From the IMG/VR virus record IMGVR_UViG_3300008740_000600, positions 1 through 64,000 of that record: DNA of 64,000 nucleotides; one strand, written 5' to 3'. Positions 1 to 64,000 of the stretch are shown piece after piece; the first letter of the stretch is position 1, and the number at the start of each line of letters is the position of its first letter. This stretch comes from a virus. The notes beneath the pieces were generated by a model, which was given only the letters and a program-made list of their open reading frames with translations, did not search any database and was not told the DNA's origin. The position numbers and the translations under genes were made by a program.

Positions 1-489
1 TTAATATCAACAACTATTGGAATGAACTGGAAAGTTTATTCAGCTGGTGCTGTAGGATTACTAGCAGGACTAGGATCAGGATTAGTACTAGGCGATTTTT
101 TAGAAAACTATGAAGTAGGTATGTATACTTTACTTTCAGCATTAATGCTTTACTTGTTCTATACTAGTAAAAATATGGCACAGCACATTAAAGGACACGT
201 TGAAACAATTCAAAGTGGGCAACAAGGTATGCTTGTAGGATTGTTTACAATATTCTTTATATTTGCTAGAGAGTTTATGGAAATTTTTATTTTTATGTTT
301 CAAGCAGTAAATAATACTAAAGATGGCTGGATTGGAGCCACACTTGCTGTAGCATTAATATTTGGATGTTTTCCTTTAATCAAAAAGTATGCTGATACAT
401 CAACGATGTTTAAAGTAACTAGGTATGCTTTCTTAGTATTTGCTTTTTGGTTTGGCTATGAAGCATTGGAACACGCTCATATTTTATAG
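1..489 (+). CDS. FTR1-like iron permease family membrane protein, 5' end off the window
   Basis: The frame is open from the first base, so the gene starts upstream; the first ATG inside the window (22) is probably internal. The visible part has about four hydrophobic helices. A hydrophilic loop is followed by a helix carrying AREFMEIFIF, which matches the place of the second REGLE-type motif of FTR1/EfeU iron permeases with changed residues (REF-ME for REGLE). Family members move ferric or ferrous iron across the inner membrane. Only 12 bases separate it from the DpdA gene. The altered motif leaves open a different substrate or a non-transporting role. Confidence 0.5.
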   Translation, partial: LISTTIGMNWKVYSAGAVGLLAGLGSGLVLGDFLENYEVGMYTLLSALMLYLFYTSKNMAQHIKGHVETIQSGQQGMLVGLFTIFFIFAREFMEIFIFMFQAVNNTKDGWIGATLAVALIFGCFPLIKKYADTSTMFKVTRYAFLVFAFWFGYEALEHAHIL

Positions 490-501
490 GATAAAAGAAT
501 A

Positions 502-1956
502 ATGGATACCAATTTAACTACAGAACAAAAAGACTATGCTATATTTTTACCTGCTATAAGTTCTTTTTATTCAACATTTATTGGTAAACAACGCTACGAA
601 GAATACATTTCTCAAAGTAGATTACCAACAAACATGAATGGCCTTGTAGAAAGCGGAAACTGGCTCGAACCAGCGGCCGCTCTATGGCAATATAAATGGG
701 GATTACACTCGGCAGGTCACGCCAGCTTAGATTTAGGACATATTCCTAAAGAAGATATGTATCGTAATAGAGACAGAAACAATAGTTGGCTATTAGGTGA
801 CTCAGGTGGATTCCAAATAGGTAAAGGTAAATGGGAAGGTGACTGGCGGCCAAACAGCGGTGATCCTAGATGTCAAAAAAAGAGGGAACAGGTCTTAAAA
901 TGGATGGACGAGTATATGGATTATGGAATGATCCTAGACATCCCGGCATGGGTTTCACGATCACCTGAAGGGGCTAAAGCAAGTCATATTAATTCATATC
1001 AAGAAGCTGTTGAAGGAACACAACAAAACAACGAATACTTTATAAACAATCGCAACGGTAATTGTAAATTTTTAAATGTATTACAAGGTGAGAACTTCGC
1101 ACAAGCAGATGACTGGTATGAGCAAATGAAAAAATATTGCGATCCTAAGCAATATCCAAATGAACACTTTAATGGTTGGTCAATGGGAGGTCAGAATATG
1201 TGTGACATCCACCTCGCTTTGAAACGTTTGGTTACATTAAGATACGATGGTTTACTTGAAGAAGGTAAACAAGACTTAATGCATTTTTTAGGAACCTCAA
1301 AACTAGAATGGGGTGTAATGCTAACGGCCGTTCAACGAGCTGTACGAAAGTATCACAATTCTAAATTTACAGTAACATACGATTGTGCTTCTCCATTTTT
1401 ATGTACAGCGAACGGCCAGCAGTATACTAATTGGAGACTGGATCATAACGGTAAATGGTCTTACATTATGGAACCTGCTCCTGACAATAAAGATTATAAA
1501 CAAGACACAAGACCTTGGGACGAAGAATGTACTAAACATCATGCTAATTGGAATCCAAGTCCAATATCAGAAGGATTAAAAGTAAATGATATTTGTGTTT
1601 ATGGCCCAGGAGACTTAAATAAGAATAACAAAGAAGGAAACACTAGTTGGGATAGTTTTAGTTATTTCTTAATGATGAATCACAACGTTTACACACACAT
1701 TAAATCTGTACAAGAAGCAAATAAGGCAATGGACAATGGTTCATATCCTAACTGGCTTGTCAATGATACATTTGAAAGACAAGCTGTATGTGAAATGATC
1801 GACAGAGTATTCGAAATTGACGACAGAGATAAAGCAATAGATTTCATTAATCAAAATGAAAAACTTTGGATGATGGTGCCCGGTACTAGGGGTGCTATTG
1901 GCAAAAAAACAATCAATGCTAGTACACAATTCGGAAACTTATTTGAAGAGGCATAA
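502..1956 (+). CDS. dpdA: DpdA-like DNA 7-deazaguanine transglycosylase (TGT superfamily)
   Basis: A 484-residue protein with the core motifs of queuine/archaeosine tRNA-guanine transglycosylases: GDSGGFQ (Asp100, base recognition), NVLQGE, GWSMGG, HFLGTSKLEW, and TYDCASPF, where Asp294 fits the catalytic nucleophile. I do not see the C-terminal zinc-binding Cys cluster of tRNA TGTs. Together with FolE, QueD, QueE and QueC in this window, this points to the phage DpdA group, which exchanges guanine in DNA for preQ0 or a derivative. Its stop overlaps the next ATG (TAATG). The exact base inserted cannot be read from sequence. Confidence 0.85.
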   Translation: MDTNLTTEQKDYAIFLPAISSFYSTFIGKQRYEEYISQSRLPTNMNGLVESGNWLEPAAALWQYKWGLHSAGHASLDLGHIPKEDMYRNRDRNNSWLLGDSGGFQIGKGKWEGDWRPNSGDPRCQKKREQVLKWMDEYMDYGMILDIPAWVSRSPEGAKASHINSYQEAVEGTQQNNEYFINNRNGNCKFLNVLQGENFAQADDWYEQMKKYCDPKQYPNEHFNGWSMGGQNMCDIHLALKRLVTLRYDGLLEEGKQDLMHFLGTSKLEWGVMLTAVQRAVRKYHNSKFTVTYDCASPFLCTANGQQYTNWRLDHNGKWSYIMEPAPDNKDYKQDTRPWDEECTKHHANWNPSPISEGLKVNDICVYGPGDLNKNNKEGNTSWDSFSYFLMMNHNVYTHIKSVQEANKAMDNGSYPNWLVNDTFERQAVCEMIDRVFEIDDRDKAIDFINQNEKLWMMVPGTRGAIGKKTINASTQFGNLFEEA

Positions 1957-2135
1957 TGACAGTACCAAAAATTAGTATAGAAGCTAAATTGCTTCAACAT
2001 TTTTCAAAAGAAGAACTTGAAGAAATGACAACAGAAAAAAAAGAAATGTGGATTAGATTTTTTGAAAAAGGTGGGAATATAGAAAAACTACCAGACCACA
2101 TAACAAAAGAAATGCTTGATAATTGGAGGTTTTAG
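1956..2135 (+). CDS. Small phage protein (59 aa), unknown
   Basis: The ATG overlaps the DpdA stop codon (TAATG) and the frame ends at TAG 2133-2135, which overlaps the GTG start of the next gene. The product is short and charged (starts MTVPKISIEAKLL, ends MLDNWRF), with no signal peptide or membrane segment. Translational coupling on both sides supports a real gene. I do not recognise the family. Confidence 0.6.
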   Translation: MTVPKISIEAKLLQHFSKEELEEMTTEKKEMWIRFFEKGGNIEKLPDHITKEMLDNWRF

Positions 2136-2662
2136 TGAAGCGTGAATATTCAGGTGTAACTAAAGATGATGCTGTATTTTTTACAGGCATCGAAGTAGAA
2201 AAGACACCAGCATACGGTAAACAAACGTTGTTTGTAACAGGGCTTCAAGACTATAACAAAATTAAAGAATACTATAACAACTTAGGTTGTGAACATATAT
2301 TCTTTGGTGCTAATCACAGTTACAATCCAAAAACAAATGATGAATTCGAAGACTGGGAATTTATGATCAAAGCATTTCTAGAAGAAGGAATACTTTGTAG
2401 TTTAGATATACCTAGTACTGTTAACCTGTCTTGGGTGTTAGAAGGCGGGTATTCTGAATTCAATAACTTTATCCCACAAATTAGATTAGTAATTCCATAC
2501 GTAGAACAATGGAACTATAACACTATGGTTAAGATTGATGATGTAGGATATGATGAAACTAACCCAGGAGTATGGTGTCACAGTTTACATGACTTGAAAA
2601 GCAGAGACAAGTTTACTAGTTGGGACCAATATACTAAAGATAAGGAGATAGATGATGAGTAA
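2135..2662 (+). CDS. Phage protein of unknown function (175 aa), GTG start
   Basis: I chose GTG at 2135 because GGAGG at 2125-2129 sits at proper spacing and the start overlaps the previous stop; the in-frame TTG at 2123 lies inside that ribosome site. The product is soluble and acidic near its end (DKEIDDE) with mixed alpha/beta character. It sits directly after dpdA, so a role near DNA modification is possible but unproven. I do not recognise the family. Confidence 0.6.
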   Translation: MKREYSGVTKDDAVFFTGIEVEKTPAYGKQTLFVTGLQDYNKIKEYYNNLGCEHIFFGANHSYNPKTNDEFEDWEFMIKAFLEEGILCSLDIPSTVNLSWVLEGGYSEFNNFIPQIRLVIPYVEQWNYNTMVKIDDVGYDETNPGVWCHSLHDLKSRDKFTSWDQYTKDKEIDDE

Positions 2663-2858
2663 AGTTAAAACTGAAATGCGTGAATTACAAGAACAACATA
2701 AGATGTTAGACCGTAAAACAACCGATTTAGAAAAAGAAAGAAGAGCTAATCGATCACCTACATTAAAATTCGAGTTAGTTGAATTAAAGAAAGAAAAATT
2801 AAAAATTAGAGATAAAATAAACAACCTACGATTACTCCAAGAACAGGACAATGGCTAG
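2652..2858 (+). CDS. Small coiled-coil protein, DUF465/YdcH-like
   Basis: A 68-residue, fully helical charged protein. The pattern HKMLDRKTTDLEKE followed by ELKKEKLKIRDKI resembles the DUF465 (YdcH) family, whose function is unknown. AAGGAGATA precedes a tandem ATGATG start. It overlaps both neighbours by a few bases, typical of this phage's packing. The family match is from memory of the motif. Confidence 0.5.
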   Translation: MMSKVKTEMRELQEQHKMLDRKTTDLEKERRANRSPTLKFELVELKKEKLKIRDKINNLRLLQEQDNG

Positions 2859-3210
2859 GTTCAAAAAAAATATTCCATTTGAAAGAAATAAATTTGGAAT
2901 TAAAATTCGTAAGATTGACAGTCGAAATAGATTACACGGTATTATGGAATACCAATTACGAATACCATTAGATATGTTTTTAGAAGTGCGAGAATGGTGT
3001 TGGGAAACTTGGGGAGGATCAGTAGAATATATTTTATATGACAAGTTCAAAGGAAAACAACAATGTAATAATGCTTGGTGCTTTGATGCTGATATTTCAA
3101 CTACAAAATTTCCAGAACGTAATAGAGAACTATATAGAACTGGACTAGTTTATTTGGCATCAGATGCCGAATTAGATTTATTTTTCTTGAAATGGGCACA
3201 AGATGTATAA
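2851..3210 (+). CDS. Phage protein of unknown function (119 aa)
   Basis: A soluble basic protein rich in aromatic residues (EVREWCWETWGGSVEY, NNAWCFDAD). It overlaps the preceding gene by 8 bases and the following gene by 8 bases, so it is almost certainly cotranscribed and coupled. No catalytic motif recognised. Confidence 0.55.
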   Translation: MARFKKNIPFERNKFGIKIRKIDSRNRLHGIMEYQLRIPLDMFLEVREWCWETWGGSVEYILYDKFKGKQQCNNAWCFDADISTTKFPERNRELYRTGLVYLASDAELDLFFLKWAQDV

Positions 3211-3601
3211 AGCAATAATTGTATTACTATTAATTTTTTCTTGCTCTGTAAGTAAAGCTGAAGGCATACTTGATTGGCAAACATACGGAGTTAATACAGA
3301 ACCATTAACAAAGGAAGATAAAATTGGTATAACTATGTTCAACGTATTCCAAGGAATAGATATGCTTCAAACACTTGAAATAGTTGACGATGACAGGTTT
3401 TATGAAACAAATCCGATACTAGGCAAATATCCAAGTCATACCGAAGTAATTGGCTATTTTGTTTTACGAGGTATAGCACATTGGAAACTTACTGAACTAA
3501 TACCACAAAAATATAGGAAGGCTTGGTTGGCGGTTTCAATTGTCCCCCAAATTGATACAATACATCATAATCATAAAATTGGTGTAAGGATAAGTTGGTA
3601 A
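3203..3601 (+). CDS. Secreted or membrane-associated phage protein (132 aa)
   Basis: It begins with a typical signal peptide (MYKAIIVLLLIFSCSVSKAE). The pattern DMLQTLEI and YETNPILGKYPSHTEV recalls a family of small membrane proteins common in prophages (ADxxQT plus NPILGxHPS), function unknown. It ends a run of overlapping genes; the next gene has its own promoter. A role at the envelope is inferred from the signal peptide only. Confidence 0.55.
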   Translation: MYKAIIVLLLIFSCSVSKAEGILDWQTYGVNTEPLTKEDKIGITMFNVFQGIDMLQTLEIVDDDRFYETNPILGKYPSHTEVIGYFVLRGIAHWKLTELIPQKYRKAWLAVSIVPQIDTIHHNHKIGVRISW

Positions 3602-3607
3602 TAATGG

Positions 3608-3637
3608 TTGACAGGCATACTTGTATAATGTTATAAT
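3608..3637 (+). promoter_or_regulatory. Sigma70-type promoter (TTGACA-N18-TATAAT)
   Basis: TTGACA at 3608-3613 and TATAAT at 3632-3637, 18 bases apart, both perfect hexamers, 25 bases before the ATG at 3662. The -35 is preceded by ATGG, as at most promoters in this window. Confidence 0.85.
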
Positions 3638-3661
3638 AACAGAAAGTAAAGGATTAAACAA

Positions 3662-4126
3662 ATGGATAACAATGTAACAATAATGGCAGAACATAGTACT
3701 ATGAGAAGCCAAAGTCTAGCAGAGCAACGTGAACAGCAAAAAGCAAATGCTAAAAAGTTTATTTGGGTTAAATTTCAAAAAGAAGGAATCCACAAATATC
3801 CTGCGGCTCTAGATGATCCTAAACTAGCAACAGGTGATGAGTATGATGTTAGTTTTTTAGGTTATCCCCATAGACATATTTTCCATTTTAGAGTTTGGAT
3901 TGAAGTATTTCATGATGATAGAGATATTGAATTTATTCAATTTAAACGTTGGCTAGAAAAATTATATACAGAAAAAACATTAGAACTTGATTATAAATCT
4001 TGTGAGATGATATCAGATGATTTATTTTTAAAAATAGCAGAACGCTATCCTGGCCGTTCTGTTTGGATCGAAGTAGCTGAAGATGGCGAAAACGGTTCTT
4101 TCATTCCATACAATTATGAAAAATAA
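3662..4126 (+). CDS. Conserved-looking phage protein, possible T-fold (154 aa)
   Basis: First gene behind a strong promoter. The core has FLGYPHRHIFHFRVWIEV, then IEFIQFKRWL, SCEMISDDLFLKIAERYPG and WIEVAEDGENGS. This order of an HxH-like turn, a beta strand, a helix with E/S-D and a late E-D-G-E strand recalls the T-fold of QueD/FolE-type enzymes, but the zinc and catalytic residues are not clearly present. Such proteins recur in marine T4-like phages as far as I remember. Function unknown; the T-fold link is tentative. Confidence 0.5.
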   Translation: MDNNVTIMAEHSTMRSQSLAEQREQQKANAKKFIWVKFQKEGIHKYPAALDDPKLATGDEYDVSFLGYPHRHIFHFRVWIEVFHDDRDIEFIQFKRWLEKLYTEKTLELDYKSCEMISDDLFLKIAERYPGRSVWIEVAEDGENGSFIPYNYEK

Positions 4127-4141
4127 TAAGGATAATTTAAA

Positions 4142-4369
4142 ATGGAACCACAGGTTGAACAAGTGTTTAACGACCTTGACGAATTTAAAAAGTTTTGTAT
4201 TCAATTTGGGTGGGTATACGATGAAGCAGATTTATACACTAATAATAAACCCTACATGGCTTTCCTCAGATTTAAAGACGGAAAGCGAGTACCAAATAAT
4301 TGGGTTAAAGACTCAAGAATACCAGGAGGTGGGAGCAACAAACGTAAATGGCATATAAAAAAGAAATAA
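4142..4369 (+). CDS. Small phage protein (75 aa), unknown
   Basis: Begins MEPQVEQVFNDLDEFKKF and has a basic C-terminus (GGGSNKRKWHIKKK). GGATA before the ATG is a weak ribosome site. It overlaps the next gene by 22 bases. The aromatic, basic tail could bind nucleic acid, but this is a guess. Confidence 0.5.
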   Translation: MEPQVEQVFNDLDEFKKFCIQFGWVYDEADLYTNNKPYMAFLRFKDGKRVPNNWVKDSRIPGGGSNKRKWHIKKK

Positions 4370-4629
4370 CTTTAGAAATATCAAAGTTTAGTAGACGTGA
4401 ACGTTATATAGGCGAACATACTGGCAACACTATAGAAGGTGGTGCTCTTAATGCCAATTATACGTTAGTAGATGCTGTAGGAAATGTGTGTAATCAATTA
4501 GGAAAGCATGGATATTCTTATGGTAAGGATTTTGTATGGGGTGATCATGCTTGGACAGATCAAATGAATGACGCCATCAGCATTAAATATAACGATCCAA
4601 AAATTGAAACATTGTTAGGTATAAGATGA
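4348..4629 (+). CDS. Small phage protein (93 aa), unknown
   Basis: A soluble protein starting inside the end of the previous gene, which suggests coupled translation; GGAGGTGGGAGCAAC lies just upstream of its ATG. The next ATG overlaps its end by 4 bases. No recognised motif. Confidence 0.5.
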   Translation: MAYKKEITLEISKFSRRERYIGEHTGNTIEGGALNANYTLVDAVGNVCNQLGKHGYSYGKDFVWGDHAWTDQMNDAISIKYNDPKIETLLGIR

Positions 4630-4952
4630 AAAAGCAGAAAAAAATAAAAAAAGTAAAGGTACAAAAAATTAATCCAAAACCTGCTGTAAAAAATCCTGCT
4701 GATATTATAAGAGATTTTCAAGATCTTATAAAAGACGCTGACAGTTACACTGGTAAAGATTATAAAAAATATTGGGAAGGTTTAAGAAAGACTGGTCCTG
4801 AGATGCTAGGTATAACTAAAGCAATCTTAGAAGAACTAGAAAAGGCTATAAAAACTATTAATGAACTTAATAGTAAAATTAAAGATGCTGAACCAGTTAG
4901 AATTGTTGAGGACGATCCTTTTAAAGGAACCTCAATAGAAGGTAAAGATTAA
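4626..4952 (+). CDS. Small basic-to-acidic coiled protein (108 aa), unknown
   Basis: A strongly basic N-terminus (MKKQKKIKKVKVQK) is followed by a mostly helical body and an acidic tail. ATGA overlap with the previous gene and TAATG overlap with the glycosyltransferase that follows. The basic arm suggests nucleic-acid contact; function unknown. Confidence 0.5.
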   Translation: MKKQKKIKKVKVQKINPKPAVKNPADIIRDFQDLIKDADSYTGKDYKKYWEGLRKTGPEMLGITKAILEELEKAIKTINELNSKIKDAEPVRIVEDDPFKGTSIEGKD

Positions 4953-6007
4953 TGACAATTTACATTGTAGACATTGAGGCAGTAGATACTCGTTACACAT
5001 CACAGTGGAAGGAGCATTTACCAAAGCAACTACAGAAGCATTTTGCTTTTAATGGAGTAGATGAAGTAGTAACTATTAGTGGTGGCGAAACCCCACAAGC
5101 AACAACACCTGGTGCTTTTTTAAACTTTGGTGGTACTAATGTTTATAAATCAAATCAATTAGAACAAATCGGTGAAATGTTTTGTAATGGTACAATTAAA
5201 GACGGTGATTACTTTTTATATACTGATGCTTGGAATCCTACTGTTATACAACTAAAATATATGGCATCACTACTTAAAGTTAATATTAAAATAGGTGGTA
5301 TGTGGCACGCCGGTAGTTATGACCCAGCAGACTTTTTAGGTAGACTTATTGGCGACAAACCGTGGGTTAGAAATGCTGAACAAAGTATGTTTGATTGCTA
5401 CGACGATAATTTTTATGCTTCAAAATTTCATGTAAAATTATTCCTACAAACTTTCCCAGAAGCAGACGAAAGTAAAATTAAAATTGTTGGATGGCCAATG
5501 GAATATTTAGAAGAAACATTAAAGCCTTATGCTGGAGCACCTAAATATAATAACATTTTATTTCCTCATAGAGTAGCACCAGAAAAACAACCAGAGATTT
5601 TTACAGACTTGGCAAATAGTATGCCAGAGTATAATTGGATTATTGCTCAAGAAAAAGAATTATCAAAAGATGAATATCACAAACTGTTAGCTACAAGTAA
5701 ATTAGTGTTTAGTGCTAACTTACAAGAAACATTAGGTATCAGTTGGTATGAAGGTGCTTTGGTAGGAACACTACCTATGGTACCGGATAGGTTAAGCTAT
5801 AGCGAAATGGCAACACCAGATGTATTATATCCTAGTGAATGGACAAGTTCATGGGACAACTACTTGAAACATAAAGAAAAAATAATGGAACATATTAACA
5901 AAATAATGAACCTAAAAGATTATGATTCAGTATGTAAACAATTAACTAAAAAAGTTTCACCTTTCTTTAATGGCGAGAGACTATATGAAGCAACTGAAAC
6001 TTTTTAA
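4952..6007 (+). CDS. GT-B fold glycosyltransferase
   Basis: A 351-residue protein with two Rossmann-like halves. The C-terminal half contains FSANLQETLGISWYEGALVG, fitting the E-x7-E nucleotide-sugar site of GT4-like enzymes, and the linker contains HRVAPEKQPE, typical before that domain. It may glycosylate phage DNA, a virion protein or a host surface glycan. Location between dpdA and folE makes DNA decoration worth considering, but the acceptor is unknown. It is coupled to the previous gene through TAATG. Confidence 0.65.
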   Translation: MTIYIVDIEAVDTRYTSQWKEHLPKQLQKHFAFNGVDEVVTISGGETPQATTPGAFLNFGGTNVYKSNQLEQIGEMFCNGTIKDGDYFLYTDAWNPTVIQLKYMASLLKVNIKIGGMWHAGSYDPADFLGRLIGDKPWVRNAEQSMFDCYDDNFYASKFHVKLFLQTFPEADESKIKIVGWPMEYLEETLKPYAGAPKYNNILFPHRVAPEKQPEIFTDLANSMPEYNWIIAQEKELSKDEYHKLLATSKLVFSANLQETLGISWYEGALVGTLPMVPDRLSYSEMATPDVLYPSEWTSSWDNYLKHKEKIMEHINKIMNLKDYDSVCKQLTKKVSPFFNGERLYEATETF

Positions 6008-6042
6008 AATAGACATCCACGTCTATAACTCGGAGAAATAAG

Positions 6043-6717
6043 ATGGACATAAGCAAAGTAATTAAACAAAGAATTTTAGCAAAGAATAAACGATTTCATT
6101 GTAACGACAATATATCAGAATTTATTGAAGATGGTGAATTGGATTTACTACAAACAGAAGTAGAAGGTAAATTACAAGACGTTATGGAAAGTTTGGTAAT
6201 TGATACCAAACACGATCACAATACACAAGACACAGCCAAACGTGTAGCAAAGATGTATATTAAAGAAATATTTGGTGGGAGATTTAATCCCCACCCAAGA
6301 GTTACTTCTTTTCCAAATATGGGATATAAAAGTTTATACACATCAGGACCAATAAGCATCAGATCAACCTGTGCCCATCACTTTCAAAATATTGTAGGTA
6401 AAGCATGGGTTGGTATTATTCCTGAAGATGAAGTAATTGGGTTAAGCAAGTTTAATAGGTTAGTCCATCATATTGCTGAACGCCCTCAAATTCAAGAAGA
6501 AATGACTACACAAATTGCTGAAGAATTAGTTAAATTTGCCAAAACACCACACGTTGCGGTAGTAGTTAAAGCAGAACATCATTGTATGACCCATAGAGGA
6601 GTACGTGAGCATGAGTCAGATATGACAACAGCTATAATGTTAGGTGGTTTCCTCGAAGATCCTGCTTTAAAACAAGAGTTTTATGACATTTGCTTGAGTA
6701 TGAAAGGTCATAATTAA
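6043..6717 (+). CDS. folE: GTP cyclohydrolase I
   Basis: A 224-residue FolE1-type enzyme that turns GTP into 7,8-dihydroneopterin triphosphate, the first step to preQ0. Visible motifs are RSTCAHHFQN (zinc Cys and His), GLSKFNRLVHHIAERPQ, and AEHHCMTHRGVREHES, where the second zinc Cys lies in HHCM. Length is normal. CGGAG precedes the ATG, and a short inverted repeat (6009-6014 with 6021-6026) sits upstream. It completes a pathway with queD, queE and queC further along. Confidence 0.93.
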   Translation: MDISKVIKQRILAKNKRFHCNDNISEFIEDGELDLLQTEVEGKLQDVMESLVIDTKHDHNTQDTAKRVAKMYIKEIFGGRFNPHPRVTSFPNMGYKSLYTSGPISIRSTCAHHFQNIVGKAWVGIIPEDEVIGLSKFNRLVHHIAERPQIQEEMTTQIAEELVKFAKTPHVAVVVKAEHHCMTHRGVREHESDMTTAIMLGGFLEDPALKQEFYDICLSMKGHN

Positions 6718-6723
6718 TAAATA
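6716..6723 (+). promoter_or_regulatory. Candidate T4-type late promoter (AATAAATA)
   Basis: AATAAATA fits the NATAAATA form of late promoters in T4-like marine phages. It lies 36 bases before the peroxiredoxin ATG, at the folE stop codon. Without expression data a chance match in AT-rich DNA remains possible. Confidence 0.35.
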
Positions 6724-6759
6724 ACATTGTTATAACATAAAAGATCCGGAGATAAAAAT

Positions 6760-7311
6760 ATGGCACATAAAGAAGGACACGGCGTCCCATACATCCAATG
6801 GCACTTAAGAGTTGATGGTTCTTGGGAAACTGTAGATTCAGATTATTGGTTTAAAAATAAAACTGTGGTTGTTTTTAGTTTACCCGGTGCTTTTACGCCA
6901 ACTTGTTCAACTCAACACCTACCAGGATATGAAGATCGCTATCAAGAATTCAAAGATGAAGGTATCGACGACATTTATTGTATTTCAGTAAATGATGCTT
7001 TTGTAATGAATGCTTGGGGTAAAGACCTAGGTATTGAAAATGTAAAACTATTACCAGATGGTAACGGTATGTTTACAAAAAGAATGGAACAAATGGTTGA
7101 GAAACAAGGCGCTGGAATGGGTAGTAGATCATGGCGTTATGCTATGATCGTTAAAGACCAAAAAATTATTAAACAATGGGTTGAAGAAGGAAAAGGCGAC
7201 AATATAGAAGCTGATCCATACTCAAATACAGACCCTGGAACAGTAATTAATTGGATTAAAGGCGACTTTGGCAAAGATAAGTTGAGCAATAAGAAGAAAT
7301 CAAAAAAATAA
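6760..7311 (+). CDS. Peroxiredoxin, Prx5-like
   Basis: A 183-residue thiol peroxidase. The motif SLPGAFTPTCSTQHLPGYE contains the peroxidatic Cys49, and later GSRSWRYAMIV carries the conserved Arg region. Such enzymes reduce hydrogen peroxide and organic peroxides with thiol donors. A strong site, CCGGAG, precedes the ATG. The Lys-rich tail is an add-on. A phage copy probably protects the infected cell from oxidative stress (inference). A rho-independent terminator follows at once. Confidence 0.9.
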   Translation: MAHKEGHGVPYIQWHLRVDGSWETVDSDYWFKNKTVVVFSLPGAFTPTCSTQHLPGYEDRYQEFKDEGIDDIYCISVNDAFVMNAWGKDLGIENVKLLPDGNGMFTKRMEQMVEKQGAGMGSRSWRYAMIVKDQKIIKQWVEEGKGDNIEADPYSNTDPGTVINWIKGDFGKDKLSNKKKSKK

Positions 7312-7326
7312 TGACATTACACATTG

Positions 7327-7357
7327 AAAATAGGAGACTTTGCTCTCCTATTTTTTT
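7327..7357 (+). terminator. Rho-independent terminator after peroxiredoxin
   Basis: An 11-bp inverted repeat (7327-7337 with 7344-7354), loop CTTTGC, running into seven T. This closes the transcript that includes folE and peroxiredoxin. Confidence 0.88.
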
Positions 7358-7395
7358 GGATTTGGAAAAATAATACAAAATAGTTAAAAAAATGG

Positions 7396-7424
7396 TTGAC
7401 CTTAGGTTTAAAATTTGCTATAAT
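7396..7424 (+). promoter_or_regulatory. Sigma70-type promoter (TTGACC-N17-TATAAT)
   Basis: TTGACC 7396-7401 and TATAAT 7419-7424, 17 bases apart, preceded by ATGG. Predicted start near 7431 leaves a leader of about 95 bases before the ATG at 7526. Confidence 0.85.
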
Positions 7425-7430
7425 GTATAC

Positions 7431-7476
7431 ACTATGTTAGAAAAGTCTAGCATACGTGAAAAACTATGTTAGAAAA
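7431..7476 (+). repeat. 14-bp direct repeat in a 5' leader
   Basis: ACTATGTTAGAAAA occurs at 7431-7444 and again at 7463-7476, 32 bases apart, beginning at the predicted transcription start. A related GTTAGAAAA stretch follows the promoter at 8593. It could be an operator or an RNA-binding site for the small winged-helix protein encoded just below; unproven. Confidence 0.6.
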
Positions 7477-7525
7477 TACTTTAACATTTATTAGTAAACT
7501 TATAAATCCTATGGAGGGTAATTTA

Positions 7526-7783
7526 ATGGCTAATACAAAAACAATCAATGCTCGAGTACTTACGGCGTTCCAAAACGGAAGAGAATTGACTTCAGATCAG
7601 ATTTCCAACACTTTTGGTGCTGGTAATCCACAGGCTGTAGTTCAGTCTTTACGTTTTGCTGGTTATCCAGTTTATCTTAACACAAAGAAAAATGGTGTTA
7701 AGAAGTATCGTTTAGGCACTCCTAGCAGACGAGTTATCTCTGCTGGTTACAAAGCGATTGCTAAAGGACTAATTGATGCCTAA
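7526..7783 (+). CDS. Small winged-helix-like DNA-binding protein (85 aa)
   Basis: I start at ATG 7526 because GGAGGG lies at good spacing; an in-frame ATG at 7466 lies in the leader. Helix-turn-helix-like text runs from ARVLTAFQNGRELTSDQIS to VVQSLRFAGYPVYLN, and KYRLGTPSRR forms a wing-like strand. Marine T4-like phages carry very similar small proteins, as I recall. A long leader with direct repeats suggests it may regulate itself. Confidence 0.6.
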   Translation: MANTKTINARVLTAFQNGRELTSDQISNTFGAGNPQAVVQSLRFAGYPVYLNTKKNGVKKYRLGTPSRRVISAGYKAIAKGLIDA

Positions 7784-8111
7784 TAGGCATTCCAATAAAG
7801 TCAAAGCTGACAAGGGCGGGGCGGCGAAAGTCGCCCTTCCTGATTACCATGATCCGGTTAAAGAATTTAACTTTTATGTAGTTTATTGGAAGGATATTGA
7901 AAGTGATCCTAGTTGGAGAACTCTTAAAGATATCCAAGCAAGTAAACCTGCTGTTTGTGTAAGTACAGGATGGCTGGTTAAGAAAGACAAAGAAACTCAT
8001 GTGCTAATGAGCGATTTTAACTTTGATAAAAATGGTGAAATAGGTGATGGTGGATCAAGTACAGTTATACCGTCAGGAAACATTTTAAAATTGATTAAAA
8101 TCGATATATAG
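7776..8111 (+). CDS. Phage protein of unknown function (111 aa)
   Basis: ATG at 7776 overlaps the end of the previous gene. The product has a basic start (MPNRHSNKVKADKGG) and a likely beta-rich body (FNFYVVYWKDIES, VCVSTGWLVKKDKE). Its first codons form a very stable GC-rich hairpin with a GAAA tetraloop (7819-7836), unusual in this AT-rich DNA. No known family recognised. Confidence 0.55.
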   Translation: MPNRHSNKVKADKGGAAKVALPDYHDPVKEFNFYVVYWKDIESDPSWRTLKDIQASKPAVCVSTGWLVKKDKETHVLMSDFNFDKNGEIGDGGSSTVIPSGNILKLIKIDI

Positions 8112-8118
8112 AATTCAA

Positions 8119-8379
8119 ATGCTAAATCAAATCATTACAATTCGCAATTTATTTAAAGTAGCAATTTTGGCACTACTACTTTTCATAGCAACATCCATAT
8201 ATAAAGTTCACGATAAATTAAATAACGTTGAAAGTTATTTAGATGCTATATATATGGAATTATCTACAGAAATCGACGACTTAAACAGAGTATTAGAAAT
8301 GACTCAATACAATAGTGTTAGGTTGTTAGAACTGTATGAGAGTGCCATAACAAATAAAGAAGACAAAGGAACAGAATGA
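8119..8379 (+). CDS. Small membrane-anchored coiled-coil protein (86 aa)
   Basis: One transmembrane helix near the N-terminus (FKVAILALLLFIATSIY) is followed by a helical, heptad-like soluble part (KLNNVESYLDAIYMEL). The topology is that of a small inner-membrane protein. It overlaps the cold-shock gene by 4 bases (ATGA). Role unknown; holin or spanin accessory roles are possible but unsupported. Confidence 0.55.
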   Translation: MLNQIITIRNLFKVAILALLLFIATSIYKVHDKLNNVESYLDAIYMELSTEIDDLNRVLEMTQYNSVRLLELYESAITNKEDKGTE

Positions 8380-8579
8380 ACACAGGTAAAATAAAATGGT
8401 TTAACCCAACCAAGGGTTACGGTTTTATAGAAACTGGTGAGCAAGGTAAAGATATATTCCTACATATTTCTGCCCTACAAGAAGCAGGTATTGATCAAAT
8501 CACTGAAGGTGAATCAGTATCCTACGAAATTGGGGAAAATAGAGGAAAACCTACTGCCATCAATATTAAAAAATTATAA
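8376..8579 (+). CDS. Cold-shock domain protein (CspA family)
   Basis: A 67-residue single cold-shock domain. It starts MNTGKIKWFNPTKGYGFIE (RNP1) and continues with DIFLHISAL (RNP2), then EGESVSYEIGENRGKPTA. Family members bind single-stranded RNA and DNA and melt RNA structure. Length matches CspA. A phage copy may aid translation of viral transcripts (inference). Confidence 0.93.
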   Translation: MNTGKIKWFNPTKGYGFIETGEQGKDIFLHISALQEAGIDQITEGESVSYEIGENRGKPTAINIKKL

Positions 8580-8592
8580 AATCTAATATCGG

Positions 8593-8621
8593 TTGACAAA
8601 CTTCATCTATTATGCTATATT
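8593..8621 (+). promoter_or_regulatory. Sigma70-type promoter (TTGACA-N17-TATATT)
   Basis: TTGACA 8593-8598 and TATATT 8616-8621, spacing 17, preceded by CGG. It faces a ribosome site and ATG at 8651 and then tRNA-Leu at 8771. Confidence 0.8.
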
Positions 8622-8770
8622 ATATGTATAGTTAGAAAAAGGAGTTACAAATGGCTAATATTAGTAATGAAGAAGCTCGAAATAAACTTAATCCAAGATT
8701 TAAGTCACGAGCTCTCCTAGATGATAATTCCCATAAAATAATTTCAAAGAATTCAAATGATGTTGAGCCT

Positions 8771-8856
8771 GCTCTTGTGGTGGAACTGGTATACACAGCA
8801 GACTTAAAATCTGCCGGCCATCGGCCATGCTGGTTCGAGTCCAGCCAGGAGCACCA
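8771..8856 (+). tRNA. tRNA-Leu (anticodon TAA)
   Basis: 86 bases, acceptor stem GCTCTTG with CAGGAGC (one G-U), anticodon stem GCAGA/TCTGC with loop CTTAAAA, long variable arm GGCC/GGCC, T-arm with GGTTCGAGTCC, and encoded CCA. It reads TTA codons, which are frequent in this AT-rich phage. Confidence 0.95.
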
Positions 8857-8873
8857 ACATCTTGAACGAGTTA

Positions 8874-8944
8874 ACGGTAGTTATTCCTTAACTAACTATA
8901 CGAATCCGGCTTCTGTTCTACCGTGGGAGTCGGATTCACTTTTT
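8874..8944 (+). other. Structured RNA element after tRNA-Leu: hairpin, possible pseudoknot, T-run
   Basis: A 13-bp hairpin (8902-8914 with 8925-8937, three G-U pairs, loop 8915-8924) is followed by ACTTTTT. Seven loop bases, CTACCGT (8918-8924), are the exact complement of ACGGTAG at 8874-8880, so loop and upstream strand could pair as a pseudoknot. Alone, the hairpin and T-run look like a terminator for the tRNA transcript. Confidence 0.55.
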
Positions 8945-8957
8945 ATAGGAAATAATC

Positions 8958-9338
8958 ATGAAAAAGCTCATATGGGTTCTATGTTTGGTCTTTGTATCTA
9001 ATTCAGCTATTGCTGAAGACACATCAATTTATACAGATCCGTATCAAGAAGCATACACAAAATTATGTGCTGAAGTTCCTGAGTTAGCCAAAGCTATTTA
9101 CAAGTATGGTTCTTGGGTATCTAAAAAATATGCTATCAAAGAAACTCGTAAAAAAGCTCTAGAAATTATACCATCCGGTACAATAGGTCGATCAGAGTAT
9201 ATGTTAAAAACCGAAGAGCAAGTTGAGTATATGCTTATTTCATATAAAGAGAAAATTCCATTAGAAGATGTAATAGTAGTAGCATCTTCTGATTGTATTG
9301 ATTTTCAGGATAATTTGTTAGTTTTAAACGGTATTTAG
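8958..9338 (+). CDS. Secreted protein of unknown function (126 aa)
   Basis: A clear signal peptide (MKKLIWVLCLVFVSNSAIAE) is followed by a small helical domain with two Cys (LCAEVPELAK and SSDCIDF) that could form a disulfide in the periplasm. TAGGAA is a weak ribosome site. No recognised family. Confidence 0.6.
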   Translation: MKKLIWVLCLVFVSNSAIAEDTSIYTDPYQEAYTKLCAEVPELAKAIYKYGSWVSKKYAIKETRKKALEIIPSGTIGRSEYMLKTEEQVEYMLISYKEKIPLEDVIVVASSDCIDFQDNLLVLNGI

Positions 9339-9339
9339 G

Positions 9340-9368
9340 TTGACTTTTTCGCCAAAATCCATTATAAT
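9340..9368 (+). promoter_or_regulatory. Sigma70-type promoter (TTGACT-N17-TATAAT)
   Basis: TTGACT 9340-9345 and TATAAT 9363-9368, spacing 17. It begins at the stop codon of the secreted protein gene and is the first of two tandem promoters for the membrane protein/subtilase unit. Confidence 0.75.
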
Positions 9369-9434
9369 AGTATATTATAGAAAAATAAAGTGTAAAACCC
9401 TTGATTTTACTGGATTTTTAACGCCAATAAATGG

Positions 9435-9462
9435 TTGACAAATCCATACAATATGCTATAAT
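9435..9462 (+). promoter_or_regulatory. Sigma70-type promoter (TTGACA-N16-TATAAT)
   Basis: TTGACA 9435-9440 and TATAAT 9457-9462, spacing 16, preceded by ATGG. Second tandem promoter; its start falls about 20 bases before the AAGGAGT ribosome site of the 9492 gene. Confidence 0.82.
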
Positions 9463-9491
9463 AATAGTAGTTAATTAAGGAGTATGATTAT

Positions 9492-9677
9492 ATGAAACAG
9501 ACAATATATGCTACAATTTTTATTTTTAGCATGGTTTTTGCCGTTGGTTCAATAGACGGTGGATACCACGGAGTACCAGTAAATGACAATTGGTTAGGAT
9601 TTTTTATCTTTACAGCCATTGGTATACTATTTGCTGTCTTAACAATTAAATCACAGTCAGAGACTCAGGAGGAGTAA
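9492..9677 (+). CDS. Small two-helix membrane protein (61 aa)
   Basis: Two hydrophobic helices (TIYATIFIFSMVFAVG and WLGFFIFTAIGILFAVLT) joined by a short polar loop, with an acidic tail. A strong AAGGAG lies upstream. It is coupled by TAATG to the subtilase, so it may help place or restrain that protein, though this is only inferred from position. Confidence 0.6.
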   Translation: MKQTIYATIFIFSMVFAVGSIDGGYHGVPVNDNWLGFFIFTAIGILFAVLTIKSQSETQEE

Positions 9678-12600
9678 TGAAACTTACCTATCACATCAAA
9701 GGTATTTTACTAGGATCATTAGTATTTGTATTAACAGCTTGTGGTGGTGGCGGAGGTAGTGGCCCAACAGGCGTAACATTAGGCCCAGGTACTGGAAATA
9801 GTGCCATGGATATACTTGGCGGTAATATAGGTACAAATATCGCGGCCGTTGATGGTGCTTTATCTACACTAGCAAACATTAATGGTATAAGTGCTATGGT
9901 TGATGCCGACTCAGGACAGTTCACAACTATTAAAAATGGTTTTGAAGCAATTAAAACATTAAAGACTCAAGTAGATGCTCTATCGGCTACAGACAAACAA
10001 CTATTACAAAATATGGATGTTTGGGTTGAAATGAGTGGATGTAATGGCGGTCAAGTAGGTTGTGGTAAAACTATGAGTATCTTAGATGCTATCAACCTTG
10101 GTAGTAAAATGTATGATCGTTATTATGAGCCATATAAAGAATTTTGGACTAACGGTGCCGAGAATGGTAAGGTAGATGATTCTACATCTGCTTTCGCTGG
10201 CATTAAAGCAAAAGTTGAAGCAGACGAACAGTTAAGTAAAAACGACTTAATTAATATGATTAATTCAGACGGTGCTGATAAAACTGTTACAGATACAAAT
10301 TATAATATTGTAATTTATACTGAAACTAGTGAAGTAATTATTGGTACTGATTTAACTAAAACGGTTACAGTAAGTGAAGAAACGGTGGCATACAATGCCG
10401 ACACAGTTTCAGATTACTGGCCAACAGATTTTGACTCAACTACAGCAACTGGTTGTAATTGTACTAAAACGTATATTAATACAACTACGGCAACTCAAAC
10501 ATATGATTCTTATAGAGAAGACGCTGTAACTTATAAACGAATTGATACAGTTTATACTTACTCAGATGGTAGTGTTACAACTATACCTGGAAATCCAGAA
10601 GTTACTAATACTGTAACAGGTACTACAAAAGAAAGAAACATAACATTCTCAAATCATCAAACAGTTTCACAATATGTTTCTACATCAAATAACGGATCAG
10701 GTGGTGATAATAATGATTCAGATGATTCTGATAATACAGCTAATGTTGATTACACAGACACAGATGAAAACTTAGGTACTAAAACTACAGGGCTACCTAC
10801 TAATCCAGATACTTTTATTAACCAAGAATTTTTAATGGGCTATGTAGATAATGGGTATAACAATGCTTATAGAGATCAATTAAAAGAAATAAAAATTAAC
10901 TATGCTTGGGCAAGAGGTTGGACAGGTAAGGATAGTAAAGTTGGTGTTATTGATACAGGTATTAATACTAGTCACCAAGAGTTTACAAATTCAATTGCTG
11001 AAACAAAAGACTTTACAGGTTATGGGGTAACTGATGCTCACGGGCACGGTACTCACGTTGCTGGTACAATCGCGGCCAATAGAGATGGCGAAGGTATGGT
11101 CGGTGTAGCATTTGATTCAAAATTATATATTGTTAAAAATACTCACAACGGTTATGGTGGTGGGCACTTTGGCGAAGCAATGGAATGGTTAAAGACACAC
11201 AAAGTTGATGTCGCTAACATATCGCAAAACAACAACTACGATTATAGAATTAGTACAACAGGTGGTACAATATACACATTAATAGATGCTAACAAAGGTA
11301 TCTACAAATTTAATGATAGTTATATTAAAAACGGCCATACTTATACTACACCAGAAAGTTGGTTACAAAATGGTTATGGTGATGCCGTAACTGAAGCCAA
11401 TACTTGGTCAACTTATATGGCAGGTAGTGAAATTGTTGTAGTTAATAGTGCTGGTAACCAAGGTTTACCATTCGCGGCACAACCTGGATCACTTGCTCCA
11501 GAAGTAGATGCTAATGGTAATCTTAAACTAGACGGCAGAATGATTGTAGTAGGAAACTACAGATTATATGATGGTGCTAGGTTAGGTAACCATGCTGGTA
11601 CAATTTGTCATAATGTAATTAATGATGTTTGTCAAGATCAATATTCAGTAAGTGACTTCTTTATTAGAGCACCTGGATATGGTAAGAGTGCTAGTCATAC
11701 AACAAATGATGGCTATGCTTGGATGAGTGGAACATCAATGAGTGCTCCGCTTGTTACAGGTTCAATTGCTGTATTACATCAGATGTGGCCACATATGACA
11801 GGTAAGAATTTAGTACGATTAATTTTAGAAACGGCTGATGATACATATTCAGGTTATAGTGTAGCATTAGATGGACACGGCAGATTAGATATGGATGCCG
11901 CGACACAACCGGTTGGTGCTACTGGTATTCCAACTGATGGAAGAATGTCAGGATATACTATTAGTTCAAATGGTTATACTGCCGGTACAAATACTGTACC
12001 AAGTTCAGTTAGTTCTCTTATTATCGAAACAGACAATACAAGTTTTAATAGAGAATGGTTAGTACCAATTGCTAAAGCAAGTGTTCCAGTTGATACAGCC
12101 TTTCATGATTATAAAAGTTATGCCGGTTTAGTTACGTTACCAGTTAACAATGACTTTGCGGTACATTTAAAAGAAAACAGTATGGACAGTCTTGCTGTAA
12201 CATATGATGGTACAACAGTAGGTTATATGAAAGAAGATGGACAATACCTAGGACGTTACTTTAACGGATTCTTTGGTATTGGTCAAACAGAAACGGCTTT
12301 CGTACAAAAAAGTAATAACTTTGATATTGCTGACAATACAACATTAACAACTAATGTAAACTTAGGTTACACAACTGTAGATACAGTTAGTAACTCGCTT
12401 ATTAATAAGAGTGATGACTTAATGAGTTATGGTTGGTCGGCTACAACTAATACTAAACTTAATGACGAATGGAGTGTTTCAGGATTTGTTGCTCAACCAG
12501 TTACAGTATTCTCAGGTAGCATGAATATTAATGCTCCTACTAGTAGATCAGGTGACAATGTATCGTATACTGATACAGACTGGACACAGGTTGCTAAAGT

Positions 12601-12733
12601 AGAAACAGACGTTGGTATAAGTGCTCAATATAATAAAGGAGACTTTAACTTTACTGTAGGCGGTACACAACGTTATGGTACTGTTTCAGGAAACGATTAC
12701 ACTATTCAAACAACATTTGGTTGGAAGTTTTAA
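9677..12733 (+). CDS. Lipoprotein subtilisin-like serine protease with C-terminal beta-rich domain
   Basis: A 1,018-residue protein. A lipobox (FVLTAC, Cys then Gly-rich linker) predicts an exported lipoprotein. A long Thr-rich region follows, then an S8 subtilase domain with the full triad: Asp426 (GVIDTGI), His457 (GHGTHVAG), Ser687 (GTSMSAP), plus the oxyanion Asn in NSAGNQG. The last 250 residues or so are beta-rich and end in GWKF, like autotransporter proteases such as SphB1. Expected role: cleavage of surface proteins at the outer membrane. An enzyme of this size and type is rare in phages. Confidence 0.88.
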   Translation: MKLTYHIKGILLGSLVFVLTACGGGGGSGPTGVTLGPGTGNSAMDILGGNIGTNIAAVDGALSTLANINGISAMVDADSGQFTTIKNGFEAIKTLKTQVDALSATDKQLLQNMDVWVEMSGCNGGQVGCGKTMSILDAINLGSKMYDRYYEPYKEFWTNGAENGKVDDSTSAFAGIKAKVEADEQLSKNDLINMINSDGADKTVTDTNYNIVIYTETSEVIIGTDLTKTVTVSEETVAYNADTVSDYWPTDFDSTTATGCNCTKTYINTTTATQTYDSYREDAVTYKRIDTVYTYSDGSVTTIPGNPEVTNTVTGTTKERNITFSNHQTVSQYVSTSNNGSGGDNNDSDDSDNTANVDYTDTDENLGTKTTGLPTNPDTFINQEFLMGYVDNGYNNAYRDQLKEIKINYAWARGWTGKDSKVGVIDTGINTSHQEFTNSIAETKDFTGYGVTDAHGHGTHVAGTIAANRDGEGMVGVAFDSKLYIVKNTHNGYGGGHFGEAMEWLKTHKVDVANISQNNNYDYRISTTGGTIYTLIDANKGIYKFNDSYIKNGHTYTTPESWLQNGYGDAVTEANTWSTYMAGSEIVVVNSAGNQGLPFAAQPGSLAPEVDANGNLKLDGRMIVVGNYRLYDGARLGNHAGTICHNVINDVCQDQYSVSDFFIRAPGYGKSASHTTNDGYAWMSGTSMSAPLVTGSIAVLHQMWPHMTGKNLVRLILETADDTYSGYSVALDGHGRLDMDAATQPVGATGIPTDGRMSGYTISSNGYTAGTNTVPSSVSSLIIETDNTSFNREWLVPIAKASVPVDTAFHDYKSYAGLVTLPVNNDFAVHLKENSMDSLAVTYDGTTVGYMKEDGQYLGRYFNGFFGIGQTETAFVQKSNNFDIADNTTLTTNVNLGYTTVDTVSNSLINKSDDLMSYGWSATTNTKLNDEWSVSGFVAQPVTVFSGSMNINAPTSRSGDNVSYTDTDWTQVAKVETDVGISAQYNKGDFNFTVGGTQRYGTVSGNDYTIQTTFGWKF

Positions 12734-12734
12734 T

Positions 12735-13163
12735 ATGTTTAAAACTCTTATGTCAAAGTTAGGACGATATAGAATTATCAAAGATCGCATAGGAGATGAT
12801 ATTTACTTGGAAAGGTATTACTTGTTTTTAAGAGACCGTAATACTTTTCCATTTAATATTTTCTTACATAAATTTAGAAAAAGTGATCCTGATGATTTAC
12901 ACGACCACCCTTGGAATTATAGAACTATAGTTATTAAAGGTGGTTATTGGGAAACTACACCAGAAGGTAAATTCTGGAGAGGTGTAGGACATTATAGATT
13001 TTGTGAAGCAAGGAGTTTACACAGAATAGAACTAGAAAAAGATGTTGACTGTTGGACATTATTCATCCCAGGAAAATATAAACGTGAGTGGGGGTTTATG
13101 ACAAATAACAAATGGGTTCAATGGGAAGAATATCTGTATAACAGGAAAAAAGAAAGTGCCTAA
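12735..13163 (+). CDS. Cupin-like phage protein (142 aa), paralogue of 63129-63608
   Basis: The ATG at 12735 directly follows the subtilase stop; a longer frame would overlap that gene. The core FNIFLHKFRKSD...LHDHPWNYRT...GGYWE...GVGHYR...HRI...FIPGK carries several His in a cupin-like order (HDHPW and a later His), suggesting a metal-binding jelly roll. A second copy with the same order lies near the right end on the other strand. Function unknown. Confidence 0.6.
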   Translation: MFKTLMSKLGRYRIIKDRIGDDIYLERYYLFLRDRNTFPFNIFLHKFRKSDPDDLHDHPWNYRTIVIKGGYWETTPEGKFWRGVGHYRFCEARSLHRIELEKDVDCWTLFIPGKYKREWGFMTNNKWVQWEEYLYNRKKESA

Positions 13164-13635
13164 TAAAAAATTTTACAGTTGGGCTGACATTGAAAAAATG
13201 TGTAACCAACTTATTAATCAACTTTATAAAGACGATTGGAAACCAGATTACATAGTAGGAATTACCAGAGGTGGTAATGTACCTGCTACTATTTTAAGTA
13301 ACATGACTGGAATTAGATGCGAAGCATTAAAGGTTGCTTTACGAGATGGAGAGTCTGGTAAGTCTGGAGATAGTATTGAATGGATGGCTCAAGATGCTTT
13401 AGAAGGTAAAAAGATTTTAATAGTAGATGATATAAATGATACTGGTGCTACATTCAAATGGATTAGCAACGACTGGAAACTTAACGGGCAAGATAATGTT
13501 CGTTTCGCTACACTAACTGAAAACTTATCAAGTGAATTTGATGGCGTTAACTATTGGTGTGATGAAGTTAACAAAGCCGAAAAAGATGTTTGGTTAGTTT
13601 ACCCATGGGAAAACGTAGGTGAATATGATGGTTGA
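13156..13635 (+). CDS. Type I phosphoribosyltransferase
   Basis: GTG start at 13156 overlapping the previous gene. The PRPP-binding loop is visible as KILIVDDINDTGATF, preceded by IVGITRGGNVPA, the order seen in Gpt/Hpt-like purine phosphoribosyltransferases. It likely joins a purine base to PRPP to make a nucleotide. The substrate is not certain. With GMP reductase elsewhere in the window it could adjust guanine pools that feed the preQ0 pathway (inference). Confidence 0.8.
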   Translation: MPNKKFYSWADIEKMCNQLINQLYKDDWKPDYIVGITRGGNVPATILSNMTGIRCEALKVALRDGESGKSGDSIEWMAQDALEGKKILIVDDINDTGATFKWISNDWKLNGQDNVRFATLTENLSSEFDGVNYWCDEVNKAEKDVWLVYPWENVGEYDG

Positions 13636-13879
13636 AGAATTTAAAGAATACAAATGTACATACACAACAAAATGGCCAATTGATGAATATGGGCGACTTG
13701 GTGGTATGTATAGTTTATCCGATTTACCAATATCTGGATATGTTGAATTAGAACGCGATGGCTTTTTGGTAAAACAAGACTCCAAACGTGGGTTATACGA
13801 GGTACGAGATGCTGAAAAGAAGTTTGTTACACGGTTGGTGGAGCAGGCCAAAGTTAAAAATATAGAAGAGGTTGAATGA
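13625..13879 (+). CDS. Small phage protein (84 aa), unknown
   Basis: ATG 13625 follows GGTG and overlaps the phosphoribosyltransferase end. A soluble protein with a beta-rich middle (ISGYVELERDGFLVKQD) and an acidic helical tail. No recognised motif. Confidence 0.5.
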   Translation: MMVEEFKEYKCTYTTKWPIDEYGRLGGMYSLSDLPISGYVELERDGFLVKQDSKRGLYEVRDAEKKFVTRLVEQAKVKNIEEVE

Positions 13880-13883
13880 TTAG

Positions 13884-13891
13884 GATAAATA
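13884..13891 (+). promoter_or_regulatory. Candidate late promoter box (GATAAATA)
   Basis: GATAAATA fits NATAAATA and lies directly before the sigma70-type -35 of the queD promoter, so queD may be read both early and late. A chance match is possible. Confidence 0.35.
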
Positions 13892-13893
13892 TA

Positions 13894-13923
13894 TTGACAG
13901 TCCCTAGTACTATATGTTATAAT
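13894..13923 (+). promoter_or_regulatory. Sigma70-type promoter of queD (TTGACA-N18-TATAAT)
   Basis: TTGACA 13894-13899 and TATAAT 13918-13923, spacing 18. Predicted start near 13930 leaves a 70-base leader before queD. Confidence 0.85.
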
Positions 13924-13929
13924 AGTGCT

Positions 13930-14000
13930 ATGATAAACGAGGTCTACAAGGGATCGCCCCTCACTAAATATTCCGCCCCCTCTAACCGGAGGATAAAAAA
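13930..14000 (+). other. queD leader with competing pairings around the ribosome site
   Basis: The leader is unusually C-rich. CCTC at 13979-13982 can pair with GAGG inside the GGAGG ribosome site (13988-13992), hiding it. An upstream GAGG (13939-13942) can pair with either that CCTC or the CCTC at 13959-13962, which would free or trap the site. The stems are only 4 bp. It does not match the preQ1-I consensus, so a riboswitch is only a possibility. Confidence 0.3.
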
Positions 14001-14489
14001 ATGAAAAGACAATGTAAATATGTCTCTACGAAGACGTATCATCAAAAGTTTCCTGTAGCATACAGGCAATGGAGAGCAGACAGCCATTGTAATATTGTAC
14101 ACGGGTACGCCTTAAGTTTCCATTTTGAATTCGAATCTGATGTTCTAGATGTTAGAAATTGGGTTATGGATTTTGGTGGCTTAAGACCTTTAAAAGAATT
14201 ACTTGAAGATTGGTTCGACCACACATTTTTAGTAGCACTAGATGATCCAAACTATAAAGACTTTAAAAAGTTAGGAGAATTAGGATTAGCAAAAATTACA
14301 GAAGTTGAGAAGACTGGCTGTGAAGGACTTGCTGATTGGTTATACGAATACATCAACACAATCTTCTTAAAAGATTATGGCGAACAAGATAGGATATGGT
14401 GTTGTAGAGTAGAAGTTAGAGAAACTGATAGTAATATGTCGTATAGACAAGGCCATAGAGAAGATGGCGACTTTGAATCAATACATTAA
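14001..14489 (+). CDS. queD: 6-carboxy-tetrahydropterin synthase (QueD family)
   Basis: A 162-residue T-fold enzyme. Motifs: RADSHCNIVHGYALSF (Cys and zinc His; the second His of the usual HGH is Tyr, as I recall for an alphaproteobacterial-type subgroup), MDFGGLRPLK, WFDHTFLVA and VRETDSN (catalytic Glu). It converts dihydroneopterin triphosphate from FolE to 6-carboxytetrahydropterin. It has its own promoter and structured leader. A perfect GGAGG lies before the ATG. Confidence 0.85.
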   Translation: MKRQCKYVSTKTYHQKFPVAYRQWRADSHCNIVHGYALSFHFEFESDVLDVRNWVMDFGGLRPLKELLEDWFDHTFLVALDDPNYKDFKKLGELGLAKITEVEKTGCEGLADWLYEYINTIFLKDYGEQDRIWCCRVEVRETDSNMSYRQGHREDGDFESIH

Positions 14490-14504
14490 TATAGGAGATT
14501 ATAA

Positions 14505-15104
14505 ATGGCATTAATACCAATAGTTATTGAACAGACAGCAAAAGGTGAACGTAGTTACGACATATACAGTAGACTACTTAAAGATCGTATAATAATGTTA
14601 AGTGGTGTTGTAGAAGAAAATATGGCAAATGCTGTCGTGGCTCAAATGTTATTTTTAGAAAGCCAAGACCCTAAAGGTTTAATTACAATTTATGTAAATT
14701 CACCAGGAGGTTCTGTTACGGCAGGTATGAGCATTTATGACACTATGACATTTATTAAACCTGAGATATCAACAGTAGTAATGGGCCAGGCTTGTTCAAT
14801 GGGTTCATTATTAGCAAGTGCTGGAACAAAAGGTAAACGTTATGTATTACCTAACTCAAGACATATGATTCATCAACCTTTAGGAAGTGCTAAAGGTCAA
14901 GCAACTGATGTTGAGATACAAGCTAATGAGTTATTACGTTGGAAGAAAGTATTAACAGAAATTTATGTTAAAACTACAGGCAAGGATTATAAAACATTAG
15001 AGTCTGATATGGAACGAGATAACTTTTTAACAGCCGACGAAGCCGTTGCTTATGGACTTGCTGATAAAATCGTAGAGGAGAGAAAAGACGATGAAGGATC
15101 CTAA
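14505..15104 (+). CDS. clpP: ClpP protease subunit
   Basis: A 199-residue ClpP with the serine triad Ser98 ([12 protein letters not shown]), His123 (MIHQPLG) and Asp172 ([11 protein letters not shown]), and the NSPGGSV turn. Length is typical of the mature-like bacterial subunit. ClpP forms a double heptamer that degrades proteins delivered by ClpX or ClpA. ATAGGAG precedes the ATG. A phage ClpX with an IGF loop and a ClpS lie in the same window, so a complete virus-encoded protease is likely. Confidence 0.95.
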
Positions 15105-15276
15105 AATTTCAAAATTAGTAAAAGAGCTAAAAGAAGTTGTAGTTAACTTAAACAAAGTTAATGAAAATCTGAGAAGTGAAGGTTGTTATTTTAGAATTGA
15201 TATGGACGACAAAGCAGTTTATTCAATTCAGAACTTTACACAATCAGTAAAGTATGACGAGGAACTAAATGAATAA
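15091..15276 (+). CDS. Small helical phage protein (61 aa), unknown
   Basis: ATG inside the last codons of clpP, so coupled to it. The first half is a Lys/Glu-rich helix with heptad-like spacing ([22 protein letters not shown]). No recognised family; an adaptor for ClpP is possible only by position. Confidence 0.5.
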
Positions 15277-15496
15277 AGAGCTAGGATATCGAATGCTAGT
15301 AAAAAAATTAACAACACAACCTAAAGATACGAGCAAAGGACACTTTTACGTTAGTTTAGTTAAAAGTGTTTTTAGAATAATAACAGCTATATTATTAATA
15401 TATGTTGGTTGGCAATATAGTTTCTTTTGGTTACAAGTAGCTGGTGGTACATTATTAATTGCTGAAGCATTAGGAATAGTAGAGGAGTTAGTATGA
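15269..15496 (+). CDS. Small membrane protein (75 aa)
   Basis: A polar N-terminal third is followed by two close hydrophobic helices (RIITAILLIYVGWQYSF and LQVAGGTLLIAEALGIV). It overlaps both neighbours (8 and 4 bases). Function unknown. Confidence 0.55.
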   Translation: MNKELGYRMLVKKLTTQPKDTSKGHFYVSLVKSVFRIITAILLIYVGWQYSFFWLQVAGGTLLIAEALGIVEELV

Positions 15497-16368
15497 AATT
15501 AAGATATTCTGAAGCATTCTATAGTATACAAGGAGAAGGACGTTATGTAGGAGTACCTAGTGTATTTTTAAGAACGTTTGGATGTAATTTTAGATGTAAA
15601 TTATTTGGTCGTGATAAATCAGAATCATATCCAGGGTTAAATAATGCTAATCCGGAAGTTGAAGCTATTATTAATAATATAGATCAATATAACGAATTTA
15701 AAGAACTTCCTATAGTACATACAGGTTGTGATACTTATGCTTCGATATATCCGCAGTTTAAAAGATTTATGAAAGACGATAATATTGATGGTGTAGTAGA
15801 TTACTTACTATCATTAACACCGAATGGTAAATGGATGTTAGACAATGGTCAAGATATTCATTTAATATTTACAGGTGGTGAGCCGTTGTTAGGGTGGCAA
15901 CGAGCTTATATAGACTTACTGGAACACCCTAAAATGAAAGGACTAAAGAATGTTACATTTGAAACAAATACCACACAGGCTCTTAGACCTGAGTTTAGAG
16001 AGTATCTCGAGTCTCAAAGAAAGTTTACAGTCACTTGGTCTTGCTCCCCTAAACTCTCAGTATCGGGAGAAAGCTGGGCAGACGCTATTAAGCCTGATAT
16101 CGCTCGTTCTTATTATGACGTCCCTAGGACTAATCTTTATCTTAAATTTGTTGTCGCTGACACTGATGACGTTGAAGAAGTTGATAGAGCTGTTAGGGAG
16201 TACCGCAACGCCGGTGTTGACTGCCCTGTCTACACTATGCCGTTGGGTGGTCGATACGATGAATATAAAGCAAATGCTCAAAGAGTGGCAAAACTGGCGA
16301 TGGAAAAAGGATGGAGATACACACCTAGACTCCATGTCGACATATTCGGAAATGCCTGGGGGACTTAA
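15493..16368 (+). CDS. queE: 7-carboxy-7-deazaguanine synthase (QueE, radical SAM)
   Basis: A 291-residue radical SAM enzyme that converts 6-carboxytetrahydropterin to 7-carboxy-7-deazaguanine. Motifs: FYSIQGEGRYVG, RTFGCNFRC (first two cluster Cys), a later HTGCD that probably gives the third, IFTGGEPLLG and FETNTT. The usual CxxxCxxC is split by an insertion of roughly 50 residues between the second and third Cys. GAGGAG precedes the ATG. It follows queD and clpP in the same direction. Confidence 0.88.
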   Translation: MKLRYSEAFYSIQGEGRYVGVPSVFLRTFGCNFRCKLFGRDKSESYPGLNNANPEVEAIINNIDQYNEFKELPIVHTGCDTYASIYPQFKRFMKDDNIDGVVDYLLSLTPNGKWMLDNGQDIHLIFTGGEPLLGWQRAYIDLLEHPKMKGLKNVTFETNTTQALRPEFREYLESQRKFTVTWSCSPKLSVSGESWADAIKPDIARSYYDVPRTNLYLKFVVADTDDVEEVDRAVREYRNAGVDCPVYTMPLGGRYDEYKANAQRVAKLAMEKGWRYTPRLHVDIFGNAWGT

Positions 16369-16474
16369 GAATTATGAAGTACCTGTAGCAGAGATGGGCG
16401 GATTTGACGAGGATGATAACAAACTAAAACCTGTAGATCCTGCTCATGAATTTAGAAAGAAAGGAATAGTTTAA
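16352..16474 (+). CDS. Very small protein overlapping queE end (40 aa)
   Basis: ATG 16352 lies inside the last codons of queE in another frame, after TTCGGA. The acidic 40-residue product (MPGGLKNYEVPVAEMGGF at its start) ends in TAATG shared with the next gene. The coupling and open frame beyond queE support it; the longer upstream frame is a shadow of queE. Confidence 0.4.
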   Translation: MPGGLKNYEVPVAEMGGFDEDDNKLKPVDPAHEFRKKGIV

Positions 16475-16689
16475 TGGATATAACAAAAGGATTATATAAA
16501 GCATTAGAGTCAAAGTATACATCTGAGATTGCTGACGCTAAAGTACGTTTAGGTATATATTTTGAAAAGTCAGTTGCTATAGGAGAACATCCACAGCATA
16601 CTGAAGAAATGGATAAATTGTTATCTCAAATTTCTAGTGCTGAAGATAACTTAGAAAATTTAAAAAAACATTTTAGTGAATATAACTAG
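16474..16689 (+). CDS. Small helical protein (71 aa), unknown
   Basis: AAAGGAATAG precedes an ATG that overlaps the previous stop. The protein is almost all helix with a coiled-coil end (LLSQISSAEDNLENLKKHF). No recognised family. Confidence 0.5.
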   Translation: MDITKGLYKALESKYTSEIADAKVRLGIYFEKSVAIGEHPQHTEEMDKLLSQISSAEDNLENLKKHFSEYN

Positions 16690-16697
16690 GAGAAGAA

Positions 16698-17060
16698 ATG
16701 GAAAACCCATTTAAAAAATTGTTTGAAAAGAAACCTAAGACTAAAAAAGAACATAAGTCTGATAAAGACCTTGCTACTGAACAGCAAAAGCCTTATGTTA
16801 ATGTAGTAGGTTTTGAATTAGACAATCCAAAGAAACCAGACCAAGGTGCTTTTGAACTTGATTGGAATGTTTACTTTGTTAATCAATTACGAAGTGAAGG
16901 ATACCAAGGCGTTAAAGATGAAGATGTCGTTGACCAATGGTTTCAAAAAGTATGTAGGAACATAGCATTAGAAACTTGGGAAAATTATGATGCTGACCCT
17001 GAAAACAGAGGAACAGTAACCAAGACTAAACGTGATGATGGTAAAACTGAGGTTAGCTAA
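16698..17060 (+). CDS. Phage protein of unknown function (120 aa)
   Basis: A Lys-rich N-terminal arm (NPFKKLFEKKPKTKKEHK) precedes a compact domain with WNVYFVNQLRSEGY and VVDQWFQKVCRNIALETWE. TAGGAGAAG lies before the ATG. The basic arm suggests nucleic-acid contact. Not recognised beyond that. Confidence 0.5.
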   Translation: MENPFKKLFEKKPKTKKEHKSDKDLATEQQKPYVNVVGFELDNPKKPDQGAFELDWNVYFVNQLRSEGYQGVKDEDVVDQWFQKVCRNIALETWENYDADPENRGTVTKTKRDDGKTEVS

Positions 17061-18046
17061 TGTTTTTTTTAAACTTCGGTGACGGCCATGCTGGAGGTGT
17101 ATGTAGTGAAACAAACTACACACAGGCAAATCAAGATGGTACTTGGGTAGGCCTCGAACGTTACCCGCATCCAACAGATTCTCAATATAGCTGGGTTAGT
17201 AGAATGGCGGAAATTTATTCTGCTAGAACAAAAAATCTTTGTAGACATAATGCTTGTATAGAAACTATCTTAAAAGAAGTTAGAGATAATATAGATTTAT
17301 ATAATTTTGACGAATGCTTTTTCTTTATAGGATTACCAAATTACCAACCTAGACTATTTCCTATATATGGCAGTTGGGGTAATGCTAAAAATAATCAATG
17401 GAGCACCCATTACAAATACTATGGCTTAGAATGTCAAATGGATGGTAACGATTTTAATAGAGAAGAAGGTCACGAACTAATTTTAAATGTTATGAGAACT
17501 GGCGGAATTAGACCTAAAGATACTACATATACACCTTATATTGATATGGGATTTAGAGGTTTTTTAAATGTAAGAGGATTAAACCCTGACGATATTGATA
17601 ATCCTCTAAATGCTTTTCATCCTGATAATCCTATATACCATAACATTGTTCACGATTGGCTAACCGAAAAAGAAAAAGAATACTTAAAAGAATGCGAAAG
17701 AATTTCAAAACTAGTTGGTACTGAAAGATATGATAATATAACCGACGATTTAATTTCAACAATAAAACTAATGAAAAAGTCGTCACACCAATTCTTTTTT
17801 TACTTTACTGACCAAGTTCCTGGGTCAAATAATATACCCTACGATCTTCAAAGTAATGATGAAACTGAAACTGAAAAATTAGACCATCCAAACCAACATT
17901 GGTTCTGGGGAGTAAGTATGGCAAATCATTTTAATAATATGGATAATAGCAAACCAAGATTTAAAGGATATTATAAACACGAAGACCATTTTCAATTTTC
18001 AAAATATATGAGACATAAGTTGACAGAAACAAAAAAGATGTTATAA
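17060..18046 (+). CDS. Phage protein of unknown function (328 aa)
   Basis: Coupled by TAATG to the previous gene. The first half has GDGHAGGVCSETNY and FDECFFFIGLPNYQPRLFP; the C-terminus has a His-rich end (YYKHEDHFQFSKYMRHKL). This order weakly recalls SGNH-type proteins such as the one at 52967-53752, but no clear catalytic block is seen. The promoter of the RNase H gene lies inside its last codons. Confidence 0.45.
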   Translation: MFFLNFGDGHAGGVCSETNYTQANQDGTWVGLERYPHPTDSQYSWVSRMAEIYSARTKNLCRHNACIETILKEVRDNIDLYNFDECFFFIGLPNYQPRLFPIYGSWGNAKNNQWSTHYKYYGLECQMDGNDFNREEGHELILNVMRTGGIRPKDTTYTPYIDMGFRGFLNVRGLNPDDIDNPLNAFHPDNPIYHNIVHDWLTEKEKEYLKECERISKLVGTERYDNITDDLISTIKLMKKSSHQFFFYFTDQVPGSNNIPYDLQSNDETETEKLDHPNQHWFWGVSMANHFNNMDNSKPRFKGYYKHEDHFQFSKYMRHKLTETKKML

Positions 18047-18047
18047 T
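18020..18047 (+). promoter_or_regulatory. Sigma70-type promoter placing +1 on the RNase H ATG
   Basis: TTGACA 18020-18025 and TATAAT 18042-18047, spacing 16. The last T of the -10 is seven bases from the A of ATG 18054, so the predicted transcript has no leader. Confidence 0.75.
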
Positions 18048-18053
18048 AAAATT

Positions 18054-19040
18054 ATGAAATATTTAATAGTAGATACAGCAAATACATTTTTTAGGGCAAG
18101 GCACGTTGCTTTTCGTGGTGCCGACCTTGATGAAAGAATTGGATTGAGTATTCATATTACAATGAATAGTGTTAATAAAGTCTTTCGTAAATTCCAAGCA
18201 GACCATGTAGTATTTTGTTTAGAAGGTCGTAGTTGGCGTAAAGACTTTTATGAACCTTATAAGAAAAATAGAATAGTAGCCAGACAGGCATTAACAGATA
18301 AAGAATTAAAAGAAGACAAAGCATTCTGGGAAACGTTTGACGAGCTTTGTACATTCTTAAAAGATAAAAGCAACTGTACAGTTCTTCAAAACGAAATAGC
18401 AGAAGCAGATGATTTAATTGCTAGATTTATTGATAAACACCCTAATGATGAACATTTTATTATTAGTAGTGATACAGACTTTATTCAACTAATAGCACCT
18501 AATGTTAAACAGTACAATGGTATTACAAATGAGTTACACACTATTGAAGGTATATTTGATGATAAAGATAATAGAGTAATTGATAAGAAAACCAAAGAGC
18601 CCAAAATAGTACCAGATCCAGAGTGGCTTTTATTTGAAAAGTGTATGAGAGGTGATTCAAGTGATAATGTGTTTAGTGCTTATCCAGGTGTCCGCAAAAA
18701 AGGTTCAAAAAATAAAGTAGGATTAGTAGAAGCATTCGACGATAAAAATCGTAAAGGATTTAATTGGAATAACTTAATGCTACAACGTTGGGTAGATCAT
18801 AACGAAGTAGAACATAGAGTTTTAGATGATTATAATCGTAATGTAACATTGGTAGATTTATCAGCACAACCAGAAGAAATAAAAGACTTTATAGACGAAA
18901 CTATAAAGGCTATAGAACCAAAAAATCATAGTATGGTTGGAGCAAAGTTTTTAAAATTTTGCGGCAAATATGATCTACAACGAATAAGTGACAACATAGA
19001 AAGTTATGCTCACTTTCTACAGTTAGGATATAAGGAGTAA
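18054..19040 (+). CDS. rnh: T4 RNase H-like 5'-3' exonuclease/flap nuclease
   Basis: A 328-residue FEN-1/RNase H-like nuclease that removes RNA primers and flaps during replication. Acidic metal-binding clusters are visible: IVDTANTFFRARH near the start, IAEADDLIARF, ISSDTDFIQL and RGDSSDNV. Length and order match T4 RNase H. No Shine-Dalgarno is seen and the promoter suggests a leaderless mRNA, although upstream read-through would also transcribe it. Confidence 0.88.
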   Translation: MKYLIVDTANTFFRARHVAFRGADLDERIGLSIHITMNSVNKVFRKFQADHVVFCLEGRSWRKDFYEPYKKNRIVARQALTDKELKEDKAFWETFDELCTFLKDKSNCTVLQNEIAEADDLIARFIDKHPNDEHFIISSDTDFIQLIAPNVKQYNGITNELHTIEGIFDDKDNRVIDKKTKEPKIVPDPEWLLFEKCMRGDSSDNVFSAYPGVRKKGSKNKVGLVEAFDDKNRKGFNWNNLMLQRWVDHNEVEHRVLDDYNRNVTLVDLSAQPEEIKDFIDETIKAIEPKNHSMVGAKFLKFCGKYDLQRISDNIESYAHFLQLGYKE

Positions 19041-19044
19041 AAAT

Positions 19045-19551
19045 ATGGCAATGAAATTAAAAACAATAGTTAAGAATAACTTTTGGATATTAGAAGAAGA
19101 CGGTACCAAAGTTGGAACTGTAAGTAAAATAGAAAACCAAAAGCATTTTCAAGTTTTTAGTAAAACAGAAGGAACAAGACCAGTTAAACTATCATTAAGT
19201 GAAATTGTAGAAAAATGGGGCGAAGATTGTTTTAAAGAACCTGTTGAAACTAAAAAAGATACAAGTATCACAAAAGAAGATGGTGGATATTATATGTTAT
19301 TCGGATATCCATGTGCTAGTGAACCTACAAATGAAATGTATGAAGTTCAACGTAAACTTCCTTTATATACAAAAAACAATAAATCAAATAGTGTACATTC
19401 AGCAGGATATTATATTGTACAATACCCAAGTAACGGTTGGACAAGAAGTTTTTGCCCAAAACTAGTTACAATAGAAAGATACCCATATCAAGGACCATTT
19501 AAGACTAAAGCAGATATGGCATTGGCACTTAAACAAAGTAGAGTTAAATGA
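19045..19551 (+). CDS. Phage protein of unknown function (168 aa)
   Basis: AAGGAG at the end of the RNase H gene serves this ATG. The N-terminal 60 residues look like a small beta domain (FWILEEDGTKVGTVSKIE); the rest is aromatic-rich (GYYIVQYPSNGWTRSF). No recognised function. Position suggests a replication-region protein. Confidence 0.5.
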   Translation: MAMKLKTIVKNNFWILEEDGTKVGTVSKIENQKHFQVFSKTEGTRPVKLSLSEIVEKWGEDCFKEPVETKKDTSITKEDGGYYMLFGYPCASEPTNEMYEVQRKLPLYTKNNKSNSVHSAGYYIVQYPSNGWTRSFCPKLVTIERYPYQGPFKTKADMALALKQSRVK

Positions 19552-19775
19552 GTATCCATATAAATAATTTTAGACAGATAGTACAAGCTAATCAACAAAA
19601 AAAGCTGTCTACGACGACCTTAGAGACCTCTAAAGCGGCGGATTTGCTACATAGTATTACAGAGCTTCAAACGAAGTTAATTGACGTACAAAGCGAATTA
19701 ATAAAAGCACAAAAGAAGCTACTCGATTCCCAAGTAATTGATGTTGAAATGGACGGCGATAACTGGTCTAATTAA
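19548..19775 (+). CDS. Small helical protein (75 aa), unknown
   Basis: ATGA overlap with the previous gene. The C-terminal half is a long coiled-coil-like helix (ITELQTKLIDVQSELIKAQ). A chance TATAAATA lies in its first codons. No recognised family. Confidence 0.5.
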   Translation: MSIHINNFRQIVQANQQKKLSTTTLETSKAADLLHSITELQTKLIDVQSELIKAQKKLLDSQVIDVEMDGDNWSN

Positions 19776-19813
19776 GTACTCATATAAAAAGGGTTATATA
19801 CTCATAGAAAGAA

Positions 19814-19821
19814 GATAAATA
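19814..19821 (+). promoter_or_regulatory. Candidate late promoter box (GATAAATA)
   Basis: GATAAATA in the short gap before the GTG at 19845, which has CAGGAG in front. The gap also carries imperfect TACTCATA repeats. Moderate support only. Confidence 0.35.
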
Positions 19822-19844
19822 CTCTTATATACAGGAGTATCAAA

Positions 19845-20132
19845 GTGAGTAGACCAAAACCAGTTATACTGTTAGAAAAAACAGACAACAAAAGCTACCA
19901 AACCGATCAGGTCTTGGCTAGTGACGGCATCTGGGCTGTGTACTATGAAGACAGACCAATTAACTTAAAGACATTCAATATGCTGGTTTCTTATCCTGGA
20001 CCTAAATATAAAAAAGTAAGTTTTTCCAATCCCGGTCATGCTATTAACCTAGCAAAGAAGCTCAATCTAAAATATGCCACTGATCGTTTTACTGTAGTGA
20101 AGCTAGATCGCGGTGAGCAAGTTAAACTCTAA
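19845..20132 (+). CDS. Phage protein of unknown function (95 aa), GTG start
   Basis: GTG preceded by CAGGAG at ideal spacing. Soluble, likely beta-rich (IWAVYYEDRPINLKTF, GPKYKKVSFSNPGHA). Overlaps the next gene by 20 bases. Not recognised. Confidence 0.5.
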   Translation: MSRPKPVILLEKTDNKSYQTDQVLASDGIWAVYYEDRPINLKTFNMLVSYPGPKYKKVSFSNPGHAINLAKKLNLKYATDRFTVVKLDRGEQVKL

Positions 20133-20496
20133 AAAAGCTGAAATAACTAAAGCATTGGCCTTAGAATTAAAAGGCATATCGTATGAAGATGCTATGTCAC
20201 AATGGTGGCGTAATACTAGAAGTAATTCTGGTCTTCGTCTTACAGGATATGGCTTTAACGTATTTGTTAAAAAACTAAAATTAAAACGATATACAGTTTC
20301 AATAGAACAATCAATAAAGCATATTAAAAGCAACCCTAGAGTACTATTAGATTTGGATAGATACTTAACTTGCCCATACTACTTTCCACCAAGAAAACAG
20401 GCTATTATAGTATTTGGTGAACAAGAAGCTAATATGATATCTCTATATAATGGTGATATTATGCTATATATGAAGAATACATCTGCTTGGTATTAA
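20113..20496 (+). CDS. Phage protein of unknown function (127 aa), GTG start
   Basis: The likely start is GTG 20113 inside the previous gene. The first 70 residues look helical and basic (DAMSQWWRNTRSNSGLRL, VFVKKLKLKRYTV), possibly DNA-binding; the end is hydrophobic and aromatic. Not recognised. Confidence 0.5.
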   Translation: MSKLNSKKAEITKALALELKGISYEDAMSQWWRNTRSNSGLRLTGYGFNVFVKKLKLKRYTVSIEQSIKHIKSNPRVLLDLDRYLTCPYYFPPRKQAIIVFGEQEANMISLYNGDIMLYMKNTSAWY

Positions 20497-20508
20497 GGTA
20501 TTTTCGGT

Positions 20509-20560
20509 CCAAAAACCGTCAAAACCAACCCAAAATCCACACCCAAAACTACCCAAAATC
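20509..20560 (+). repeat. A/C-only tract with three CCCAAAA repeats
   Basis: A nearly G-free stretch with CCCAAAA at 20529, 20542 and 20552 and a related CCAAAAACC at 20509. It lies in a 189-base gap between genes. No coding frame is evident. A protein- or RNA-binding role is possible. Confidence 0.5.
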
Positions 20561-20606
20561 TAAAAAAAGATTGAAAATGTAGTAAAATCAATGGTTTATA
20601 CTAGGA

Positions 20607-20622
20607 AAAAAGACGTCTTTTT
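20607..20622 (+). promoter_or_regulatory. 16-bp perfect palindrome before the moxR promoter
   Basis: AAAAAGACGTCTTTTT is fully self-complementary and ends two bases before the -35 hexamer. With no loop it is a poor terminator, so an operator for a dimeric regulator is more likely. Confidence 0.45.
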
Positions 20623-20624
20623 GG

Positions 20625-20653
20625 TTGACAAATTGGATAAAAGACTGTATTAT
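20625..20653 (+). promoter_or_regulatory. Sigma70-type promoter of the MoxR/VWA genes (TTGACA-N17-TATTAT)
   Basis: TTGACA 20625-20630 and TATTAT 20648-20653, spacing 17, preceded by TTGG, 33 bases before the ATG at 20686. Confidence 0.82.
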
Positions 20654-20685
20654 AGTATGTATAAACTAAAACAAAAGGTAAAAAT

Positions 20686-21798
20686 ATGTCCTCAAATCAA
20701 ACAGAACACAGAACAGTAACTTCCGAAGGGGCTCGTAGGAGCATCTTAAAGGCGTTTGCTAAAAAACGTCCTATCTTCCTTTGGGGTCCTATGGGAATTG
20801 GTAAATCAGAACTTTCCCAAGGTATTGTCGATTCAGGAGAACTTGGTAATGCTTTACTAGTTGATCTTAGAATGGCACTTATGGAACCTACAGATGTTAA
20901 AGGTATTCCATTTTATAACAAAGACACAGGCACAATGGACTGGGCACCTCCAGTTGATTTACCTAGTGCCGAACTAGCCAAACAATATGATACTATTGTA
21001 TTGTTCTTAGACGAGCTGAATAGTGCTCCTCCAAGTACACAGGCGGCGGCCTACCAGTTAGTTCTTAACCGTAGGGTTGGTAACTATATACTTCCTGATA
21101 ACGTGGTTATAATTGCCGCGGGTAATAGGGAGACTGATAAGGGTGTTGTTTACAGAATGCCTGCTCCGTTGGCTAACAGATTTTTACACTTAGAAATGAG
21201 AGTCGATTACGACAGTTGGTTGAACTGGGCCGTAAACAATAATATCCATTCAGATGTTATTGGTCACGTTACCGTTCACAAGCAAGACTTATTTGATTTT
21301 GATCCTAAAGGTTCAAGTCGTTCTTTTGCTACTCCAAGAAGTTGGACTTTTGTTAGTGAGCTAATTGATGACGATGATCTTGATGATGAAACTTTTACTG
21401 ATTTGGTATCAGGTGCCGTTGGTGAAGGTATTGCCGTTAAGTTTATGGCAACAAGAAAAGCTCGTAATAAACTTCCTAACCCAACTGAAATTTTAGAAGG
21501 TAAGATTAAAGAGTTAGATCAGTCAGTTGAAATGTCAGGTCGTTATTCACTTACAATGTCTATGTGTTATGAGTTAAGAGAAAGAGCTTTAAAGTCTAAA
21601 GGAACTTCTCAAAAATACATTGAAAACTTTTTAAGGTTTATGATGGACAACTTTGACGCTGAACTTACAGTAATGGGAGCTCAGACTGCCATAGTAAGAT
21701 ACGGTATTAATGTTAAACCAAAAGAGCTACCTAGTTTTAACGAATTCCACGAAAGATTCGGTAAGTACATTAGAAAAGCTCGTTCAATGGAGGCGTAG
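20686..21798 (+). CDS. MoxR-type AAA+ ATPase
   Basis: A 370-residue AAA+ protein. Walker A is GPMGIGKSE (residues 34-42), Walker B IVLFLDELNSAPP, sensor 1 VVIIAAGNRE, and PAPLANRF holds the arginine-finger region. MoxR ATPases act as chaperones with a VWA partner, and such a partner follows after 5 bases. The pair could remodel a viral or host complex. Seen in several marine T4-like phages, as far as I recall. Confidence 0.88.
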   Translation: MSSNQTEHRTVTSEGARRSILKAFAKKRPIFLWGPMGIGKSELSQGIVDSGELGNALLVDLRMALMEPTDVKGIPFYNKDTGTMDWAPPVDLPSAELAKQYDTIVLFLDELNSAPPSTQAAAYQLVLNRRVGNYILPDNVVIIAAGNRETDKGVVYRMPAPLANRFLHLEMRVDYDSWLNWAVNNNIHSDVIGHVTVHKQDLFDFDPKGSSRSFATPRSWTFVSELIDDDDLDDETFTDLVSGAVGEGIAVKFMATRKARNKLPNPTEILEGKIKELDQSVEMSGRYSLTMSMCYELRERALKSKGTSQKYIENFLRFMMDNFDAELTVMGAQTAIVRYGINVKPKELPSFNEFHERFGKYIRKARSMEA

Positions 21799-21803
21799 GA
21801 AAT

Positions 21804-23105
21804 ATGTCACATACTACAGCACCATCAACTAAAGATAAGCCACTTTGCGAAGTTGGATTTGAAACTGATTTCGCTTTAGATCTTAAAGTACGTGAGCAAT
21901 TAATTCAAGCAAGAATTGGCTTACTTATTTTACATCCATTTTACGGTAACCTTGCTTTAAGGCTTAAACTTGTTAATGCTGATGCTTGGTGTCCTACCGC
22001 GGCCACTGATGGTAGAAACTTTTTCTACAATACTAAATTTATTCAAAAATTACCAGATGGTGAAATTCTATTTTTAATGGGACATGAAATACTTCATGTA
22101 GTTTATGATCACCTAGGACGAAATGATGGACGTGATCCACAGTTATCAAACATTGCCGCCGACTATTGTGTTAACGGTGACTTGGTAGAAAACAAAGTTG
22201 GTAAGCCAATTGAAGTTGTTCCTATTTTACACGATACAAAATATAAAAATTGGTCATTTGAAAGAGTATATGATGATCTTTATGAGAATGCTGAAAAAAT
22301 TGATATGGAGTCTTTGTTAGACAAAGTATTAGATGAGCATTTAGATAACGAAGAAAATAAAGACAGCAACGGTGGTGGTAGCCAAGAAACAGATAAAAAC
22401 GGAAACCAAATTAGTAAAAGTAAGCCTAAGATGTCTGAAGAAGAACGTAGACAAATTAAAGACGAAATGAAAGAGGCTGTTATAAATGCGGCACAGGCGG
22501 CCGGTGGTGCTCAAGCTGGTAATATGCCTGCTAACATTAAAAGATTAATTCAACAATGGACTGCTCCTAAGATGGATTGGAGAGAATTACTTCAACAACA
22601 AATTCAGTCAACTGTTAAAAACGATTTTACTTTCCAAAGACCAAATCGTAGAAGTTGGCATATTGATGCTGTTCTTCCTGCTATGGATTATGATGAGAAA
22701 ATTGATGTTTCAGTTTGTGTTGATATGAGTGGTTCAGTTTCAGATACTATGATTAAAGATTTCTTTAGTGAAATTAAAGGTATTGTTGAAATGTACGAAG
22801 ATTATAAAATTGATCTTTGGACTTTTGATACAGACGTTTATGGTTATAAAACATTTGATCCAACTAACATAGATGAACTTTTAGACTACGAGCCGATGGG
22901 TGGTGGTGGAACAGAGTTTGAAGTTAATTGGAAATTTATGAAAGACAACGAAATAATGCCTAAGAAATTAATTATGTTCACAGATGGTTATCCTTGGGGT
23001 AGCTGGGGTGATGAAAACTACTGTGATACAGTTTTTGTTATTCACGGTGCTAAAGATATTGAAGCACCATTTGGTGTTACTGCCCATTACGAAGATCACA
23101 AATAA
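21804..23105 (+). CDS. VWA-domain protein with HExxH metallopeptidase-like N-terminus
   Basis: A 433-residue partner of the MoxR ATPase, similar in plan to DUF2201/VWA proteins. The N-terminal part has GHEILHVVYDH, a zinc-type HExxH (His94, Glu95, His98). A charged linker precedes a C-terminal VWA domain with the MIDAS motif DMSGS (from Asp307) and MFTDGYPWG. MIDAS domains bind a metal and a partner protein. Whether the HExxH part cleaves protein is not known. TAATG couples it to the next gene. Confidence 0.85.
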   Translation: MSHTTAPSTKDKPLCEVGFETDFALDLKVREQLIQARIGLLILHPFYGNLALRLKLVNADAWCPTAATDGRNFFYNTKFIQKLPDGEILFLMGHEILHVVYDHLGRNDGRDPQLSNIAADYCVNGDLVENKVGKPIEVVPILHDTKYKNWSFERVYDDLYENAEKIDMESLLDKVLDEHLDNEENKDSNGGGSQETDKNGNQISKSKPKMSEEERRQIKDEMKEAVINAAQAAGGAQAGNMPANIKRLIQQWTAPKMDWRELLQQQIQSTVKNDFTFQRPNRRSWHIDAVLPAMDYDEKIDVSVCVDMSGSVSDTMIKDFFSEIKGIVEMYEDYKIDLWTFDTDVYGYKTFDPTNIDELLDYEPMGGGGTEFEVNWKFMKDNEIMPKKLIMFTDGYPWGSWGDENYCDTVFVIHGAKDIEAPFGVTAHYEDHK

Positions 23106-23686
23106 TGAGCAATTTTAAACAATTATATTTTGAGAAATTTGATATGGCTTCGGCCTTATCAGATTTAAGTGATTTGACCCTAGGAGATGAGGACACTCCT
23201 AAGGGTCAAATTTGCTTAAATTCTGTACCGGGACACGAAGACAATCCATTTTATGGATATGGTGGTCTTTGGAAAGATTGGCCAAACCAAAAAACTGTTA
23301 CACACGACGATGGTACTAAAGAAACTATTGTTCCATGGAGAACAGAAGGTTTAAAAGAAGAAGATTTTACAGTACTTTGTGACAGATTTAAAGGTACTGT
23401 ATTTGAAGAAGCTTATAATGAATTAACAAGCAGATTTATAATTGGTAGAGTTAGGTTAATGACTATGGAGCCTAGAAAATGCTTAACATGGCATAAAGAT
23501 ACTAGTCCTAGAATACATTATCCTATTATTACTAGCCCAGGTAATTTAATGATTATTGAAGACGAAGTAAAGCATTTAGAATCTAATACTTGGTGGCTAG
23601 TAGATACTACTAAACATCACACAGCTCTTAATGGATCAAGTGAATCTAGGATTCATTTAGTAGCGGTTTTACTAGGTAAAAAATAA
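23105..23686 (+). CDS. 2-oxoglutarate/Fe(II) oxygenase, Asp/Asn beta-hydroxylase-like
   Basis: A 193-residue protein with a likely facial triad: His130-x-Asp132 in LTWHKDTS and His171 or 172 in DTTKHHTALNGSS, plus an Arg (SRIHLV) for 2-oxoglutarate. This order fits aspartyl/asparaginyl beta-hydroxylase-type oxygenases. The substrate is unknown; its place in the MoxR/VWA operon hints at protein modification. Confidence 0.7.
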   Translation: MSNFKQLYFEKFDMASALSDLSDLTLGDEDTPKGQICLNSVPGHEDNPFYGYGGLWKDWPNQKTVTHDDGTKETIVPWRTEGLKEEDFTVLCDRFKGTVFEEAYNELTSRFIIGRVRLMTMEPRKCLTWHKDTSPRIHYPIITSPGNLMIIEDEVKHLESNTWWLVDTTKHHTALNGSSESRIHLVAVLLGKK

Positions 23687-23988
23687 TGGAACTTAACCCG
23701 CATAATGTTTTAGGTGAAAGAATAGTTACTCTTTTACCACCTCATTTTACTAAAATAATTTTACCAGTAACTAATACTTGGCAATCAAGCGACATTATTA
23801 GGCGAATGAAATTTTGGATATATAATAACCTAGATAACAGGTTTTACATATCAGATGGCGAATCTGGTATTTCAACTTTTGACTATCAATCCGACGAAGC
23901 TGGTATTACTATTGGCTTTGAAGATCCTGCTGAAGCAACATTTTTTAGTATTGCTTATCACGACGAGGGTGAAAACGAGTCTAACTGA
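23686..23988 (+). CDS. Phage protein of unknown function (100 aa)
   Basis: TAATG coupling with the oxygenase. Soluble and likely mixed alpha/beta (IIRRMKFWIYNNLDNRFYI, ITIGFEDPAEATFF). Its last 31 bases overlap the end of the converging minus-strand gene. Not recognised. Confidence 0.5.
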   Translation: MELNPHNVLGERIVTLLPPHFTKIILPVTNTWQSSDIIRRMKFWIYNNLDNRFYISDGESGISTFDYQSDEAGITIGFEDPAEATFFSIAYHDEGENESN

Positions 23989-24575
23989 CTCTTCCACCAA
24001 ACTTGATCAACCATACATTTCTGTATAACCATTGTCATTCCTGCTAAAAATTTCTCCGATGTATTTAAAGCATGACCTTCCCACATCTTTACACGAAGAC
24101 CTTCATATAAAGTAAGCTCTTCTTCTCTCATTTTAGCTGTCAATTCCATTACTTGTTTTTCTGATAATTCTTCGTCACTAGATATTGCTAAATTTCTTAA
24201 TTGCTCTATTAATAAAACAATCCCATTAAAATAAGTTCGTAAGTAACTACGATAAGCTTCTACCATTTTTAATTGTTCTGGTCCTGACATAAAAAGCTGA
24301 GACAATCCATAATAATCAAGCATCATACGATCTTGTACTACATAGGCCGCCTGACAAGCTACTAATGGTGTGACCCAAGTAGTATATGTTTCAGGTGTTA
24401 CAGGTGCTTTATCGGATTTCTCCCAAACATAATCTTGTTCTGTAATAACCATAGCATCAAGTGGATTATTTGTGGTATCTATTGGTGATTCTGACAAATC
24501 ACCGTTTGCTTGTGCCAAAAACGGCAATAATACCAGAAATACAATTAAATAAATCTTTTTTTTGTAAATAAACAT
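23958..24575 (-). CDS. Secreted protein of unknown function (205 aa)
   Basis: The only minus-strand gene in the left 28 kb. I take the start giving MFIYKKKIYLIVFLVLLPF, a good signal peptide ending at LAQA; upstream starts at 24605 and 24620 are possible. The mature part is helical with several Trp and two Cys (VACQAAYVV and QKCMVDQVWW). It probably acts in the periplasm. No recognised family. Confidence 0.5.
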   Translation of the reverse strand: MFIYKKKIYLIVFLVLLPFLAQANGDLSESPIDTTNNPLDAMVITEQDYVWEKSDKAPVTPETYTTWVTPLVACQAAYVVQDRMMLDYYGLSQLFMSGPEQLKMVEAYRSYLRTYFNGIVLLIEQLRNLAISSDEELSEKQVMELTAKMREEELTLYEGLRVKMWEGHALNTSEKFLAGMTMVIQKCMVDQVWWKSQLDSFSPSS

Positions 24576-24643
24576 AGCATATAATGATTCCAAAAACTGT
24601 TTCATATATGTACTTATCAAAATGATTGAATGGAGATATCAAT

Positions 24644-25054
24644 ATGACAAAGGATAATAAAGAACAAACAGGAACACCTGAGCCGATTACGGCTGAGAGC
24701 ACTACTGCTCCGACAGGCACTAGTTCCGCCGCCCCAACAACTGAAGCACCTGAAGGTGCCCAAGTTCCACAGGCAAATTTAACAATTGGTGACTTACGTT
24801 TGGTTGCTAGATTAGTACAAGTGTCTAGTGAACGTGGAGCCATCAGAGCAGATGAAATGGCTACTGTAGGAGATCTATATAATAGATTAGTCCAATTTTT
24901 AAATACAGTTGCTCCACAACCTGCTCCGCCGGCTACTGATGAAAAAGCAGAAGACGGTAAAAAGGAAGATGGTCCGAAAACCAAATTCCAAGAAAAAATG
25001 GCTGAAGGAACTACAGACACAGCTAAAAAACCAGAAGACGATAAAAAAGCATAG
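24644..25054 (+). CDS. Small acidic low-complexity protein (136 aa), possibly virion-associated
   Basis: GGAG at good spacing selects ATG 24644 over an in-frame ATG at 24626. Ends are rich in Thr, Ala, Pro, Glu and Lys; the middle has a helical segment (ADEMATVGDLYNRLVQFL). Extended charged proteins of this kind are common as phage scaffold or head proteins, but nothing specific is seen. Confidence 0.5.
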   Translation: MTKDNKEQTGTPEPITAESTTAPTGTSSAAPTTEAPEGAQVPQANLTIGDLRLVARLVQVSSERGAIRADEMATVGDLYNRLVQFLNTVAPQPAPPATDEKAEDGKKEDGPKTKFQEKMAEGTTDTAKKPEDDKKA

Positions 25055-25063
25055 GAGAATAAC

Positions 25064-25705
25064 ATGGCCTTAAATTTAAAACACGTCGGAACTCACAACA
25101 ACAAAAAAGTTGTAGTTCTTTTTCGACAAACTCCTAACGAGGATCATATGGCGCTTGTGGCTTACAGTGAAAGTTTGCCGTCAACTGTTCATGATGCCGT
25201 TATGGAATGTGTGTCAAGTGATGTAGGTCAACAAGCTGAAAATCTTGCTGATGCTCTTCAAAGAAAGACAATGCCCGATGGTCGTATTGCTTTAACGGCA
25301 CTACACCAAGAAGGCTTTATTAAGAAAGTACAAACGAATCAAGTAATCATGAAGCCAAATGCTAAATCTACTGTTAGATTAGATGAGCTTAATGAAGTAG
25401 TCAATAAACTCAAAGAAGGTGGCGAAGCCGCTCAGAAAATGAGAGAAATTGACGCTGGCGCTGGTATGGTAAGTCCACCAGTTGGTGGGCGTGATGTTGG
25501 AGAACCTAGTAACGTTCCTCCTGCTACCGCATCAACAGGAACAGCCTTAGATGACAATTCTATTGCTGAAGGATTACTAAACCAAGCTAAAGGATTCGAA
25601 GACGAAGCGGTTAAGTTAAGGGAACAAGCATATAATTTGAACCCTGATCTAAGACCTCGTCGTGGTCGCCCGGCTAAGAAGACGGCGACTGATGTCACAG
25701 CTTAA
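25064..25705 (+). CDS. Conserved marine T4-like phage protein with AT-hook-like tail (213 aa)
   Basis: AGGAG before the ATG. The N-terminal domain (LKHVGTHNNKKVVVLFRQ, DEDHMALVAY-like strand order) recalls a protein I associate with T4-like cyanophages, possibly in the virion. The C-terminus RRGRPAKK is an AT-hook-like minor-groove binder. DNA binding in the AT-rich genome or capsid is plausible; function unproven. Confidence 0.5.
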   Translation: MALNLKHVGTHNNKKVVVLFRQTPNEDHMALVAYSESLPSTVHDAVMECVSSDVGQQAENLADALQRKTMPDGRIALTALHQEGFIKKVQTNQVIMKPNAKSTVRLDELNEVVNKLKEGGEAAQKMREIDAGAGMVSPPVGGRDVGEPSNVPPATASTGTALDDNSIAEGLLNQAKGFEDEAVKLREQAYNLNPDLRPRRGRPAKKTATDVTA

Positions 25706-26018
25706 TGATGATGGGCACTATGATAAGATAATTCAAAGAGCATGGGATAGGCTTCTTCGTGAAGTTTCAATGAATGATATCCCATTAGAATTACTTAATA
25801 AAGTGCTGATACATTTTAAAGATGGAACAGTTAAATCTGTTGATATTTCCGATATTGCTGACTCTAAGACTGATTATCAGAAACTAGAGTCAGCTTTACA
25901 ACGTCAACTAGACAAACTTCAAGATACTATAGCTCACGTTGACTGGGTTATTAATAGTAAAAAGATTATGGATACTGTAGAAACAGCAAAAACTGAATTA
26001 TTTAAAGATAAAAAATAG
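25692..26018 (+). CDS. Phage protein of unknown function (108 aa)
   Basis: ATG 25692 overlaps the previous gene by 14 bases. The first half is an alpha/beta domain (LLNKVLIHFKDGTVKSVDI), the second a coiled helix (ALQRQLDKLQDTIAHVD). Not recognised; it travels with the preceding gene. Confidence 0.5.
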   Translation: MSQLNDDGHYDKIIQRAWDRLLREVSMNDIPLELLNKVLIHFKDGTVKSVDISDIADSKTDYQKLESALQRQLDKLQDTIAHVDWVINSKKIMDTVETAKTELFKDKK

Positions 26019-26051
26019 GCAACCCGGAGCGGGAGAACTGTGAATTAATCA

Positions 26052-26588
26052 ATGAATAATACAAAACAAATAACCAATCCTACCGAACTAACCGAATTCA
26101 TCGAACTATGTAGACACATGGGATTCTCTAATAATGAGAGCCTAAGTAAATTAAAGTGGCAATGGATTTTAGAGAATAAAGGTTCTTGGTGGGCTACAGT
26201 ATTAAAAGATAAGACACATAGTAACATAGTAGCTCTAAGTGGTATACATACGTTTAAAAACGGATACAGAGCCCTATTTAGAGGTGTTCAAACGTTCCAA
26301 AGAAATGCTGGACTGAATAAATACCATATGTCCAGTTATCCTTTTGCCGAGCATTTGCCAAAACAAATGGAATGGGCTCAGTCTAAATCAAACGATAAAG
26401 ATGTTCCAATATATATTACTACTAATGTAGACAATGATGCTAGTGGTAAAATGCTAAGAATCAATAAGCTATTTCATTTATTAGAAAAAGCAGGAATAGT
26501 TAATTATGTAAATGAAGAAATAGTCTTCAATACCAAACAAACTATATGGGAAGTGAACAAAGAAACATATTATGAAAAATGTATTTGA
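26052..26588 (+). CDS. GNAT-like acyltransferase candidate (178 aa)
   Basis: After a 33-base gap containing GGAGCGGGAG. The pattern of an N-terminal helix pair, a central IVALSGIHTFKNGYRALFR and a later IYITTNVDNDASGKMLRI resembles phage GNAT-fold proteins, though the acetyl-CoA loop is not obvious. It heads a small cluster with a DUF6356-like protein and an AMP-binding enzyme, which makes acyl transfer plausible. Confidence 0.4.
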   Translation: MNNTKQITNPTELTEFIELCRHMGFSNNESLSKLKWQWILENKGSWWATVLKDKTHSNIVALSGIHTFKNGYRALFRGVQTFQRNAGLNKYHMSSYPFAEHLPKQMEWAQSKSNDKDVPIYITTNVDNDASGKMLRINKLFHLLEKAGIVNYVNEEIVFNTKQTIWEVNKETYYEKCI

Positions 26589-26805
26589 TATTGATATGAA
26601 ACATTTAAAAAATGTAAAGACTGGTTATTTTAAACATTTGGCTTATGCTACCTATTATAACTTTTTGGCATTACTAATATTCATCACTGGAACAATACAT
26701 AGTATTTTTCCATTTATGTTTGCTCTAACACCTTACAGAATAGCAAAGAAGATAGTAGATGGAACTGAAAAAAACTTTATCCAACATTCTAAAAGACGGG
26801 ACTGA
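26572..26805 (+). CDS. Small membrane protein, DUF6356-like (77 aa)
   Basis: One or two hydrophobic helices (NFLALLIFITGTIHSIFPF) and the order YFKHLAYATYYN...FPFMFALTPYRIAK, which recalls the DUF6356 family of small bacterial membrane proteins of unknown role. It overlaps both neighbours (17 and 47 bases). Confidence 0.45.
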   Translation: MKNVFDIDMKHLKNVKTGYFKHLAYATYYNFLALLIFITGTIHSIFPFMFALTPYRIAKKIVDGTEKNFIQHSKRRD

Positions 26806-27469
26806 TTTAAATTCTAGTGGTACTACAGGACCACAGAAAACAATCTTTCAAACTCCTGAAAAATTATACTTCGCCAATCGAGCGGCCGTTGAGTGTCAAA
26901 ATTTAACACCCGATTCAAAAGTATTTACAGTATGTAAAATGGCCCATGCTGGAGGACTACTCGCCCAAACATTACCAGCTCACTCGATAGGGGCGTCTGT
27001 GACCGTCACAGCCTTTAATGCTTACAGTTTTTCACGAGAGATAGTCAAGTATACCCATACACATTTAACGCCAGGACACGGTCGTATATTAGCTCTAACG
27101 AAGGGTTTTAGTAGCCTAGACTTAACTGGTATTCATGTTACTTGTGGAAGTGATCCTGTGCCTTGGGGAATGATAATATCATTTGTATCTAAAGGTGCTA
27201 CATTTACAACCAATTGGGGAATGACTGAAGTTGGTCCATGTGCTATTAATACTACTTTTACTAATTTAGATCAAGTAGAAGATTTTAGATCAAGAAGTAT
27301 TAAAGGTTCTACATTGATGGGACATAAAACATATTGTAGTGTTGATATACGTGATGGAGAATTATTTGTTAAAGGAAACATAAGTGTATACGGTGACAAT
27401 TGGTTTGCTACTGGTGATATGGTAACTGTAAACGATAATGGTGAATTCTATTTTGATGGACGAAAGTAA
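26759..27469 (+). CDS. Miniature AMP-binding (ANL superfamily) adenylating enzyme
   Basis: Only 236 residues, against 500 or more in the family. It keeps the phosphate loop NSSGTTGPQKT, the motif NWGMTEVGP (Y/F-G-x-T-E equivalent) and FATGDMVTV...FDGRK (ATP ribose-binding Asp and hinge). The mobile C-terminal domain with the catalytic Lys and much of the N-terminal domain are missing. It could activate a small acid as the adenylate and leave transfer to a partner, perhaps the GNAT-like protein upstream. A truncated relic is the alternative. Confidence 0.7.
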   Translation: MELKKTLSNILKDGTDLNSSGTTGPQKTIFQTPEKLYFANRAAVECQNLTPDSKVFTVCKMAHAGGLLAQTLPAHSIGASVTVTAFNAYSFSREIVKYTHTHLTPGHGRILALTKGFSSLDLTGIHVTCGSDPVPWGMIISFVSKGATFTTNWGMTEVGPCAINTTFTNLDQVEDFRSRSIKGSTLMGHKTYCSVDIRDGELFVKGNISVYGDNWFATGDMVTVNDNGEFYFDGRK

Positions 27470-28223
27470 ATTAATATTTGTTAGTTTTGAACAAGGTACT
27501 GGTGGTCATGGTATTGCTAGAACACTATGTTCATTACCAGATGTTTATTGGTATAGTCACCCGGATAATGGGAGGAGCCCTTGGAATATTGCTAGTGCCA
27601 AAAACAGTAATATACGCCAACGTAAGGTTGCTCCAAAGCATTTTGATCGCTGGATAAATGGCGTAAAATTACCACCTATGTACGACTATGTAAAGGACTA
27701 TTTCCCTGATAGCAAGTGGTATTTAAGAGCCATCTTTTGTCCTGCCATTGAAAAAGCACAGCGACAGACGTCTAAAAAGCTGGTTTTTCCCACACATTTA
27801 ACCCCTTTTCAGTTAAAGGGCTACTTTGGTACTAGTATGTGCTTAAACGTGCTGTACGACCCTTTAAAAGCGTCTAAACGGTATATTTTAACTACTAGTA
27901 AGTTCCCTGCTTATGTTAAACTCCCTGAAATAGTACCCAAAAACAACGAATATTTAAAGTGGTTAGAATCTATACATATCCAAAAGCCAAACTTCACAAT
28001 ATCTGATGTTTGGGCTATGAAAAAACACAATGAACTATATAATGAAAAGTATGATGATGAATATCATGATGAAATATATGGTTTTATGAAATCTCAACTT
28101 AATATACGAAAACAATGGTCTAGTCCAACTGTTTGTAATATTCAAGATCATAACGTTGATTGGAAAAAAGTAAAGGATTATTTGTTAAATATAAATGTTG
28201 GACAAGAAGAATTAAATGGCTAA
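27456..28223 (+). CDS. P-loop/sulfotransferase-like protein candidate (255 aa)
   Basis: I use ATG 27456; an in-frame ATG at 27438 is also possible. The N-terminus LIFVSFEQGTGGHGIARTL looks like a glycine-rich nucleotide or PAPS-binding loop after a first strand, followed by VYWYSHPDNGRSPWN. A similar plan occurs in the protein at 32669-33397. Overlap with the adenylating enzyme suggests a shared pathway. Function not established. Confidence 0.4.
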   Translation: MDESKLIFVSFEQGTGGHGIARTLCSLPDVYWYSHPDNGRSPWNIASAKNSNIRQRKVAPKHFDRWINGVKLPPMYDYVKDYFPDSKWYLRAIFCPAIEKAQRQTSKKLVFPTHLTPFQLKGYFGTSMCLNVLYDPLKASKRYILTTSKFPAYVKLPEIVPKNNEYLKWLESIHIQKPNFTISDVWAMKKHNELYNEKYDDEYHDEIYGFMKSQLNIRKQWSSPTVCNIQDHNVDWKKVKDYLLNINVGQEELNG

Positions 28224-28434
28224 AAAAGAAAGAAAAACATATAAGATAGGCGCTCCAAAAAAGAAGCCTAAAAATAAAAAAGTGAAGAAATCAATCAATA
28301 TTCCTGAAAAGAAAATCGTTAAAAAAGAAACTTCTTTCAAAGATCCAAATCCACCAAAGTTAAAAAATAATGTGTTCGCTGAAGCATTTGCGAAGGCAGG
28401 ATTATCTGCGGATGATTTTGGAAAAAAGAAATAA
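28216..28434 (+). CDS. Small lysine-rich protein (72 aa)
   Basis: Very basic first half (KKPKNKKVKKSINIPEKK) and a short helical end (AEAFAKAGLSADDFGKK). It ends two bases before a convergent minus-strand gene. Likely nucleic-acid or membrane-surface binding; function unknown. Confidence 0.5.
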   Translation: MAKKERKTYKIGAPKKKPKNKKVKKSINIPEKKIVKKETSFKDPNPPKLKNNVFAEAFAKAGLSADDFGKKK

Positions 28435-28435
28435 G

Positions 28436-29062
28436 CTACATAGGATAATCAAGTAAGAAAGTTTCTAAGCCCTGGTAAGTATCTTTACTCCAGTTAGAAA
28501 ACTTATCCCACTCTTTAGGCGTTTCCCAATTTTCATTATTAATGAAAACAAATTGTGTCTCTGGATAATGCTCAAATAATTTAGCATGATGATAAATCCA
28601 AAATTTAGGATCTACAGCATCAGCACTTTTCTTTTTATATCCATTTGTATCTGAATAAACATTATTCTGTTCATTGTGAGCATTCCCCCACATATCAAAT
28701 CCTATATGGCAAATAATTTCATGTTTGTTTTGACAAGCTAATAAACATGAGTAGTGACCACTACCCCAATGCTCTGCCTTATCGGCTTTATTAGGACCTA
28801 GGTAAGGTAGATCCGGTACTACTTGAATACTTGGATCATTATTCTCATCTAACCATCTTGCTCTAGTATATAAGAATGATATTTTTTCTATACGATTGCT
28901 TGTTGCTTCTTTTAACATAACTTTATCACAACAAACAAGATAGTTAACCGGAAAGTCTCTGAATATAGCATTCGACCCGTATGTAACTCCTGCTACATTT
29001 AGTCGTCTAAGATCAAAGCCTATTCTACTTCTACCATTTCCTATAGCGAATGCTGGTCTCAT
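28436..29062 (-). CDS. Phage protein of unknown function, IGNGRSR family (208 aa)
   Basis: Begins MRPAFAIGNGRSRIGFDL and continues with YGSNAIFRDFPVNYLVCCD, a strand-loop order typical of DUF115-like or sugar-transfer proteins that bind a nucleotide. Such proteins recur in marine phages near tail-fibre genes, as I recall. It ends the tail-fibre operon. No catalytic proof. Confidence 0.5.
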   Translation of the reverse strand: MRPAFAIGNGRSRIGFDLRRLNVAGVTYGSNAIFRDFPVNYLVCCDKVMLKEATSNRIEKISFLYTRARWLDENNDPSIQVVPDLPYLGPNKADKAEHWGSGHYSCLLACQNKHEIICHIGFDMWGNAHNEQNNVYSDTNGYKKKSADAVDPKFWIYHHAKLFEHYPETQFVFINNENWETPKEWDKFSNWSKDTYQGLETFLLDYPM

Positions 29063-29253
29063 TTATCAAATGTCTCCATTAACAACGGTCCGAATGTTGT
29101 AAAACAATAACTCAAAGCAATTATAGTTATTACACCAAATATTAACCATTTCATTTTAAAGTCATCTACAACCATTTTAAATCCTATAAGTTCATTGCCT
29201 AATACTCTTACAGCAAGTTCAATCTTTCCTTCATCTTCTTTACTTCCACTCAT
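29059..29253 (-). CDS. Small membrane protein (64 aa)
   Basis: One transmembrane helix near the C-terminus (WLIFGVITIIALSYCFTTFG) after a charged helix. ATGA-type overlaps on both sides, between the tail-fibre gene and the IGNGRSR protein. Function unknown. Confidence 0.5.
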   Translation of the reverse strand: MSGSKEDEGKIELAVRVLGNELIGFKMVVDDFKMKWLIFGVITIIALSYCFTTFGPLLMETFDK

Positions 29254-30695
29254 TTAATATCCCCAAATTTTGCCCAACGGGTATCACTGAGGCAAACCCA
29301 ACCAACGGGCTTACCAATGTCCGGTTCTGTATTCCAATGTATATCACCAATTGAACCGGCATGACCAGGAACTTCTGAACCTTGTGTATATGTTCTATCA
29401 TTTAAAACAGGATTCTTAATAATTGTTTCAGTAGATGTAATAGTTATTTTAGGGTCTCTATTAACACCTAACTCTAAAGAATGATCTCTACCAGTACCAA
29501 CCCAACCTGTTTTTGCTTTACTCTTACCGAGTGTAATTTGTACTTCATCGTCCCATACATCTAACGGTGCTGTAGGATCATCTGTATTAATTCCTACTCT
29601 ACCTAATGAAGAAAAATAAGTGCTGTTTAGTTTTGATTCACCCGCCACTTCAAGTTCTTTTAAAGTTCCTACTTTTCGTAGGTTTGACGATATGATGGTA
29701 CCTCCCAAGGATTGTTCATCTAATACAGCTCTTTTTCCTATGTAAATACTTCCACCTTCAGGAACAATGCTTTCTAAATTAATTTTAGAGTTCATATACT
29801 CTACTAAACTGTCTTTTAATGTATCCGGTATTGACATAACACCTCTAACATCTATGCCATCTAGTACTGTTAGCTTACCATGTACATCTACATTTTTACT
29901 TGCTGTTACATTGTCATGAATCTCTGTATTACCTTTTAATATAGAACCATTTTCTACTTGTAAACTATCTGATATAACTTTACCTGAAAGAATAACACTT
30001 GTACCTTCAATCTTTCTAGCTGACAAATCACTATTAATAGATACAAGCCCATCTGTAACATTAACTTGAGTTGATGTTGCTTTATCTTCTATACCTAAAC
30101 TGCTAAAGTTTTCAATCTTACCTGATTGTACTTGATCTTGAGGTATCTCAAAACCTTTCCAATTAATTGCACCATGTGGGATTTGACCATCATTAAATTT
30201 TACATCAATGCCACCAGTAAATTTAGTTACACCTTTAAATTCGTTTTCACCTTGTGTAGTTAGTTTGCCTAGCATTAATGTATTACCAGCAAACAATGAT
30301 GATTCTGTAATTGATAAACTTTTAGCTTTTATTCTTTTTCCTACATCAATATTATCTTGGAGGGTAATATTTTTTGCTACTAAAGAATTTTCTATTACTA
30401 CATTCTCATTAAGAACTGTAAGTTGAATCGATTCACTACGGTCATCTATTCCTGTACTTGTAAAATTTTTATGGATTTGCTTATAGCCTTCAAAATTAAT
30501 TGATTCGGCTTTAATGCTGTTTTTAGGAAATGTATAATTTGTTAAAGAAGTCTTTAAATGATCACTAACAAAGTCTCCAACTATCTTTTGGAAATCTAAA
30601 CTTCGTAATGCTTTTATTACTGCTCCGTTTACTTGTCTAGTGACAGTCTCTTTAACAAGATCGGTAACTACCCCATCGAGTGCTTGATTTTTCAT
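29250..30695 (-). CDS. Tail fibre-like structural protein
   Basis: A 481-residue beta-repeat protein with many short repeats of the type ITLQDNIDVGKRIKAKSLSI, typical of T4-like fibre shafts. Near the end come VGINTDDPTAPLDVWDDEV and DRTYTQGSEVPGHAGS, seen in phage fibre tips. It probably binds the host surface. TAGGAG lies before the ATG. It is the clearest virion gene in the window. Confidence 0.75.
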   Translation of the reverse strand: MKNQALDGVVTDLVKETVTRQVNGAVIKALRSLDFQKIVGDFVSDHLKTSLTNYTFPKNSIKAESINFEGYKQIHKNFTSTGIDDRSESIQLTVLNENVVIENSLVAKNITLQDNIDVGKRIKAKSLSITESSLFAGNTLMLGKLTTQGENEFKGVTKFTGGIDVKFNDGQIPHGAINWKGFEIPQDQVQSGKIENFSSLGIEDKATSTQVNVTDGLVSINSDLSARKIEGTSVILSGKVISDSLQVENGSILKGNTEIHDNVTASKNVDVHGKLTVLDGIDVRGVMSIPDTLKDSLVEYMNSKINLESIVPEGGSIYIGKRAVLDEQSLGGTIISSNLRKVGTLKELEVAGESKLNSTYFSSLGRVGINTDDPTAPLDVWDDEVQITLGKSKAKTGWVGTGRDHSLELGVNRDPKITITSTETIIKNPVLNDRTYTQGSEVPGHAGSIGDIHWNTEPDIGKPVGWVCLSDTRWAKFGDIK

Positions 30696-30706
30696 TGATT
30701 CTCCTA

Positions 30707-31477
30707 TTATACATACTTGATCGAAATAACGTGTTCGAATGTTTTATTAATTAGCGGTTTATAGAATACGTTTTTATGAACTGTGAAACCAGTAGCACCG
30801 GAATCAGTAGTAAATTTTGCTAATTGTTTAAAGAACATCGTTCTCCTTTTTGTTTGACTAGTGCCTTTTAACTCATCTTCTTCTATCCAAAGCCAATTAT
30901 TAATGTAACTTTGTTTGTCTTGAACATTCCAAGTTCTATGGTTTACAAAAAGATTCTGTTTACCTTCTATGTTTATTGTTAATGGTAAATCAGACATTCT
31001 ACTTTGACTTGTTTGGTTTTTAAAATCAACTAAACTAGTAATAAATGTACCTTTAGTAACTTTTGCTATATGCCCAATTAATGCTTTTTGCTCATCTTCA
31101 GACGAACAGTACGTCATTAATTGATCTAACCCTAATACAACATCATATGTATTACCTTGGGCTATTTGCTCTACTAAACTATCTGGACCTTTATTAATTT
31201 TTATATTAAGCCCTTCAAAGACCATTCCAGGACCGTAAACTTCTTCACAAATGTCTGTATTAAAAACAGTTGTAACATCAAATTTCCTTTGGGCTAGACC
31301 CATTGTTACAAGATTACACCCTAAACTTAATACTTTAACTTTACTAGGATCCTCTTGGTGACCAATTATACCATCAATGATAGAAGTTTTTACCTCTGCT
31401 ATCTCTAATGTCTTTTTGGGATTTGTGACCATTACTTTAACAATGGCATTGTAATAGTCTGTTGAATGATCTTCCAT
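30707..31477 (-). CDS. Class I methyltransferase-like protein (256 aa)
   Basis: A SAM-binding-like first strand and loop (KVLSLGCNLVTMGLAQRKF) followed by acidic strand ends (VFNTDICEEVYGPGM) and YDVVLGLDQLMTYC suggest the Rossmann fold of class I methyltransferases. The glycine loop is not classic. It lies upstream of the tail-fibre gene; a candidate late box sits at 31518. Substrate unknown. Confidence 0.5.
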   Translation of the reverse strand: MEDHSTDYYNAIVKVMVTNPKKTLEIAEVKTSIIDGIIGHQEDPSKVKVLSLGCNLVTMGLAQRKFDVTTVFNTDICEEVYGPGMVFEGLNIKINKGPDSLVEQIAQGNTYDVVLGLDQLMTYCSSEDEQKALIGHIAKVTKGTFITSLVDFKNQTSQSRMSDLPLTINIEGKQNLFVNHRTWNVQDKQSYINNWLWIEEDELKGTSQTKRRTMFFKQLAKFTTDSGATGFTVHKNVFYKPLINKTFEHVISIKYV

Positions 31478-31517
31478 AATTGATTTATTTAAACCTCTAT
31501 TATTTTTTTGTATAAAG

Positions 31518-31525
31518 TATTTATC
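31518..31525 (-). promoter_or_regulatory. Candidate late promoter box (GATAAATA)
   Basis: On the minus strand the bases read GATAAATA, about 40 bases before the start of the methyltransferase-like gene and the tail-fibre operon, a fitting place for late transcription. Confidence 0.45.
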
Positions 31526-31530
31526 AATGA

Positions 31531-31606
31531 TGGTGGAGGATACAAGAATCGAACTTGCGACCTCCTGAATGCAAATCAGGCGCTCTCCCTACTGAGCTAA
31601 TCCCCC
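31531..31606 (-). tRNA. tRNA-Ala (anticodon TGC)
   Basis: 76 bases. Acceptor GGGGGAT with ATCCTCC (one G-U), D-arm GCTC/GAGC, anticodon stem CCTGA/TCAGG with loop TTTGCAT, T-arm GTTCGATTC, encoded CCA. Confidence 0.95.
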
Positions 31607-31622
31607 ATACTATATAGTTGGT

Positions 31623-32003
31623 TTAAACGTCTATTTCAATTAAACCGTTTTCTCGATCAATAAACTTGTACTCCATGCTCTCTGCTTCAAAATCTTTATC
31701 TATTAAATCAAAAATAAGTTTCGGGTCGAAGTCCGCACATGAATAAACATCCATTTGTACTAGTCCAGGATCTGTTTCATCCCAACAATGGACAGCTATA
31801 TGAGATGTTTCAATTATTACTACTCCAGTTAAACCACGATTGCCAGGAACATCAACATATGATGTAATTGGCCCTTGACATATAACCATGCCAATTTTAT
31901 CAACTAATTCTATTAACCAAGTATGTAACCACTTTTGGTCTCTAGGTGTGTTTTTTGTTTCTGCCCTTATAATAAGGTGCTTATGTTTTACTTCTAAATT
32001 CAT
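31623..32003 (-). CDS. speD: S-adenosylmethionine decarboxylase (SpeD type)
   Basis: The real start is ATG at 32003 behind GGAG; the longer frame is translated tRNA-Thr. The 126-residue proenzyme has ETSHIAVHCWDE with Ser67, the residue expected to become the pyruvoyl group on self-cleavage, followed by VYSCADFD (catalytic Cys89). Length fits the small bacterial/archaeal class. It makes decarboxylated SAM, the aminopropyl donor for spermidine. It lies between two tRNA genes. Polyamines could help pack DNA (inference). Confidence 0.88.
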   Translation of the reverse strand: MNLEVKHKHLIIRAETKNTPRDQKWLHTWLIELVDKIGMVICQGPITSYVDVPGNRGLTGVVIIETSHIAVHCWDETDPGLVQMDVYSCADFDPKLIFDLIDKDFEAESMEYKFIDRENGLIEIDV

Positions 32004-32023
32004 ATTATACTCCAAAAGTGTAA

Positions 32024-32099
<76 letters not shown>

Positions 32100-32124
32100 A
32101 TTCGTTTACACTATTTACTAACTA

Positions 32125-32691
32125 TCAAATATATTCCCTTAAAATCGTTTTTAATTCAGGATTGATCTTCGACAACCAAGTATCTACACTATAGCATTCA
32201 TTTTCACGTTTGTCAAGAGATCTTTCCTCCATATATTTAAAGTCAATGGCTTTAATTTCACCAGCATCATTGCCTGTAAGATTTGCCATGGCATTATTGA
32301 ATTTATATACATTATGCTTCTGAAAAAACTTAAAGAGGTCGGTTATTTGTTCTTTTATGTTGGGGAAGTGGGTATGTAAGGTACCATTAGAATAGTAATC
32401 AAGTAACGTAGGGCCATAATATTCTTGAATCATGTACCATCCAGGCTCATTTTTTAATGATCCTGCCTCATAAAGCTCTACTACATACTTAGATTTTAAA
32501 ACTGTTAACCACTTTCGTTCACGATCATACATTTTTTTAATTTCATCTAAATCAGTAATCATAGGTGGCTTATTTTTTATAGTTATAGCATTTGGCTTAT
32601 AATACTTTTTAACAAGTTTGTCTTCTTTATCAATCCAAACTTCTGCTAACGACCCTCTAGAGCTTTCACTATTCAAGTACAGTTGATACAC
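32125..32691 (-). CDS. Protein kinase-like fold protein, probably non-canonical
   Basis: A 188-residue protein with a kinase-like plan: a short glycine loop (SSRGSLAEVWIDKED), a Lys pair (LVKKYYKP), a helix with Glu (YDRERKWLTVL), hinge (YMIQEYYGPTL), a catalytic-loop-like NNAMANLTG and AIDFKYMEER in the place of DFG. The HRD Asp is not evident and DFG reads DFK, so it may be a pseudokinase or a small-molecule kinase relative. It overlaps the next upstream gene by 23 bases. Confidence 0.5.
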   Translation of the reverse strand: MYQLYLNSESSRGSLAEVWIDKEDKLVKKYYKPNAITIKNKPPMITDLDEIKKMYDRERKWLTVLKSKYVVELYEAGSLKNEPGWYMIQEYYGPTLLDYYSNGTLHTHFPNIKEQITDLFKFFQKHNVYKFNNAMANLTGNDAGEIKAIDFKYMEERSLDKRENECYSVDTWLSKINPELKTILREYI

Positions 32692-33397
32692 TTCTAACCT
32701 CAGTATAATATTCTTTTAAAATTAACTCAACTTTCAAAATTTTATTTTGATCAAAATCGGCACCTAGTTGTTTTTTAAACCAGTCTATTATTTCACTAGT
32801 ATTTTCACTTACTAATATATCACAGAAATCAATCGAGTTGTCAAATTGTTTATTATTCCATTTATCAACAAATGAATCAAACTGATTTACTATCGGTACG
32901 TTGCCTAAGAATTTCTTTCCACGGTTAATTTGATATGTTCTGCTTTTATCTGTTTTTGACTGTATTGTTATAACTTTTATATTTTTATGTACTTCGTTCC
33001 ACGGTATTTGACCCCAACTATGTAAATGGTATACTACTCTTTCGTTAACAGGCGGTTTAGTATACTCTGGATAAAAAGTAGAATTATCACCTAACCATAA
33101 AACGGGTATCTCTCTACAAGCAAACAATGTTGTTGCTAAAAATTCAAAATAATAATTATAATCATTAGCTAACTCACCTATTATTGTTGGCTTCTGTTGT
33201 TCTATAAAATAATTTACAACCCTTTTAGGAAACATAGTATCATGATAAATTTCTCCTGTTGGTGTCATTACTTGTGGATCATCATAGTTTTGTTTTAAAT
33301 CAAACTCGCACCATAAACGTGATAATAATTGTCCACTAGAACCAGGTAGATAATCTACAAGAACCAATTCATTATTGTTTAAGAAACTATATTCCAT
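32669..33397 (-). CDS. P-loop/sulfotransferase-like protein candidate (242 aa)
   Basis: Starts NNNELVLVDYLPGSSGQLLSRL in part, where a first strand runs into a small-residue loop and helix, as in P-loop transferases; the protein at 27456-28223 has a similar start. Central FACREIPVLWLGDNSTF. It overlaps both neighbours in the radical-SAM operon. Function unproven. Confidence 0.4.
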   Translation of the reverse strand: MEYSFLNNNELVLVDYLPGSSGQLLSRLWCEFDLKQNYDDPQVMTPTGEIYHDTMFPKRVVNYFIEQQKPTIIGELANDYNYYFEFLATTLFACREIPVLWLGDNSTFYPEYTKPPVNERVVYHLHSWGQIPWNEVHKNIKVITIQSKTDKSRTYQINRGKKFLGNVPIVNQFDSFVDKWNNKQFDNSIDFCDILVSENTSEIIDWFKKQLGADFDQNKILKVELILKEYYTEVRSVSTVLE

Positions 33398-34547
33398 GTC
33401 TTAAATATTCCATATATAAATCTACATCAGCATCTAATTCTTCTATGTTAAATCCTCTAATAGAATTACATTTTTCCATCCAAGCTAATGCTGTCTTTAA
33501 TTCAGTTACATCATCATCTTGATTATAATTTATAAGTGAATTTAAAAATTCTTCATTATCATTTGATGATATTAAATTTGACAAATCAAGATTTTTGACT
33601 TCTTCTATAGTATCTCGTAACAATTCATGTGGTATGTTTTTAATACTACAATATGAAGGACCTTGTACAAAATTATTAATCTTAATTTTACTTTCATTTT
33701 TTAAATTTAAACTCAACATCCAACGTAATAATTGAGGAGTATGCCAAATATTAAAAAGACTAAACACAGGCATGAATATCAATTTTATATTAGCATCAAT
33801 AAGACGTTTTACATTTTGTTCTACTATGTTAAAGTCATAGTTTCTAATATAATCATACAACCGACCAGTAGCATCTATACTTGGGTTTATCCAAATATTA
33901 AGATTCTTAATGATATCTATAATGTTGTTTGATATTAAAGTACAATTACTAGTAAGAGAAACTTCATTAGGCATATTATTTTTAGACATTTCTGTAAGCA
34001 AATATATACCTTCTTTATTAAAAAAAGGTTCACCCCCAATTAGCTCAATAGAAAGATTTGGGTTATTTTTCATTTTGTCTAATAACTCATCTATAAAATC
34101 TCTACTAATTTTAAAATTATATTTTAAAAACTCGTGCCTGTCTGAAAACAACTCGGGCATTTCTTTATCATACTGCCTCCAACCACTTGAGAAATCACTA
34201 CCACAAGTTACACAGGCAACATTACATTGATTGCCTAATGCTACTTCTACAAATTTAGGATTTGTATTAAATTTTTGAAATGGTTTATGAGTATTAGCAA
34301 TATTATACTTTTGCCTTTTAGATCTAAAACCAGATTCTTCTTTACTTTGACAACCACGACATCCTGGATGCCATTTACCGTTATCAAAGTCAGTTATTAT
34401 TTCTCTTCTTAAATCTGATTTCCAGTAGTCCGAAATTGATTGTAAATCATTAGCATACGAATTTTGAAAGGCACAACAAGGGCTAATTTTTCCTACAGAT
34501 GTTACTGCTACTGCTTCATATGGCATTTTACAGAATTTTTTATCCAC
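33387..34547 (-). CDS. Radical SAM protein with twitch/SPASM-like Cys
   Basis: A 386-residue radical SAM enzyme. The cluster motif is CNVACVTC (CxxxCxxC), followed by LIGGEPFFNKEG (SAM-binding GGE) and a TIM-barrel-like sequence. Extra Cys in CKMPYEAV...SPCC and CRGCQSKEE near the N-terminus suggest a second iron-sulfur site. Such enzymes modify peptides or small molecules. Neighbouring amidinotransferase and kinase-like genes suggest one pathway. Substrate unknown. Confidence 0.82.
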   Translation of the reverse strand: MDKKFCKMPYEAVAVTSVGKISPCCAFQNSYANDLQSISDYWKSDLRREIITDFDNGKWHPGCRGCQSKEESGFRSKRQKYNIANTHKPFQKFNTNPKFVEVALGNQCNVACVTCGSDFSSGWRQYDKEMPELFSDRHEFLKYNFKISRDFIDELLDKMKNNPNLSIELIGGEPFFNKEGIYLLTEMSKNNMPNEVSLTSNCTLISNNIIDIIKNLNIWINPSIDATGRLYDYIRNYDFNIVEQNVKRLIDANIKLIFMPVFSLFNIWHTPQLLRWMLSLNLKNESKIKINNFVQGPSYCSIKNIPHELLRDTIEEVKNLDLSNLISSNDNEEFLNSLINYNQDDDVTELKTALAWMEKCNSIRGFNIEELDADVDLYMEYLRHGI

Positions 34548-34550
34548 AAA

Positions 34551-35735
34551 TTAAACTCCATAATCTTCCTGGTCACCTTCACGTTCAACATCTAATGTAA
34601 CACAATGCCAACCGGCATCCCAAAAATGTCTATGCCTATTTGGTACATGAATCATGTCAATGCCATGCGACTTAAATGTTTTTTCAAGTTCCAAATTTTC
34701 AGCGTTTACTATTGCTGTTTTTTCATCTAACATTAATAAGTTAACATCAAATACTGTTTCTTCTACAAACCCAACCCAATCATCTAACCAGGTTTCTACA
34801 AAGTCTGTAAACTCTGTATTATCTTCTTCACCAGGCATCCACCATTTACCTTCATTATGTCTTTTAATTTCTAAGAAAGGTCTAACTTGATTTAAGTTAC
34901 TATCTGGTAGATAAATTTTGTCCCAATTAGGAAATGATTCAGCATAATGTCCTATATCTTCTGTTGTTAATAATACGCCAGGTTTTAATACATTAAAAAC
35001 AGCATCATTATGACCGCCTATGAATACACCTTTATAATTAAACTGCGGATATGCTAATTCCATATAGTCAGCAATATCTACAGCCTGTTGAGTATCACAA
35101 AAACAAGTTTTACCTACCCTAGTTAATTCTGGGGCACAAAAACCTGTCATTCTATCTGAAACAAAAGGTGTTCCTGCTTCATCTATTAATGAATCAATAT
35201 CTTCTTCTTTTACACCTAACCTGCCTAGCCTATTTCTATGATTTGCTGTTGTTCTTGTAAATTTCTTTTTATCTCTAACAATAGTCCAATCAAAATCGTC
35301 ACCAAACCATTTTTCAAATAAAGGAACCCAAGGTTTGGACTCAAAAGCACTACCTGTCATAACAACTTGTTTACCCATAGTAACAAAATCATCACGTGGG
35401 TTAAGAGGAGGTACAGGAAGCTGATTGCGACCTTTTTCATGCTGGCCATGTTTATCACTACCCATGCCCATTTTGCCTTCATCATCCAAGTAATCCATTA
35501 TACTTGTTTTATATCCTAATTCTTCAGTAGTTGCTGTATATGTTTTTACACCACGATCTTCTACTACCTTCTTTAGGTTATCTAAATCTTCTAATGTTTC
35601 AGTAGCAATACGTTGAAGGCATTCTTTAGCCTTAGTATTCTTTACATCATTAAAAAATTCTGGTGGATAAGTTGTACCAATTACTAATTGTTTGAGCGGT
35701 TGAAATTCGCTCCACGAATTTACATTATTTGCCAT
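34551..35735 (-). CDS. Amidinotransferase/arginine deiminase-like enzyme
   Basis: A 394-residue protein of the guanidino-group-modifying superfamily. The start SEFQPLKQLVIGTTYPP matches glycine amidinotransferase-type N-termini. Later come IGGHNDAVFNVLKPGVLL (catalytic His area) and WDAGWHCVTLDVERE with Cys378 in the place of the catalytic Cys. Family members move an amidino group from arginine or hydrolyse guanidines. The acceptor here is unknown. It overlaps the upstream small gene by 11 bases. Confidence 0.78.
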   Translation of the reverse strand: MANNVNSWSEFQPLKQLVIGTTYPPEFFNDVKNTKAKECLQRIATETLEDLDNLKKVVEDRGVKTYTATTEELGYKTSIMDYLDDEGKMGMGSDKHGQHEKGRNQLPVPPLNPRDDFVTMGKQVVMTGSAFESKPWVPLFEKWFGDDFDWTIVRDKKKFTRTTANHRNRLGRLGVKEEDIDSLIDEAGTPFVSDRMTGFCAPELTRVGKTCFCDTQQAVDIADYMELAYPQFNYKGVFIGGHNDAVFNVLKPGVLLTTEDIGHYAESFPNWDKIYLPDSNLNQVRPFLEIKRHNEGKWWMPGEEDNTEFTDFVETWLDDWVGFVEETVFDVNLLMLDEKTAIVNAENLELEKTFKSHGIDMIHVPNRHRHFWDAGWHCVTLDVEREGDQEDYGV

Positions 35736-36090
35736 TTTCTAGTGCTTCTCTATGTTTAGTTAAATCATCGGGGAAATCCCGGTATAGGAAATGTTGAATT
35801 GTTTCAACATCAACGTATTTATTGAACCCAACGTGTTCCTTATTGACGTTATTCTCGTTAGTTACAACACCAGACATAGCACTATCTAATTGTGTCATAT
35901 CATTAAACTCCATATCAATACGAAAGTCTGGCATATCCATAGATCTGAACCCTAATTTCATTCTGGTAATTCGGTATTTCTCCATTCTACCGGCTTCAAC
36001 TAACTTATCTAAGAATTTAGTCATGTATCTTATGAATTCATGAGCTGTGACCTCTTCGGTGTGGTCGGCGTAAATAGTATAAACGTCCAT
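35725..36090 (-). CDS. Small ferredoxin-fold-like protein, DUF6614-like (121 aa)
   Basis: Strand-helix-strand order with ITRMKLGFRSMDMPDF, DMTQLDSAMSGV and FLYRDFPDD, which resembles DUF6614, a small alpha+beta family of unknown role. AGGAGG precedes the ATG. First gene of the minus-strand run that contains amidinotransferase, radical SAM and kinase-like genes. Confidence 0.5.
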   Translation of the reverse strand: MDVYTIYADHTEEVTAHEFIRYMTKFLDKLVEAGRMEKYRITRMKLGFRSMDMPDFRIDMEFNDMTQLDSAMSGVVTNENNVNKEHVGFNKYVDVETIQHFLYRDFPDDLTKHREALENGK

Positions 36091-36146
36091 GTAGGACCTC
36101 CTTGTATATAAGTAATTATCTGACTATATAATAGAAAAACAAATTA

Positions 36147-36833
36147 ATGAAAATCTACTACGATCATATATACGGCACAATGGAAAAGCTAGATATCCGT
36201 TGTTCCGAAATTTTAGCAAAATACGTCAAGCCTGACGAGGAACTTAAAGCACTTGATATGGGCTTTTTATGGCATAGTGTCGAAGGTGACTACGAACTAT
36301 GGTATAACAGCCGTTCTGTAAGAGTTGATTTAAAAGTTTGGCAAGGTAAACGTAAAAAACCTGCTTGGAACAATGTTAAAGAACTCAAACGTGATGATCC
36401 TCGTTGGTTAAAAATGTATCATAGCTATATCAAAAGTAAAGATCTATATGCTTACCCAGGTGATGATGAAATTCACAAAGAAAATAAATTATTTGGTTAC
36501 TTTGACGATGACGATAAACTAATAGGCTTATCTAAAATACGCGAATACCAAGGTGCTTGGGAAACGTGTGTATTTGTCCATGATCATTCCATACCTCATT
36601 TTGGTCGTATAACTTTAAACCATGAATTACATATGGCTTATACATTGGGCCATAAACATCTTTACATTGGTGGTGGTTACGAAAAAACTTGTATATACAA
36701 AGGTAAACTAAAAGGCTTTGAATACTTTGACGGTGAAAAATGGCAAAAAAATAAAGAAACGTATATTAAACTTTGTCAACGTGATAGTCTTATTCACTCT
36801 TTACAGGATCTTCATGATGTGTACGCCAATTAA
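36147..36833 (+). CDS. Aminoacyl-tRNA-protein transferase-like (ATE1/Bpt C-terminal fold) candidate
   Basis: A lone plus-strand gene in a minus-strand region. The C-terminal half reads GLSKIREYQG, then PHFGRITLNHELHMAYTLG, then HLYIGGGYEKTCIYKG and FDGEKW. The order (strand; L/I...E-helix; Y-[IL]-G; YK; E; G-x-W) matches the GNAT-like half of arginyl/leucyl-tRNA-protein transferases, which add Arg or Leu to protein N-termini. The N-terminal Cys-rich half of that family is not evident. With ClpS and ClpP/ClpX in the window, an N-degron function is tempting. A plain GNAT is the alternative. Confidence 0.45.
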   Translation: MKIYYDHIYGTMEKLDIRCSEILAKYVKPDEELKALDMGFLWHSVEGDYELWYNSRSVRVDLKVWQGKRKKPAWNNVKELKRDDPRWLKMYHSYIKSKDLYAYPGDDEIHKENKLFGYFDDDDKLIGLSKIREYQGAWETCVFVHDHSIPHFGRITLNHELHMAYTLGHKHLYIGGGYEKTCIYKGKLKGFEYFDGEKWQKNKETYIKLCQRDSLIHSLQDLHDVYAN

Positions 36834-37308
36834 CAACATCATCTAAATTTTCTTTACTCCAAACATCATAGTAACCTTTCTTTTTAAGAAATCCACTAAA
36901 CATTTGTATTTTACTTAAACGTTGCATTAGTACAATAGGATATTTCCCATTATTCATACAAACACCATTAATAATTTCTTTATCATCTGGGTGATCTTCT
37001 AGCACTACAAAATCATTTTCCATTAAGTAATTTTCATTTGTACTTTTTACTAAACTGCTTAATAGTTCAGACGAAACACCAGGAACAAATATACAACAAA
37101 CATCTATATTTTCGTCCCATTGTTCTGCTTTCTTTATTAAGTAAAGATTAATGTCCATATCAGCTACTTCAAAAGCTACTTTATTTTCAAGTATGGCTTG
37201 TTGAGCATAAGGACAAGGAGGAAAATTATTTAATAACGGGTTAGGTTGTGTAACAAACTCATCTAACCATTTTTTTATGTAATTTGTTGCTTCTTCTAAA
37301 TTAAACAT
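36790..37308 (-). CDS. Phage protein of unknown function (172 aa)
   Basis: I choose the third of three tandem ATGs (37308), nine bases from GGAG. The product starts MFNLEEATNYIKKWLDEF and contains FPPCPYAQQAILENKVAF and VCCIFVPGVSSELL. Its 3' end overlaps the plus-strand transferase-like gene by 44 bases. No recognised family. Confidence 0.5.
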   Translation of the reverse strand: MFNLEEATNYIKKWLDEFVTQPNPLLNNFPPCPYAQQAILENKVAFEVADMDINLYLIKKAEQWDENIDVCCIFVPGVSSELLSSLVKSTNENYLMENDFVVLEDHPDDKEIINGVCMNNGKYPIVLMQRLSKIQMFSGFLKKKGYYDVWSKENLDDVVNWRTHHEDPVKSE

Positions 37309-38317
37309 CATCATAAACTCCTGGAGGAATAATACCGTTATCAACAGTTGAAAACTTCATGTCAGTTCTATCGTATACTTTTGCCCATACAATAGAATTT
37401 ACCAATGTTCTTAATACCCATGATAAAGAATTTATTCTTTTATATCCCATAGTCCACCAGGCAGTTGGTTGAATTAATCTACTACCTATAATCCATAATG
37501 TATCTTTTCTTTTTTCTAACACTAATTTTTCTAATTCTTCTATAGTATGAAATGTCTCAATGTTTTCAAAATATTCTAATTCTTTTTTTGTAAATTTATA
37601 ACCATCATAATAAACTAAATTAGGTAATTGGGCATTAAACAATTCATCTTGTGTTGTCCTAGTAAAAGGTATCATTTGATCTATAAAAACTGACTCCATA
37701 CCTTCTGTTTTTTCTTTTGATTTAGTCCATTCAAGAAAATCATTCCTCCATTCTTTTAAGTTGCTAGTACTTAACTCGTCATGTCCTCCCTCATAAAAAT
37801 CATCTCCAACTGACAAGTCAAAATCTTTTATAACTTGAAGTTTTTCAGTTTTACATTTCTTTTCCCACTCGTCTACTGAGTCTCCTTGAAAACAATCATT
37901 ATGCTTGTAATTTAATATACAAAAAAGGTCGTGTTCTTTAGCACGGATCATCCCCCATTGTTCTGATTCTCGAATATGGTCCCAGCCTTTTTCAACATTA
38001 AACATCATAGATATAGCTTGATTAATTTTTTCCATTAAATCATAATACACGAGTATACCAGGACGTACCCAAACAACAAAATCAAGATGGTTCTGTAAAG
38101 TTCGACATTGCCAAAGTATATTATGAAGTGGTATTTGACCGTCATTTATAATAACATTTTTACACATATTTTCATGAAATGTTAATCTTAAATACGATTC
38201 AGTAAATCTACAAATTTCTCTAGTATTAAAATCTTGTTTAGGGGAATAAGTCATCCATATTGACTTCTCAGAAAATCTGGTGTTCATATCTGACTCTAAA
38301 ATAAAATCTAATAGCAT
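37301..38317 (-). CDS. Phage protein of unknown function, possibly glycan-related (338 aa)
   Basis: A soluble protein with LDFVVWVRPGILVYYDLMEK and VFIDQMIPFTRTTQDELF, segments like those of GT-A-type phage glycosyltransferases (R-x-D-like and D-Q-M), but no DxD is certain. It overlaps neighbours by 8 and 10 bases. Role inferred only weakly. Confidence 0.4.
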   Translation of the reverse strand: MLLDFILESDMNTRFSEKSIWMTYSPKQDFNTREICRFTESYLRLTFHENMCKNVIINDGQIPLHNILWQCRTLQNHLDFVVWVRPGILVYYDLMEKINQAISMMFNVEKGWDHIRESEQWGMIRAKEHDLFCILNYKHNDCFQGDSVDEWEKKCKTEKLQVIKDFDLSVGDDFYEGGHDELSTSNLKEWRNDFLEWTKSKEKTEGMESVFIDQMIPFTRTTQDELFNAQLPNLVYYDGYKFTKKELEYFENIETFHTIEELEKLVLEKRKDTLWIIGSRLIQPTAWWTMGYKRINSLSWVLRTLVNSIVWAKVYDRTDMKFSTVDNGIIPPGVYDDV

Positions 38318-38715
38318 ACTAAAATTGTCCCTGCCTTAAGAACACCCGGCTCTTTTCTTTCATCTTCAGGCCCGTCTTCATTTCGTATAACTTCTTCAGC
38401 TTTAAAACTATATTTTGATTCCCAAACAGTGACGTCACTAACATAAAAACATTTCCTAAAAGCATTTACTCTTATTTCTCTAGGTGGTACTGTATTGTAT
38501 AGCACTATTTTTGAAATCCCGAAATTCTTTATATGTTCTAACAGTATTTTTTTATATTTAAGAGCTGTTCCTTCTGGTGTCCAACCTTCTTCATACAATT
38601 TCAAACCTTTTCTTGGGGTTTGACTCGCTAGATTTAATAACTCTTTCTTACAAAGAAGATTTAAAGTTCTAACATAGAAATAATTGCTGGCGGTATTCTG
38701 ATTAGATAAATTCAT
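38308..38715 (-). CDS. Phage protein of unknown function (135 aa)
   Basis: Soluble, basic in the first half and acidic near the end (IRNEDGPEDERKEPG). Overlaps the next gene by 10 bases. No motif recognised. Confidence 0.45.
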   Translation of the reverse strand: MNLSNQNTASNYFYVRTLNLLCKKELLNLASQTPRKGLKLYEEGWTPEGTALKYKKILLEHIKNFGISKIVLYNTVPPREIRVNAFRKCFYVSDVTVWESKYSFKAEEVIRNEDGPEDERKEPGVLKAGTILVCY

Positions 38716-38746
38716 TCGAACTCTTTTGTTATTATACTATTAATTA

Positions 38747-39676
38747 TTACGCGGCAACTGGAGCGGCTTGAAATCTTTTACCAAAAATATTCTCAGTAAA
38801 CAACGGCCAGTCAGCGTCTTTAGGATGCCATTCTTGTTTTTGTATTTTACCGTGTGAGAAATTCCAAATCCAGCTACCAACACAACAAGCTTCAGCATAA
38901 TGCCAAGCACTTGCTCCTTGTGTTGCCGGGATTCTTGTATAGTATATATCACATTGAGGAGCACCAAATTTTACACCAACTACATTACAAAATATATCTA
39001 AGTAACTGTCTGTGTGATTATAAAACTTTTTAGCATTTCTCACAATATCTCTATATCCCCTACTCAAGTACAACCAATTCATAGTATAATCATAAGCATG
39101 ATATGGAAGGTATAATGAATGTCCAATAGTTTCTGCTACATAATTTCTACTTCTTAAACTAACTTCTGTAAAACTGTCAGTACCACTATTAACAATATCC
39201 CTATATAATTCTGGATCTATATTAGGTGCTACGGCTGTTCTACCGTCCCACATATTTGGATTCATTCCTATATAATAATCTAGTCGATCAACTGTTGAAA
39301 AATCTAATGTCATAACTGCCGACATCATATCCATTAATCCTGAAAATACACCAACTCCATCTACTATATTCTTACCAGTACCATGAAACATATCAGTTCT
39401 ATTGATCGTTATAAGCGTATTATGGTCGGGTAAAGCGTTGGCTATAGCATGAGTTGTACCAAAATCACAATTAGTAACAATATAGTCGTGATTTTCAGCT
39501 ATTTCCGTTGGTGTGTAGTTAGCAAATGGTAAAGCGCCTTGGGATAGTGTTTTTCCAACTTGGGTATCATCAAACCAAGTACAAATTACATCAGTCGTAA
39601 ATCTATTTTTCTGCCTAGTAATAACATTCCTTACAGCAGACCCTAATTGACCGTTACATACTATTGCTATCTTCAT
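38747..39676 (-). CDS. Phage protein of unknown function, Rossmann-like start (309 aa)
   Basis: Begins MKIAIVCNGQLGSAVRNVI, a first strand and Gly loop like a nucleotide-binding Rossmann fold, followed by DYIVTNCDFGTTHAIANA. The C-terminal half is Trp/Tyr-rich (NWLYLSRGYRDIVRNAKKF). It could act on a sugar or cofactor. First gene of its run; a bidirectional gap with a late box lies upstream. Confidence 0.45.
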   Translation of the reverse strand: MKIAIVCNGQLGSAVRNVITRQKNRFTTDVICTWFDDTQVGKTLSQGALPFANYTPTEIAENHDYIVTNCDFGTTHAIANALPDHNTLITINRTDMFHGTGKNIVDGVGVFSGLMDMMSAVMTLDFSTVDRLDYYIGMNPNMWDGRTAVAPNIDPELYRDIVNSGTDSFTEVSLRSRNYVAETIGHSLYLPYHAYDYTMNWLYLSRGYRDIVRNAKKFYNHTDSYLDIFCNVVGVKFGAPQCDIYYTRIPATQGASAWHYAEACCVGSWIWNFSHGKIQKQEWHPKDADWPLFTENIFGKRFQAAPVAA

Positions 39677-39696
39677 TTGATACCTTCTATTCGTTG

Positions 39697-39704
39697 TATA
39701 AATA
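39697..39704 (+). promoter_or_regulatory. T4-type late promoter (TATAAATA)
   Basis: Exact TATAAATA on the plus strand in the 110-base gap, 83 bases before the first of two small plus-strand membrane genes that are otherwise isolated between minus-strand genes. Confidence 0.6.
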
Positions 39705-39786
39705 TATTTAGCACATAAAGGAATGGGAGCAATTTTTTCTATTTGGCAGGGAAAGGGATTTTCCTTGTTTTAACAGAGGGATCTAG

Positions 39787-39954
39787 ATGGATGGTGAATT
39801 AATAGTACTAATATCAAAATTATGGCCTATATTTTTAGGTTTTATAACACTAGTAATAGTGTTAGCCAAAATGCACAGCTCAATAACAGTATTAGAAGAG
39901 AAAGTTAAAGTAGCTTTTGAACTAATTAACAAATTAAACTCAGAAAAAAAGTAA
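39787..39954 (+). CDS. Small membrane protein (55 aa), holin-like topology
   Basis: GAGGG lies eight bases before the ATG. One strong transmembrane helix (LWPIFLGFITLVIVLAKM) is followed by a coiled-coil helix (ITVLEEKVKVAFELINKL). It sits behind a late promoter and beside another tiny membrane gene, so a role in lysis or late membrane remodelling is plausible. No family match claimed. Confidence 0.55.
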   Translation: MDGELIVLISKLWPIFLGFITLVIVLAKMHSSITVLEEKVKVAFELINKLNSEKK

Positions 39955-39977
39955 ACTATTCCGTTGAAGGGAAATAG

Positions 39978-40133
39978 ATGACATCAAGAAGCGAATATGA
40001 ACAGCGAGCCTGGGATTTACTTAAAAAACAATCTGGTGGTAGAATTTGGACCGGTTGCGATCTATGTAAAACTTTCTGTTTGGGAATGATAGTTGGTTTC
40101 GTAATAACACTTATTGCTACGACTATTTTGTAG
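39978..40133 (+). CDS. Small membrane protein (51 aa)
   Basis: AAGGGA precedes the ATG. A basic N-terminal helix (EYEQRAWDLLKKQSGG) leads into a hydrophobic C-terminal helix (CLGMIVGFVITLIATTIL) with three nearby Cys. The 3' end overlaps the converging cyclase gene by 11 bases. Probably cotranscribed with the gene at 39787 from the late promoter. Confidence 0.5.
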   Translation: MTSRSEYEQRAWDLLKKQSGGRIWTGCDLCKTFCLGMIVGFVITLIATTIL

Positions 40134-42015
40134 TAGCTACAAACACCCCGTCCCAGCCTATAGGTGGCGGTGTAGATTTAAAACCTTTAATTCGATCAGC
40201 TATTATAACATAATAACTATCTAATTCACCACTGAATTTGCCCATAAGGTTATCTATAGCGTCTTCACAAAATTTCCAATTTTGTTTAACGTAATTTTCT
40301 CGTAATTTGTTATGTAAATTAACCAAATTTTCCAATGTTGGCAATTCTTCAAATTTAACAATGTCAGGATCTAATACAGTATAGATAGCTACTGGTTCTG
40401 TTTTACCTTTAACAGCAATTTTGTCTAACTCTAAGACTGTATGCTTATCAGATAAATTTTTAGCTGTTTCTTCTCCAAATAATATTTTCACGCCATACCC
40501 TTTTGTTTGTCCTTCTAGTCTTGCCGCTAAATTAACAGCATCACCTAAACAACTATAATCAAATCTTTGATCTGATCCCATATTACCAACAACTACATCA
40601 CCAGTATTAAGTCCAATACCTATGTTAATTGGTAACTTGTTTTCTTCTATTAACTGAGTATTTAACTCCTTTAATCCTTTTAACATACTAAGACTGGTAT
40701 CTACGGCCTTATCAGCTTGTTGTTCAACATCTAATGGAGCATTCCAAAAAGCCATAATACAATCACCCATATATTTGTCTACAGTACCTTCGTTCTTCAT
40801 AATAATATCTGTCATAGGCGTTAAGAACCTGTTGACAAGTACTGTTAAACCCTGTGGATTGGTTTTGAATTGTTCTGATATAGGAGTAAAACCTCTTATA
40901 TCACAGAATAATAAAGTTAACTGTCTTGTATCGCCTCCTAACTTTAACAAACTAGGATTTTTCTGGAGCTTTTTAACAAGTGCCGGAGCTAGATAATGTT
41001 CAAATTGTTTTTTAATTTGTAACTTTAATCTATTTTCTCTAGCAAAGTTATTGTATATCAAATGAGCCCATACTATTGAACCCATTATAAGAGGTTCAAT
41101 CCAACTTATCAAATACAAATACGTTTGGAATACATAATAGCTTGTCCAAAAACAAATACCAGTATATATTACTATAGGCACAACAGACCATAGCACACCT
41201 AAACGTGGTATTAATAATAAAAAGATTAAACAACTTGTAATTAAAAATGCCCACTCAACGTTAGGCATCCAAGTAGGTCTGCTAATGTACTTTCCAGACA
41301 ATAATGTTTCTGTACTAATGGCCATTGCTTCATGTGTATTCTTAAGACCATTAGGTGTTGTAATAAACGTTGAACCTTTAAACGTTGTACCAATGAATAC
41401 AATTTTACCTTGTACAGAAGACCAATCTTTGTCTGTATAATCTATTCTAGGTATGTGATGTCTAAAGTCAATCCATATATGCTCTTGATCAGGCACAGGA
41501 AACTTAATAACGTCCATTATAACTTTAGGAATAGAATTTTCTAATGGCAATTTTCTTATTGTACCATCAATATCAACAGGCACTTCAACATTACCTATTG
41601 CTAATGCTTTACGTTCTATGCTTATTAGGTTTTTAACATCATTAGTTTCTGTTAAAATAACAGGATACTTTGATATCATCTTAAGGAACATCTCATCACC
41701 GCCAAGTCTATCCTTTTGTGTAAAGACAACTTGTAATACAACCAATGAAGCACCTTTTTTATAAGCATTAACAATTATACGACCTAATTGATCTCGCTTC
41801 CAAGGCCATTGTCCTTTTTTCTCTAATGCTAAATCAGATATATCTAACAGAACGATACTTTTAGAGTCATACTGATTGCCAAAAGTTTGATAATAATCAA
41901 ACGTTTTTAACTCTAGGGTTTGTAGTGGAGGTGGGTTATATGCTTTTAACCCTAATAACAAAATTACTGTTATGACTACTGCCCAGGTACTGGTCAATAT
42001 CCTGTTCATATACAA
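40123..42015 (-). CDS. CHASE2-domain class III adenylate/guanylate cyclase
   Basis: A 630-residue membrane enzyme. One N-terminal helix (res 11-23) leads to an extracytoplasmic CHASE2 sensor (about 40-240, with IVLLDISD and GQWPWKRDQLGRI), then three helices (about 254-320) and a cytosolic class III cyclase domain. Metal Asp372 (FCDIRGF) and Asp418 (KYMGDCIMAF), base-selecting Lys414, and Asn495 and Arg499 (NLAARLEG) are all present; Lys414 favours ATP as substrate. Last gene of the csgF-csgG-curlin-FecR operon. An intact sensor-cyclase is very unusual for a phage. Confidence 0.92.
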   Translation of the reverse strand: MYMNRILTSTWAVVITVILLLGLKAYNPPPLQTLELKTFDYYQTFGNQYDSKSIVLLDISDLALEKKGQWPWKRDQLGRIIVNAYKKGASLVVLQVVFTQKDRLGGDEMFLKMISKYPVILTETNDVKNLISIERKALAIGNVEVPVDIDGTIRKLPLENSIPKVIMDVIKFPVPDQEHIWIDFRHHIPRIDYTDKDWSSVQGKIVFIGTTFKGSTFITTPNGLKNTHEAMAISTETLLSGKYISRPTWMPNVEWAFLITSCLIFLLLIPRLGVLWSVVPIVIYTGICFWTSYYVFQTYLYLISWIEPLIMGSIVWAHLIYNNFARENRLKLQIKKQFEHYLAPALVKKLQKNPSLLKLGGDTRQLTLLFCDIRGFTPISEQFKTNPQGLTVLVNRFLTPMTDIIMKNEGTVDKYMGDCIMAFWNAPLDVEQQADKAVDTSLSMLKGLKELNTQLIEENKLPINIGIGLNTGDVVVGNMGSDQRFDYSCLGDAVNLAARLEGQTKGYGVKILFGEETAKNLSDKHTVLELDKIAVKGKTEPVAIYTVLDPDIVKFEELPTLENLVNLHNKLRENYVKQNWKFCEDAIDNLMGKFSGELDSYYVIIADRIKGFKSTPPPIGWDGVFVATTK

Positions 42016-42031
42016 TACTTATTTGTCTAAA

Positions 42032-44584
42032 TTACTTGATTTGTATGATTGTGATTGTAGCTCTACTACCGGCTGTACCGGCTGTTGTTGCTTGTGTTTC
42101 TTCTTCTTGTATAATCATAACGTCAAAATTTTCTATTGAATTGGTCGTTATATATGCTCTATGATTACTATAAGTTCTATCTATTCTTTTATAACCGTTT
42201 TCACCGGCATAAGCGTCAACATTACCTGTATTACCATAAGTTGAATATCTACCAGTTTGTGTTACGGAAGATGATGAACCATCTCCAGCTGTAGTAGTAA
42301 CTGTTTGTGTTATGTCACCTGTTTCATAGTTAATTGTTTCACCACTTGCTGTTACTAAAGTTGTTGCGCCACTATTATCAACCCATTCTGTACCACAGGA
42401 TTGATTTGCTTTATCCCAATAGTAACCCATATAGATACAATCAGGTTCTGTGTCAAGACTTGCTAGATACTCTATTTCCCACTCATCGATTTCAGTAGTT
42501 TCAAATGAATATTCCTCTTCAATACTTAATTCTTCGTATTCTGCCTCCCAGTTATCATATGTACCTTGCTGTTCCCATTCCCAAAAAGCCTCCCAGTAAA
42601 TATCCCATTCTTCCCAACCCCATTCTGTTATGTACTTGTTTTTTATTTCAGATATTGTCCAAGGTTTTGGAGCATCTTTAGTATCACCGTACCATTGTGG
42701 ATTTAAATATAAGTCTTTAAATAATTGTTTAGATTCTTTTGTCCATGAATCGTATTTTGTATTTAGATCCCAATCCATTTGTATCCATTCATTAGTTTCA
42801 TCAATGTATTGTTGTGTACACCAAGATGGATCACACCAATCTTCGTTACCTGTCAGTAATTGTGGACCGTCTTGTGAGTAATAATCATTATACGCTTCTT
42901 CGTATTCTACTACTCCTTCGTCAACAAATATTTCTTGGTCATCATCTGCCCAGACATCTAGAGTAGTATCTTCTGTTACATCACCTTCAAACTTCTCGAC
43001 ATCATCAAATACGTCATCTGTAACGTCAATTGAATCATCTGTTTCCCAATCCTCGGAATAATCTTTCCAATCAGTATCTAATCCATATTTTGCCATTGTG
43101 GCATCTTGTTGTTCGTATAAAGCGTCCCAATCAACACTATCCCAGTCAACATCATTCCAATCAATACTTTCCCAATCACAATTATTTTCACAGCCTATAG
43201 CATCATAATACGCTTGGTCCATTTCAGCCCACATCTTTTTACTATCTTCGTAATCCATTTTAACTTCACCTGAAGCGTCCCAAACAGTTACTTGATCGTT
43301 TTCATCTACCCAACCATATTCGTCATCGTAGGCTTCATCGTCCCATTGATCGTAATATGATGTATCAACTTCTGTGTCAATTGAATCATCTACAATTATA
43401 TCTTCTGTTACTGCTTTTGTTTGAACTGTATCTGAAGTAATAAAATCCTCGTTGGTCATTATAATTTCAACTATATCAGTAGTATCTAAAACTTGATCAT
43501 CGCCCTTTATATCAAAATTAACATCAGAATCAATAGTGGCTTTGTCATTTATTAAACTTTCTTCTAAGTCTGAAGCAACTTCATCTGTTACTTCTACGTT
43601 AAAGTCTTTTGTTTCTACTTCTATTATTTCAATCTTGTCAAGAACTTCGTCATTTTGTTCGAACGTGTCTAACTCTACTTTAACTTCTTCTTGTGTTTCA
43701 AATTCTATAACTTCTTCTTTTTGTTCTTCTTGTATAAGTTCTTTAGTTTCTTCTTTTTGTTCGATTTGTTCAATTTCTTTAGCATCATCAACTTGTTCAT
43801 CTTGTACTAATTCTTTATCCTTAACTTCAACTTGTTCATCTTGTACAAGTTCACTGTCAATTTCTACTTCTTCATTTAAATTTTCTATTTTTTTAACTTT
43901 TGTTGGATTAGATTGCTCCTCAAACTCTTCGATAACTTCTTCGTTTGTATCTAAATCAAATAATTCTTGTTTAGCATTGTTATCTAATGGTGATGGAGGA
44001 GAAGGCATTAAGTTATCTGATAGAACTGTAACACTTGAATATGCTGTACTAATCATTGATGATCCAGCATCATTTTTAACTGTAACTTGTCCTACATTAC
44101 CATTACTATCAGGTAATAATGTAATTGTTGTTTTACCATTAGGATCTACTGTACCTGAAAATGCTGTACCTTGTACTGTTATAACTGCTGATGGTGTAAC
44201 CATAGCAACTTCACCGCCTAATTTTGATATGCTACCACTTTCGTATGTAAATGTACCAACGTTAACTGCTATCGCTAATGCTACTTCTATAGGAACTGCT
44301 GTTGTGTCAAAGGCAAACTCATCAATTACCATTTCACTATTAGGTGCTACTGTAACTTTTGTACCATCAACAAACTCAATATTCATGGCGCCGTCTTCAC
44401 CTGTTTGTAAAAAGTCATCCATGTACAATGGAAACTCAGGATCGTTAATTGTTATATTTTCAAAATCTCTTTCTACCCAAGTTGTACCCATTTTTTGTTT
44501 AACTTCGCCCACTTGAGGACCACCCCAAGCATACGTTGAAGTAAACATTATAAAACAAAGTATAAAGGTAAAAAGTCTTTTCAT
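42032..44584 (-). CDS. FecR-domain secreted protein with long acidic, Trp-rich region
   Basis: 850 residues. A signal peptide (MKRLFTFILCFIMFTSTYA) precedes a FecR domain (about 25-190: VDGTKVTVAPNSEMVI, ITVQGTAFSGTV). Residues 220-450 are extremely acidic with a 13-residue repeat containing ELVQDEQV. The next stretch is rich in Trp with Asp or Glu (NDVDWDSVDWDALYEQQ). A Thr/Ser-rich end follows. FecR modules often bind or signal at the envelope. Beside a CHASE2 cyclase this matches a bacterial gene pairing. It lies 1 base from the curlin-like gene. Confidence 0.85.
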   Translation of the reverse strand: MKRLFTFILCFIMFTSTYAWGGPQVGEVKQKMGTTWVERDFENITINDPEFPLYMDDFLQTGEDGAMNIEFVDGTKVTVAPNSEMVIDEFAFDTTAVPIEVALAIAVNVGTFTYESGSISKLGGEVAMVTPSAVITVQGTAFSGTVDPNGKTTITLLPDSNGNVGQVTVKNDAGSSMISTAYSSVTVLSDNLMPSPPSPLDNNAKQELFDLDTNEEVIEEFEEQSNPTKVKKIENLNEEVEIDSELVQDEQVEVKDKELVQDEQVDDAKEIEQIEQKEETKELIQEEQKEEVIEFETQEEVKVELDTFEQNDEVLDKIEIIEVETKDFNVEVTDEVASDLEESLINDKATIDSDVNFDIKGDDQVLDTTDIVEIIMTNEDFITSDTVQTKAVTEDIIVDDSIDTEVDTSYYDQWDDEAYDDEYGWVDENDQVTVWDASGEVKMDYEDSKKMWAEMDQAYYDAIGCENNCDWESIDWNDVDWDSVDWDALYEQQDATMAKYGLDTDWKDYSEDWETDDSIDVTDDVFDDVEKFEGDVTEDTTLDVWADDDQEIFVDEGVVEYEEAYNDYYSQDGPQLLTGNEDWCDPSWCTQQYIDETNEWIQMDWDLNTKYDSWTKESKQLFKDLYLNPQWYGDTKDAPKPWTISEIKNKYITEWGWEEWDIYWEAFWEWEQQGTYDNWEAEYEELSIEEEYSFETTEIDEWEIEYLASLDTEPDCIYMGYYWDKANQSCGTEWVDNSGATTLVTASGETINYETGDITQTVTTTAGDGSSSSVTQTGRYSTYGNTGNVDAYAGENGYKRIDRTYSNHRAYITTNSIENFDVMIIQEEETQATTAGTAGSRATITIIQIK

Positions 44585-44585
44585 G

Positions 44586-45704
44586 TTAGCAACCGTTTGT
44601 CACGGTCGCTGTTACATCACCTGATTGTGAACTTCTATCAAAAGAATATGTACAAGTATCTGAACCGTCTTGAGTGAAATTTAATGTATAATCGTATATG
44701 CTATCACCACTTACTGTTATGTTAGCTGTATTACTACCGCCTGTTTGTGAAGCATAAACTGTAGCATTTGATGTATAAACATTGAGATACATAGTATTGT
44801 TACCACCGGCTTGGTAAGCACCAATTCTATTAGTACTACCATTAACTCGTAAATACATTTTATTTAAATCACCTATTTGCATTAATCTATTAAAGCCGGC
44901 ACTATAAGCAGATGGTGTATAATCAATTCTATTGCTTGACGATCCATTAAATAACTCAATAAGCAAGTAATTACTATCTCCTCCTGTTTCTGTCTTTATA
45001 GAATTACTAGATCCAATTATATAAAAGTCAATTGACGCCAACGAAGCATCAGCAACTGCTCCGTGATTGTGTGAATTGTAATGTCCTACAGCCGCATTGG
45101 CTGTTGTATTCATGCCATCGGCACCGTCATTCATCATGTAATCTACATAATTGTCATCGCCATAGATATAAACATATAAATGATGTCCACTACCTGAATT
45201 GTTTTCAGTTTTAAATAACAGGGCGTTATCATTGCCGTCGATATCAATGTCGTAATTTTGATTTGCTACATCAGAGCCATTAGGAGAATCTTGAATAGTA
45301 ACAATATTGTCACCACCTCTGATATCAACATCTAACCACCAACCTGTGTCGCCGGTGTCGTCCATATCTAAGTTTATTCTGTTGTCACTACCTTTAATAT
45401 TGACGTCTAGTGTACAGTTAGTACAATCAAATGTAGAGTATTGATAAAAGTCATTAGTAAATCCAACCTGTCTAATATAAACAGAGTTTCCTGTACCTGT
45501 AACTTCAAATTGATCACTGGTAGAATTACCGACCCAGTTATCGGTGCCGTCTTGCTTTATGTAAATTGTTTCACCAGCGCCTGCGCCAGAAGTATCATCT
45601 ACTAAAAGGTATACGTTATTTCCGTTACTATCTGCTAATACAAGATTAGTGCTGGAAATAATAAGCAATAGGCTTAATGTAAGAATCCTCACTAGTGTCT
45701 TCAT
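44586..45704 (-). CDS. Curlin-like repeat secreted protein
   Basis: 372 residues with a signal peptide (MKTLVRILTLSLLLIISST). The mature part is Asn/Gly/Ser/Asp-rich with beta-strand repeats of the kind xVYxxQxGxxN: SVYIRQVGFTNDF, RLMQIGDLNKMYL, RIGAYQAGGNNTMYL, TVYASQTGGSNTANI. These resemble curlin (CsgA/CsgB) repeats, which form amyloid, but are more widely spaced. GGAG at good spacing supports the ATG. It overlaps the CsgG gene by 59 bases. Likely the substrate of the CsgG/CsgF pore. Confidence 0.75.
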   Translation of the reverse strand: MKTLVRILTLSLLLIISSTNLVLADSNGNNVYLLVDDTSGAGAGETIYIKQDGTDNWVGNSTSDQFEVTGTGNSVYIRQVGFTNDFYQYSTFDCTNCTLDVNIKGSDNRINLDMDDTGDTGWWLDVDIRGGDNIVTIQDSPNGSDVANQNYDIDIDGNDNALLFKTENNSGSGHHLYVYIYGDDNYVDYMMNDGADGMNTTANAAVGHYNSHNHGAVADASLASIDFYIIGSSNSIKTETGGDSNYLLIELFNGSSSNRIDYTPSAYSAGFNRLMQIGDLNKMYLRVNGSTNRIGAYQAGGNNTMYLNVYTSNATVYASQTGGSNTANITVSGDSIYDYTLNFTQDGSDTCTYSFDRSSQSGDVTATVTNGC

Positions 45705-46695
45705 CGCTATCTCCTGAATTAATTATTTCTTCTTCGACAGGTGTTTCTTCTAATGTTTCCGTTTCTATTGCTTCTTCTTTGACAGTTTCTTCTTCTGTTT
45801 CAAGGGCGTTCCATTCAGCTTCTTCGGCCGCCTTTTGAGCCGCCTCTTCGGCCGCTTTCTTTTCTAATTCTATTCTAAGTAATTCTTCTGCTTCAGCGTC
45901 TAATTCTTCTTGAGTAGGTCCAAACTTCCATAACTCTAATTTCGCACCTTCTTTAATTAATTCTACAACGCCTGCTTCAATAGATTTTCTTACAGCATAA
46001 GTTACTGGCTCATTTCTGGCGTAACCGGCTTCAATTTCAACTAACATTGTGTCAGCATCAACATACCTAAATACATCTCCACCTGTACTTGATGAGTATA
46101 TAGTTTTTTCAATAGTAGTAGAAATAATAACTTCGCCTGTTTGTACATTAATCAAACGTAAAATAATAGACATAATATCTTGTCTATATTCTTTGTGAGC
46201 TTGTATACCTAATACTCTTGCTCCAAATCCGCCTGATATAATATCGCTATCGTACCCTATTACACCGCCTGTAATATAAGCACCTGCGAATAGTAATGCT
46301 GGCAATGGTTGAGCATCCTCACCATCTGCCATTTGTCTTGTAGTTCTAATTAATTTACGTTCTTGTAGTAAAGATGCTAAACTATGACGTTCAACAACCC
46401 TAAACCATTTACCTTTTCCAGCATCTTGTAATGCTTTAATTAGTATTTGATAAGAACCTTGTGTTACAGCACTTGACATCGAAGCATAGTTACCGCCTGG
46501 CTTCTTTTGTCCAGTCATATCACCAAAATCGTAAACAGCAATAATAATTGGTGCTCCTTCTGGTTGTGTTATAGTTTCTAGTTCAGAAAAAGCTGGTTTT
46601 TGAACTTTGTGATCCCATCTTTCAGCTGTCGCGGCACAACCTGCCACGAAGCCAACTAATAAAAGCATCGAAAGTATTCTATATATTTTATTCAT
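45646..46695 (-). CDS. csgG: CsgG-like curli secretion pore lipoprotein
   Basis: 349 residues. Lipobox VGFVAGC with signal peptide, then the CsgG core: IIIAVYDFGDMTGQKKPGG, the YASMSSAVTQGSYQIL stretch (pore-lining), FRVVERHSLASLLQERKLI, GGVIGYDSDIISGG and VNVQTGEVIIS-like text. CsgG forms a nonameric outer-membrane channel for curlin subunits. A long Glu/Ala-rich C-terminal extension (AEEAAQKAAEEAEWNALE) is not typical. One base separates it from csgF. Confidence 0.93.
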   Translation of the reverse strand: MNKIYRILSMLLLVGFVAGCAATAERWDHKVQKPAFSELETITQPEGAPIIIAVYDFGDMTGQKKPGGNYASMSSAVTQGSYQILIKALQDAGKGKWFRVVERHSLASLLQERKLIRTTRQMADGEDAQPLPALLFAGAYITGGVIGYDSDIISGGFGARVLGIQAHKEYRQDIMSIILRLINVQTGEVIISTTIEKTIYSSSTGGDVFRYVDADTMLVEIEAGYARNEPVTYAVRKSIEAGVVELIKEGAKLELWKFGPTQEELDAEAEELLRIELEKKAAEEAAQKAAEEAEWNALETEEETVKEEAIETETLEETPVEEEIINSGDSDEDTSEDSYIKPIAYYFQH

Positions 46696-46696
46696 G

Positions 46697-47164
46697 TTAG
46701 CTGTTATCCTCTTTAGGCATTGTAAATGTAGTTACTGTACCATCGGATTCTGTTACTGTTACTACAACATTACCTGTACCTGAAGGTGTAGTCCAAACAA
46801 CTGTTTCACCATTTGTTCCTGTAAATGTTCCTGAATCTTGTTGGTTTCCGTCTGATCCAAATACGTTATCTGTAATTTGTTTAGCCAAAGCTGTGTAAAA
46901 TCTTGCTTCTAGATTTGCTTTGAATTTAGCAAACGCTGTAGCCTTGATTTCATCTTCTAAAAGCTTCGCGTCAGCTCTTTTCTTTGCCTCAATGGCATCT
47001 TTTCTAGTCTTTTCTATGTTTTCAATAGTCAAATAATGAGATGATTGTCCTTCTCCACTGAAGGAAGGGCTACCAAACTTATAAGTCAGCTCACTCGCGT
47101 TAGCTGGTATAGAAAAGAAGTTATAAATGATGTATATTGACAGTATTAAAAAAATTCTATTCAT
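46697..47164 (-). CDS. csgF: CsgF-like curli assembly factor
   Basis: 155 residues with a signal peptide ending near NASELTYKF. The mature start SELTYKFGSPSFSGEGQSS matches the CsgF N-terminal segment that plugs into CsgG. A charged helix follows, then a beta domain (GETVVWTTPSGTGNVVVTV) ending in FTMPKEDNS. CsgF caps the CsgG pore at the cell surface. First gene of the operon, behind a TATAAATA late box. Confidence 0.88.
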   Translation of the reverse strand: MNRIFLILSIYIIYNFFSIPANASELTYKFGSPSFSGEGQSSHYLTIENIEKTRKDAIEAKKRADAKLLEDEIKATAFAKFKANLEARFYTALAKQITDNVFGSDGNQQDSGTFTGTNGETVVWTTPSGTGNVVVTVTESDGTVTTFTMPKEDNS

Positions 47165-47210
47165 AATCTTAACTCACTCCGATTGATTGATTTTACACTT
47201 ATTATAATCT

Positions 47211-47218
47211 TATTTATA
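47211..47218 (-). promoter_or_regulatory. T4-type late promoter of the curli-like operon (TATAAATA)
   Basis: Exact TATAAATA on the minus strand, 46 bases before the csgF ATG. A looser sigma70-like pair (TTGTAA, 16 bases, TATAAT) overlaps the same region, so early expression cannot be excluded. Confidence 0.6.
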
Positions 47219-47259
47219 ATATTTACAAGCTAAAAGCTAAGGATAGAAGATAAAATTTT

Positions 47260-47982
47260 TTAAGATGTTCCGGGATCTGTACGGTTTAACTGCTCGAAAC
47301 CCCAGGCACGTTCACAGCACCACATACAGTTATTAACAAGCTCATGAGCATCGGTATTATAATGTGAAAAACACCTTCCTACTCTTTCGTCTGTACAGCT
47401 ATGGGTTGGTAATATGAGCTCTTCAGCATCTAATTTATAGTACATATCTATAATATGATACTTGTAAAGAGGCAACAACGGGCATATAATTTTGTCATGG
47501 CCTATTACTTCAGGGTCCATTCGCCATGGTCTAGAACCCCTAGCATAATCAACTAAATGACGTTCGGGGAGCCCAAAATTAAACCCTAGTGGTACTTGAT
47601 GATTCAGCCCATCATATATTAATTTGAATCTTTCAGATTGTATTAAAAGTCTAGTAGCAGGTACACTATCATTGTCAGTCGGTTCTCCAATTAATTCAGG
47701 ATCATCTAATCTACTATATGGTAATAATTTACGAATCTTTTTATGTACGTTTTTAGAATGAGTCTCGGCATCGTCTGCCAACCGCGGAACACAAAACGTT
47801 TTAATTCTTTTTTCTGGGTTAAATTTCAATAAGCAATATAATAAAATGGCGCTATCCATACCACCAGATACAAGTAAACCTACTTCGTCGATATCTTTAG
47901 GAATTTTAACATTGATTACTCGTCTATCCCAATCAGGGCCAACAATAAAGTTACTTGGATCAATCATTTGTAAAGAGTTCAT
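47260..47982 (-). CDS. queC: QueC-like 7-cyano-7-deazaguanine synthase (PP-loop ATPase)
   Basis: 240 residues from ATG 47982. The PP-loop is LLVSGGMDSAILL (SGGMDS at 39-44). The C-terminal Cys set THSC...GRC...NNCMWCCERAWGF fits the zinc site of QueC with an insertion. QueC turns 7-carboxy-7-deazaguanine into preQ0 using ATP and ammonia. FolE, QueD and QueE are in the same window, which strengthens the call. The divergent spacing leaves room for another PP-loop activity. Confidence 0.75.
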   Translation of the reverse strand: MNSLQMIDPSNFIVGPDWDRRVINVKIPKDIDEVGLLVSGGMDSAILLYCLLKFNPEKRIKTFCVPRLADDAETHSKNVHKKIRKLLPYSRLDDPELIGEPTDNDSVPATRLLIQSERFKLIYDGLNHQVPLGFNFGLPERHLVDYARGSRPWRMDPEVIGHDKIICPLLPLYKYHIIDMYYKLDAEELILPTHSCTDERVGRCFSHYNTDAHELVNNCMWCCERAWGFEQLNRTDPGTS

Positions 47983-48862
47983 CAAAATTATTTATTGGTT
48001 CTATAACATCTTGGGGATTATAGTTCATAATTAATAACTCTGTACGTTCTGGTCTTATACCATCGGCTGGTTCACCAGTTTTTGTTAAGGCACCTTCTTG
48101 TTTTAATAATCCATTTCTTGTAAATGTTACTTCTTCGTGCCAGTGAAACTTATCACGTGGTAGCATACTTTCAAGCTCATTAAAATAGTAATAACTTAAA
48201 GCCCATTTACCTTTTGTAGTTTTAAGTTGTTCTAATAACTCTAAATGATCTAGTTTATTAAATTCATCTTCAGTGTAATAACTTTCAAGTTTAAAATAAG
48301 GTGGGTCAATATAAAAAAATGTATCAGCACTATCATATTTTCTAATTAAATCTCTACAATCAACATTTTCTACTGTAAGATGTTTTAGTTTATCTAAATA
48401 TCTTACTTGCTGAAATTTTTCTGTCCAAGTTTTAAATTTATCTTTGTAATTTGTTTTATATATTCTAGACTTAGGTGTTAAACCAACTCCTCCAGCAAAT
48501 ATCTGTAACTGTAATAACATATATTTTGCCGCCAAGTCATAATCTGGTATGGGGAACTGCTGACCGTAAATAGCAAATACTTCATCTCTGTATTCTAAGA
48601 ACTTATCAGCATCTTTTATATCTTTATAATAGCTTTTACAAGTTTGTTCCATCTTTACTGGATCTGTACTGCTACATAAAAATACATTTGCCAAATGTCT
48701 ATTAAAATCATTATAAACATTTGTGTCAACAGGAAACTTACCACTCATCCAGTATAGCCACATGGCTCCACCGAATACTTCTACATACGTTTTACATTCG
48801 CTTGGAAATAATGGATCAATCCATCTACTATGAAGTTTCTTACCACCTATATACGGAAACAT
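47960..48862 (-). CDS. D12-class N6-adenine DNA methyltransferase (Dam-like)
   Basis: 300 residues. Motif I is YVEVFGGAMWLYW after FPYIGGKKL, and motif IV is FFYIDPPYF (Asp186-Tyr189). This matches the T4 Dam/D12 class, which methylates adenine N6, often in GATC. With the 7-deazaguanine genes it suggests that the phage DNA carries two kinds of protection from restriction. The gene overlaps queC by 23 bases and touches guaC. Confidence 0.9.
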   Translation of the reverse strand: MFPYIGGKKLHSRWIDPLFPSECKTYVEVFGGAMWLYWMSGKFPVDTNVYNDFNRHLANVFLCSSTDPVKMEQTCKSYYKDIKDADKFLEYRDEVFAIYGQQFPIPDYDLAAKYMLLQLQIFAGGVGLTPKSRIYKTNYKDKFKTWTEKFQQVRYLDKLKHLTVENVDCRDLIRKYDSADTFFYIDPPYFKLESYYTEDEFNKLDHLELLEQLKTTKGKWALSYYYFNELESMLPRDKFHWHEEVTFTRNGLLKQEGALTKTGEPADGIRPERTELLIMNYNPQDVIEPINNFDELFTND

Positions 48863-49941
48863 TATTCACCTATTGTTGTACTTTCATAAACCGTGTTTAA
48901 CTGATTTGATACTTGTATAAATGTAGCACACTTAGAAAGTTGTTTTAATCTATTTGCTCCAACATAGGTACAGGCACTTCTAACACCGCCAAGTATATCT
49001 TGAATCGTATCTCCTACAGCACCTTTATATTCAACTAGTACTGTTCTACCTTCACTACTGCGATATTGTTTTAGTCCACCAAAATGAAGTTCATTTGCTG
49101 ACCTAGAACTCATGCCATAAAATTTTACAAACTGTTTTTCTTCTGTTACACCAACTTCATTTGTAAGATATTGTTTAGTAATTATTTCTCCGCCGCCCTC
49201 ATCATGCCCTGCTAACATACCACCAAGCATAATAAAATCAGCACCTCCGGCAAAAGCCTTAACAACATCTCCTGGACAAATACAGCCACCATCAGCAATA
49301 ATATGTCCTCCTAAACCATGTGCCGCATCGGCACATTCAAAGACTGCTGAAAGTTGCGGATAGCCTACGCCAGTTTTAAGCCTAGTAGTACAAACACTTC
49401 CAGGACCAATACCAACTTTAACAATATCAGCACCATTTAATATTAATTCTTGTGTCTGATCTGCTGTAACTACATTACCAGCAATAATAACAATTTGTGG
49501 AAATTTTTTTCTAAAAGTTGAAATGAAATCTAAAAACCTTTCTGAATAACCGTTTGCTACATCAATACAAACATATTTTAATTTTTCATCTACTTTGTCG
49601 TATACTTCTTTAAACTTGTTTAAGTCTGGATCTAAGATACCAATACTCATAGCAACATATTCTGTTCTAGCAGGAGAATCAAAAAAGTCTATTAATTCTT
49701 CTGCTGAATACATTTTAACTAAACAAGTAAAAACTTTTTGCTCTGCTAATGTATCAGCCATTTCCATTGTGCCAACACCATCCATATTACTTGCCATAAT
49801 AGGAACACCATTATACTTGTTATGACTCTTAAATGTAAACTCTCTTGTAAGTTCTACGTCTTTTCTTGAACCTAGTACACTTCTTTTTGGTCTTAGCAAT
49901 ACACTATTAAAATCTAATTTAATATCTGGTTCGATTCTCAT
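48862..49941 (-). CDS. guaC: GMP reductase (IMPDH/GMPR family)
   Basis: 359 residues. The core [21 protein letters not shown] has Cys184, matching the catalytic Cys of GMP reductase (about 186 in E. coli), and [15 protein letters not shown] and [11 protein letters not shown] follow. No CBS domains are present, as expected for GuaC. It converts GMP to IMP with NADPH. In a phage that makes preQ0 from GTP it may shift purine pools. GTG/ATG coupling with neighbours. Confidence 0.88.
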
Positions 49942-50345
49942 CTTTCATTTATCCTTGTTCGTAAATCAGTTGTGCTAAACCTATGATCTCTTGAATTAAA
50001 ATGAATTTGAATATCTCTGCTTTTACAAATTTCTTTTCCTGTAAAATCTTTTGTTCTATATTCTTCGCCTAGTATTCTAATATTAATTGGATACATAGAT
50101 AAAATATCTTCTAAATCTTTTTCAGTTTGGTATGGTACTATTTCATCAACATACTTTACAGCATTTAATTGGGAATACCTTTCTACTAAACTTTGTATTG
50201 GTGTATTTTTTTCTGACCTATCAATACTTGGGTCTACTTGTAAACCTACAATCAAATGATCACAAGTACTTTTAGCTTCTCGTAACATTTCAATATGTCC
50301 GGCGTGAAGTAAATCAAATGTTGAGCAAGTGAAACCTATCACCAT
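49938..50345 (-). CDS. Cytidylyltransferase-like nucleotidyltransferase
   Basis: 135 residues. [16 protein letters not shown] carries the HxGH motif and [10 protein letters not shown] the later conserved block of TagD-like glycerol-3-phosphate cytidylyltransferases. It likely activates a small phosphate as a CDP or ADP derivative, perhaps for glycan or lipid decoration. The substrate is unknown. ATGA overlap with guaC. Confidence 0.8.
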
Positions 50346-50347
50346 AA

Positions 50348-50887
50348 TTAGTTACCTTTAATTCCTAATGCTTTATATGTCTTTTGGACACATACACTTT
50401 GATAATAAGCATCAGCTAAAGCATTATGTAAGTCTTGTTGTATTTCTTTTCTTGGATCAATAGGCATTAAACTAAACAACGTTCTTGAATCTCGTATTTG
50501 CCAAAAGTTCCACGGTGTTGGTAATTTCATATTTTTATATAAGTCTTCTAACATAACAATATCAAAAGCAGGACCTTGAGCCCATATATAATCTACACCA
50601 ACTAAAAATTTATTAAGTTGATTAGTCATATCTTCTAATGTACTGCGACCCTCATCTGAGAGAGCTTCATCTCGTACTTTAGAATCTTGTCGACCCCACC
50701 ATTCGAGAGTGTCGTCATTTATAGTACGACCTAAATCTTGTTGCTCATCAATGTCTGGTTTAATATATAATCCACCATCAGGTTCAACATCTGTATGTGG
50801 ATTAAATTTAATAGCACCTAAAGAAATTATAACACTATTAGGATCAGTGCCTAAAGTCTCTAAATCTATCATAGCATGAATTGACAT
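50348..50887 (-). CDS. DEDDh 3'-5' exonuclease, T4 DexA-like
   Basis: 179 residues. Exo I is AMIDLETLGTDP (Asp-x-Glu), Exo II lies in WAQGPAFDIVMLED, and Exo III HNALADAYYQ has the His and Asp. This matches the DnaQ-like fold and the size of phage exonucleases such as T4 DexA. It probably trims DNA or RNA ends. Two bases separate it from clpS. Confidence 0.85.
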   Translation of the reverse strand: MSIHAMIDLETLGTDPNSVIISLGAIKFNPHTDVEPDGGLYIKPDIDEQQDLGRTINDDTLEWWGRQDSKVRDEALSDEGRSTLEDMTNQLNKFLVGVDYIWAQGPAFDIVMLEDLYKNMKLPTPWNFWQIRDSRTLFSLMPIDPRKEIQQDLHNALADAYYQSVCVQKTYKALGIKGN

Positions 50888-50889
50888 TT

Positions 50890-51198
50890 TTACTCCGGTT
50901 CTACTTTTACTTGTAATGGGAAGCCTCTGCCTCTTGCTAAGACTGTAACCTCAATACCTTTTTGTTCAGCAAGTTCAAATGGCAAAACTGCTACAACCGC
51001 CGATCCATTATCATGAATTTTTACTGTAATCTCTTCAGCACCTTGTGGTGTATAACCAAAAATATCTAGAAGTGTTTCAATAACAAACTCCATTGTAGTA
51101 AGTTCGTCATTTATATAGATAACTTTATATAATCCAGGTTCTTTGATTTTTTGGCGTTGCTCTACTTTTACTTTTTCTTTAATGTCTGTGTCAGCCAT
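50890..51198 (-). CDS. clpS: ClpS-like N-degron adaptor
   Basis: 102 residues from ATG 51198 with AGGA six bases upstream; a GTG at 51210 lies in that ribosome site. The fold core is intact: PGLYKVIYINDELTTMEFV (N-terminal-residue pocket Asn-Asp and Met) and TLLDIFGYTPQGAEEIT. ClpS brings proteins with N-terminal Leu, Phe, Trp or Tyr to ClpA. No ClpA is seen here, so it may recruit host ClpA. It has its own promoter. Confidence 0.9.
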   Translation of the reverse strand: MADTDIKEKVKVEQRQKIKEPGLYKVIYINDELTTMEFVIETLLDIFGYTPQGAEEITVKIHDNGSAVVAVLPFELAEQKGIEVTVLARGRGFPLQVKVEPE

Positions 51199-51223
51199 GT
51201 TTATCCTCACTCTTTAATATGTT

Positions 51224-51252
51224 ATTATAACTGATTATGTGTCGAATGTCAA
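51224..51252 (-). promoter_or_regulatory. Sigma70-type promoter of clpS (TTGACA-N17-TATAAT)
   Basis: Minus strand: TTGACA at 51247-51252 and TATAAT at 51224-51229, spacing 17, both perfect. Confidence 0.85.
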
Positions 51253-51253
51253 G

Positions 51254-51294
51254 AAAAAAGGCAGGATTAAATCCGAAAAGACCACCCTGCCTTT
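51254..51294 (-). terminator. Rho-independent terminator after hsp20
   Basis: Minus strand: AAAGGCAGG (51286-51294) pairs with CCTGCCTTT (51257-51265) across a 20-base loop, then a T-run. It ends the hsp20 transcript just before the clpS promoter. Confidence 0.75.
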
Positions 51295-51310
51295 AATTTA
51301 ACTTTTGGAA

Positions 51311-51736
51311 TTACTTGATACTAATTGTTCTTGGCTTTTTGGCCTCAGGAACAATTTTCTCCAATGAAACTTTCAGTAATCCATCCTTTAACTCAGCCCC
51401 ATTTACCACTACATCTTCGGAAATAGTAAAAGATCTAGTAAACTGTCTTTTAGAAATTCCTCTATGTATGACACTTGGGTCCTCTTCTGATTTATCAGAT
51501 TGAACTGATTTAACAGTTAAGTTATTATCAGCATATTTTACTTCAATGTCTTTTTTGCCAAATCCGGCTAAAGCCATTTCGATATCATATGTGAAGTCAC
51601 CTGTTTTTACGATATTGTAAGGTGGGAAATTCACTTGAGGGAATTCAGTCAACTGTTCAAAATGATTGAACATATCGTCGAATCCTACTGTGAATGGTTT
51701 AAGTTGATTAAAGATAGATAGTCTTGCGTTTGTCAT
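51311..51736 (-). CDS. Small heat-shock protein (Hsp20/IbpA family)
   Basis: 141 residues with an alpha-crystallin domain: FPPYNIVKTGDFTYDIEMAL, LAGFGKKDIEVKY, ISKRQFTRSFTISEDV and NGAELKDGLLKVSLEK, ending with an IxI-type tail (RTISIK). AAGGAG precedes the ATG. Hsp20 holds unfolded proteins. It has both a sigma70-type promoter and a TATAAATA late box, so it may be expressed throughout infection. T4-like marine phages often carry one. Confidence 0.94.
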   Translation of the reverse strand: MTNARLSIFNQLKPFTVGFDDMFNHFEQLTEFPQVNFPPYNIVKTGDFTYDIEMALAGFGKKDIEVKYADNNLTVKSVQSDKSEEDPSVIHRGISKRQFTRSFTISEDVVVNGAELKDGLLKVSLEKIVPEAKKPRTISIK

Positions 51737-51794
51737 TGTTTTCTCCTTATATTAAGCAAGTTAACTTTGTACCCGAACATTCGGCGTACACTCT

Positions 51795-51802
51795 TATTTA
51801 TA
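51795..51802 (-). promoter_or_regulatory. T4-type late promoter of hsp20 (TATAAATA)
   Basis: Exact TATAAATA on the minus strand, 58 bases before the hsp20 ATG and downstream of its sigma70-type promoter. Confidence 0.6.
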
Positions 51803-51832
51803 CATAAGCAATTCTTTACCTATGTATACTAT

Positions 51833-51862
51833 ATTATATAAGCATTAATGGTAAAAAGTCAA
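51833..51862 (-). promoter_or_regulatory. Sigma70-type promoter of hsp20 (TTGACT-N18-TATAAT)
   Basis: Minus strand: TTGACT at 51857-51862 and TATAAT at 51833-51838, spacing 18. Confidence 0.75.
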
Positions 51863-51883
51863 GTCTTTTTTGGAAATAAATCC

Positions 51884-51911
51884 AAAAAAATCCCCCAATT
51901 AAGGGGGATTT
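51884..51911 (-). terminator. Rho-independent terminator after the 51973 gene
   Basis: Minus strand: 9-bp stem AAATCCCCC (51903-51911) with GGGGGATTT (51888-51896), loop TTAATT, then a run of T. The stem is GC-rich within AT-rich flanks. It ends the short transcript from the promoter at 52344. Confidence 0.9.
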
Positions 51912-51972
51912 GGAATAGTGTGGGACTTTAGTTTTTTTAGAGCTCAAAAGTCCCCTGGGAAAGTTGCTCTAT

Positions 51973-52317
51973 TTAAGAATAAATTGAATTATCCTCAAAT
52001 TTGGTAGTAGTACTGACCAGTGATAATACTGCTGAATTTAACCACTTATTCAATCCTTCACTATATTGGATTTCATCAGCAAACTTTATCCTATCCATAG
52101 GCTTTTTGAAAGCCATTTCCAACGCTTTCATCTTAGTTGCCTGTTCTAGGGTAACTTTTACGATTTCTCCATCGTCTGTTTTGACAGTATCTAGTGGGTG
52201 GGGATTGTCTTGGCTATCTTCAATATTACCAAACTGAATATACATTCTTGTTTGTTTATACCCAGGTCCGTACTCGTCGTCTTTGTAACCTGTTTTACGA
52301 AATAATGGCATTGGCAC
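51973..52317 (-). CDS. Phage protein of unknown function (114 aa), single-gene unit
   Basis: It stands alone between its own perfect promoter and a strong terminator, so it is regulated apart from its neighbours. TGGAG lies before the ATG. The product starts MPMPLFRKTGYKDDEYGPG and has a mixed charged body; no motif recognised. Such isolated early units in phages often encode host-takeover proteins (inference). Confidence 0.55.
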   Translation of the reverse strand: MPMPLFRKTGYKDDEYGPGYKQTRMYIQFGNIEDSQDNPHPLDTVKTDDGEIVKVTLEQATKMKALEMAFKKPMDRIKFADEIQYSEGLNKWLNSAVLSLVSTTTKFEDNSIYS

Positions 52318-52343
52318 TCCACATTTAGTTAATTTAAACTACT

Positions 52344-52372
52344 ATTATAGCATCAATTGGCCAGCTTGTCAA
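52344..52372 (-). promoter_or_regulatory. Sigma70-type promoter (TTGACA-N17-TATAAT)
   Basis: Minus strand: TTGACA at 52367-52372 and TATAAT at 52344-52349, spacing 17, preceded by ATGG. The -35 overlaps the stop region of the upstream gene. Confidence 0.87.
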
Positions 52373-52986
52373 CCATTTTTGGCGGTAATTAGACCAAATA
52401 TCTTGTTATTTCCTTCTTGATTATAGGTATAATCACTATTATAATAACCACAGGCATTAACTAGCTTATCTAACTCCGTATGCTTGGATATATCAGCATT
52501 ATGTATATTACACCACCGAATAAACTGGTCAGATAACGCCTTTTTACTATAATATGGTGTAGTTGTAGCACCTGTCAGCTCTTCAGCCACACACGGGCTT
52601 ATTTGAGCCCACTCTGTGACGATTTTAGCGTCTTTTCTTATTAATTTAATGCTATTAATGTAGGTTAAATTGTGGTTTACCATAGTGTCGGGTGTATGTG
52701 TCATTAGTAACATATCCCTTCTTCTAGTGTGGTTAATATCCAAGTATTCTTCATTATCCCAACTGTAAACAAAGTTACCTATTTTTTGATGAACCAAATC
52801 GGGTATTGTGATTATGATATTCTCTTCATGTTTTTGAAGTTTAATAAATTGTTGATATGTTTCTTCTACTGATTCTGTTGTTAAAACTTTGGGTGTTTCT
52901 TTATAATGATCAGCTACTTGAAATATCCAATGCCCCTCACCTAAGTGACTAGTATTAACTAAATTGTTATTTCCTATTATCAACAT
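52369..52986 (-). CDS. Phage protein of unknown function (205 aa)
   Basis: Begins MLIIGNNNLVNTSHLGEGHW and has IIITIPDLVHQKIGNFVYSW, which together look like an alpha/beta fold. It overlaps the SGNH-like gene upstream by 20 bases, so the two probably act together. Not recognised. Confidence 0.45.
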   Translation of the reverse strand: MLIIGNNNLVNTSHLGEGHWIFQVADHYKETPKVLTTESVEETYQQFIKLQKHEENIIITIPDLVHQKIGNFVYSWDNEEYLDINHTRRRDMLLMTHTPDTMVNHNLTYINSIKLIRKDAKIVTEWAQISPCVAEELTGATTTPYYSKKALSDQFIRWCNIHNADISKHTELDKLVNACGYYNSDYTYNQEGNNKIFGLITAKNG

Positions 52987-53752
52987 ATTCTTTTATTTTC
53001 TCTGCGAAAGCCTTATTTGAAAGACGTCCGGGGTGTTCATTATCAGTACCTGTGTCAAGAATATCTTTCATAATATTAATATTAGGCCAACGTGTTTTAT
53101 CTATTTTACTTGCTAAAGATTGAATTGTAGTAATTGGACCGTCTGTAACTTTTTCTATAAAATCTAAAGGATACCAAGAACCCCAATCTCCCGGATACCC
53201 AAATGCTTCCGAATGTAACCAGTCACCGCCGTTAACAAAAAGATACTGCTGATTATTTTCTTTAAAATAAGTTTGAAGTATATAAGCATTTTTAATTAAT
53301 CCAAATAAACTTGTAGTAGCATCTTCTACAGTTATAAATGCTTTATGTTTACTTTCTTTTAACCAATTGCCATATGGAGCACTAGCATAAAAATCTGGTT
53401 TGAATTGCTCAAACCATTTAAACGAATTTACACTTTCTTGTACTACAGCATTTAAATAATTGTAATCAGGATATGTATGATCTTCAAAATAAAATTCACT
53501 AGATCCTTCTGGTGGACCTATTGTTTCCCATCTAGGTAATTGTGTCCATTGGATAATAACAAGTTCAGGTTTATGTCTGCTACAGAAATCTATTGCTCGT
53601 CTAGTAATAAAATCATTTGAACTGCCACAAATGGCATGATTATAAACTTTAGAAAACCCTAACTGAGTTGTCCAACTATGTTTATAATCGTTTAAATAAT
53701 GAAAGTGGCTATTACTACAACCTGAAATGTATACAGTATTTTTCTGTGCCAC
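52967..53752 (-). CDS. SGNH/GDSL hydrolase-like protein (261 aa)
   Basis: A first strand then GCSNSHFH (block I Ser), AICGSSND (block II/III Gly and Asn) and near the end TDNEHPGRLSNKAFAEKI (block V Asp/His) match the SGNH hydrolase order. Members remove acyl or acetyl groups from sugars and lipids. A surface glycan target is possible. The exact catalytic set should be confirmed by structure. Confidence 0.6.
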   Translation of the reverse strand: MAQKNTVYISGCSNSHFHYLNDYKHSWTTQLGFSKVYNHAICGSSNDFITRRAIDFCSRHKPELVIIQWTQLPRWETIGPPEGSSEFYFEDHTYPDYNYLNAVVQESVNSFKWFEQFKPDFYASAPYGNWLKESKHKAFITVEDATTSLFGLIKNAYILQTYFKENNQQYLFVNGGDWLHSEAFGYPGDWGSWYPLDFIEKVTDGPITTIQSLASKIDKTRWPNINIMKDILDTGTDNEHPGRLSNKAFAEKIKEYVDNRK

Positions 53753-53763
53753 TGTTAATCACC

Positions 53764-54063
53764 TTAATACATTCTCTTTTTAGATTGTCCCCAAGCCATT
53801 TCACTTTCACGTTGCTTTTTTAACCAACGATTACGTCCTGCTTTTTTGGCTAGCCTTCTCTTCTCACTTGGTTTGACAAAATATTGTCTATCTCTAACTT
53901 CTTGTAAAGTTCCTTCAGCTTGAAGTTTCTTTTTAAGTTTTCTTAATGCCTTGTTGACATCATTGTTACGGACTTCAACTGTTAGTCCACCTTTTCCGTA
54001 AGAGTCTACTTTATCTCTTTTGATTTGGAAATTTCTATACCCGCCTCTATTACCTACAAACAT
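53764..54063 (-). CDS. rpsU: bS21-like ribosomal protein
   Basis: 99 residues. The core VEVRNNDVNKALRKLKKKL and KPSEKRRLAKKAGRNRW match the small-subunit protein bS21, with an N-terminal extension. bS21 helps the 30S subunit engage the anti-Shine-Dalgarno region. Phage copies are known in several marine and large phages and may bias the host ribosome to viral mRNA. It overlaps clpX by one base. Confidence 0.88.
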   Translation of the reverse strand: MFVGNRGGYRNFQIKRDKVDSYGKGGLTVEVRNNDVNKALRKLKKKLQAEGTLQEVRDRQYFVKPSEKRRLAKKAGRNRWLKKQRESEMAWGQSKKRMY

Positions 54064-55211
54064 TATACCTCCTGTACGTCTGTTTCGTTAATTGTTACTT
54101 TTTTACCTTTTAATTGATCTAGTTCATAATAGTATTCTAGTAATGTACTTTCCAAAATACCTTTTAATGCTCTAGCACCTACCTTATATTGTAACGCAAG
54201 ATCCACGATCTTGTCAAGTGCTTTATCCGAAAATTCCAATTGAACTTCATCAACATTGAAATAAAATCGGGTTTGATCAATAAGATTATTATCCACCTTG
54301 GATAATATTTGCTTTAATTCAGGTTTAGTTAATTCTTTAGTTTGGACTACAACTGGGAATCTTCCAACAAATTCTGGGATCATTCCAAAATTAACCAAAT
54401 CACTGGTAATCATTTTTCTGTCAATTTTACCATCACTATTAAACCCAATTGAGTTTGTTCTAGTTTTATCCAATCCAACAAATGCTCCACTTCCAATAAA
54501 CAAAATCTTACTAGTATCAACTTCTAGCATTTCTTGTTGTGGGTGTTTCCTTCCACCTTGCGGTGCTACTCTAACTTTAGTACCTTCAACAAGTTTCAAT
54601 AATGCTTGTTGTACACCCTCGCCTGATACGTCTCTAGTAATTGAGACATTCTCGCCTTTACGACCTATTTTGTCAATCTCATCTAAAAATATAATACCTT
54701 GTTCTGCTCTAGCAACATTAAAATCTACTTTTAATAATAATGAGCTAATAATACTTTCAACATCGTCACCAACATAACCACTTTCTGTTAAACTTGTAGC
54801 ATCAGCAATTACAATAGGTACATCTAAAAACTTGGCTATTTGCTTTGCCATAAAAGTTTTACCACTACCTGTTGGACCTATTATTAGTTGATTATTTTTT
54901 TCAACTTCGCCAGCTTGATCAAACATCAAACGCTTGTAATGATTAACTACACCAACAGCCATATGACGTTTTGCTTTATCTTGTCCAACCATTGTGTTGT
55001 TTAAAAAGGCAACAATTTCTTTTGCTGTTTTTGGTTTTAATTGTTTAAGTCCTGCTTTAGATTTTTCATCATTCAAGACTTTATTACATAGTGCTATACA
55101 TTCATCACATATACCAACGTCGTCAGCAATTATAATTTTATATACTTGTCCTTTTTCTTTACCGCAAAAGTTACAGCGATGAACCTGTGGTAGTTCTTCA
55201 ATTTTAGTCAT
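54063..55211 (-). CDS. clpX: ClpX ATP-dependent unfoldase
   Basis: 382 residues, slightly short. The N-terminal zinc site is Cys13, Cys16, Cys35 and Cys38; Walker A GPTGSGKT (112-119), Walker B GIIFLDEID (172-180), a sensor region GSGAFVGLD and the ClpP-binding loop SIGFNSD (IGF 255-257). The C-terminal VGARALKGI has the sensor 2 Arg. It should dock on a ClpP and unfold substrates, with the phage ClpP at 14505 as the natural partner. Confidence 0.95.
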   Translation of the reverse strand: MTKIEELPQVHRCNFCGKEKGQVYKIIIADDVGICDECIALCNKVLNDEKSKAGLKQLKPKTAKEIVAFLNNTMVGQDKAKRHMAVGVVNHYKRLMFDQAGEVEKNNQLIIGPTGSGKTFMAKQIAKFLDVPIVIADATSLTESGYVGDDVESIISSLLLKVDFNVARAEQGIIFLDEIDKIGRKGENVSITRDVSGEGVQQALLKLVEGTKVRVAPQGGRKHPQQEMLEVDTSKILFIGSGAFVGLDKTRTNSIGFNSDGKIDRKMITSDLVNFGMIPEFVGRFPVVVQTKELTKPELKQILSKVDNNLIDQTRFYFNVDEVQLEFSDKALDKIVDLALQYKVGARALKGILESTLLEYYYELDQLKGKKVTINETDVQEV

Positions 55212-55593
55212 CTAATGCCTTCTCTTTCGATAGTCGTTTCTTTAACAACCAGTCAACTGGTACTGTTAGCTTTTTAGTATTTAACGGTTCATAGTTCTCA
55301 TCATGGTGGATATCGTCACACCACCATACCTTTGGAAATGATAATAAGTAACCTAATACCACTTTATTAGCATATTCATTACTTACTATTGTTACAGTAG
55401 ACCTAGTTGCTGTATTAACTATCCAATCTAATTTACTATTGTTTTCGCCAATGTGTAAACTATACTCACCAAACTTTGGTAGCTCTTTAATAAATTGTTC
55501 AACTGTCCAGTTATCGCAACCTAAAAGAAATACACTCTCAGGTTTACCAAACCAGTAATCAGGCTCTGTTACTACTGTTACGTTATTGTCCAA
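55204..55593 (-). CDS. Phage protein of unknown function (129 aa), TTG start
   Basis: The start is TTG 55593, eight bases after GGAG; no ATG fits. Begins MDNNVTVVTEPDYWFGKP in translation, with an alpha/beta middle (FGEYSLHIGENNSKLDWIV). It overlaps clpX by 8 bases and the frameshifted extension upstream by 11. Not recognised. Confidence 0.5.
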   Translation of the reverse strand: MDNNVTVVTEPDYWFGKPESVFLLGCDNWTVEQFIKELPKFGEYSLHIGENNSKLDWIVNTATRSTVTIVSNEYANKVVLGYLLSFPKVWWCDDIHHDENYEPLNTKKLTVPVDWLLKKRLSKEKALDD

Positions 55594-56176
55594 GTACGTC
55601 TCTCCTTGTTAAATAATTTGATACTGCTTCTTTTTCATCAACACTTAAATCGTCAACATCTTTATCACTTCGTGCTAATTGATCTACTAAATGTTTGATA
55701 TAGTCTGATGTTAGATATGCTGTTGTACCATCTTTATCAACATCAATCCATTTATTACCATTCCACTTCTTAAGTTCATGTGGGTATACATTTGTTAATG
55801 TATGTAATTGACCCTTCTCAGGATCAAGTGGTAAGTTCTCTCCAAAAGTTGCTTTTGCTCCAAGGTTTTCTTCTTCCTCTTTTATTTTTGCTTTAGCATT
55901 TTTATCAATAAGATCATATTTTTTGCTTATTCGCTCAATAGCTTGGTCTCTACTTGCTACTTGAGTTTGTAAGTTTATAATATCTTTATTAAGTGAGTCG
56001 ATACCAGTAGTGTCTTTAATGATTTTTTCAACTTCAACTTCTTTAATGACTTCTACTTCTTCGGGAGGTTTGTTTTCTAACTCGTTTACTTGTAATTTAA
56101 GTTTTTCATTATCGGCTTCGAGTTTAGAGATAGTAGCAATAGATTTTTCAGTTAACTCGCTAATTTCGTCCTTTTT
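55583..56176 (-). other. Frame -1 extension of the coiled-coil membrane protein, reached by frameshift at an A9 run
   Basis: An open frame of about 197 codons with normal phage composition and no ATG, GTG or TTG start. It is coiled in the first half (IATISKLEADNEKLKLQV) and ends in a small domain (KKWNGNKWIDVDKDGTTAYL). It joins the membrane protein if the ribosome or polymerase slips back one base on nine A (56172-56180), or if the true sequence has ten A. It explains a 560-base stretch otherwise without a gene. Confidence 0.75.
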
Positions 56177-57792
56177 TTTTGAAGGACGGAATATTCCTTT
56201 TCTAACTTTGACTTTTCTTTATCAAGATCGTCGTACTCTTTCTGAAGTGAAGCCAACTCTGCTTTAGTCATTTTACCACTTGCTATTGCTCCGTCAAGTT
56301 GTTCTTCTAACTGTAGCAGAAGGTTAGTATGCTCTTGTATTTTCATTTCAAGTTCCTTCTCTCTGTCGTTTGCTCTTTTTTTTAATGGTGTTGTTGTCAC
56401 CGGTGTTGGTGGTCCTGGTCTAAAAGGTGGGTGACCTTTTCTTTCTCTCGCCCAACTTATTGTTTGAACACCTGCTAACACCAACATAATAGCAAGTGGG
56501 TCGAATACTATAACGATAACAATAATAACCCAACGTACTGCTCGTTCTAATAAATCGGCATCTGCTTCTTGTCCGTAAACAAATTCAGCAATATATTTAA
56601 TTGGTCCAACATCTGCTTCTAGTTTACGGTATTCTTTTTCAATATCAAATTTTTCATCAATTAATATGTCTATTTGATCATTTGAATTTTTAATCTTTTG
56701 TAATTGTTCTTCAATTATAACTTCATTAGCATCTGTTGTACCTTGTCCTAATTGAGAACGTAATCGATTAATAACTTCATTAGCATTAGCAATTTCTTGT
56801 TCTGCTACACCACGTAAACGTTTAATTTCTTCCCTAGCATTGTTTATAATATCATTATCAACACCTGTATTAGCCTGTTGAGATTCTGCTGTTTCTCTTA
56901 AACGTTGCTTTTCTTTATTTGCTTGAACAATAGCATAGTTAAACTTATTATCATCTTTAATCTTATCTATTTTTGCTAATACTTCTAAACGTCTATCTGT
57001 TAAATCTTTTTTGAATTTAGTTAATTGGGTTCTAGTATTATAACCAAACTTACCATCTACTTTAACACCAATTAATGATTGTAGTTCATTAATTTTACCT
57101 TCAGCTGGCCAAGTTTCTAACTTGTTCATCTTCTCGTCTATTACTTCTATTTCATCTAAGTACGGTTGAATACTATCTGCTAGTTTCTGCTCTTCTCTTT
57201 CAATAATAGCATTTTGCTCATCAATAGCAGGTTGTATTCTTTCAAATGCTTCGTTAACTCTACCTAATTCTTGATCAATAATTAATTGTTGTTGATCAAT
57301 AGCAGGTTGTTGTCTAGCATAAGCATTATTAATACGTTCTTCTTCTGTGGCTATTTGAGATTGTATTCTAGAATCTGTATCATCATCTTGATTTTCAGCT
57401 TCAACGATCTTTTGTTCTGCCCTAGTAATAATAGTTTCAAAACGTTCTATTTCAGATTCAATTCTTACTAATTGTGATTGATTCTCTTCGCTTTGTGCTG
57501 TTTGTTCAATATGAGCTTTAGATAAGAATCCAAAGATTCCCATACTTGTAATAAACATTATGATTAATACTGCGGCCGCTAGATAGGTCTTCATCCACCG
57601 CTTGGCCGAGAACCAATACTGATGGAGCCATACAGTAGTTACGATTTTACCAACTTCTAAGACAGCACCCATAATAATTACTGGTACTACTGCCGCGGCG
57701 AAAATGGCTGTTAAACCTATTATACTGTAATAAGCGGCGACCCCTGAAATTGACAGAGCCACCAACATAATAAAAAGTCCGAAGAGCATCAT
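56152..57792 (-). CDS. Membrane-anchored coiled-coil protein with PG-binding-like segment
   Basis: 546 residues in the zero frame. Three or four N-terminal helices (LFGLFIMLVALSISGVAA onward) precede a long coiled coil; in it lies LQSLIGVKVDGKFGYNTRTQ, like a peptidoglycan-binding motif. Another helix follows (VRWVIIVIVIVFDPLAIMLV), then a second coil. It resembles a large membrane protein conserved in T4-like marine phages, as I recall. The zero frame stops seven codons after an A9 run, beyond which the -1 frame is open. Confidence 0.7.
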   Translation of the reverse strand: MMLFGLFIMLVALSISGVAAYYSIIGLTAIFAAAVVPVIIMGAVLEVGKIVTTVWLHQYWFSAKRWMKTYLAAAVLIIMFITSMGIFGFLSKAHIEQTAQSEENQSQLVRIESEIERFETIITRAEQKIVEAENQDDDTDSRIQSQIATEEERINNAYARQQPAIDQQQLIIDQELGRVNEAFERIQPAIDEQNAIIEREEQKLADSIQPYLDEIEVIDEKMNKLETWPAEGKINELQSLIGVKVDGKFGYNTRTQLTKFKKDLTDRRLEVLAKIDKIKDDNKFNYAIVQANKEKQRLRETAESQQANTGVDNDIINNAREEIKRLRGVAEQEIANANEVINRLRSQLGQGTTDANEVIIEEQLQKIKNSNDQIDILIDEKFDIEKEYRKLEADVGPIKYIAEFVYGQEADADLLERAVRWVIIVIVIVFDPLAIMLVLAGVQTISWARERKGHPPFRPGPPTPVTTTPLKKRANDREKELEMKIQEHTNLLLQLEEQLDGAIASGKMTKAELASLQKEYDDLDKEKSKLEKEYSVLQKKRTKLAS

Positions 57793-57804
57793 ATATTTAC
57801 CGCC

Positions 57805-59202
57805 TTATTCTAAGTTATTAAGCATATTTTTTAAGGCCTTATTCATGCCTTCTGCTGTAACTTTTGGTTCTTCTGTAGTACTAGACTCCATCTCGCCTAC
57901 TGTAGATCTAGTTTTTATCTTTTCTACAACATCACTAGTATATTGTTCTGGTTGATGTCCTTCACCTAAATCTGTAATTCTTAAACTATGAATATCAAAT
58001 CCTAATTCTACTTTTTGTCCAACTCCTGAACTACTTCTAGTTTTCATAAGTTGTAATTGATATTTTCCTCGTTCTCTCATAGCCCTACTTGTAAAAATAC
58101 CAAATACATTATCTGCTGTATTAATTTTACTAATACCTCCAGCTATATGACTATGATCAAATTCAATTTCTTCTACTGCTCCTCTATTCAATTGAGAAGC
58201 TGTTACAAATATTACATTAAGTTCTTTTGATAAATTTCTTAATTCTTCACTAACATATTTGTCTTTAATATATTGATCATTTGGACTTACTTTAACACTA
58301 ACAGGTGTTAACAAATCTAAATAATCAACTAACATAAAATCTATTTTGTTATTTGTTTTAATTTGTAATTCTTTACAATATGCCCTAATATCATTAATTG
58401 TACTTTGTGCTGGCATATATTTTATTCTTAAACTGCCTGAATTTTTACCTACCATCTTAACTTTTAAATCTAAACCATCTAAGTCTTTAAAAATTTGATT
58501 GCTTGGAATCTCTGTAAGCATACTATCAATTCTCATTGATGATAGATTTTCACTTAACTCTAAAGTAATATAAACTCCGTTTAATCCTTTTAATATCCAG
58601 TTACAAGCCATATTTTGTAAAAACAAACTTTTACCACTTCCACTACCTCCAGCGAATATGTTAAGTTCACCTTTACTCATTCCACCAAATAATTTTTTAT
58701 CTAATGTTGGCCAACCTGTACTAACTTGTCCATTGTTTTCTTTTAATGCTAACAACCTCTCTTTAGGATTTTCAAAATAATCTATACCAAGGTCTCTTGT
58801 TAAACTTACTTGTACAGCATCTTTAATTAATTTTTCAACTGGACCATAATTGCCTTTTTCTAAATGATCAGCACTTTTTAAAATTGCTCTTTCTAATTCT
58901 TGTCGTCTTGTAAAATTTTCAAACTCATCAAAGAACCAATTGTAATGTCCATCATTTAAATCTGGAACTTCTTTTAGATTTGTGCCACAAGTATCGTTTA
59001 CTTGTTTAAGTGTTGGCATTGTTGATTGTTTATCTGTATGATCAAAAATAAAGTGTGCCGCTTTTCTTAAACTGCGATCAAAGTTTTCAGCATTAAAGAT
59101 ATTTTGTATTCTAACGAAACTTTGAGCATCATTCAACATCATCTCTAAAAATAGTTTTTGAATTTCTATTGTATATTCTGTGATTTTAGTTTCGTTGTCC
59201 AA
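57805..59202 (-). CDS. Replicative DNA helicase, T4 gp41/DnaB-like
   Basis: 465 residues. The N-terminal domain is followed by a RecA-like core: Walker A GGSGSGKS (185-192), VYITLELSENLSSMRIDS (H1a), FMLVDYLDLLTP (Walker B), VTASQLNRGAVE (H3). This matches T4 gp41, the hexameric 5'-3' helicase of the phage fork. It overlaps the primase gene by 17 bases, a classic helicase-primase pair. Confidence 0.95.
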   Translation of the reverse strand: MDNETKITEYTIEIQKLFLEMMLNDAQSFVRIQNIFNAENFDRSLRKAAHFIFDHTDKQSTMPTLKQVNDTCGTNLKEVPDLNDGHYNWFFDEFENFTRRQELERAILKSADHLEKGNYGPVEKLIKDAVQVSLTRDLGIDYFENPKERLLALKENNGQVSTGWPTLDKKLFGGMSKGELNIFAGGSGSGKSLFLQNMACNWILKGLNGVYITLELSENLSSMRIDSMLTEIPSNQIFKDLDGLDLKVKMVGKNSGSLRIKYMPAQSTINDIRAYCKELQIKTNNKIDFMLVDYLDLLTPVSVKVSPNDQYIKDKYVSEELRNLSKELNVIFVTASQLNRGAVEEIEFDHSHIAGGISKINTADNVFGIFTSRAMRERGKYQLQLMKTRSSSGVGQKVELGFDIHSLRITDLGEGHQPEQYTSDVVEKIKTRSTVGEMESSTTEEPKVTAEGMNKALKNMLNNLE

Positions 59203-60196
59203 GTTTCTTCCTTGCTAATTCTATTTTTAATTTATTACTTTGTTTTGCTTCTATAATACTAGTTAATGTAAAAAGTTTTCCATACTTTAATACAGCATCA
59301 CTTACATCTTTTACTTCACTATGCCAGTCTGGGAAACTAACTGACCAACCATACTCTAAAGCACTATCTATTAATTGTTCTCCTACTTTATCTTTATCTG
59401 GCACTACTATTACTTCTTTTCCGATACTATCAATTATATCAGCCTGTGATTCGTTAATATTACTTCCTAGTACACCAACACCATCAATTGCTATAGCATC
59501 AAATACACCTTCGACTACTATTATACACTCTCTGCTATCTGTTTGTCTATCACTATTAAAAACATATCCAGCAGGTCTGTGTGCCATATATTTTGGCTTA
59601 ATAGTATCAACTATTGCCCTTGCGGCATACCCAACAATATTACCTCTCCACATAAAAGGTATAATAACCCTATGCTTCATTAATGTTGTGTTTGACCAAT
59701 ATGTTGGCCAATCATAATCAGGATCTCTATCTAGTAAGTATTTACAGCATTCTGTGAATGGCTCTATGTCTTCTTGATTTAACCGATCTTGCCAATGTGG
59801 TAACTCTAAACTACCCTCAGGCAATACATAAGCATCAAAGTCAACATCAACATCATGTTGAATTTCTGTAAGTACTCCAACTTCGTCTTTAATTCTTACT
59901 GCTTCAATTACTAACCTTTGTATTTCATTATCATTAGATCCTAACCAAGTAAGTAACCTTCTCATCTTATATCCAAGATGTCCTCCAGGTTTCCAACCTG
60001 TTTTGAATCCACAATTAAAACAATGGTAAGAGATGGAACCATCCCCTTGTGTAATGATACCACCTCTTCCCCGTTTGTCTTGGCTTTCGCCATTATGAAT
60101 ACAACAAGGAGCATTAAAACTTGTCCAACCGGATGGTGTAGTCTTACGACGAGGAGGAAGAAGGGAAACTACACTATCTTGAATGCTGTTATTCAT
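59186..60196 (-). CDS. DNA primase, T4 gp61-like
   Basis: 336 residues from ATG 60196. A zinc-binding region (APCCIHNGES and YHCFNCGFKTGW) precedes a TOPRIM-like core with IIVVEGVFDAIAIDGVGVLG and VIVVPDKDKVGEQ. It makes RNA primers with the gp41-like helicase. An in-frame TTG at 60232 is part of the -35 box, so I reject the longer start. The predicted +1 falls on the A of the ATG, so the mRNA is probably leaderless. Confidence 0.92.
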   Translation of the reverse strand: MNNSIQDSVVSLLPPRRKTTPSGWTSFNAPCCIHNGESQDKRGRGGIITQGDGSISYHCFNCGFKTGWKPGGHLGYKMRRLLTWLGSNDNEIQRLVIEAVRIKDEVGVLTEIQHDVDVDFDAYVLPEGSLELPHWQDRLNQEDIEPFTECCKYLLDRDPDYDWPTYWSNTTLMKHRVIIPFMWRGNIVGYAARAIVDTIKPKYMAHRPAGYVFNSDRQTDSRECIIVVEGVFDAIAIDGVGVLGSNINESQADIIDSIGKEVIVVPDKDKVGEQLIDSALEYGWSVSFPDWHSEVKDVSDAVLKYGKLFTLTSIIEAKQSNKLKIELARKKLGQRN

Positions 60197-60202
60197 AGTT
60201 GT

Positions 60203-60232
60203 ATTATACAGGATATAAGGTACAAAAGTCAA
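60203..60232 (-). promoter_or_regulatory. Sigma70-type promoter placing +1 on the primase ATG
   Basis: Minus strand: TTGACT at 60227-60232, 18 bases, TATAAT at 60203-60208, then six bases and ATG. The last base of the -10 is seven bases from the start codon. Confidence 0.78.
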
Positions 60233-60239
60233 CCTTTTT

Positions 60240-60908
60240 TTAGGATTGACGCTGTAAATATATATAGATTTTTTTCAACAGTTTCTTAATAACTGGATGA
60301 CTAGCGTCCCAATTAAATAAGGCAAAGTATGCCATAAGGTCTGGACTTAGATAATGTCCGAGTTCGTCTTTGAATGAAGCTGTTTTGCCGGCCATTCGTA
60401 TTAATTTATAAGCACCTTTATTGCCAACGTGTCTTGTTAACTCGTCTGCTATGTTCATAGCATAAGCTTCAATCTCATCAGGACGACTCATGTACTCATA
60501 TTCTGTGCCTTTATCACTTACATATCCATCTCTACCTGGGTGAAAATTTCTTATTCTATGCTGTTTCATATGTAACAATTCATGTTTCATAGCATCTCTT
60601 AATTTAAATAAGAAAAATTTCCTACCTTGTTTAGTCCATTCAACACTATCAGTATCTTTACTGCTAAAAATTAAATCAATATTAATCGGTGTTGAACCGC
60701 CCTCTTCGTCATCATCTGGATTGTAACTAGCTGAAATATTCATCTCCCCAGAGACGATTTTTTCATTTTTATGAATTTTAACAGTGGTCATTGGAAGATG
60801 TTTTGTAACTAAATTAGCTATCTGTTTAAAGGTTTGAGTTCCTCTAATTTCTCTAGCTAATGGTTTTATATCAACCGATTCCGGGTCTGTAACTTCAATG
60901 ATAAGCAT
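60240..60908 (-). CDS. HExxH metalloprotease-like phage protein (222 aa)
   Basis: KHELLHMKQHR (His109, Glu110, His113) is a zinc metalloprotease motif, and RPDEIEAYAMNIADEL provides a likely third ligand Glu. Before it lies a beta-rich half. Proteins of this type recur in marine T4-like phages. The substrate is unknown; a maturation or host-takeover role is possible. It ends just before the primase promoter. Confidence 0.65.
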   Translation of the reverse strand: MLIIEVTDPESVDIKPLAREIRGTQTFKQIANLVTKHLPMTTVKIHKNEKIVSGEMNISASYNPDDDEEGGSTPINIDLIFSSKDTDSVEWTKQGRKFFLFKLRDAMKHELLHMKQHRIRNFHPGRDGYVSDKGTEYEYMSRPDEIEAYAMNIADELTRHVGNKGAYKLIRMAGKTASFKDELGHYLSPDLMAYFALFNWDASHPVIKKLLKKIYIYLQRQS

Positions 60909-60921
60909 ACTATTACTTATC

Positions 60922-61485
60922 TTACTCTGACGTTCTATAAAATAAATGATCGTCTACACGACCAACTAAATGAAACTCTCTACTCCATCCAGGAGATACA
61001 TAAAAAGCATGATAATGAGTAGCGCCTTCAACTAATCCAACATAAGAATTTAATACTATTATTCTCCATGCTAACTCCTGTGCTTTGGCCCATGCTAAAT
61101 CTTCAAATATTGTATCTGCTTTCCCATCACAATACCAACTAAATTGACACTTGTTTTTGATAGGATAATATACAGCATCATCTTCTGGTGTTTGTTTTGT
61201 TTTCCAGCTTTCTCTAACTGGTCCTTGATAAACAACATCACATACATTATCTGGATATCTGATATCTCTTACGCGATTCATTACAACCAAACCAACAGCA
61301 ACTTGACCTACTGTACTTTCTGATTTTGCTTCATGATAAATGTTTTGTGCCAAACAATAAATGTCAGATGAATTATCTATTTTCATTAATCCTGGCTTAT
61401 ATTTGGGTTCTATTTCTGTAGCTACAGAACTAAATGCGATATTACAAAAAAGTAATAATACTAAACCGCCGAATAGTTTTCTCAT
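60922..61485 (-). CDS. SleB-type cell-wall hydrolase (endolysin)
   Basis: 187 residues from ATG 61485 with GGAG. An N-terminal signal peptide or anchor (MRKLFGGLVLLLFCNIAFSS) leads to a SleB/Hydrolase_2 domain: LAQNIYHEAKSES (catalytic Glu), GLVVMNRVRDIRYPDNVC, KCQFSWYCDGK and ATHYHAFYV. It cleaves peptidoglycan during lysis. The export signal suggests a SAR or Sec endolysin. A 29-residue membrane peptide gene overlaps its start. Confidence 0.9.
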   Translation of the reverse strand: MRKLFGGLVLLLFCNIAFSSVATEIEPKYKPGLMKIDNSSDIYCLAQNIYHEAKSESTVGQVAVGLVVMNRVRDIRYPDNVCDVVYQGPVRESWKTKQTPEDDAVYYPIKNKCQFSWYCDGKADTIFEDLAWAKAQELAWRIIVLNSYVGLVEGATHYHAFYVSPGWSREFHLVGRVDDHLFYRTSE

Positions 61486-61571
61486 AATAATACTCCATTG
61501 TGCCAACCTAACAATAAGCAGGTTGCGATTATAATTATCCAAAAATATATAAACAATTTTAATTCGTTCAT
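61482..61571 (-). CDS. 29-aa membrane micropeptide coupled to the endolysin
   Basis: Starts at 61571 after GAAAGG, ends in TGA overlapping the endolysin ATG (ATGA). It is nearly all one hydrophobic helix (FIYFWIIIIATCLLLGW). It is the first gene downstream of a perfect -35 and a TATTAT -10. Size, helix and place fit a tiny holin or pinholin, but it could be a translational leader for the endolysin. Confidence 0.5.
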   Translation of the reverse strand: MNELKLFIYFWIIIIATCLLLGWHNGVLL

Positions 61572-61591
61572 AAACCTTTCATTAGTATATT

Positions 61592-61620
61592 ATAATACTA
61601 TAATTTTAGTATTTTGTCAA
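61592..61620 (-). promoter_or_regulatory. Sigma70-type promoter of the lysis genes (TTGACA-N17-TATTAT)
   Basis: Minus strand: TTGACA at 61615-61620 and TATTAT at 61592-61597, spacing 17. It lies just downstream of tRNA-Met. Confidence 0.78.
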
Positions 61621-61632
61621 GTATTATTTTAT

Positions 61633-61709
61633 TGGTAGCTCTGGCAAGAATCGAACTTGCGACCTTTGGCTTATGAGTCCAACGCTCTAACCAACTGAGC
61701 TACAGAGCC
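61633..61709 (-). tRNA. tRNA-Met (anticodon CAT)
   Basis: 77 bases. Acceptor GGCTCTG with CAGAGCT (one G-U), D-arm GCTC/GAGC, anticodon loop CTCATAA, T-arm GTTCGATTC, encoded CCA. The anticodon stem has an A-G mismatch next to the loop. Elongator Met is most likely; a CAT tRNA read as Ile after lysidine modification is the alternative. Confidence 0.9.
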
Positions 61710-61717
61710 GTTGGTAT

Positions 61718-62608
61718 TTACTGAAATACTTTGTTCTTTTTAAGCCGTTTATCTCTAATATGGTCAATATCAACACCATAGATATACAATGCTGACTCAA
61801 ATGTTTTATTGTCGTATTTAAACGGCAATTCGTAATTCCTAAATAACGTGGAATCTGCTTTGATATTATGAATAACTCTACATCTATCATTTATATGATT
61901 TACAAATAAACAATGCCCAATTATATACTTGCTACCTGTAATCCAGTCAGTTTGTTTTATTTCTTTTGCCTTATCACATAAGAAATGAATTTCTCTATAC
62001 GGATCTTTATAATTTTTAATAAAATCTTTAGTATCACCACTATATAAAAAATCATTTGAATGTAAAAGTTTTGATGGGTTAATTGGATCAGGGTCTTTAA
62101 CTACTGCTGAAAATCTCCATCCTTTATCTATGAAACGATCGAAGTGTTTTGGCTTAACTAAACAATCCCACCTCGAATGTACAAGTTTATCGTACTTAGA
62201 TAAATCAAATTGATTCACTGCTTGACTAAGATGATATAATCTTCCAAAATAATATTGAAATTTTATAAATGCTTGTTCTGGAGAATAGCCTAATGTACCT
62301 TCTGGTGGTGTAAGATACTCGTTGAGTTCTTTGTGGAATTTAAAATATTTTTGTAATTCAGCAGGTTCTGAAAATATAAACTTAACGTCATCAAAATATT
62401 TTTCTAAATTTCCATCATATAATTTTTCTAAACGAATCCTATTAGCTGAATTGGCGAATGAAATATTATTACTATGTGAGGTACTATAAGCCCATGAACT
62501 ACTAAAAAAATCAATGTCATGTTCACTTTCTTCAGCTACACTTTTCCACCATTGGTAGCACCAATCCATATATCGTAACTGTCCTGTAAAAACTATAGCT
62601 ACTTTCAT
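61718..62608 (-). CDS. Glycosyltransferase-like protein (296 aa)
   Basis: Begins MKVAIVFTGQLRYMDWCYQW and has YDKLVHSRWDCLVKPKHF, a pattern of phage and bacterial GT-A-like enzymes (R-x-D motif of WavE-type families). It probably transfers a sugar to a surface glycan or a virion protein. It overlaps the oxygenase-like gene upstream by 4 bases (ATGA). The donor and acceptor are unknown. Confidence 0.55.
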   Translation of the reverse strand: MKVAIVFTGQLRYMDWCYQWWKSVAEESEHDIDFFSSSWAYSTSHSNNISFANSANRIRLEKLYDGNLEKYFDDVKFIFSEPAELQKYFKFHKELNEYLTPPEGTLGYSPEQAFIKFQYYFGRLYHLSQAVNQFDLSKYDKLVHSRWDCLVKPKHFDRFIDKGWRFSAVVKDPDPINPSKLLHSNDFLYSGDTKDFIKNYKDPYREIHFLCDKAKEIKQTDWITGSKYIIGHCLFVNHINDRCRVIHNIKADSTLFRNYELPFKYDNKTFESALYIYGVDIDHIRDKRLKKNKVFQ

Positions 62609-63132
62609 TTTTTATTTTTTAAATAATTGTCGAGGGCTTCTTGATAAGAAATATCTAAAATTTTAAATTTTATAAACAGTCTATCATTTTCAAAAACAGG
62701 AACACCATGCTCTTGAAAAACATTTAACAAAGCACATTTATAATTTGTAAGACCATAAGCTGGAAAGTTTATAGGACCAACTGGATCATTTAATTGAATG
62801 TTTACAGCACATTTTATTTGTTGCGAACCTTGATATTTGTGTGCTGACTTATCTGAATGTACAGGTACTGATGTATTTGCTTTTTGCTTTATAACAGCAA
62901 ATATAACATTATTAGTTCCTAGTAGTTCTTTTAATTGTTTACGAACACTATCAATTTCTGTATTTGGCTTATCTGGTATATCAGCATACAACCAAGATTT
63001 AGGACCAGCAAACCAACTATCGGTATTTGGGTTATCTTTAAAATATGGTTCGAATTCTATATTTTTAACTTCGTCTTTTAATTTCTCGTTATTATAAATT
63101 AAGTCTAGCTCATGTAAAAAGTCAGCTCTCAT
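62605..63132 (-). CDS. 2OG-Fe(II) oxygenase-like protein (175 aa)
   Basis: SVPVHSDKSAHKYQG gives a possible His-x-Asp pair, NVFQEHGVPVFENDRLFIKF the later His and Arg, in the order of 2-oxoglutarate/iron oxygenases. A double-stranded beta-helix is likely. Substrate unknown. ATGA overlap on both sides places it between a cupin-like protein and a glycosyltransferase-like protein. Confidence 0.5.
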   Translation of the reverse strand: MRADFLHELDLIYNNEKLKDEVKNIEFEPYFKDNPNTDSWFAGPKSWLYADIPDKPNTEIDSVRKQLKELLGTNNVIFAVIKQKANTSVPVHSDKSAHKYQGSQQIKCAVNIQLNDPVGPINFPAYGLTNYKCALLNVFQEHGVPVFENDRLFIKFKILDISYQEALDNYLKNKK

Positions 63133-63608
63133 TTTTCTTTATCCGTGTTAATTCCTCTATCATCAAAATTAGTTGTATAACCATACTTAGATTTATAAGT
63201 TCTAAATGATTCTAAAGTGCCGTCTTTCTTTTTAAAATGCCATTCACCTTCTCGTCTAAGTTTACCTGGCATAAACAAAGTTAAAGCTGTTGTTCCTGGT
63301 TTTAATGATATCCTATGAAAGTCTTCAGCTTGTTTATGTCTATAATGTCCTACACCTCTCCATATCTTAGACCCGTCTAAGAACTCCTCGTAATAACCTC
63401 CCATCAAAACTACAGTTGTATAATTCCAAGGGTGGTTATGAAAGTCTTCTTCATCGTCACCATAAAATTTATGTAGGAAAGCATTAAACGGAAAGCTGTC
63501 AACCCTTGTTTTTAGAAATATTTCCCAACGTTCAAGTATAACTTTTCCTGTTCTTTTATCAAACACTTCATGATATCGGCCTAATTTTTTAAATAGAGCT
63601 TTTAACAT
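63129..63608 (-). CDS. Cupin-like phage protein (159 aa), paralogue of 12735-13163
   Basis: Core FPFNAFLHKFYGDDEEDFHNH, PWNYTTVVLMGGYYE, WRGVGHYRHKQAEDFHRI and LFMPGK repeat the order of the protein at 12735-13163, with conserved His that could bind metal. The C-terminus is longer and basic. Function unknown. The two copies lie on opposite strands about 50 kb apart. Confidence 0.6.
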   Translation of the reverse strand: MLKALFKKLGRYHEVFDKRTGKVILERWEIFLKTRVDSFPFNAFLHKFYGDDEEDFHNHPWNYTTVVLMGGYYEEFLDGSKIWRGVGHYRHKQAEDFHRISLKPGTTALTLFMPGKLRREGEWHFKKKDGTLESFRTYKSKYGYTTNFDDRGINTDKEK

Positions 63609-64000
63609 TTAACGTTTTACTACGCCTTCCTTGAGAAGTCGTTCTCTGTTAATCATGTGTTGCTTTTGTACATCTTCTTTAGCACCACCAAAATATGCTA
63701 CAGCATGACCTTCATTGATTAAAACTTCTGTGACTTTTGTGCCACTATCTGTTTTAAAATCTCCTAGAATTCTACCAAACTTACCTTTCATATCTTCTCC
63801 GTGTTTGTTTACTTCGGTTACTAATATTGTATGTTCTTGTAGTAATTCTGTTAATCTTTTCTTAGCCGCCAACCCAAATACTTTTTCTTCGTCATCTGAT
63901 GTTCTTGATTCTGGCGTATCGATCCCCATAATTCTAACACGTTCATTTCTTTGCCATATTCCAAAGCCTAAGTCAATGTCTACATCTACTGTATCACCAT
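63609..64000 (-). CDS. Staphylococcal thermonuclease-like nuclease, 5' end off the window
   Basis: The frame is open through the right edge, so the gene starts outside; the ATG at 63929 is internal. Visible are RNERVRIMGIDTPESRTSD (active-site Arg and Asp), KFGRILGDF (second Arg) and INEGHAVAYFGG, the SNase core. It cleaves DNA or RNA with calcium. Whether it carries a signal peptide cannot be seen. Confidence 0.88.
   Translation of the reverse strand, partial: GDTVDVDIDLGFGIWQRNERVRIMGIDTPESRTSDDEEKVFGLAAKKRLTELLQEHTILVTEVNKHGEDMKGKFGRILGDFKTDSGTKVTEVLINEGHAVAYFGGAKEDVQKQHMINRERLLKEGVVKR

Follow-up and report, generated by a model that had tools for sequence, protein, structure and literature searches.

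A curli-type secretion module with FecR-domain and CHASE2 adenylate cyclase genes in a jumbo-phage-like virus lineage

Described curli modules and the locus on the virus contig

The csgF and csgG genes were reported in pelagimyophages (PMC7029224), and curli genes accompanied by FecR and adenylate cyclase (AC) genes have been described in podoviral and myoviral pelagiphages, transcripts included, with metatranscriptomes showing expression of these type VIII secretion (T8SS) genes (PMC9599517). A curli operon was also described in the methylophage Melnitz (MZ577097), for which clumping was not seen and a pore for lysis was proposed (PMC9004378). Both cultured phages, HTVC008M and Melnitz, carry the order csgF-csgG-curlin-FecR-curlin-AC. 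No functional test of a phage curli module was found in the literature text.

Related genes are also known from bacteria. The curli operons of Alphaproteobacteria (Rhizobium, Roseovarius, Sphingomonads; L084-L116) resemble the locus described here in having csgF-csgG pairs, curlins and no CsgE, an absence already reported for this class (PMC3521004); they differ in that no FecR or CHASE2 cyclase gene lies within about 10 kb, apart from one Rhizobium, and in that their CsgG proteins form a separate clade. CHASE2 sensors are joined to FecR in the BiofilmReg biofilm operon of Burkholderia, where the sensor is a kinase (PMC5192318), and act through an outer-membrane protein, NsrA, in the case of the S. 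meliloti cyclases CyaD and CyaK (PMC13001267). Both share an inner-membrane CHASE2 sensor with our locus, but neither is joined to a curli exporter. The holdfast anchor HfaABD of Caulobacter combines a CsgG-like lipoprotein with two other components, one a small amyloid and one a large protein of the cell surface, and is not known to include a CsgF.

The locus lies on the IMG/VR virus contig IMGVR_UViG_3300008740_000600 (66,668 bases), most of which is covered by the window, that is, the whole stretch of 64,000 nucleotides that was analysed. On the minus strand, csgF, csgG, a curlin-like gene, a FecR gene and a CHASE2-cyclase gene follow each other head to tail with spacings of +1, -59, +1 and +16 nt, the last becoming 22 nt if the cyclase starts at an ATG two codons inside its TTG start codon. 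The preliminary description had listed these same five genes and gaps, and both hold, with the Pfam families confirmed. It had also correctly placed csgG and csgF in pelagimyophages, but had taken the whole set to be new, while the set was already published (PMC9599517) and is present in HTVC008M and Melnitz. The linked csgF, csgG, curlin, FecR and AC genes that make up the published pelagiphage module are all found on this phage contig. The possibility that the contig is bacterial or chimeric, which that description had named as fatal to its reading, was rejected: the virus record, the phage-like genes and an independent 204-kb phage contig with the same locus and flanks all argue against it. 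A chance assembly of genes is ruled out by the Pfam matches and by conservation across the whole locus.

Compared with the pelagiphage module (HTVC008M; PMC9599517, PMC7029224), the locus has the same families and order, csgF-csgG-curlin-FecR-(curlin)-AC, among late virus genes, and likewise lacks CsgE, CsgC and CsgD. It differs in having one curlin, a FecR protein of 850 aa (about 370 aa in pelagiphages), a jumbo-type backbone and a mosaic cyclase. In Melnitz the five families likewise follow one another in this order, but the phage is T4-like, with two curlins, a short FecR protein and a cyclase whose active site is damaged.

Gene products and the late-promoter-like box

The csgF gene (46697..47164, minus strand) matches PF10614 over its full length (4.7e-12) as well as phrog_35372; its product has a signal peptide, belongs to the family that caps the CsgG pore on the outside and keeps a pore-plug-like N-terminal segment, ELTYKFGSPSFSG. 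The csgG gene (45646..46695, minus strand; PF03783, 1.9e-48) encodes a lipoprotein with a VAGC lipobox from the family of nonameric outer-membrane pores, and the solved E. coli CsgG matches it at 4.5e-42, aligned over residues 2-259. In the constriction loop, KPGGNYASMSSAV replaces the KPYPASNFSTAV of E. coli CsgG, so the lining of the pore at its narrow point probably differs. An additional acidic tail of about 90 aa extends the C-terminus. The pore lipoprotein, the cap and a curlin-repeat substrate of T8SS are present, and the CsgE gate, which is not universal, is absent, as the preliminary description had stated: PF10627 had no match in any of 8 phage records, fragments among them.

The curlin-like repeat gene (44586..45704, minus strand) encodes 372 aa with a Sec signal. 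Its start overlaps the end of csgG by 59 nt, and an overlap of 47-89 nt is conserved among relatives. The protein has no Pfam match of its own; the NCBIfam CsgA model matches it at 3e-5, Curlin_rpt was matched in 23 of 39 relatives, and HHalign profile comparison with known curlins gave an E value of 3e-21. A repeat matrix built from bacterial curlins matched it at 4 sites, against 0.01 in shuffled sequences. An AlphaFold model, suggested at the outset as a check on this protein, predicted a beta-solenoid (AF2; pLDDT 75, pTM 0.78). A fold search with this model found nothing in the PDB at E <= 0.001, and among viral models the three best matches carry an annotation as curlin-associated proteins of phages (best E 3e-4). 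The protein is a probable T8SS substrate.

The FecR gene (42032..44584, minus strand; PF04773, 1.5e-5) encodes a protein of 850 aa in which AF2 and composition indicate a signal peptide, a FecR beta domain (residues ~24-188), a disordered acidic linker (190-404), a Trp/Asp-rich helical part (405-720) and a C-terminal beta-strand region (721-850; 42032..42424, minus strand). The predicted strands at 799, 820 and 842 in this last region have a curlin-repeat-like period of 21-22 residues, and the protein ends in ATITIIQIK, of which the ITIIQ ending is conserved. The period and the ending had suggested kinship to true curlin repeats; neither PSSM nor HHalign searches, negative control included, gave significance, and the kinship is retained as no more than an idea. 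The role of an iron anti-sigma regulator was rejected: there is a single FecR domain behind a signal peptide, and the N-terminal DUF4880 domain of such regulators had no match at E up to 1, so the architecture does not support the iron-regulator label. The modelled layout suggests a large, acidic protein that is secreted.

The last gene (40123..42015, minus strand) encodes a class III adenylate cyclase of 630 aa with a CHASE2 sensor (Pfam CHASE2 5.9e-27, cyclase 1.6e-21). Its sensor and transmembrane half comprises residues 1-325 (41041..42015, minus strand) and its catalytic half residues 336-548 (40372..41010, minus strand). When the motifs FCDIRGFT, DKYMGD and FDYSCLGDAVNLAARLE were aligned to the solved CyaB, both metal-binding Asp residues, the Lys/Asp adenine pair and the transition-state Asn and Arg were all present, and the protein is probably a membrane sensor cyclase that makes cAMP. 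In the Melnitz cyclase (L002 9016-11067) other residues (SYDVLGDSVSTAAR) take the places of the transition-state Asn and of the Asp that specifies adenine, and the active site looks degenerate, indicating that the cyclase output is not needed in every phage. A cAMP receptor carried by the phage itself was considered and set aside; no cAMP-receptor domain was found in 8 phage records, so any output would have to work through a protein of the host. L051 has a second cyclase gene (13503-15428), kept outside the trees described below, next to a csg module.

The late box noted ahead of csgF in the preliminary description was confirmed as the T4-type late-promoter-like sequence TATAAATA at 47211..47218 (minus strand), 46 nt upstream of the csgF start. 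The same sequence stands 0-46 nt upstream of csgF in 69 of 82 related loci and upstream of csgG, curlin, FecR or AC in none of them, against a background frequency of 0.108 per kb per strand; the loci are mostly related, and the counts are not independent events. In the window, TATAAATA occurs 4 times against 13.6 expected. The box near csgF is not a chance occurrence, because so many csgF genes have one and the other module genes have none.

Beyond the end of the module, a single-TM protein of 55 aa with a LEEKVKVAFELINKL tail is encoded on the opposite strand (39787..39954, plus strand), converging on the cyclase gene and preceded at 82 nt by another TATAAATA (39697..39704, plus strand). About 50 of the 80 csg loci encode a version of it with 55-80% identity. 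Of 71 distinct copies of the gene, 36 adjoin the cyclase gene at its 3' end and 14 are found upstream of csgF; copies also occur with no csg genes in reach, and in L153 and L186 the gene adjoins a third CHASE2 type, again with no csg genes in reach. The gene is absent from Melnitz and HTVC008M and missing from many modules. Profile matches of the family are weak and mostly to DUFs, with one member matching Holin_BhlA at 0.024. The 55-aa protein may be a further partner of the module. A second small ORF (39978-40133) was dropped as not conserved.

Conservation, phage lineage and exchange with a sister phage

Conservation was assessed in 80 IMG/VR loci chosen by similarity to the window csgG, so that the counts describe csgG relatives and not all phages, and only loci whose contigs reach far enough were counted. 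No such locus lacked a module gene: the counts are 77/77 for csgF, 62/62 for curlin, 51/51 for FecR and 28/28 for the cyclase, the last lying downstream in 13 cases, divergently upstream in 14 and on both sides in 1. In the CsgG tree the viral proteins stand on one side and those of Alphaproteobacteria on the other (100/96); its bacterial sample consists of the returns of one scan, some branches are long, and L100, which has csgF, csgG and curlin, was left out. The viral proteins comprise two deep types, type A (HTVC008M and Melnitz, with a FecR protein of ~370 aa and two curlins) and type B (FecR 706-850 aa, one curlin), in which T4-like and jumbo phages are intermixed. Three sequences labelled as MAGs of Flavobacteriaceae, Pelagibacter and Saprospirales (L094, L095 and L105) carry phage-type csg modules within the viral CsgG clade and are, from this placement, probably misbinned phage DNA rather than bacterial donors.

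In 20 bacterial genomes with close CsgG proteins, 16 of 26 CHASE2 genes have a FecR-domain gene within about 3 kb. Only 1 of the 26 lies within 12 kb of csgG, from which it follows that the phage module brings together two sets of genes that bacteria usually keep apart. Rhizobium sp. BK313 (L116 18172-20762) is the one genome of the 20 in which a FecR-CHASE2 cyclase pair was seen in the neighbourhood of csgG, at a distance of about 8-11 kb.

The DnaB helicase, AAA ATPase, HNH protein and primase of the window phage are nearest to those of PA5oct-type or Phosso jumbo phages. Melnitz, HTVC008M and the majority of the other long csgG contigs in which a helicase was matched have a T4-type helicase, 24-29% identical to that of the window phage, which does not fall among the Kyanoviridae-type (T4-like) pelagimyophages. 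The closest relative found is a sister contig, L119 (G038), with a helicase 86% and an ATPase 93% identical; at 204,100 bases it shows that the lineage exceeds 200 kb. By these gene comparisons the window phage is a member of a jumbo-phage-like lineage, outside both phage groups of PMC9599517. No literature tying jumbo phages to curli genes was found in text searches of a library with few of the subscription journals. The window also contains a QueE-like gene (15493-16368, plus strand; phrog 3e-50), a gene for a weakly QueC-like PP-loop protein (47260-47985, minus strand) and a GMP reductase-like gene (48862-49941, minus strand; 48% to XacN1), which are a possible set for DNA or nucleotide modification.

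At the same locus L119 carries a module of type A (9312-16268), where the window has one of type B. The flanks are 73-80% identical DNA and take in the gene at 38747-39676, the 55-aa ORF and the 3' half of the cyclase gene; the blastn match ends at about 41032 and restarts at about 47383, leaving an exchanged cassette (41032..47383) with no blastn match between the two phages. Across it, csgG is 43% and csgF 36% identical. The breakpoint lies inside the cyclase gene, near AC residue 328: residues 336-550 are 87-95% identical to L119, residues 1-290 are 17-33% identical, and up to residue 240 identity to type B phages is mostly 57-92%. Between window and L119 the difference extends jointly over csgF, csgG, curlin, FecR and the CHASE2 half, while the catalytic half stays.

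The trees agree with this picture. That of the CHASE2 half splits cleanly into type A and type B plus window (98/98), the window's sensor half grouping with type B as its csgG and FecR do; in that of the catalytic half the window joins L119 (100/100). In a second mosaic case, the catalytic half of the type B loci L008 and L014 joins type A HTVC008M (100/99). On this tree evidence the catalytic half is taken to have moved independently of the module at least twice, and the CHASE2 type equals the csg module type in all phages compared. In an overall Mantel test the CHASE2 half tracks csgG and csgF better than the cyclase half does (for csgF, 0.905 against 0.677); as support for matching between CHASE2 and csgG or csgF this result was discarded, because it is driven by the A/B split and absent inside type B. 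The exchange pattern fits a sensor matched to its own secretion genes, and also fits plain linkage: co-exchange of the CHASE2 half could be due to its position beside the module, with crossovers in the most conserved (catalytic) DNA.

Possible function of the module and alternative readings

We propose that the module is a late-expressed outer-membrane exporter of curli-type fibres with its own transmembrane sensor, a reading to which we assign a probability of about 0.5. From the genes, their order and conservation, the cyclase residues, the late-type box and the exchange we infer that one late transcript from TATAAATA would yield CsgF, CsgG, curlin and the FecR protein, and here also the cyclase. 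CsgG would make the pore in the outer membrane, capped on the outside by CsgF; the curlin beta-solenoid would pass through this pore or be anchored there and cover the infected cell, as the acidic FecR protein possibly would too. CHASE2 of the inner-membrane cyclase could then read the periplasmic state of its own module, whether from the FecR protein, from curlin still awaiting secretion or from how the pore assembles, and sensing would change the cAMP output to the host. The S. meliloti cyclases with NsrA and the Burkholderia operon are precedents, and the published transcripts of pelagiphage T8SS genes also favour this reading. The likeliest benefit would be a changed surface of the infected cell, shielding it against rival phages or holding cells together, a suggestion that we hold weakly. 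The damaged active site of the Melnitz cyclase, the clumping not seen with that phage, the lack of a cAMP-receptor domain in the 8 phage records, the absence of CsgE and a FecR tail that is not statistically curlin count against the exporter. A gated pore, perhaps amyloid, and cAMP signalling by the virus had been proposed in the preliminary description; the T8SS gate genes, the curlin-type substrate, the conserved late-type promoter and the residues for cAMP synthesis favour part of that proposal, and the novelty it claimed for the set has fallen. Of the roles it offered (superinfection exclusion, clumping, lysis and nutrient uptake), clumping has the sole culture evidence found, from Melnitz, against it.

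Two alternatives keep part of this scheme. The CsgG-like lipoprotein might export the small curlin and the large FecR adhesin to form an adhesive patch, as in HfaABD, instead of long fibres. One small amyloid-type protein next to one very large secreted protein is what such an anchor would contain, the conserved ITIIQ C-terminus and the strand period of the FecR tail point the same way, and the HfaB model does match CsgG, at 2.4e-12. The CsgG model scores far higher (3e-46), however, CsgF accompanies every csgG in reach, and the FecR tail lacks curlin significance, so that we regard an anchor of this kind as unlikely. Nor do we think it likely that the FecR protein and the cyclase signal as a pair of their own and simply travel along with the curli genes. 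FecR-CHASE2 pairs are common on their own in bacteria, where 1 of 26 CHASE2 genes is near csgG, and cyclases of the third CHASE2 type stand apart from csg genes in L153 and L186; but the AC was found in all csg loci with enough flank, even where it had moved across, and it is the CHASE2 type, not the catalytic half, that always equals the csg type. The coupling to a sensor cyclase put forward earlier is upheld by this linkage and by the exchange of the CHASE2 half along with the secretion genes.

The remaining readings make CsgG a plain pore. A gated CsgG-CsgF hole that depolarises or weakens the envelope late in infection, with curlin and FecR as plugs or regulators, would develop the pinholin/secretin idea of the Melnitz authors (PMC9004378) and would suit the late-type promoter and a single-TM protein that often lies at the module edge and in one family member weakly resembles a holin. 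CsgG alone, in the outer membrane, cannot collapse the inner-membrane potential, the ever-present curlin and FecR are needless for a simple hole, and many modules lack the small protein; a role in lysis timing is accordingly very unlikely in our estimate. A pore for uptake of nutrients or cofactors, with FecR as an iron-responsive regulator, is the idea of the pelagiphage papers. The hosts inhabit poor waters, and the absence of CsgE leaves the pore ungated (PMC9599517). Here, though, the FecR protein has no DUF4880 and resembles a large secreted acidic protein, its domain also occurs in surface adhesins such as Lsa33, and curlin is always present, which makes uptake the least probable of the readings.

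Within the fibre-exporter reading, we suggest tentatively, and at less than even odds, that the CHASE2 cyclase is devoted to reading out the phage's own exporter, with the sensor half matched to each module type. What appears new, from the sequences compared, is a jumbo-type lineage with the module and, joined to the sensor half, a block swap at one locus. If the readout reading is true, the virus would gauge how far it has remodelled the surface of its host and report this to the host as cAMP, and phages would exchange CsgG-CsgF, curlin, FecR and the sensor in a single block but retain their own catalytic half. Curli modules are widespread among the phages of the ocean, and the junction at the boundary between sensor and catalytic halves makes the coupling directly testable.
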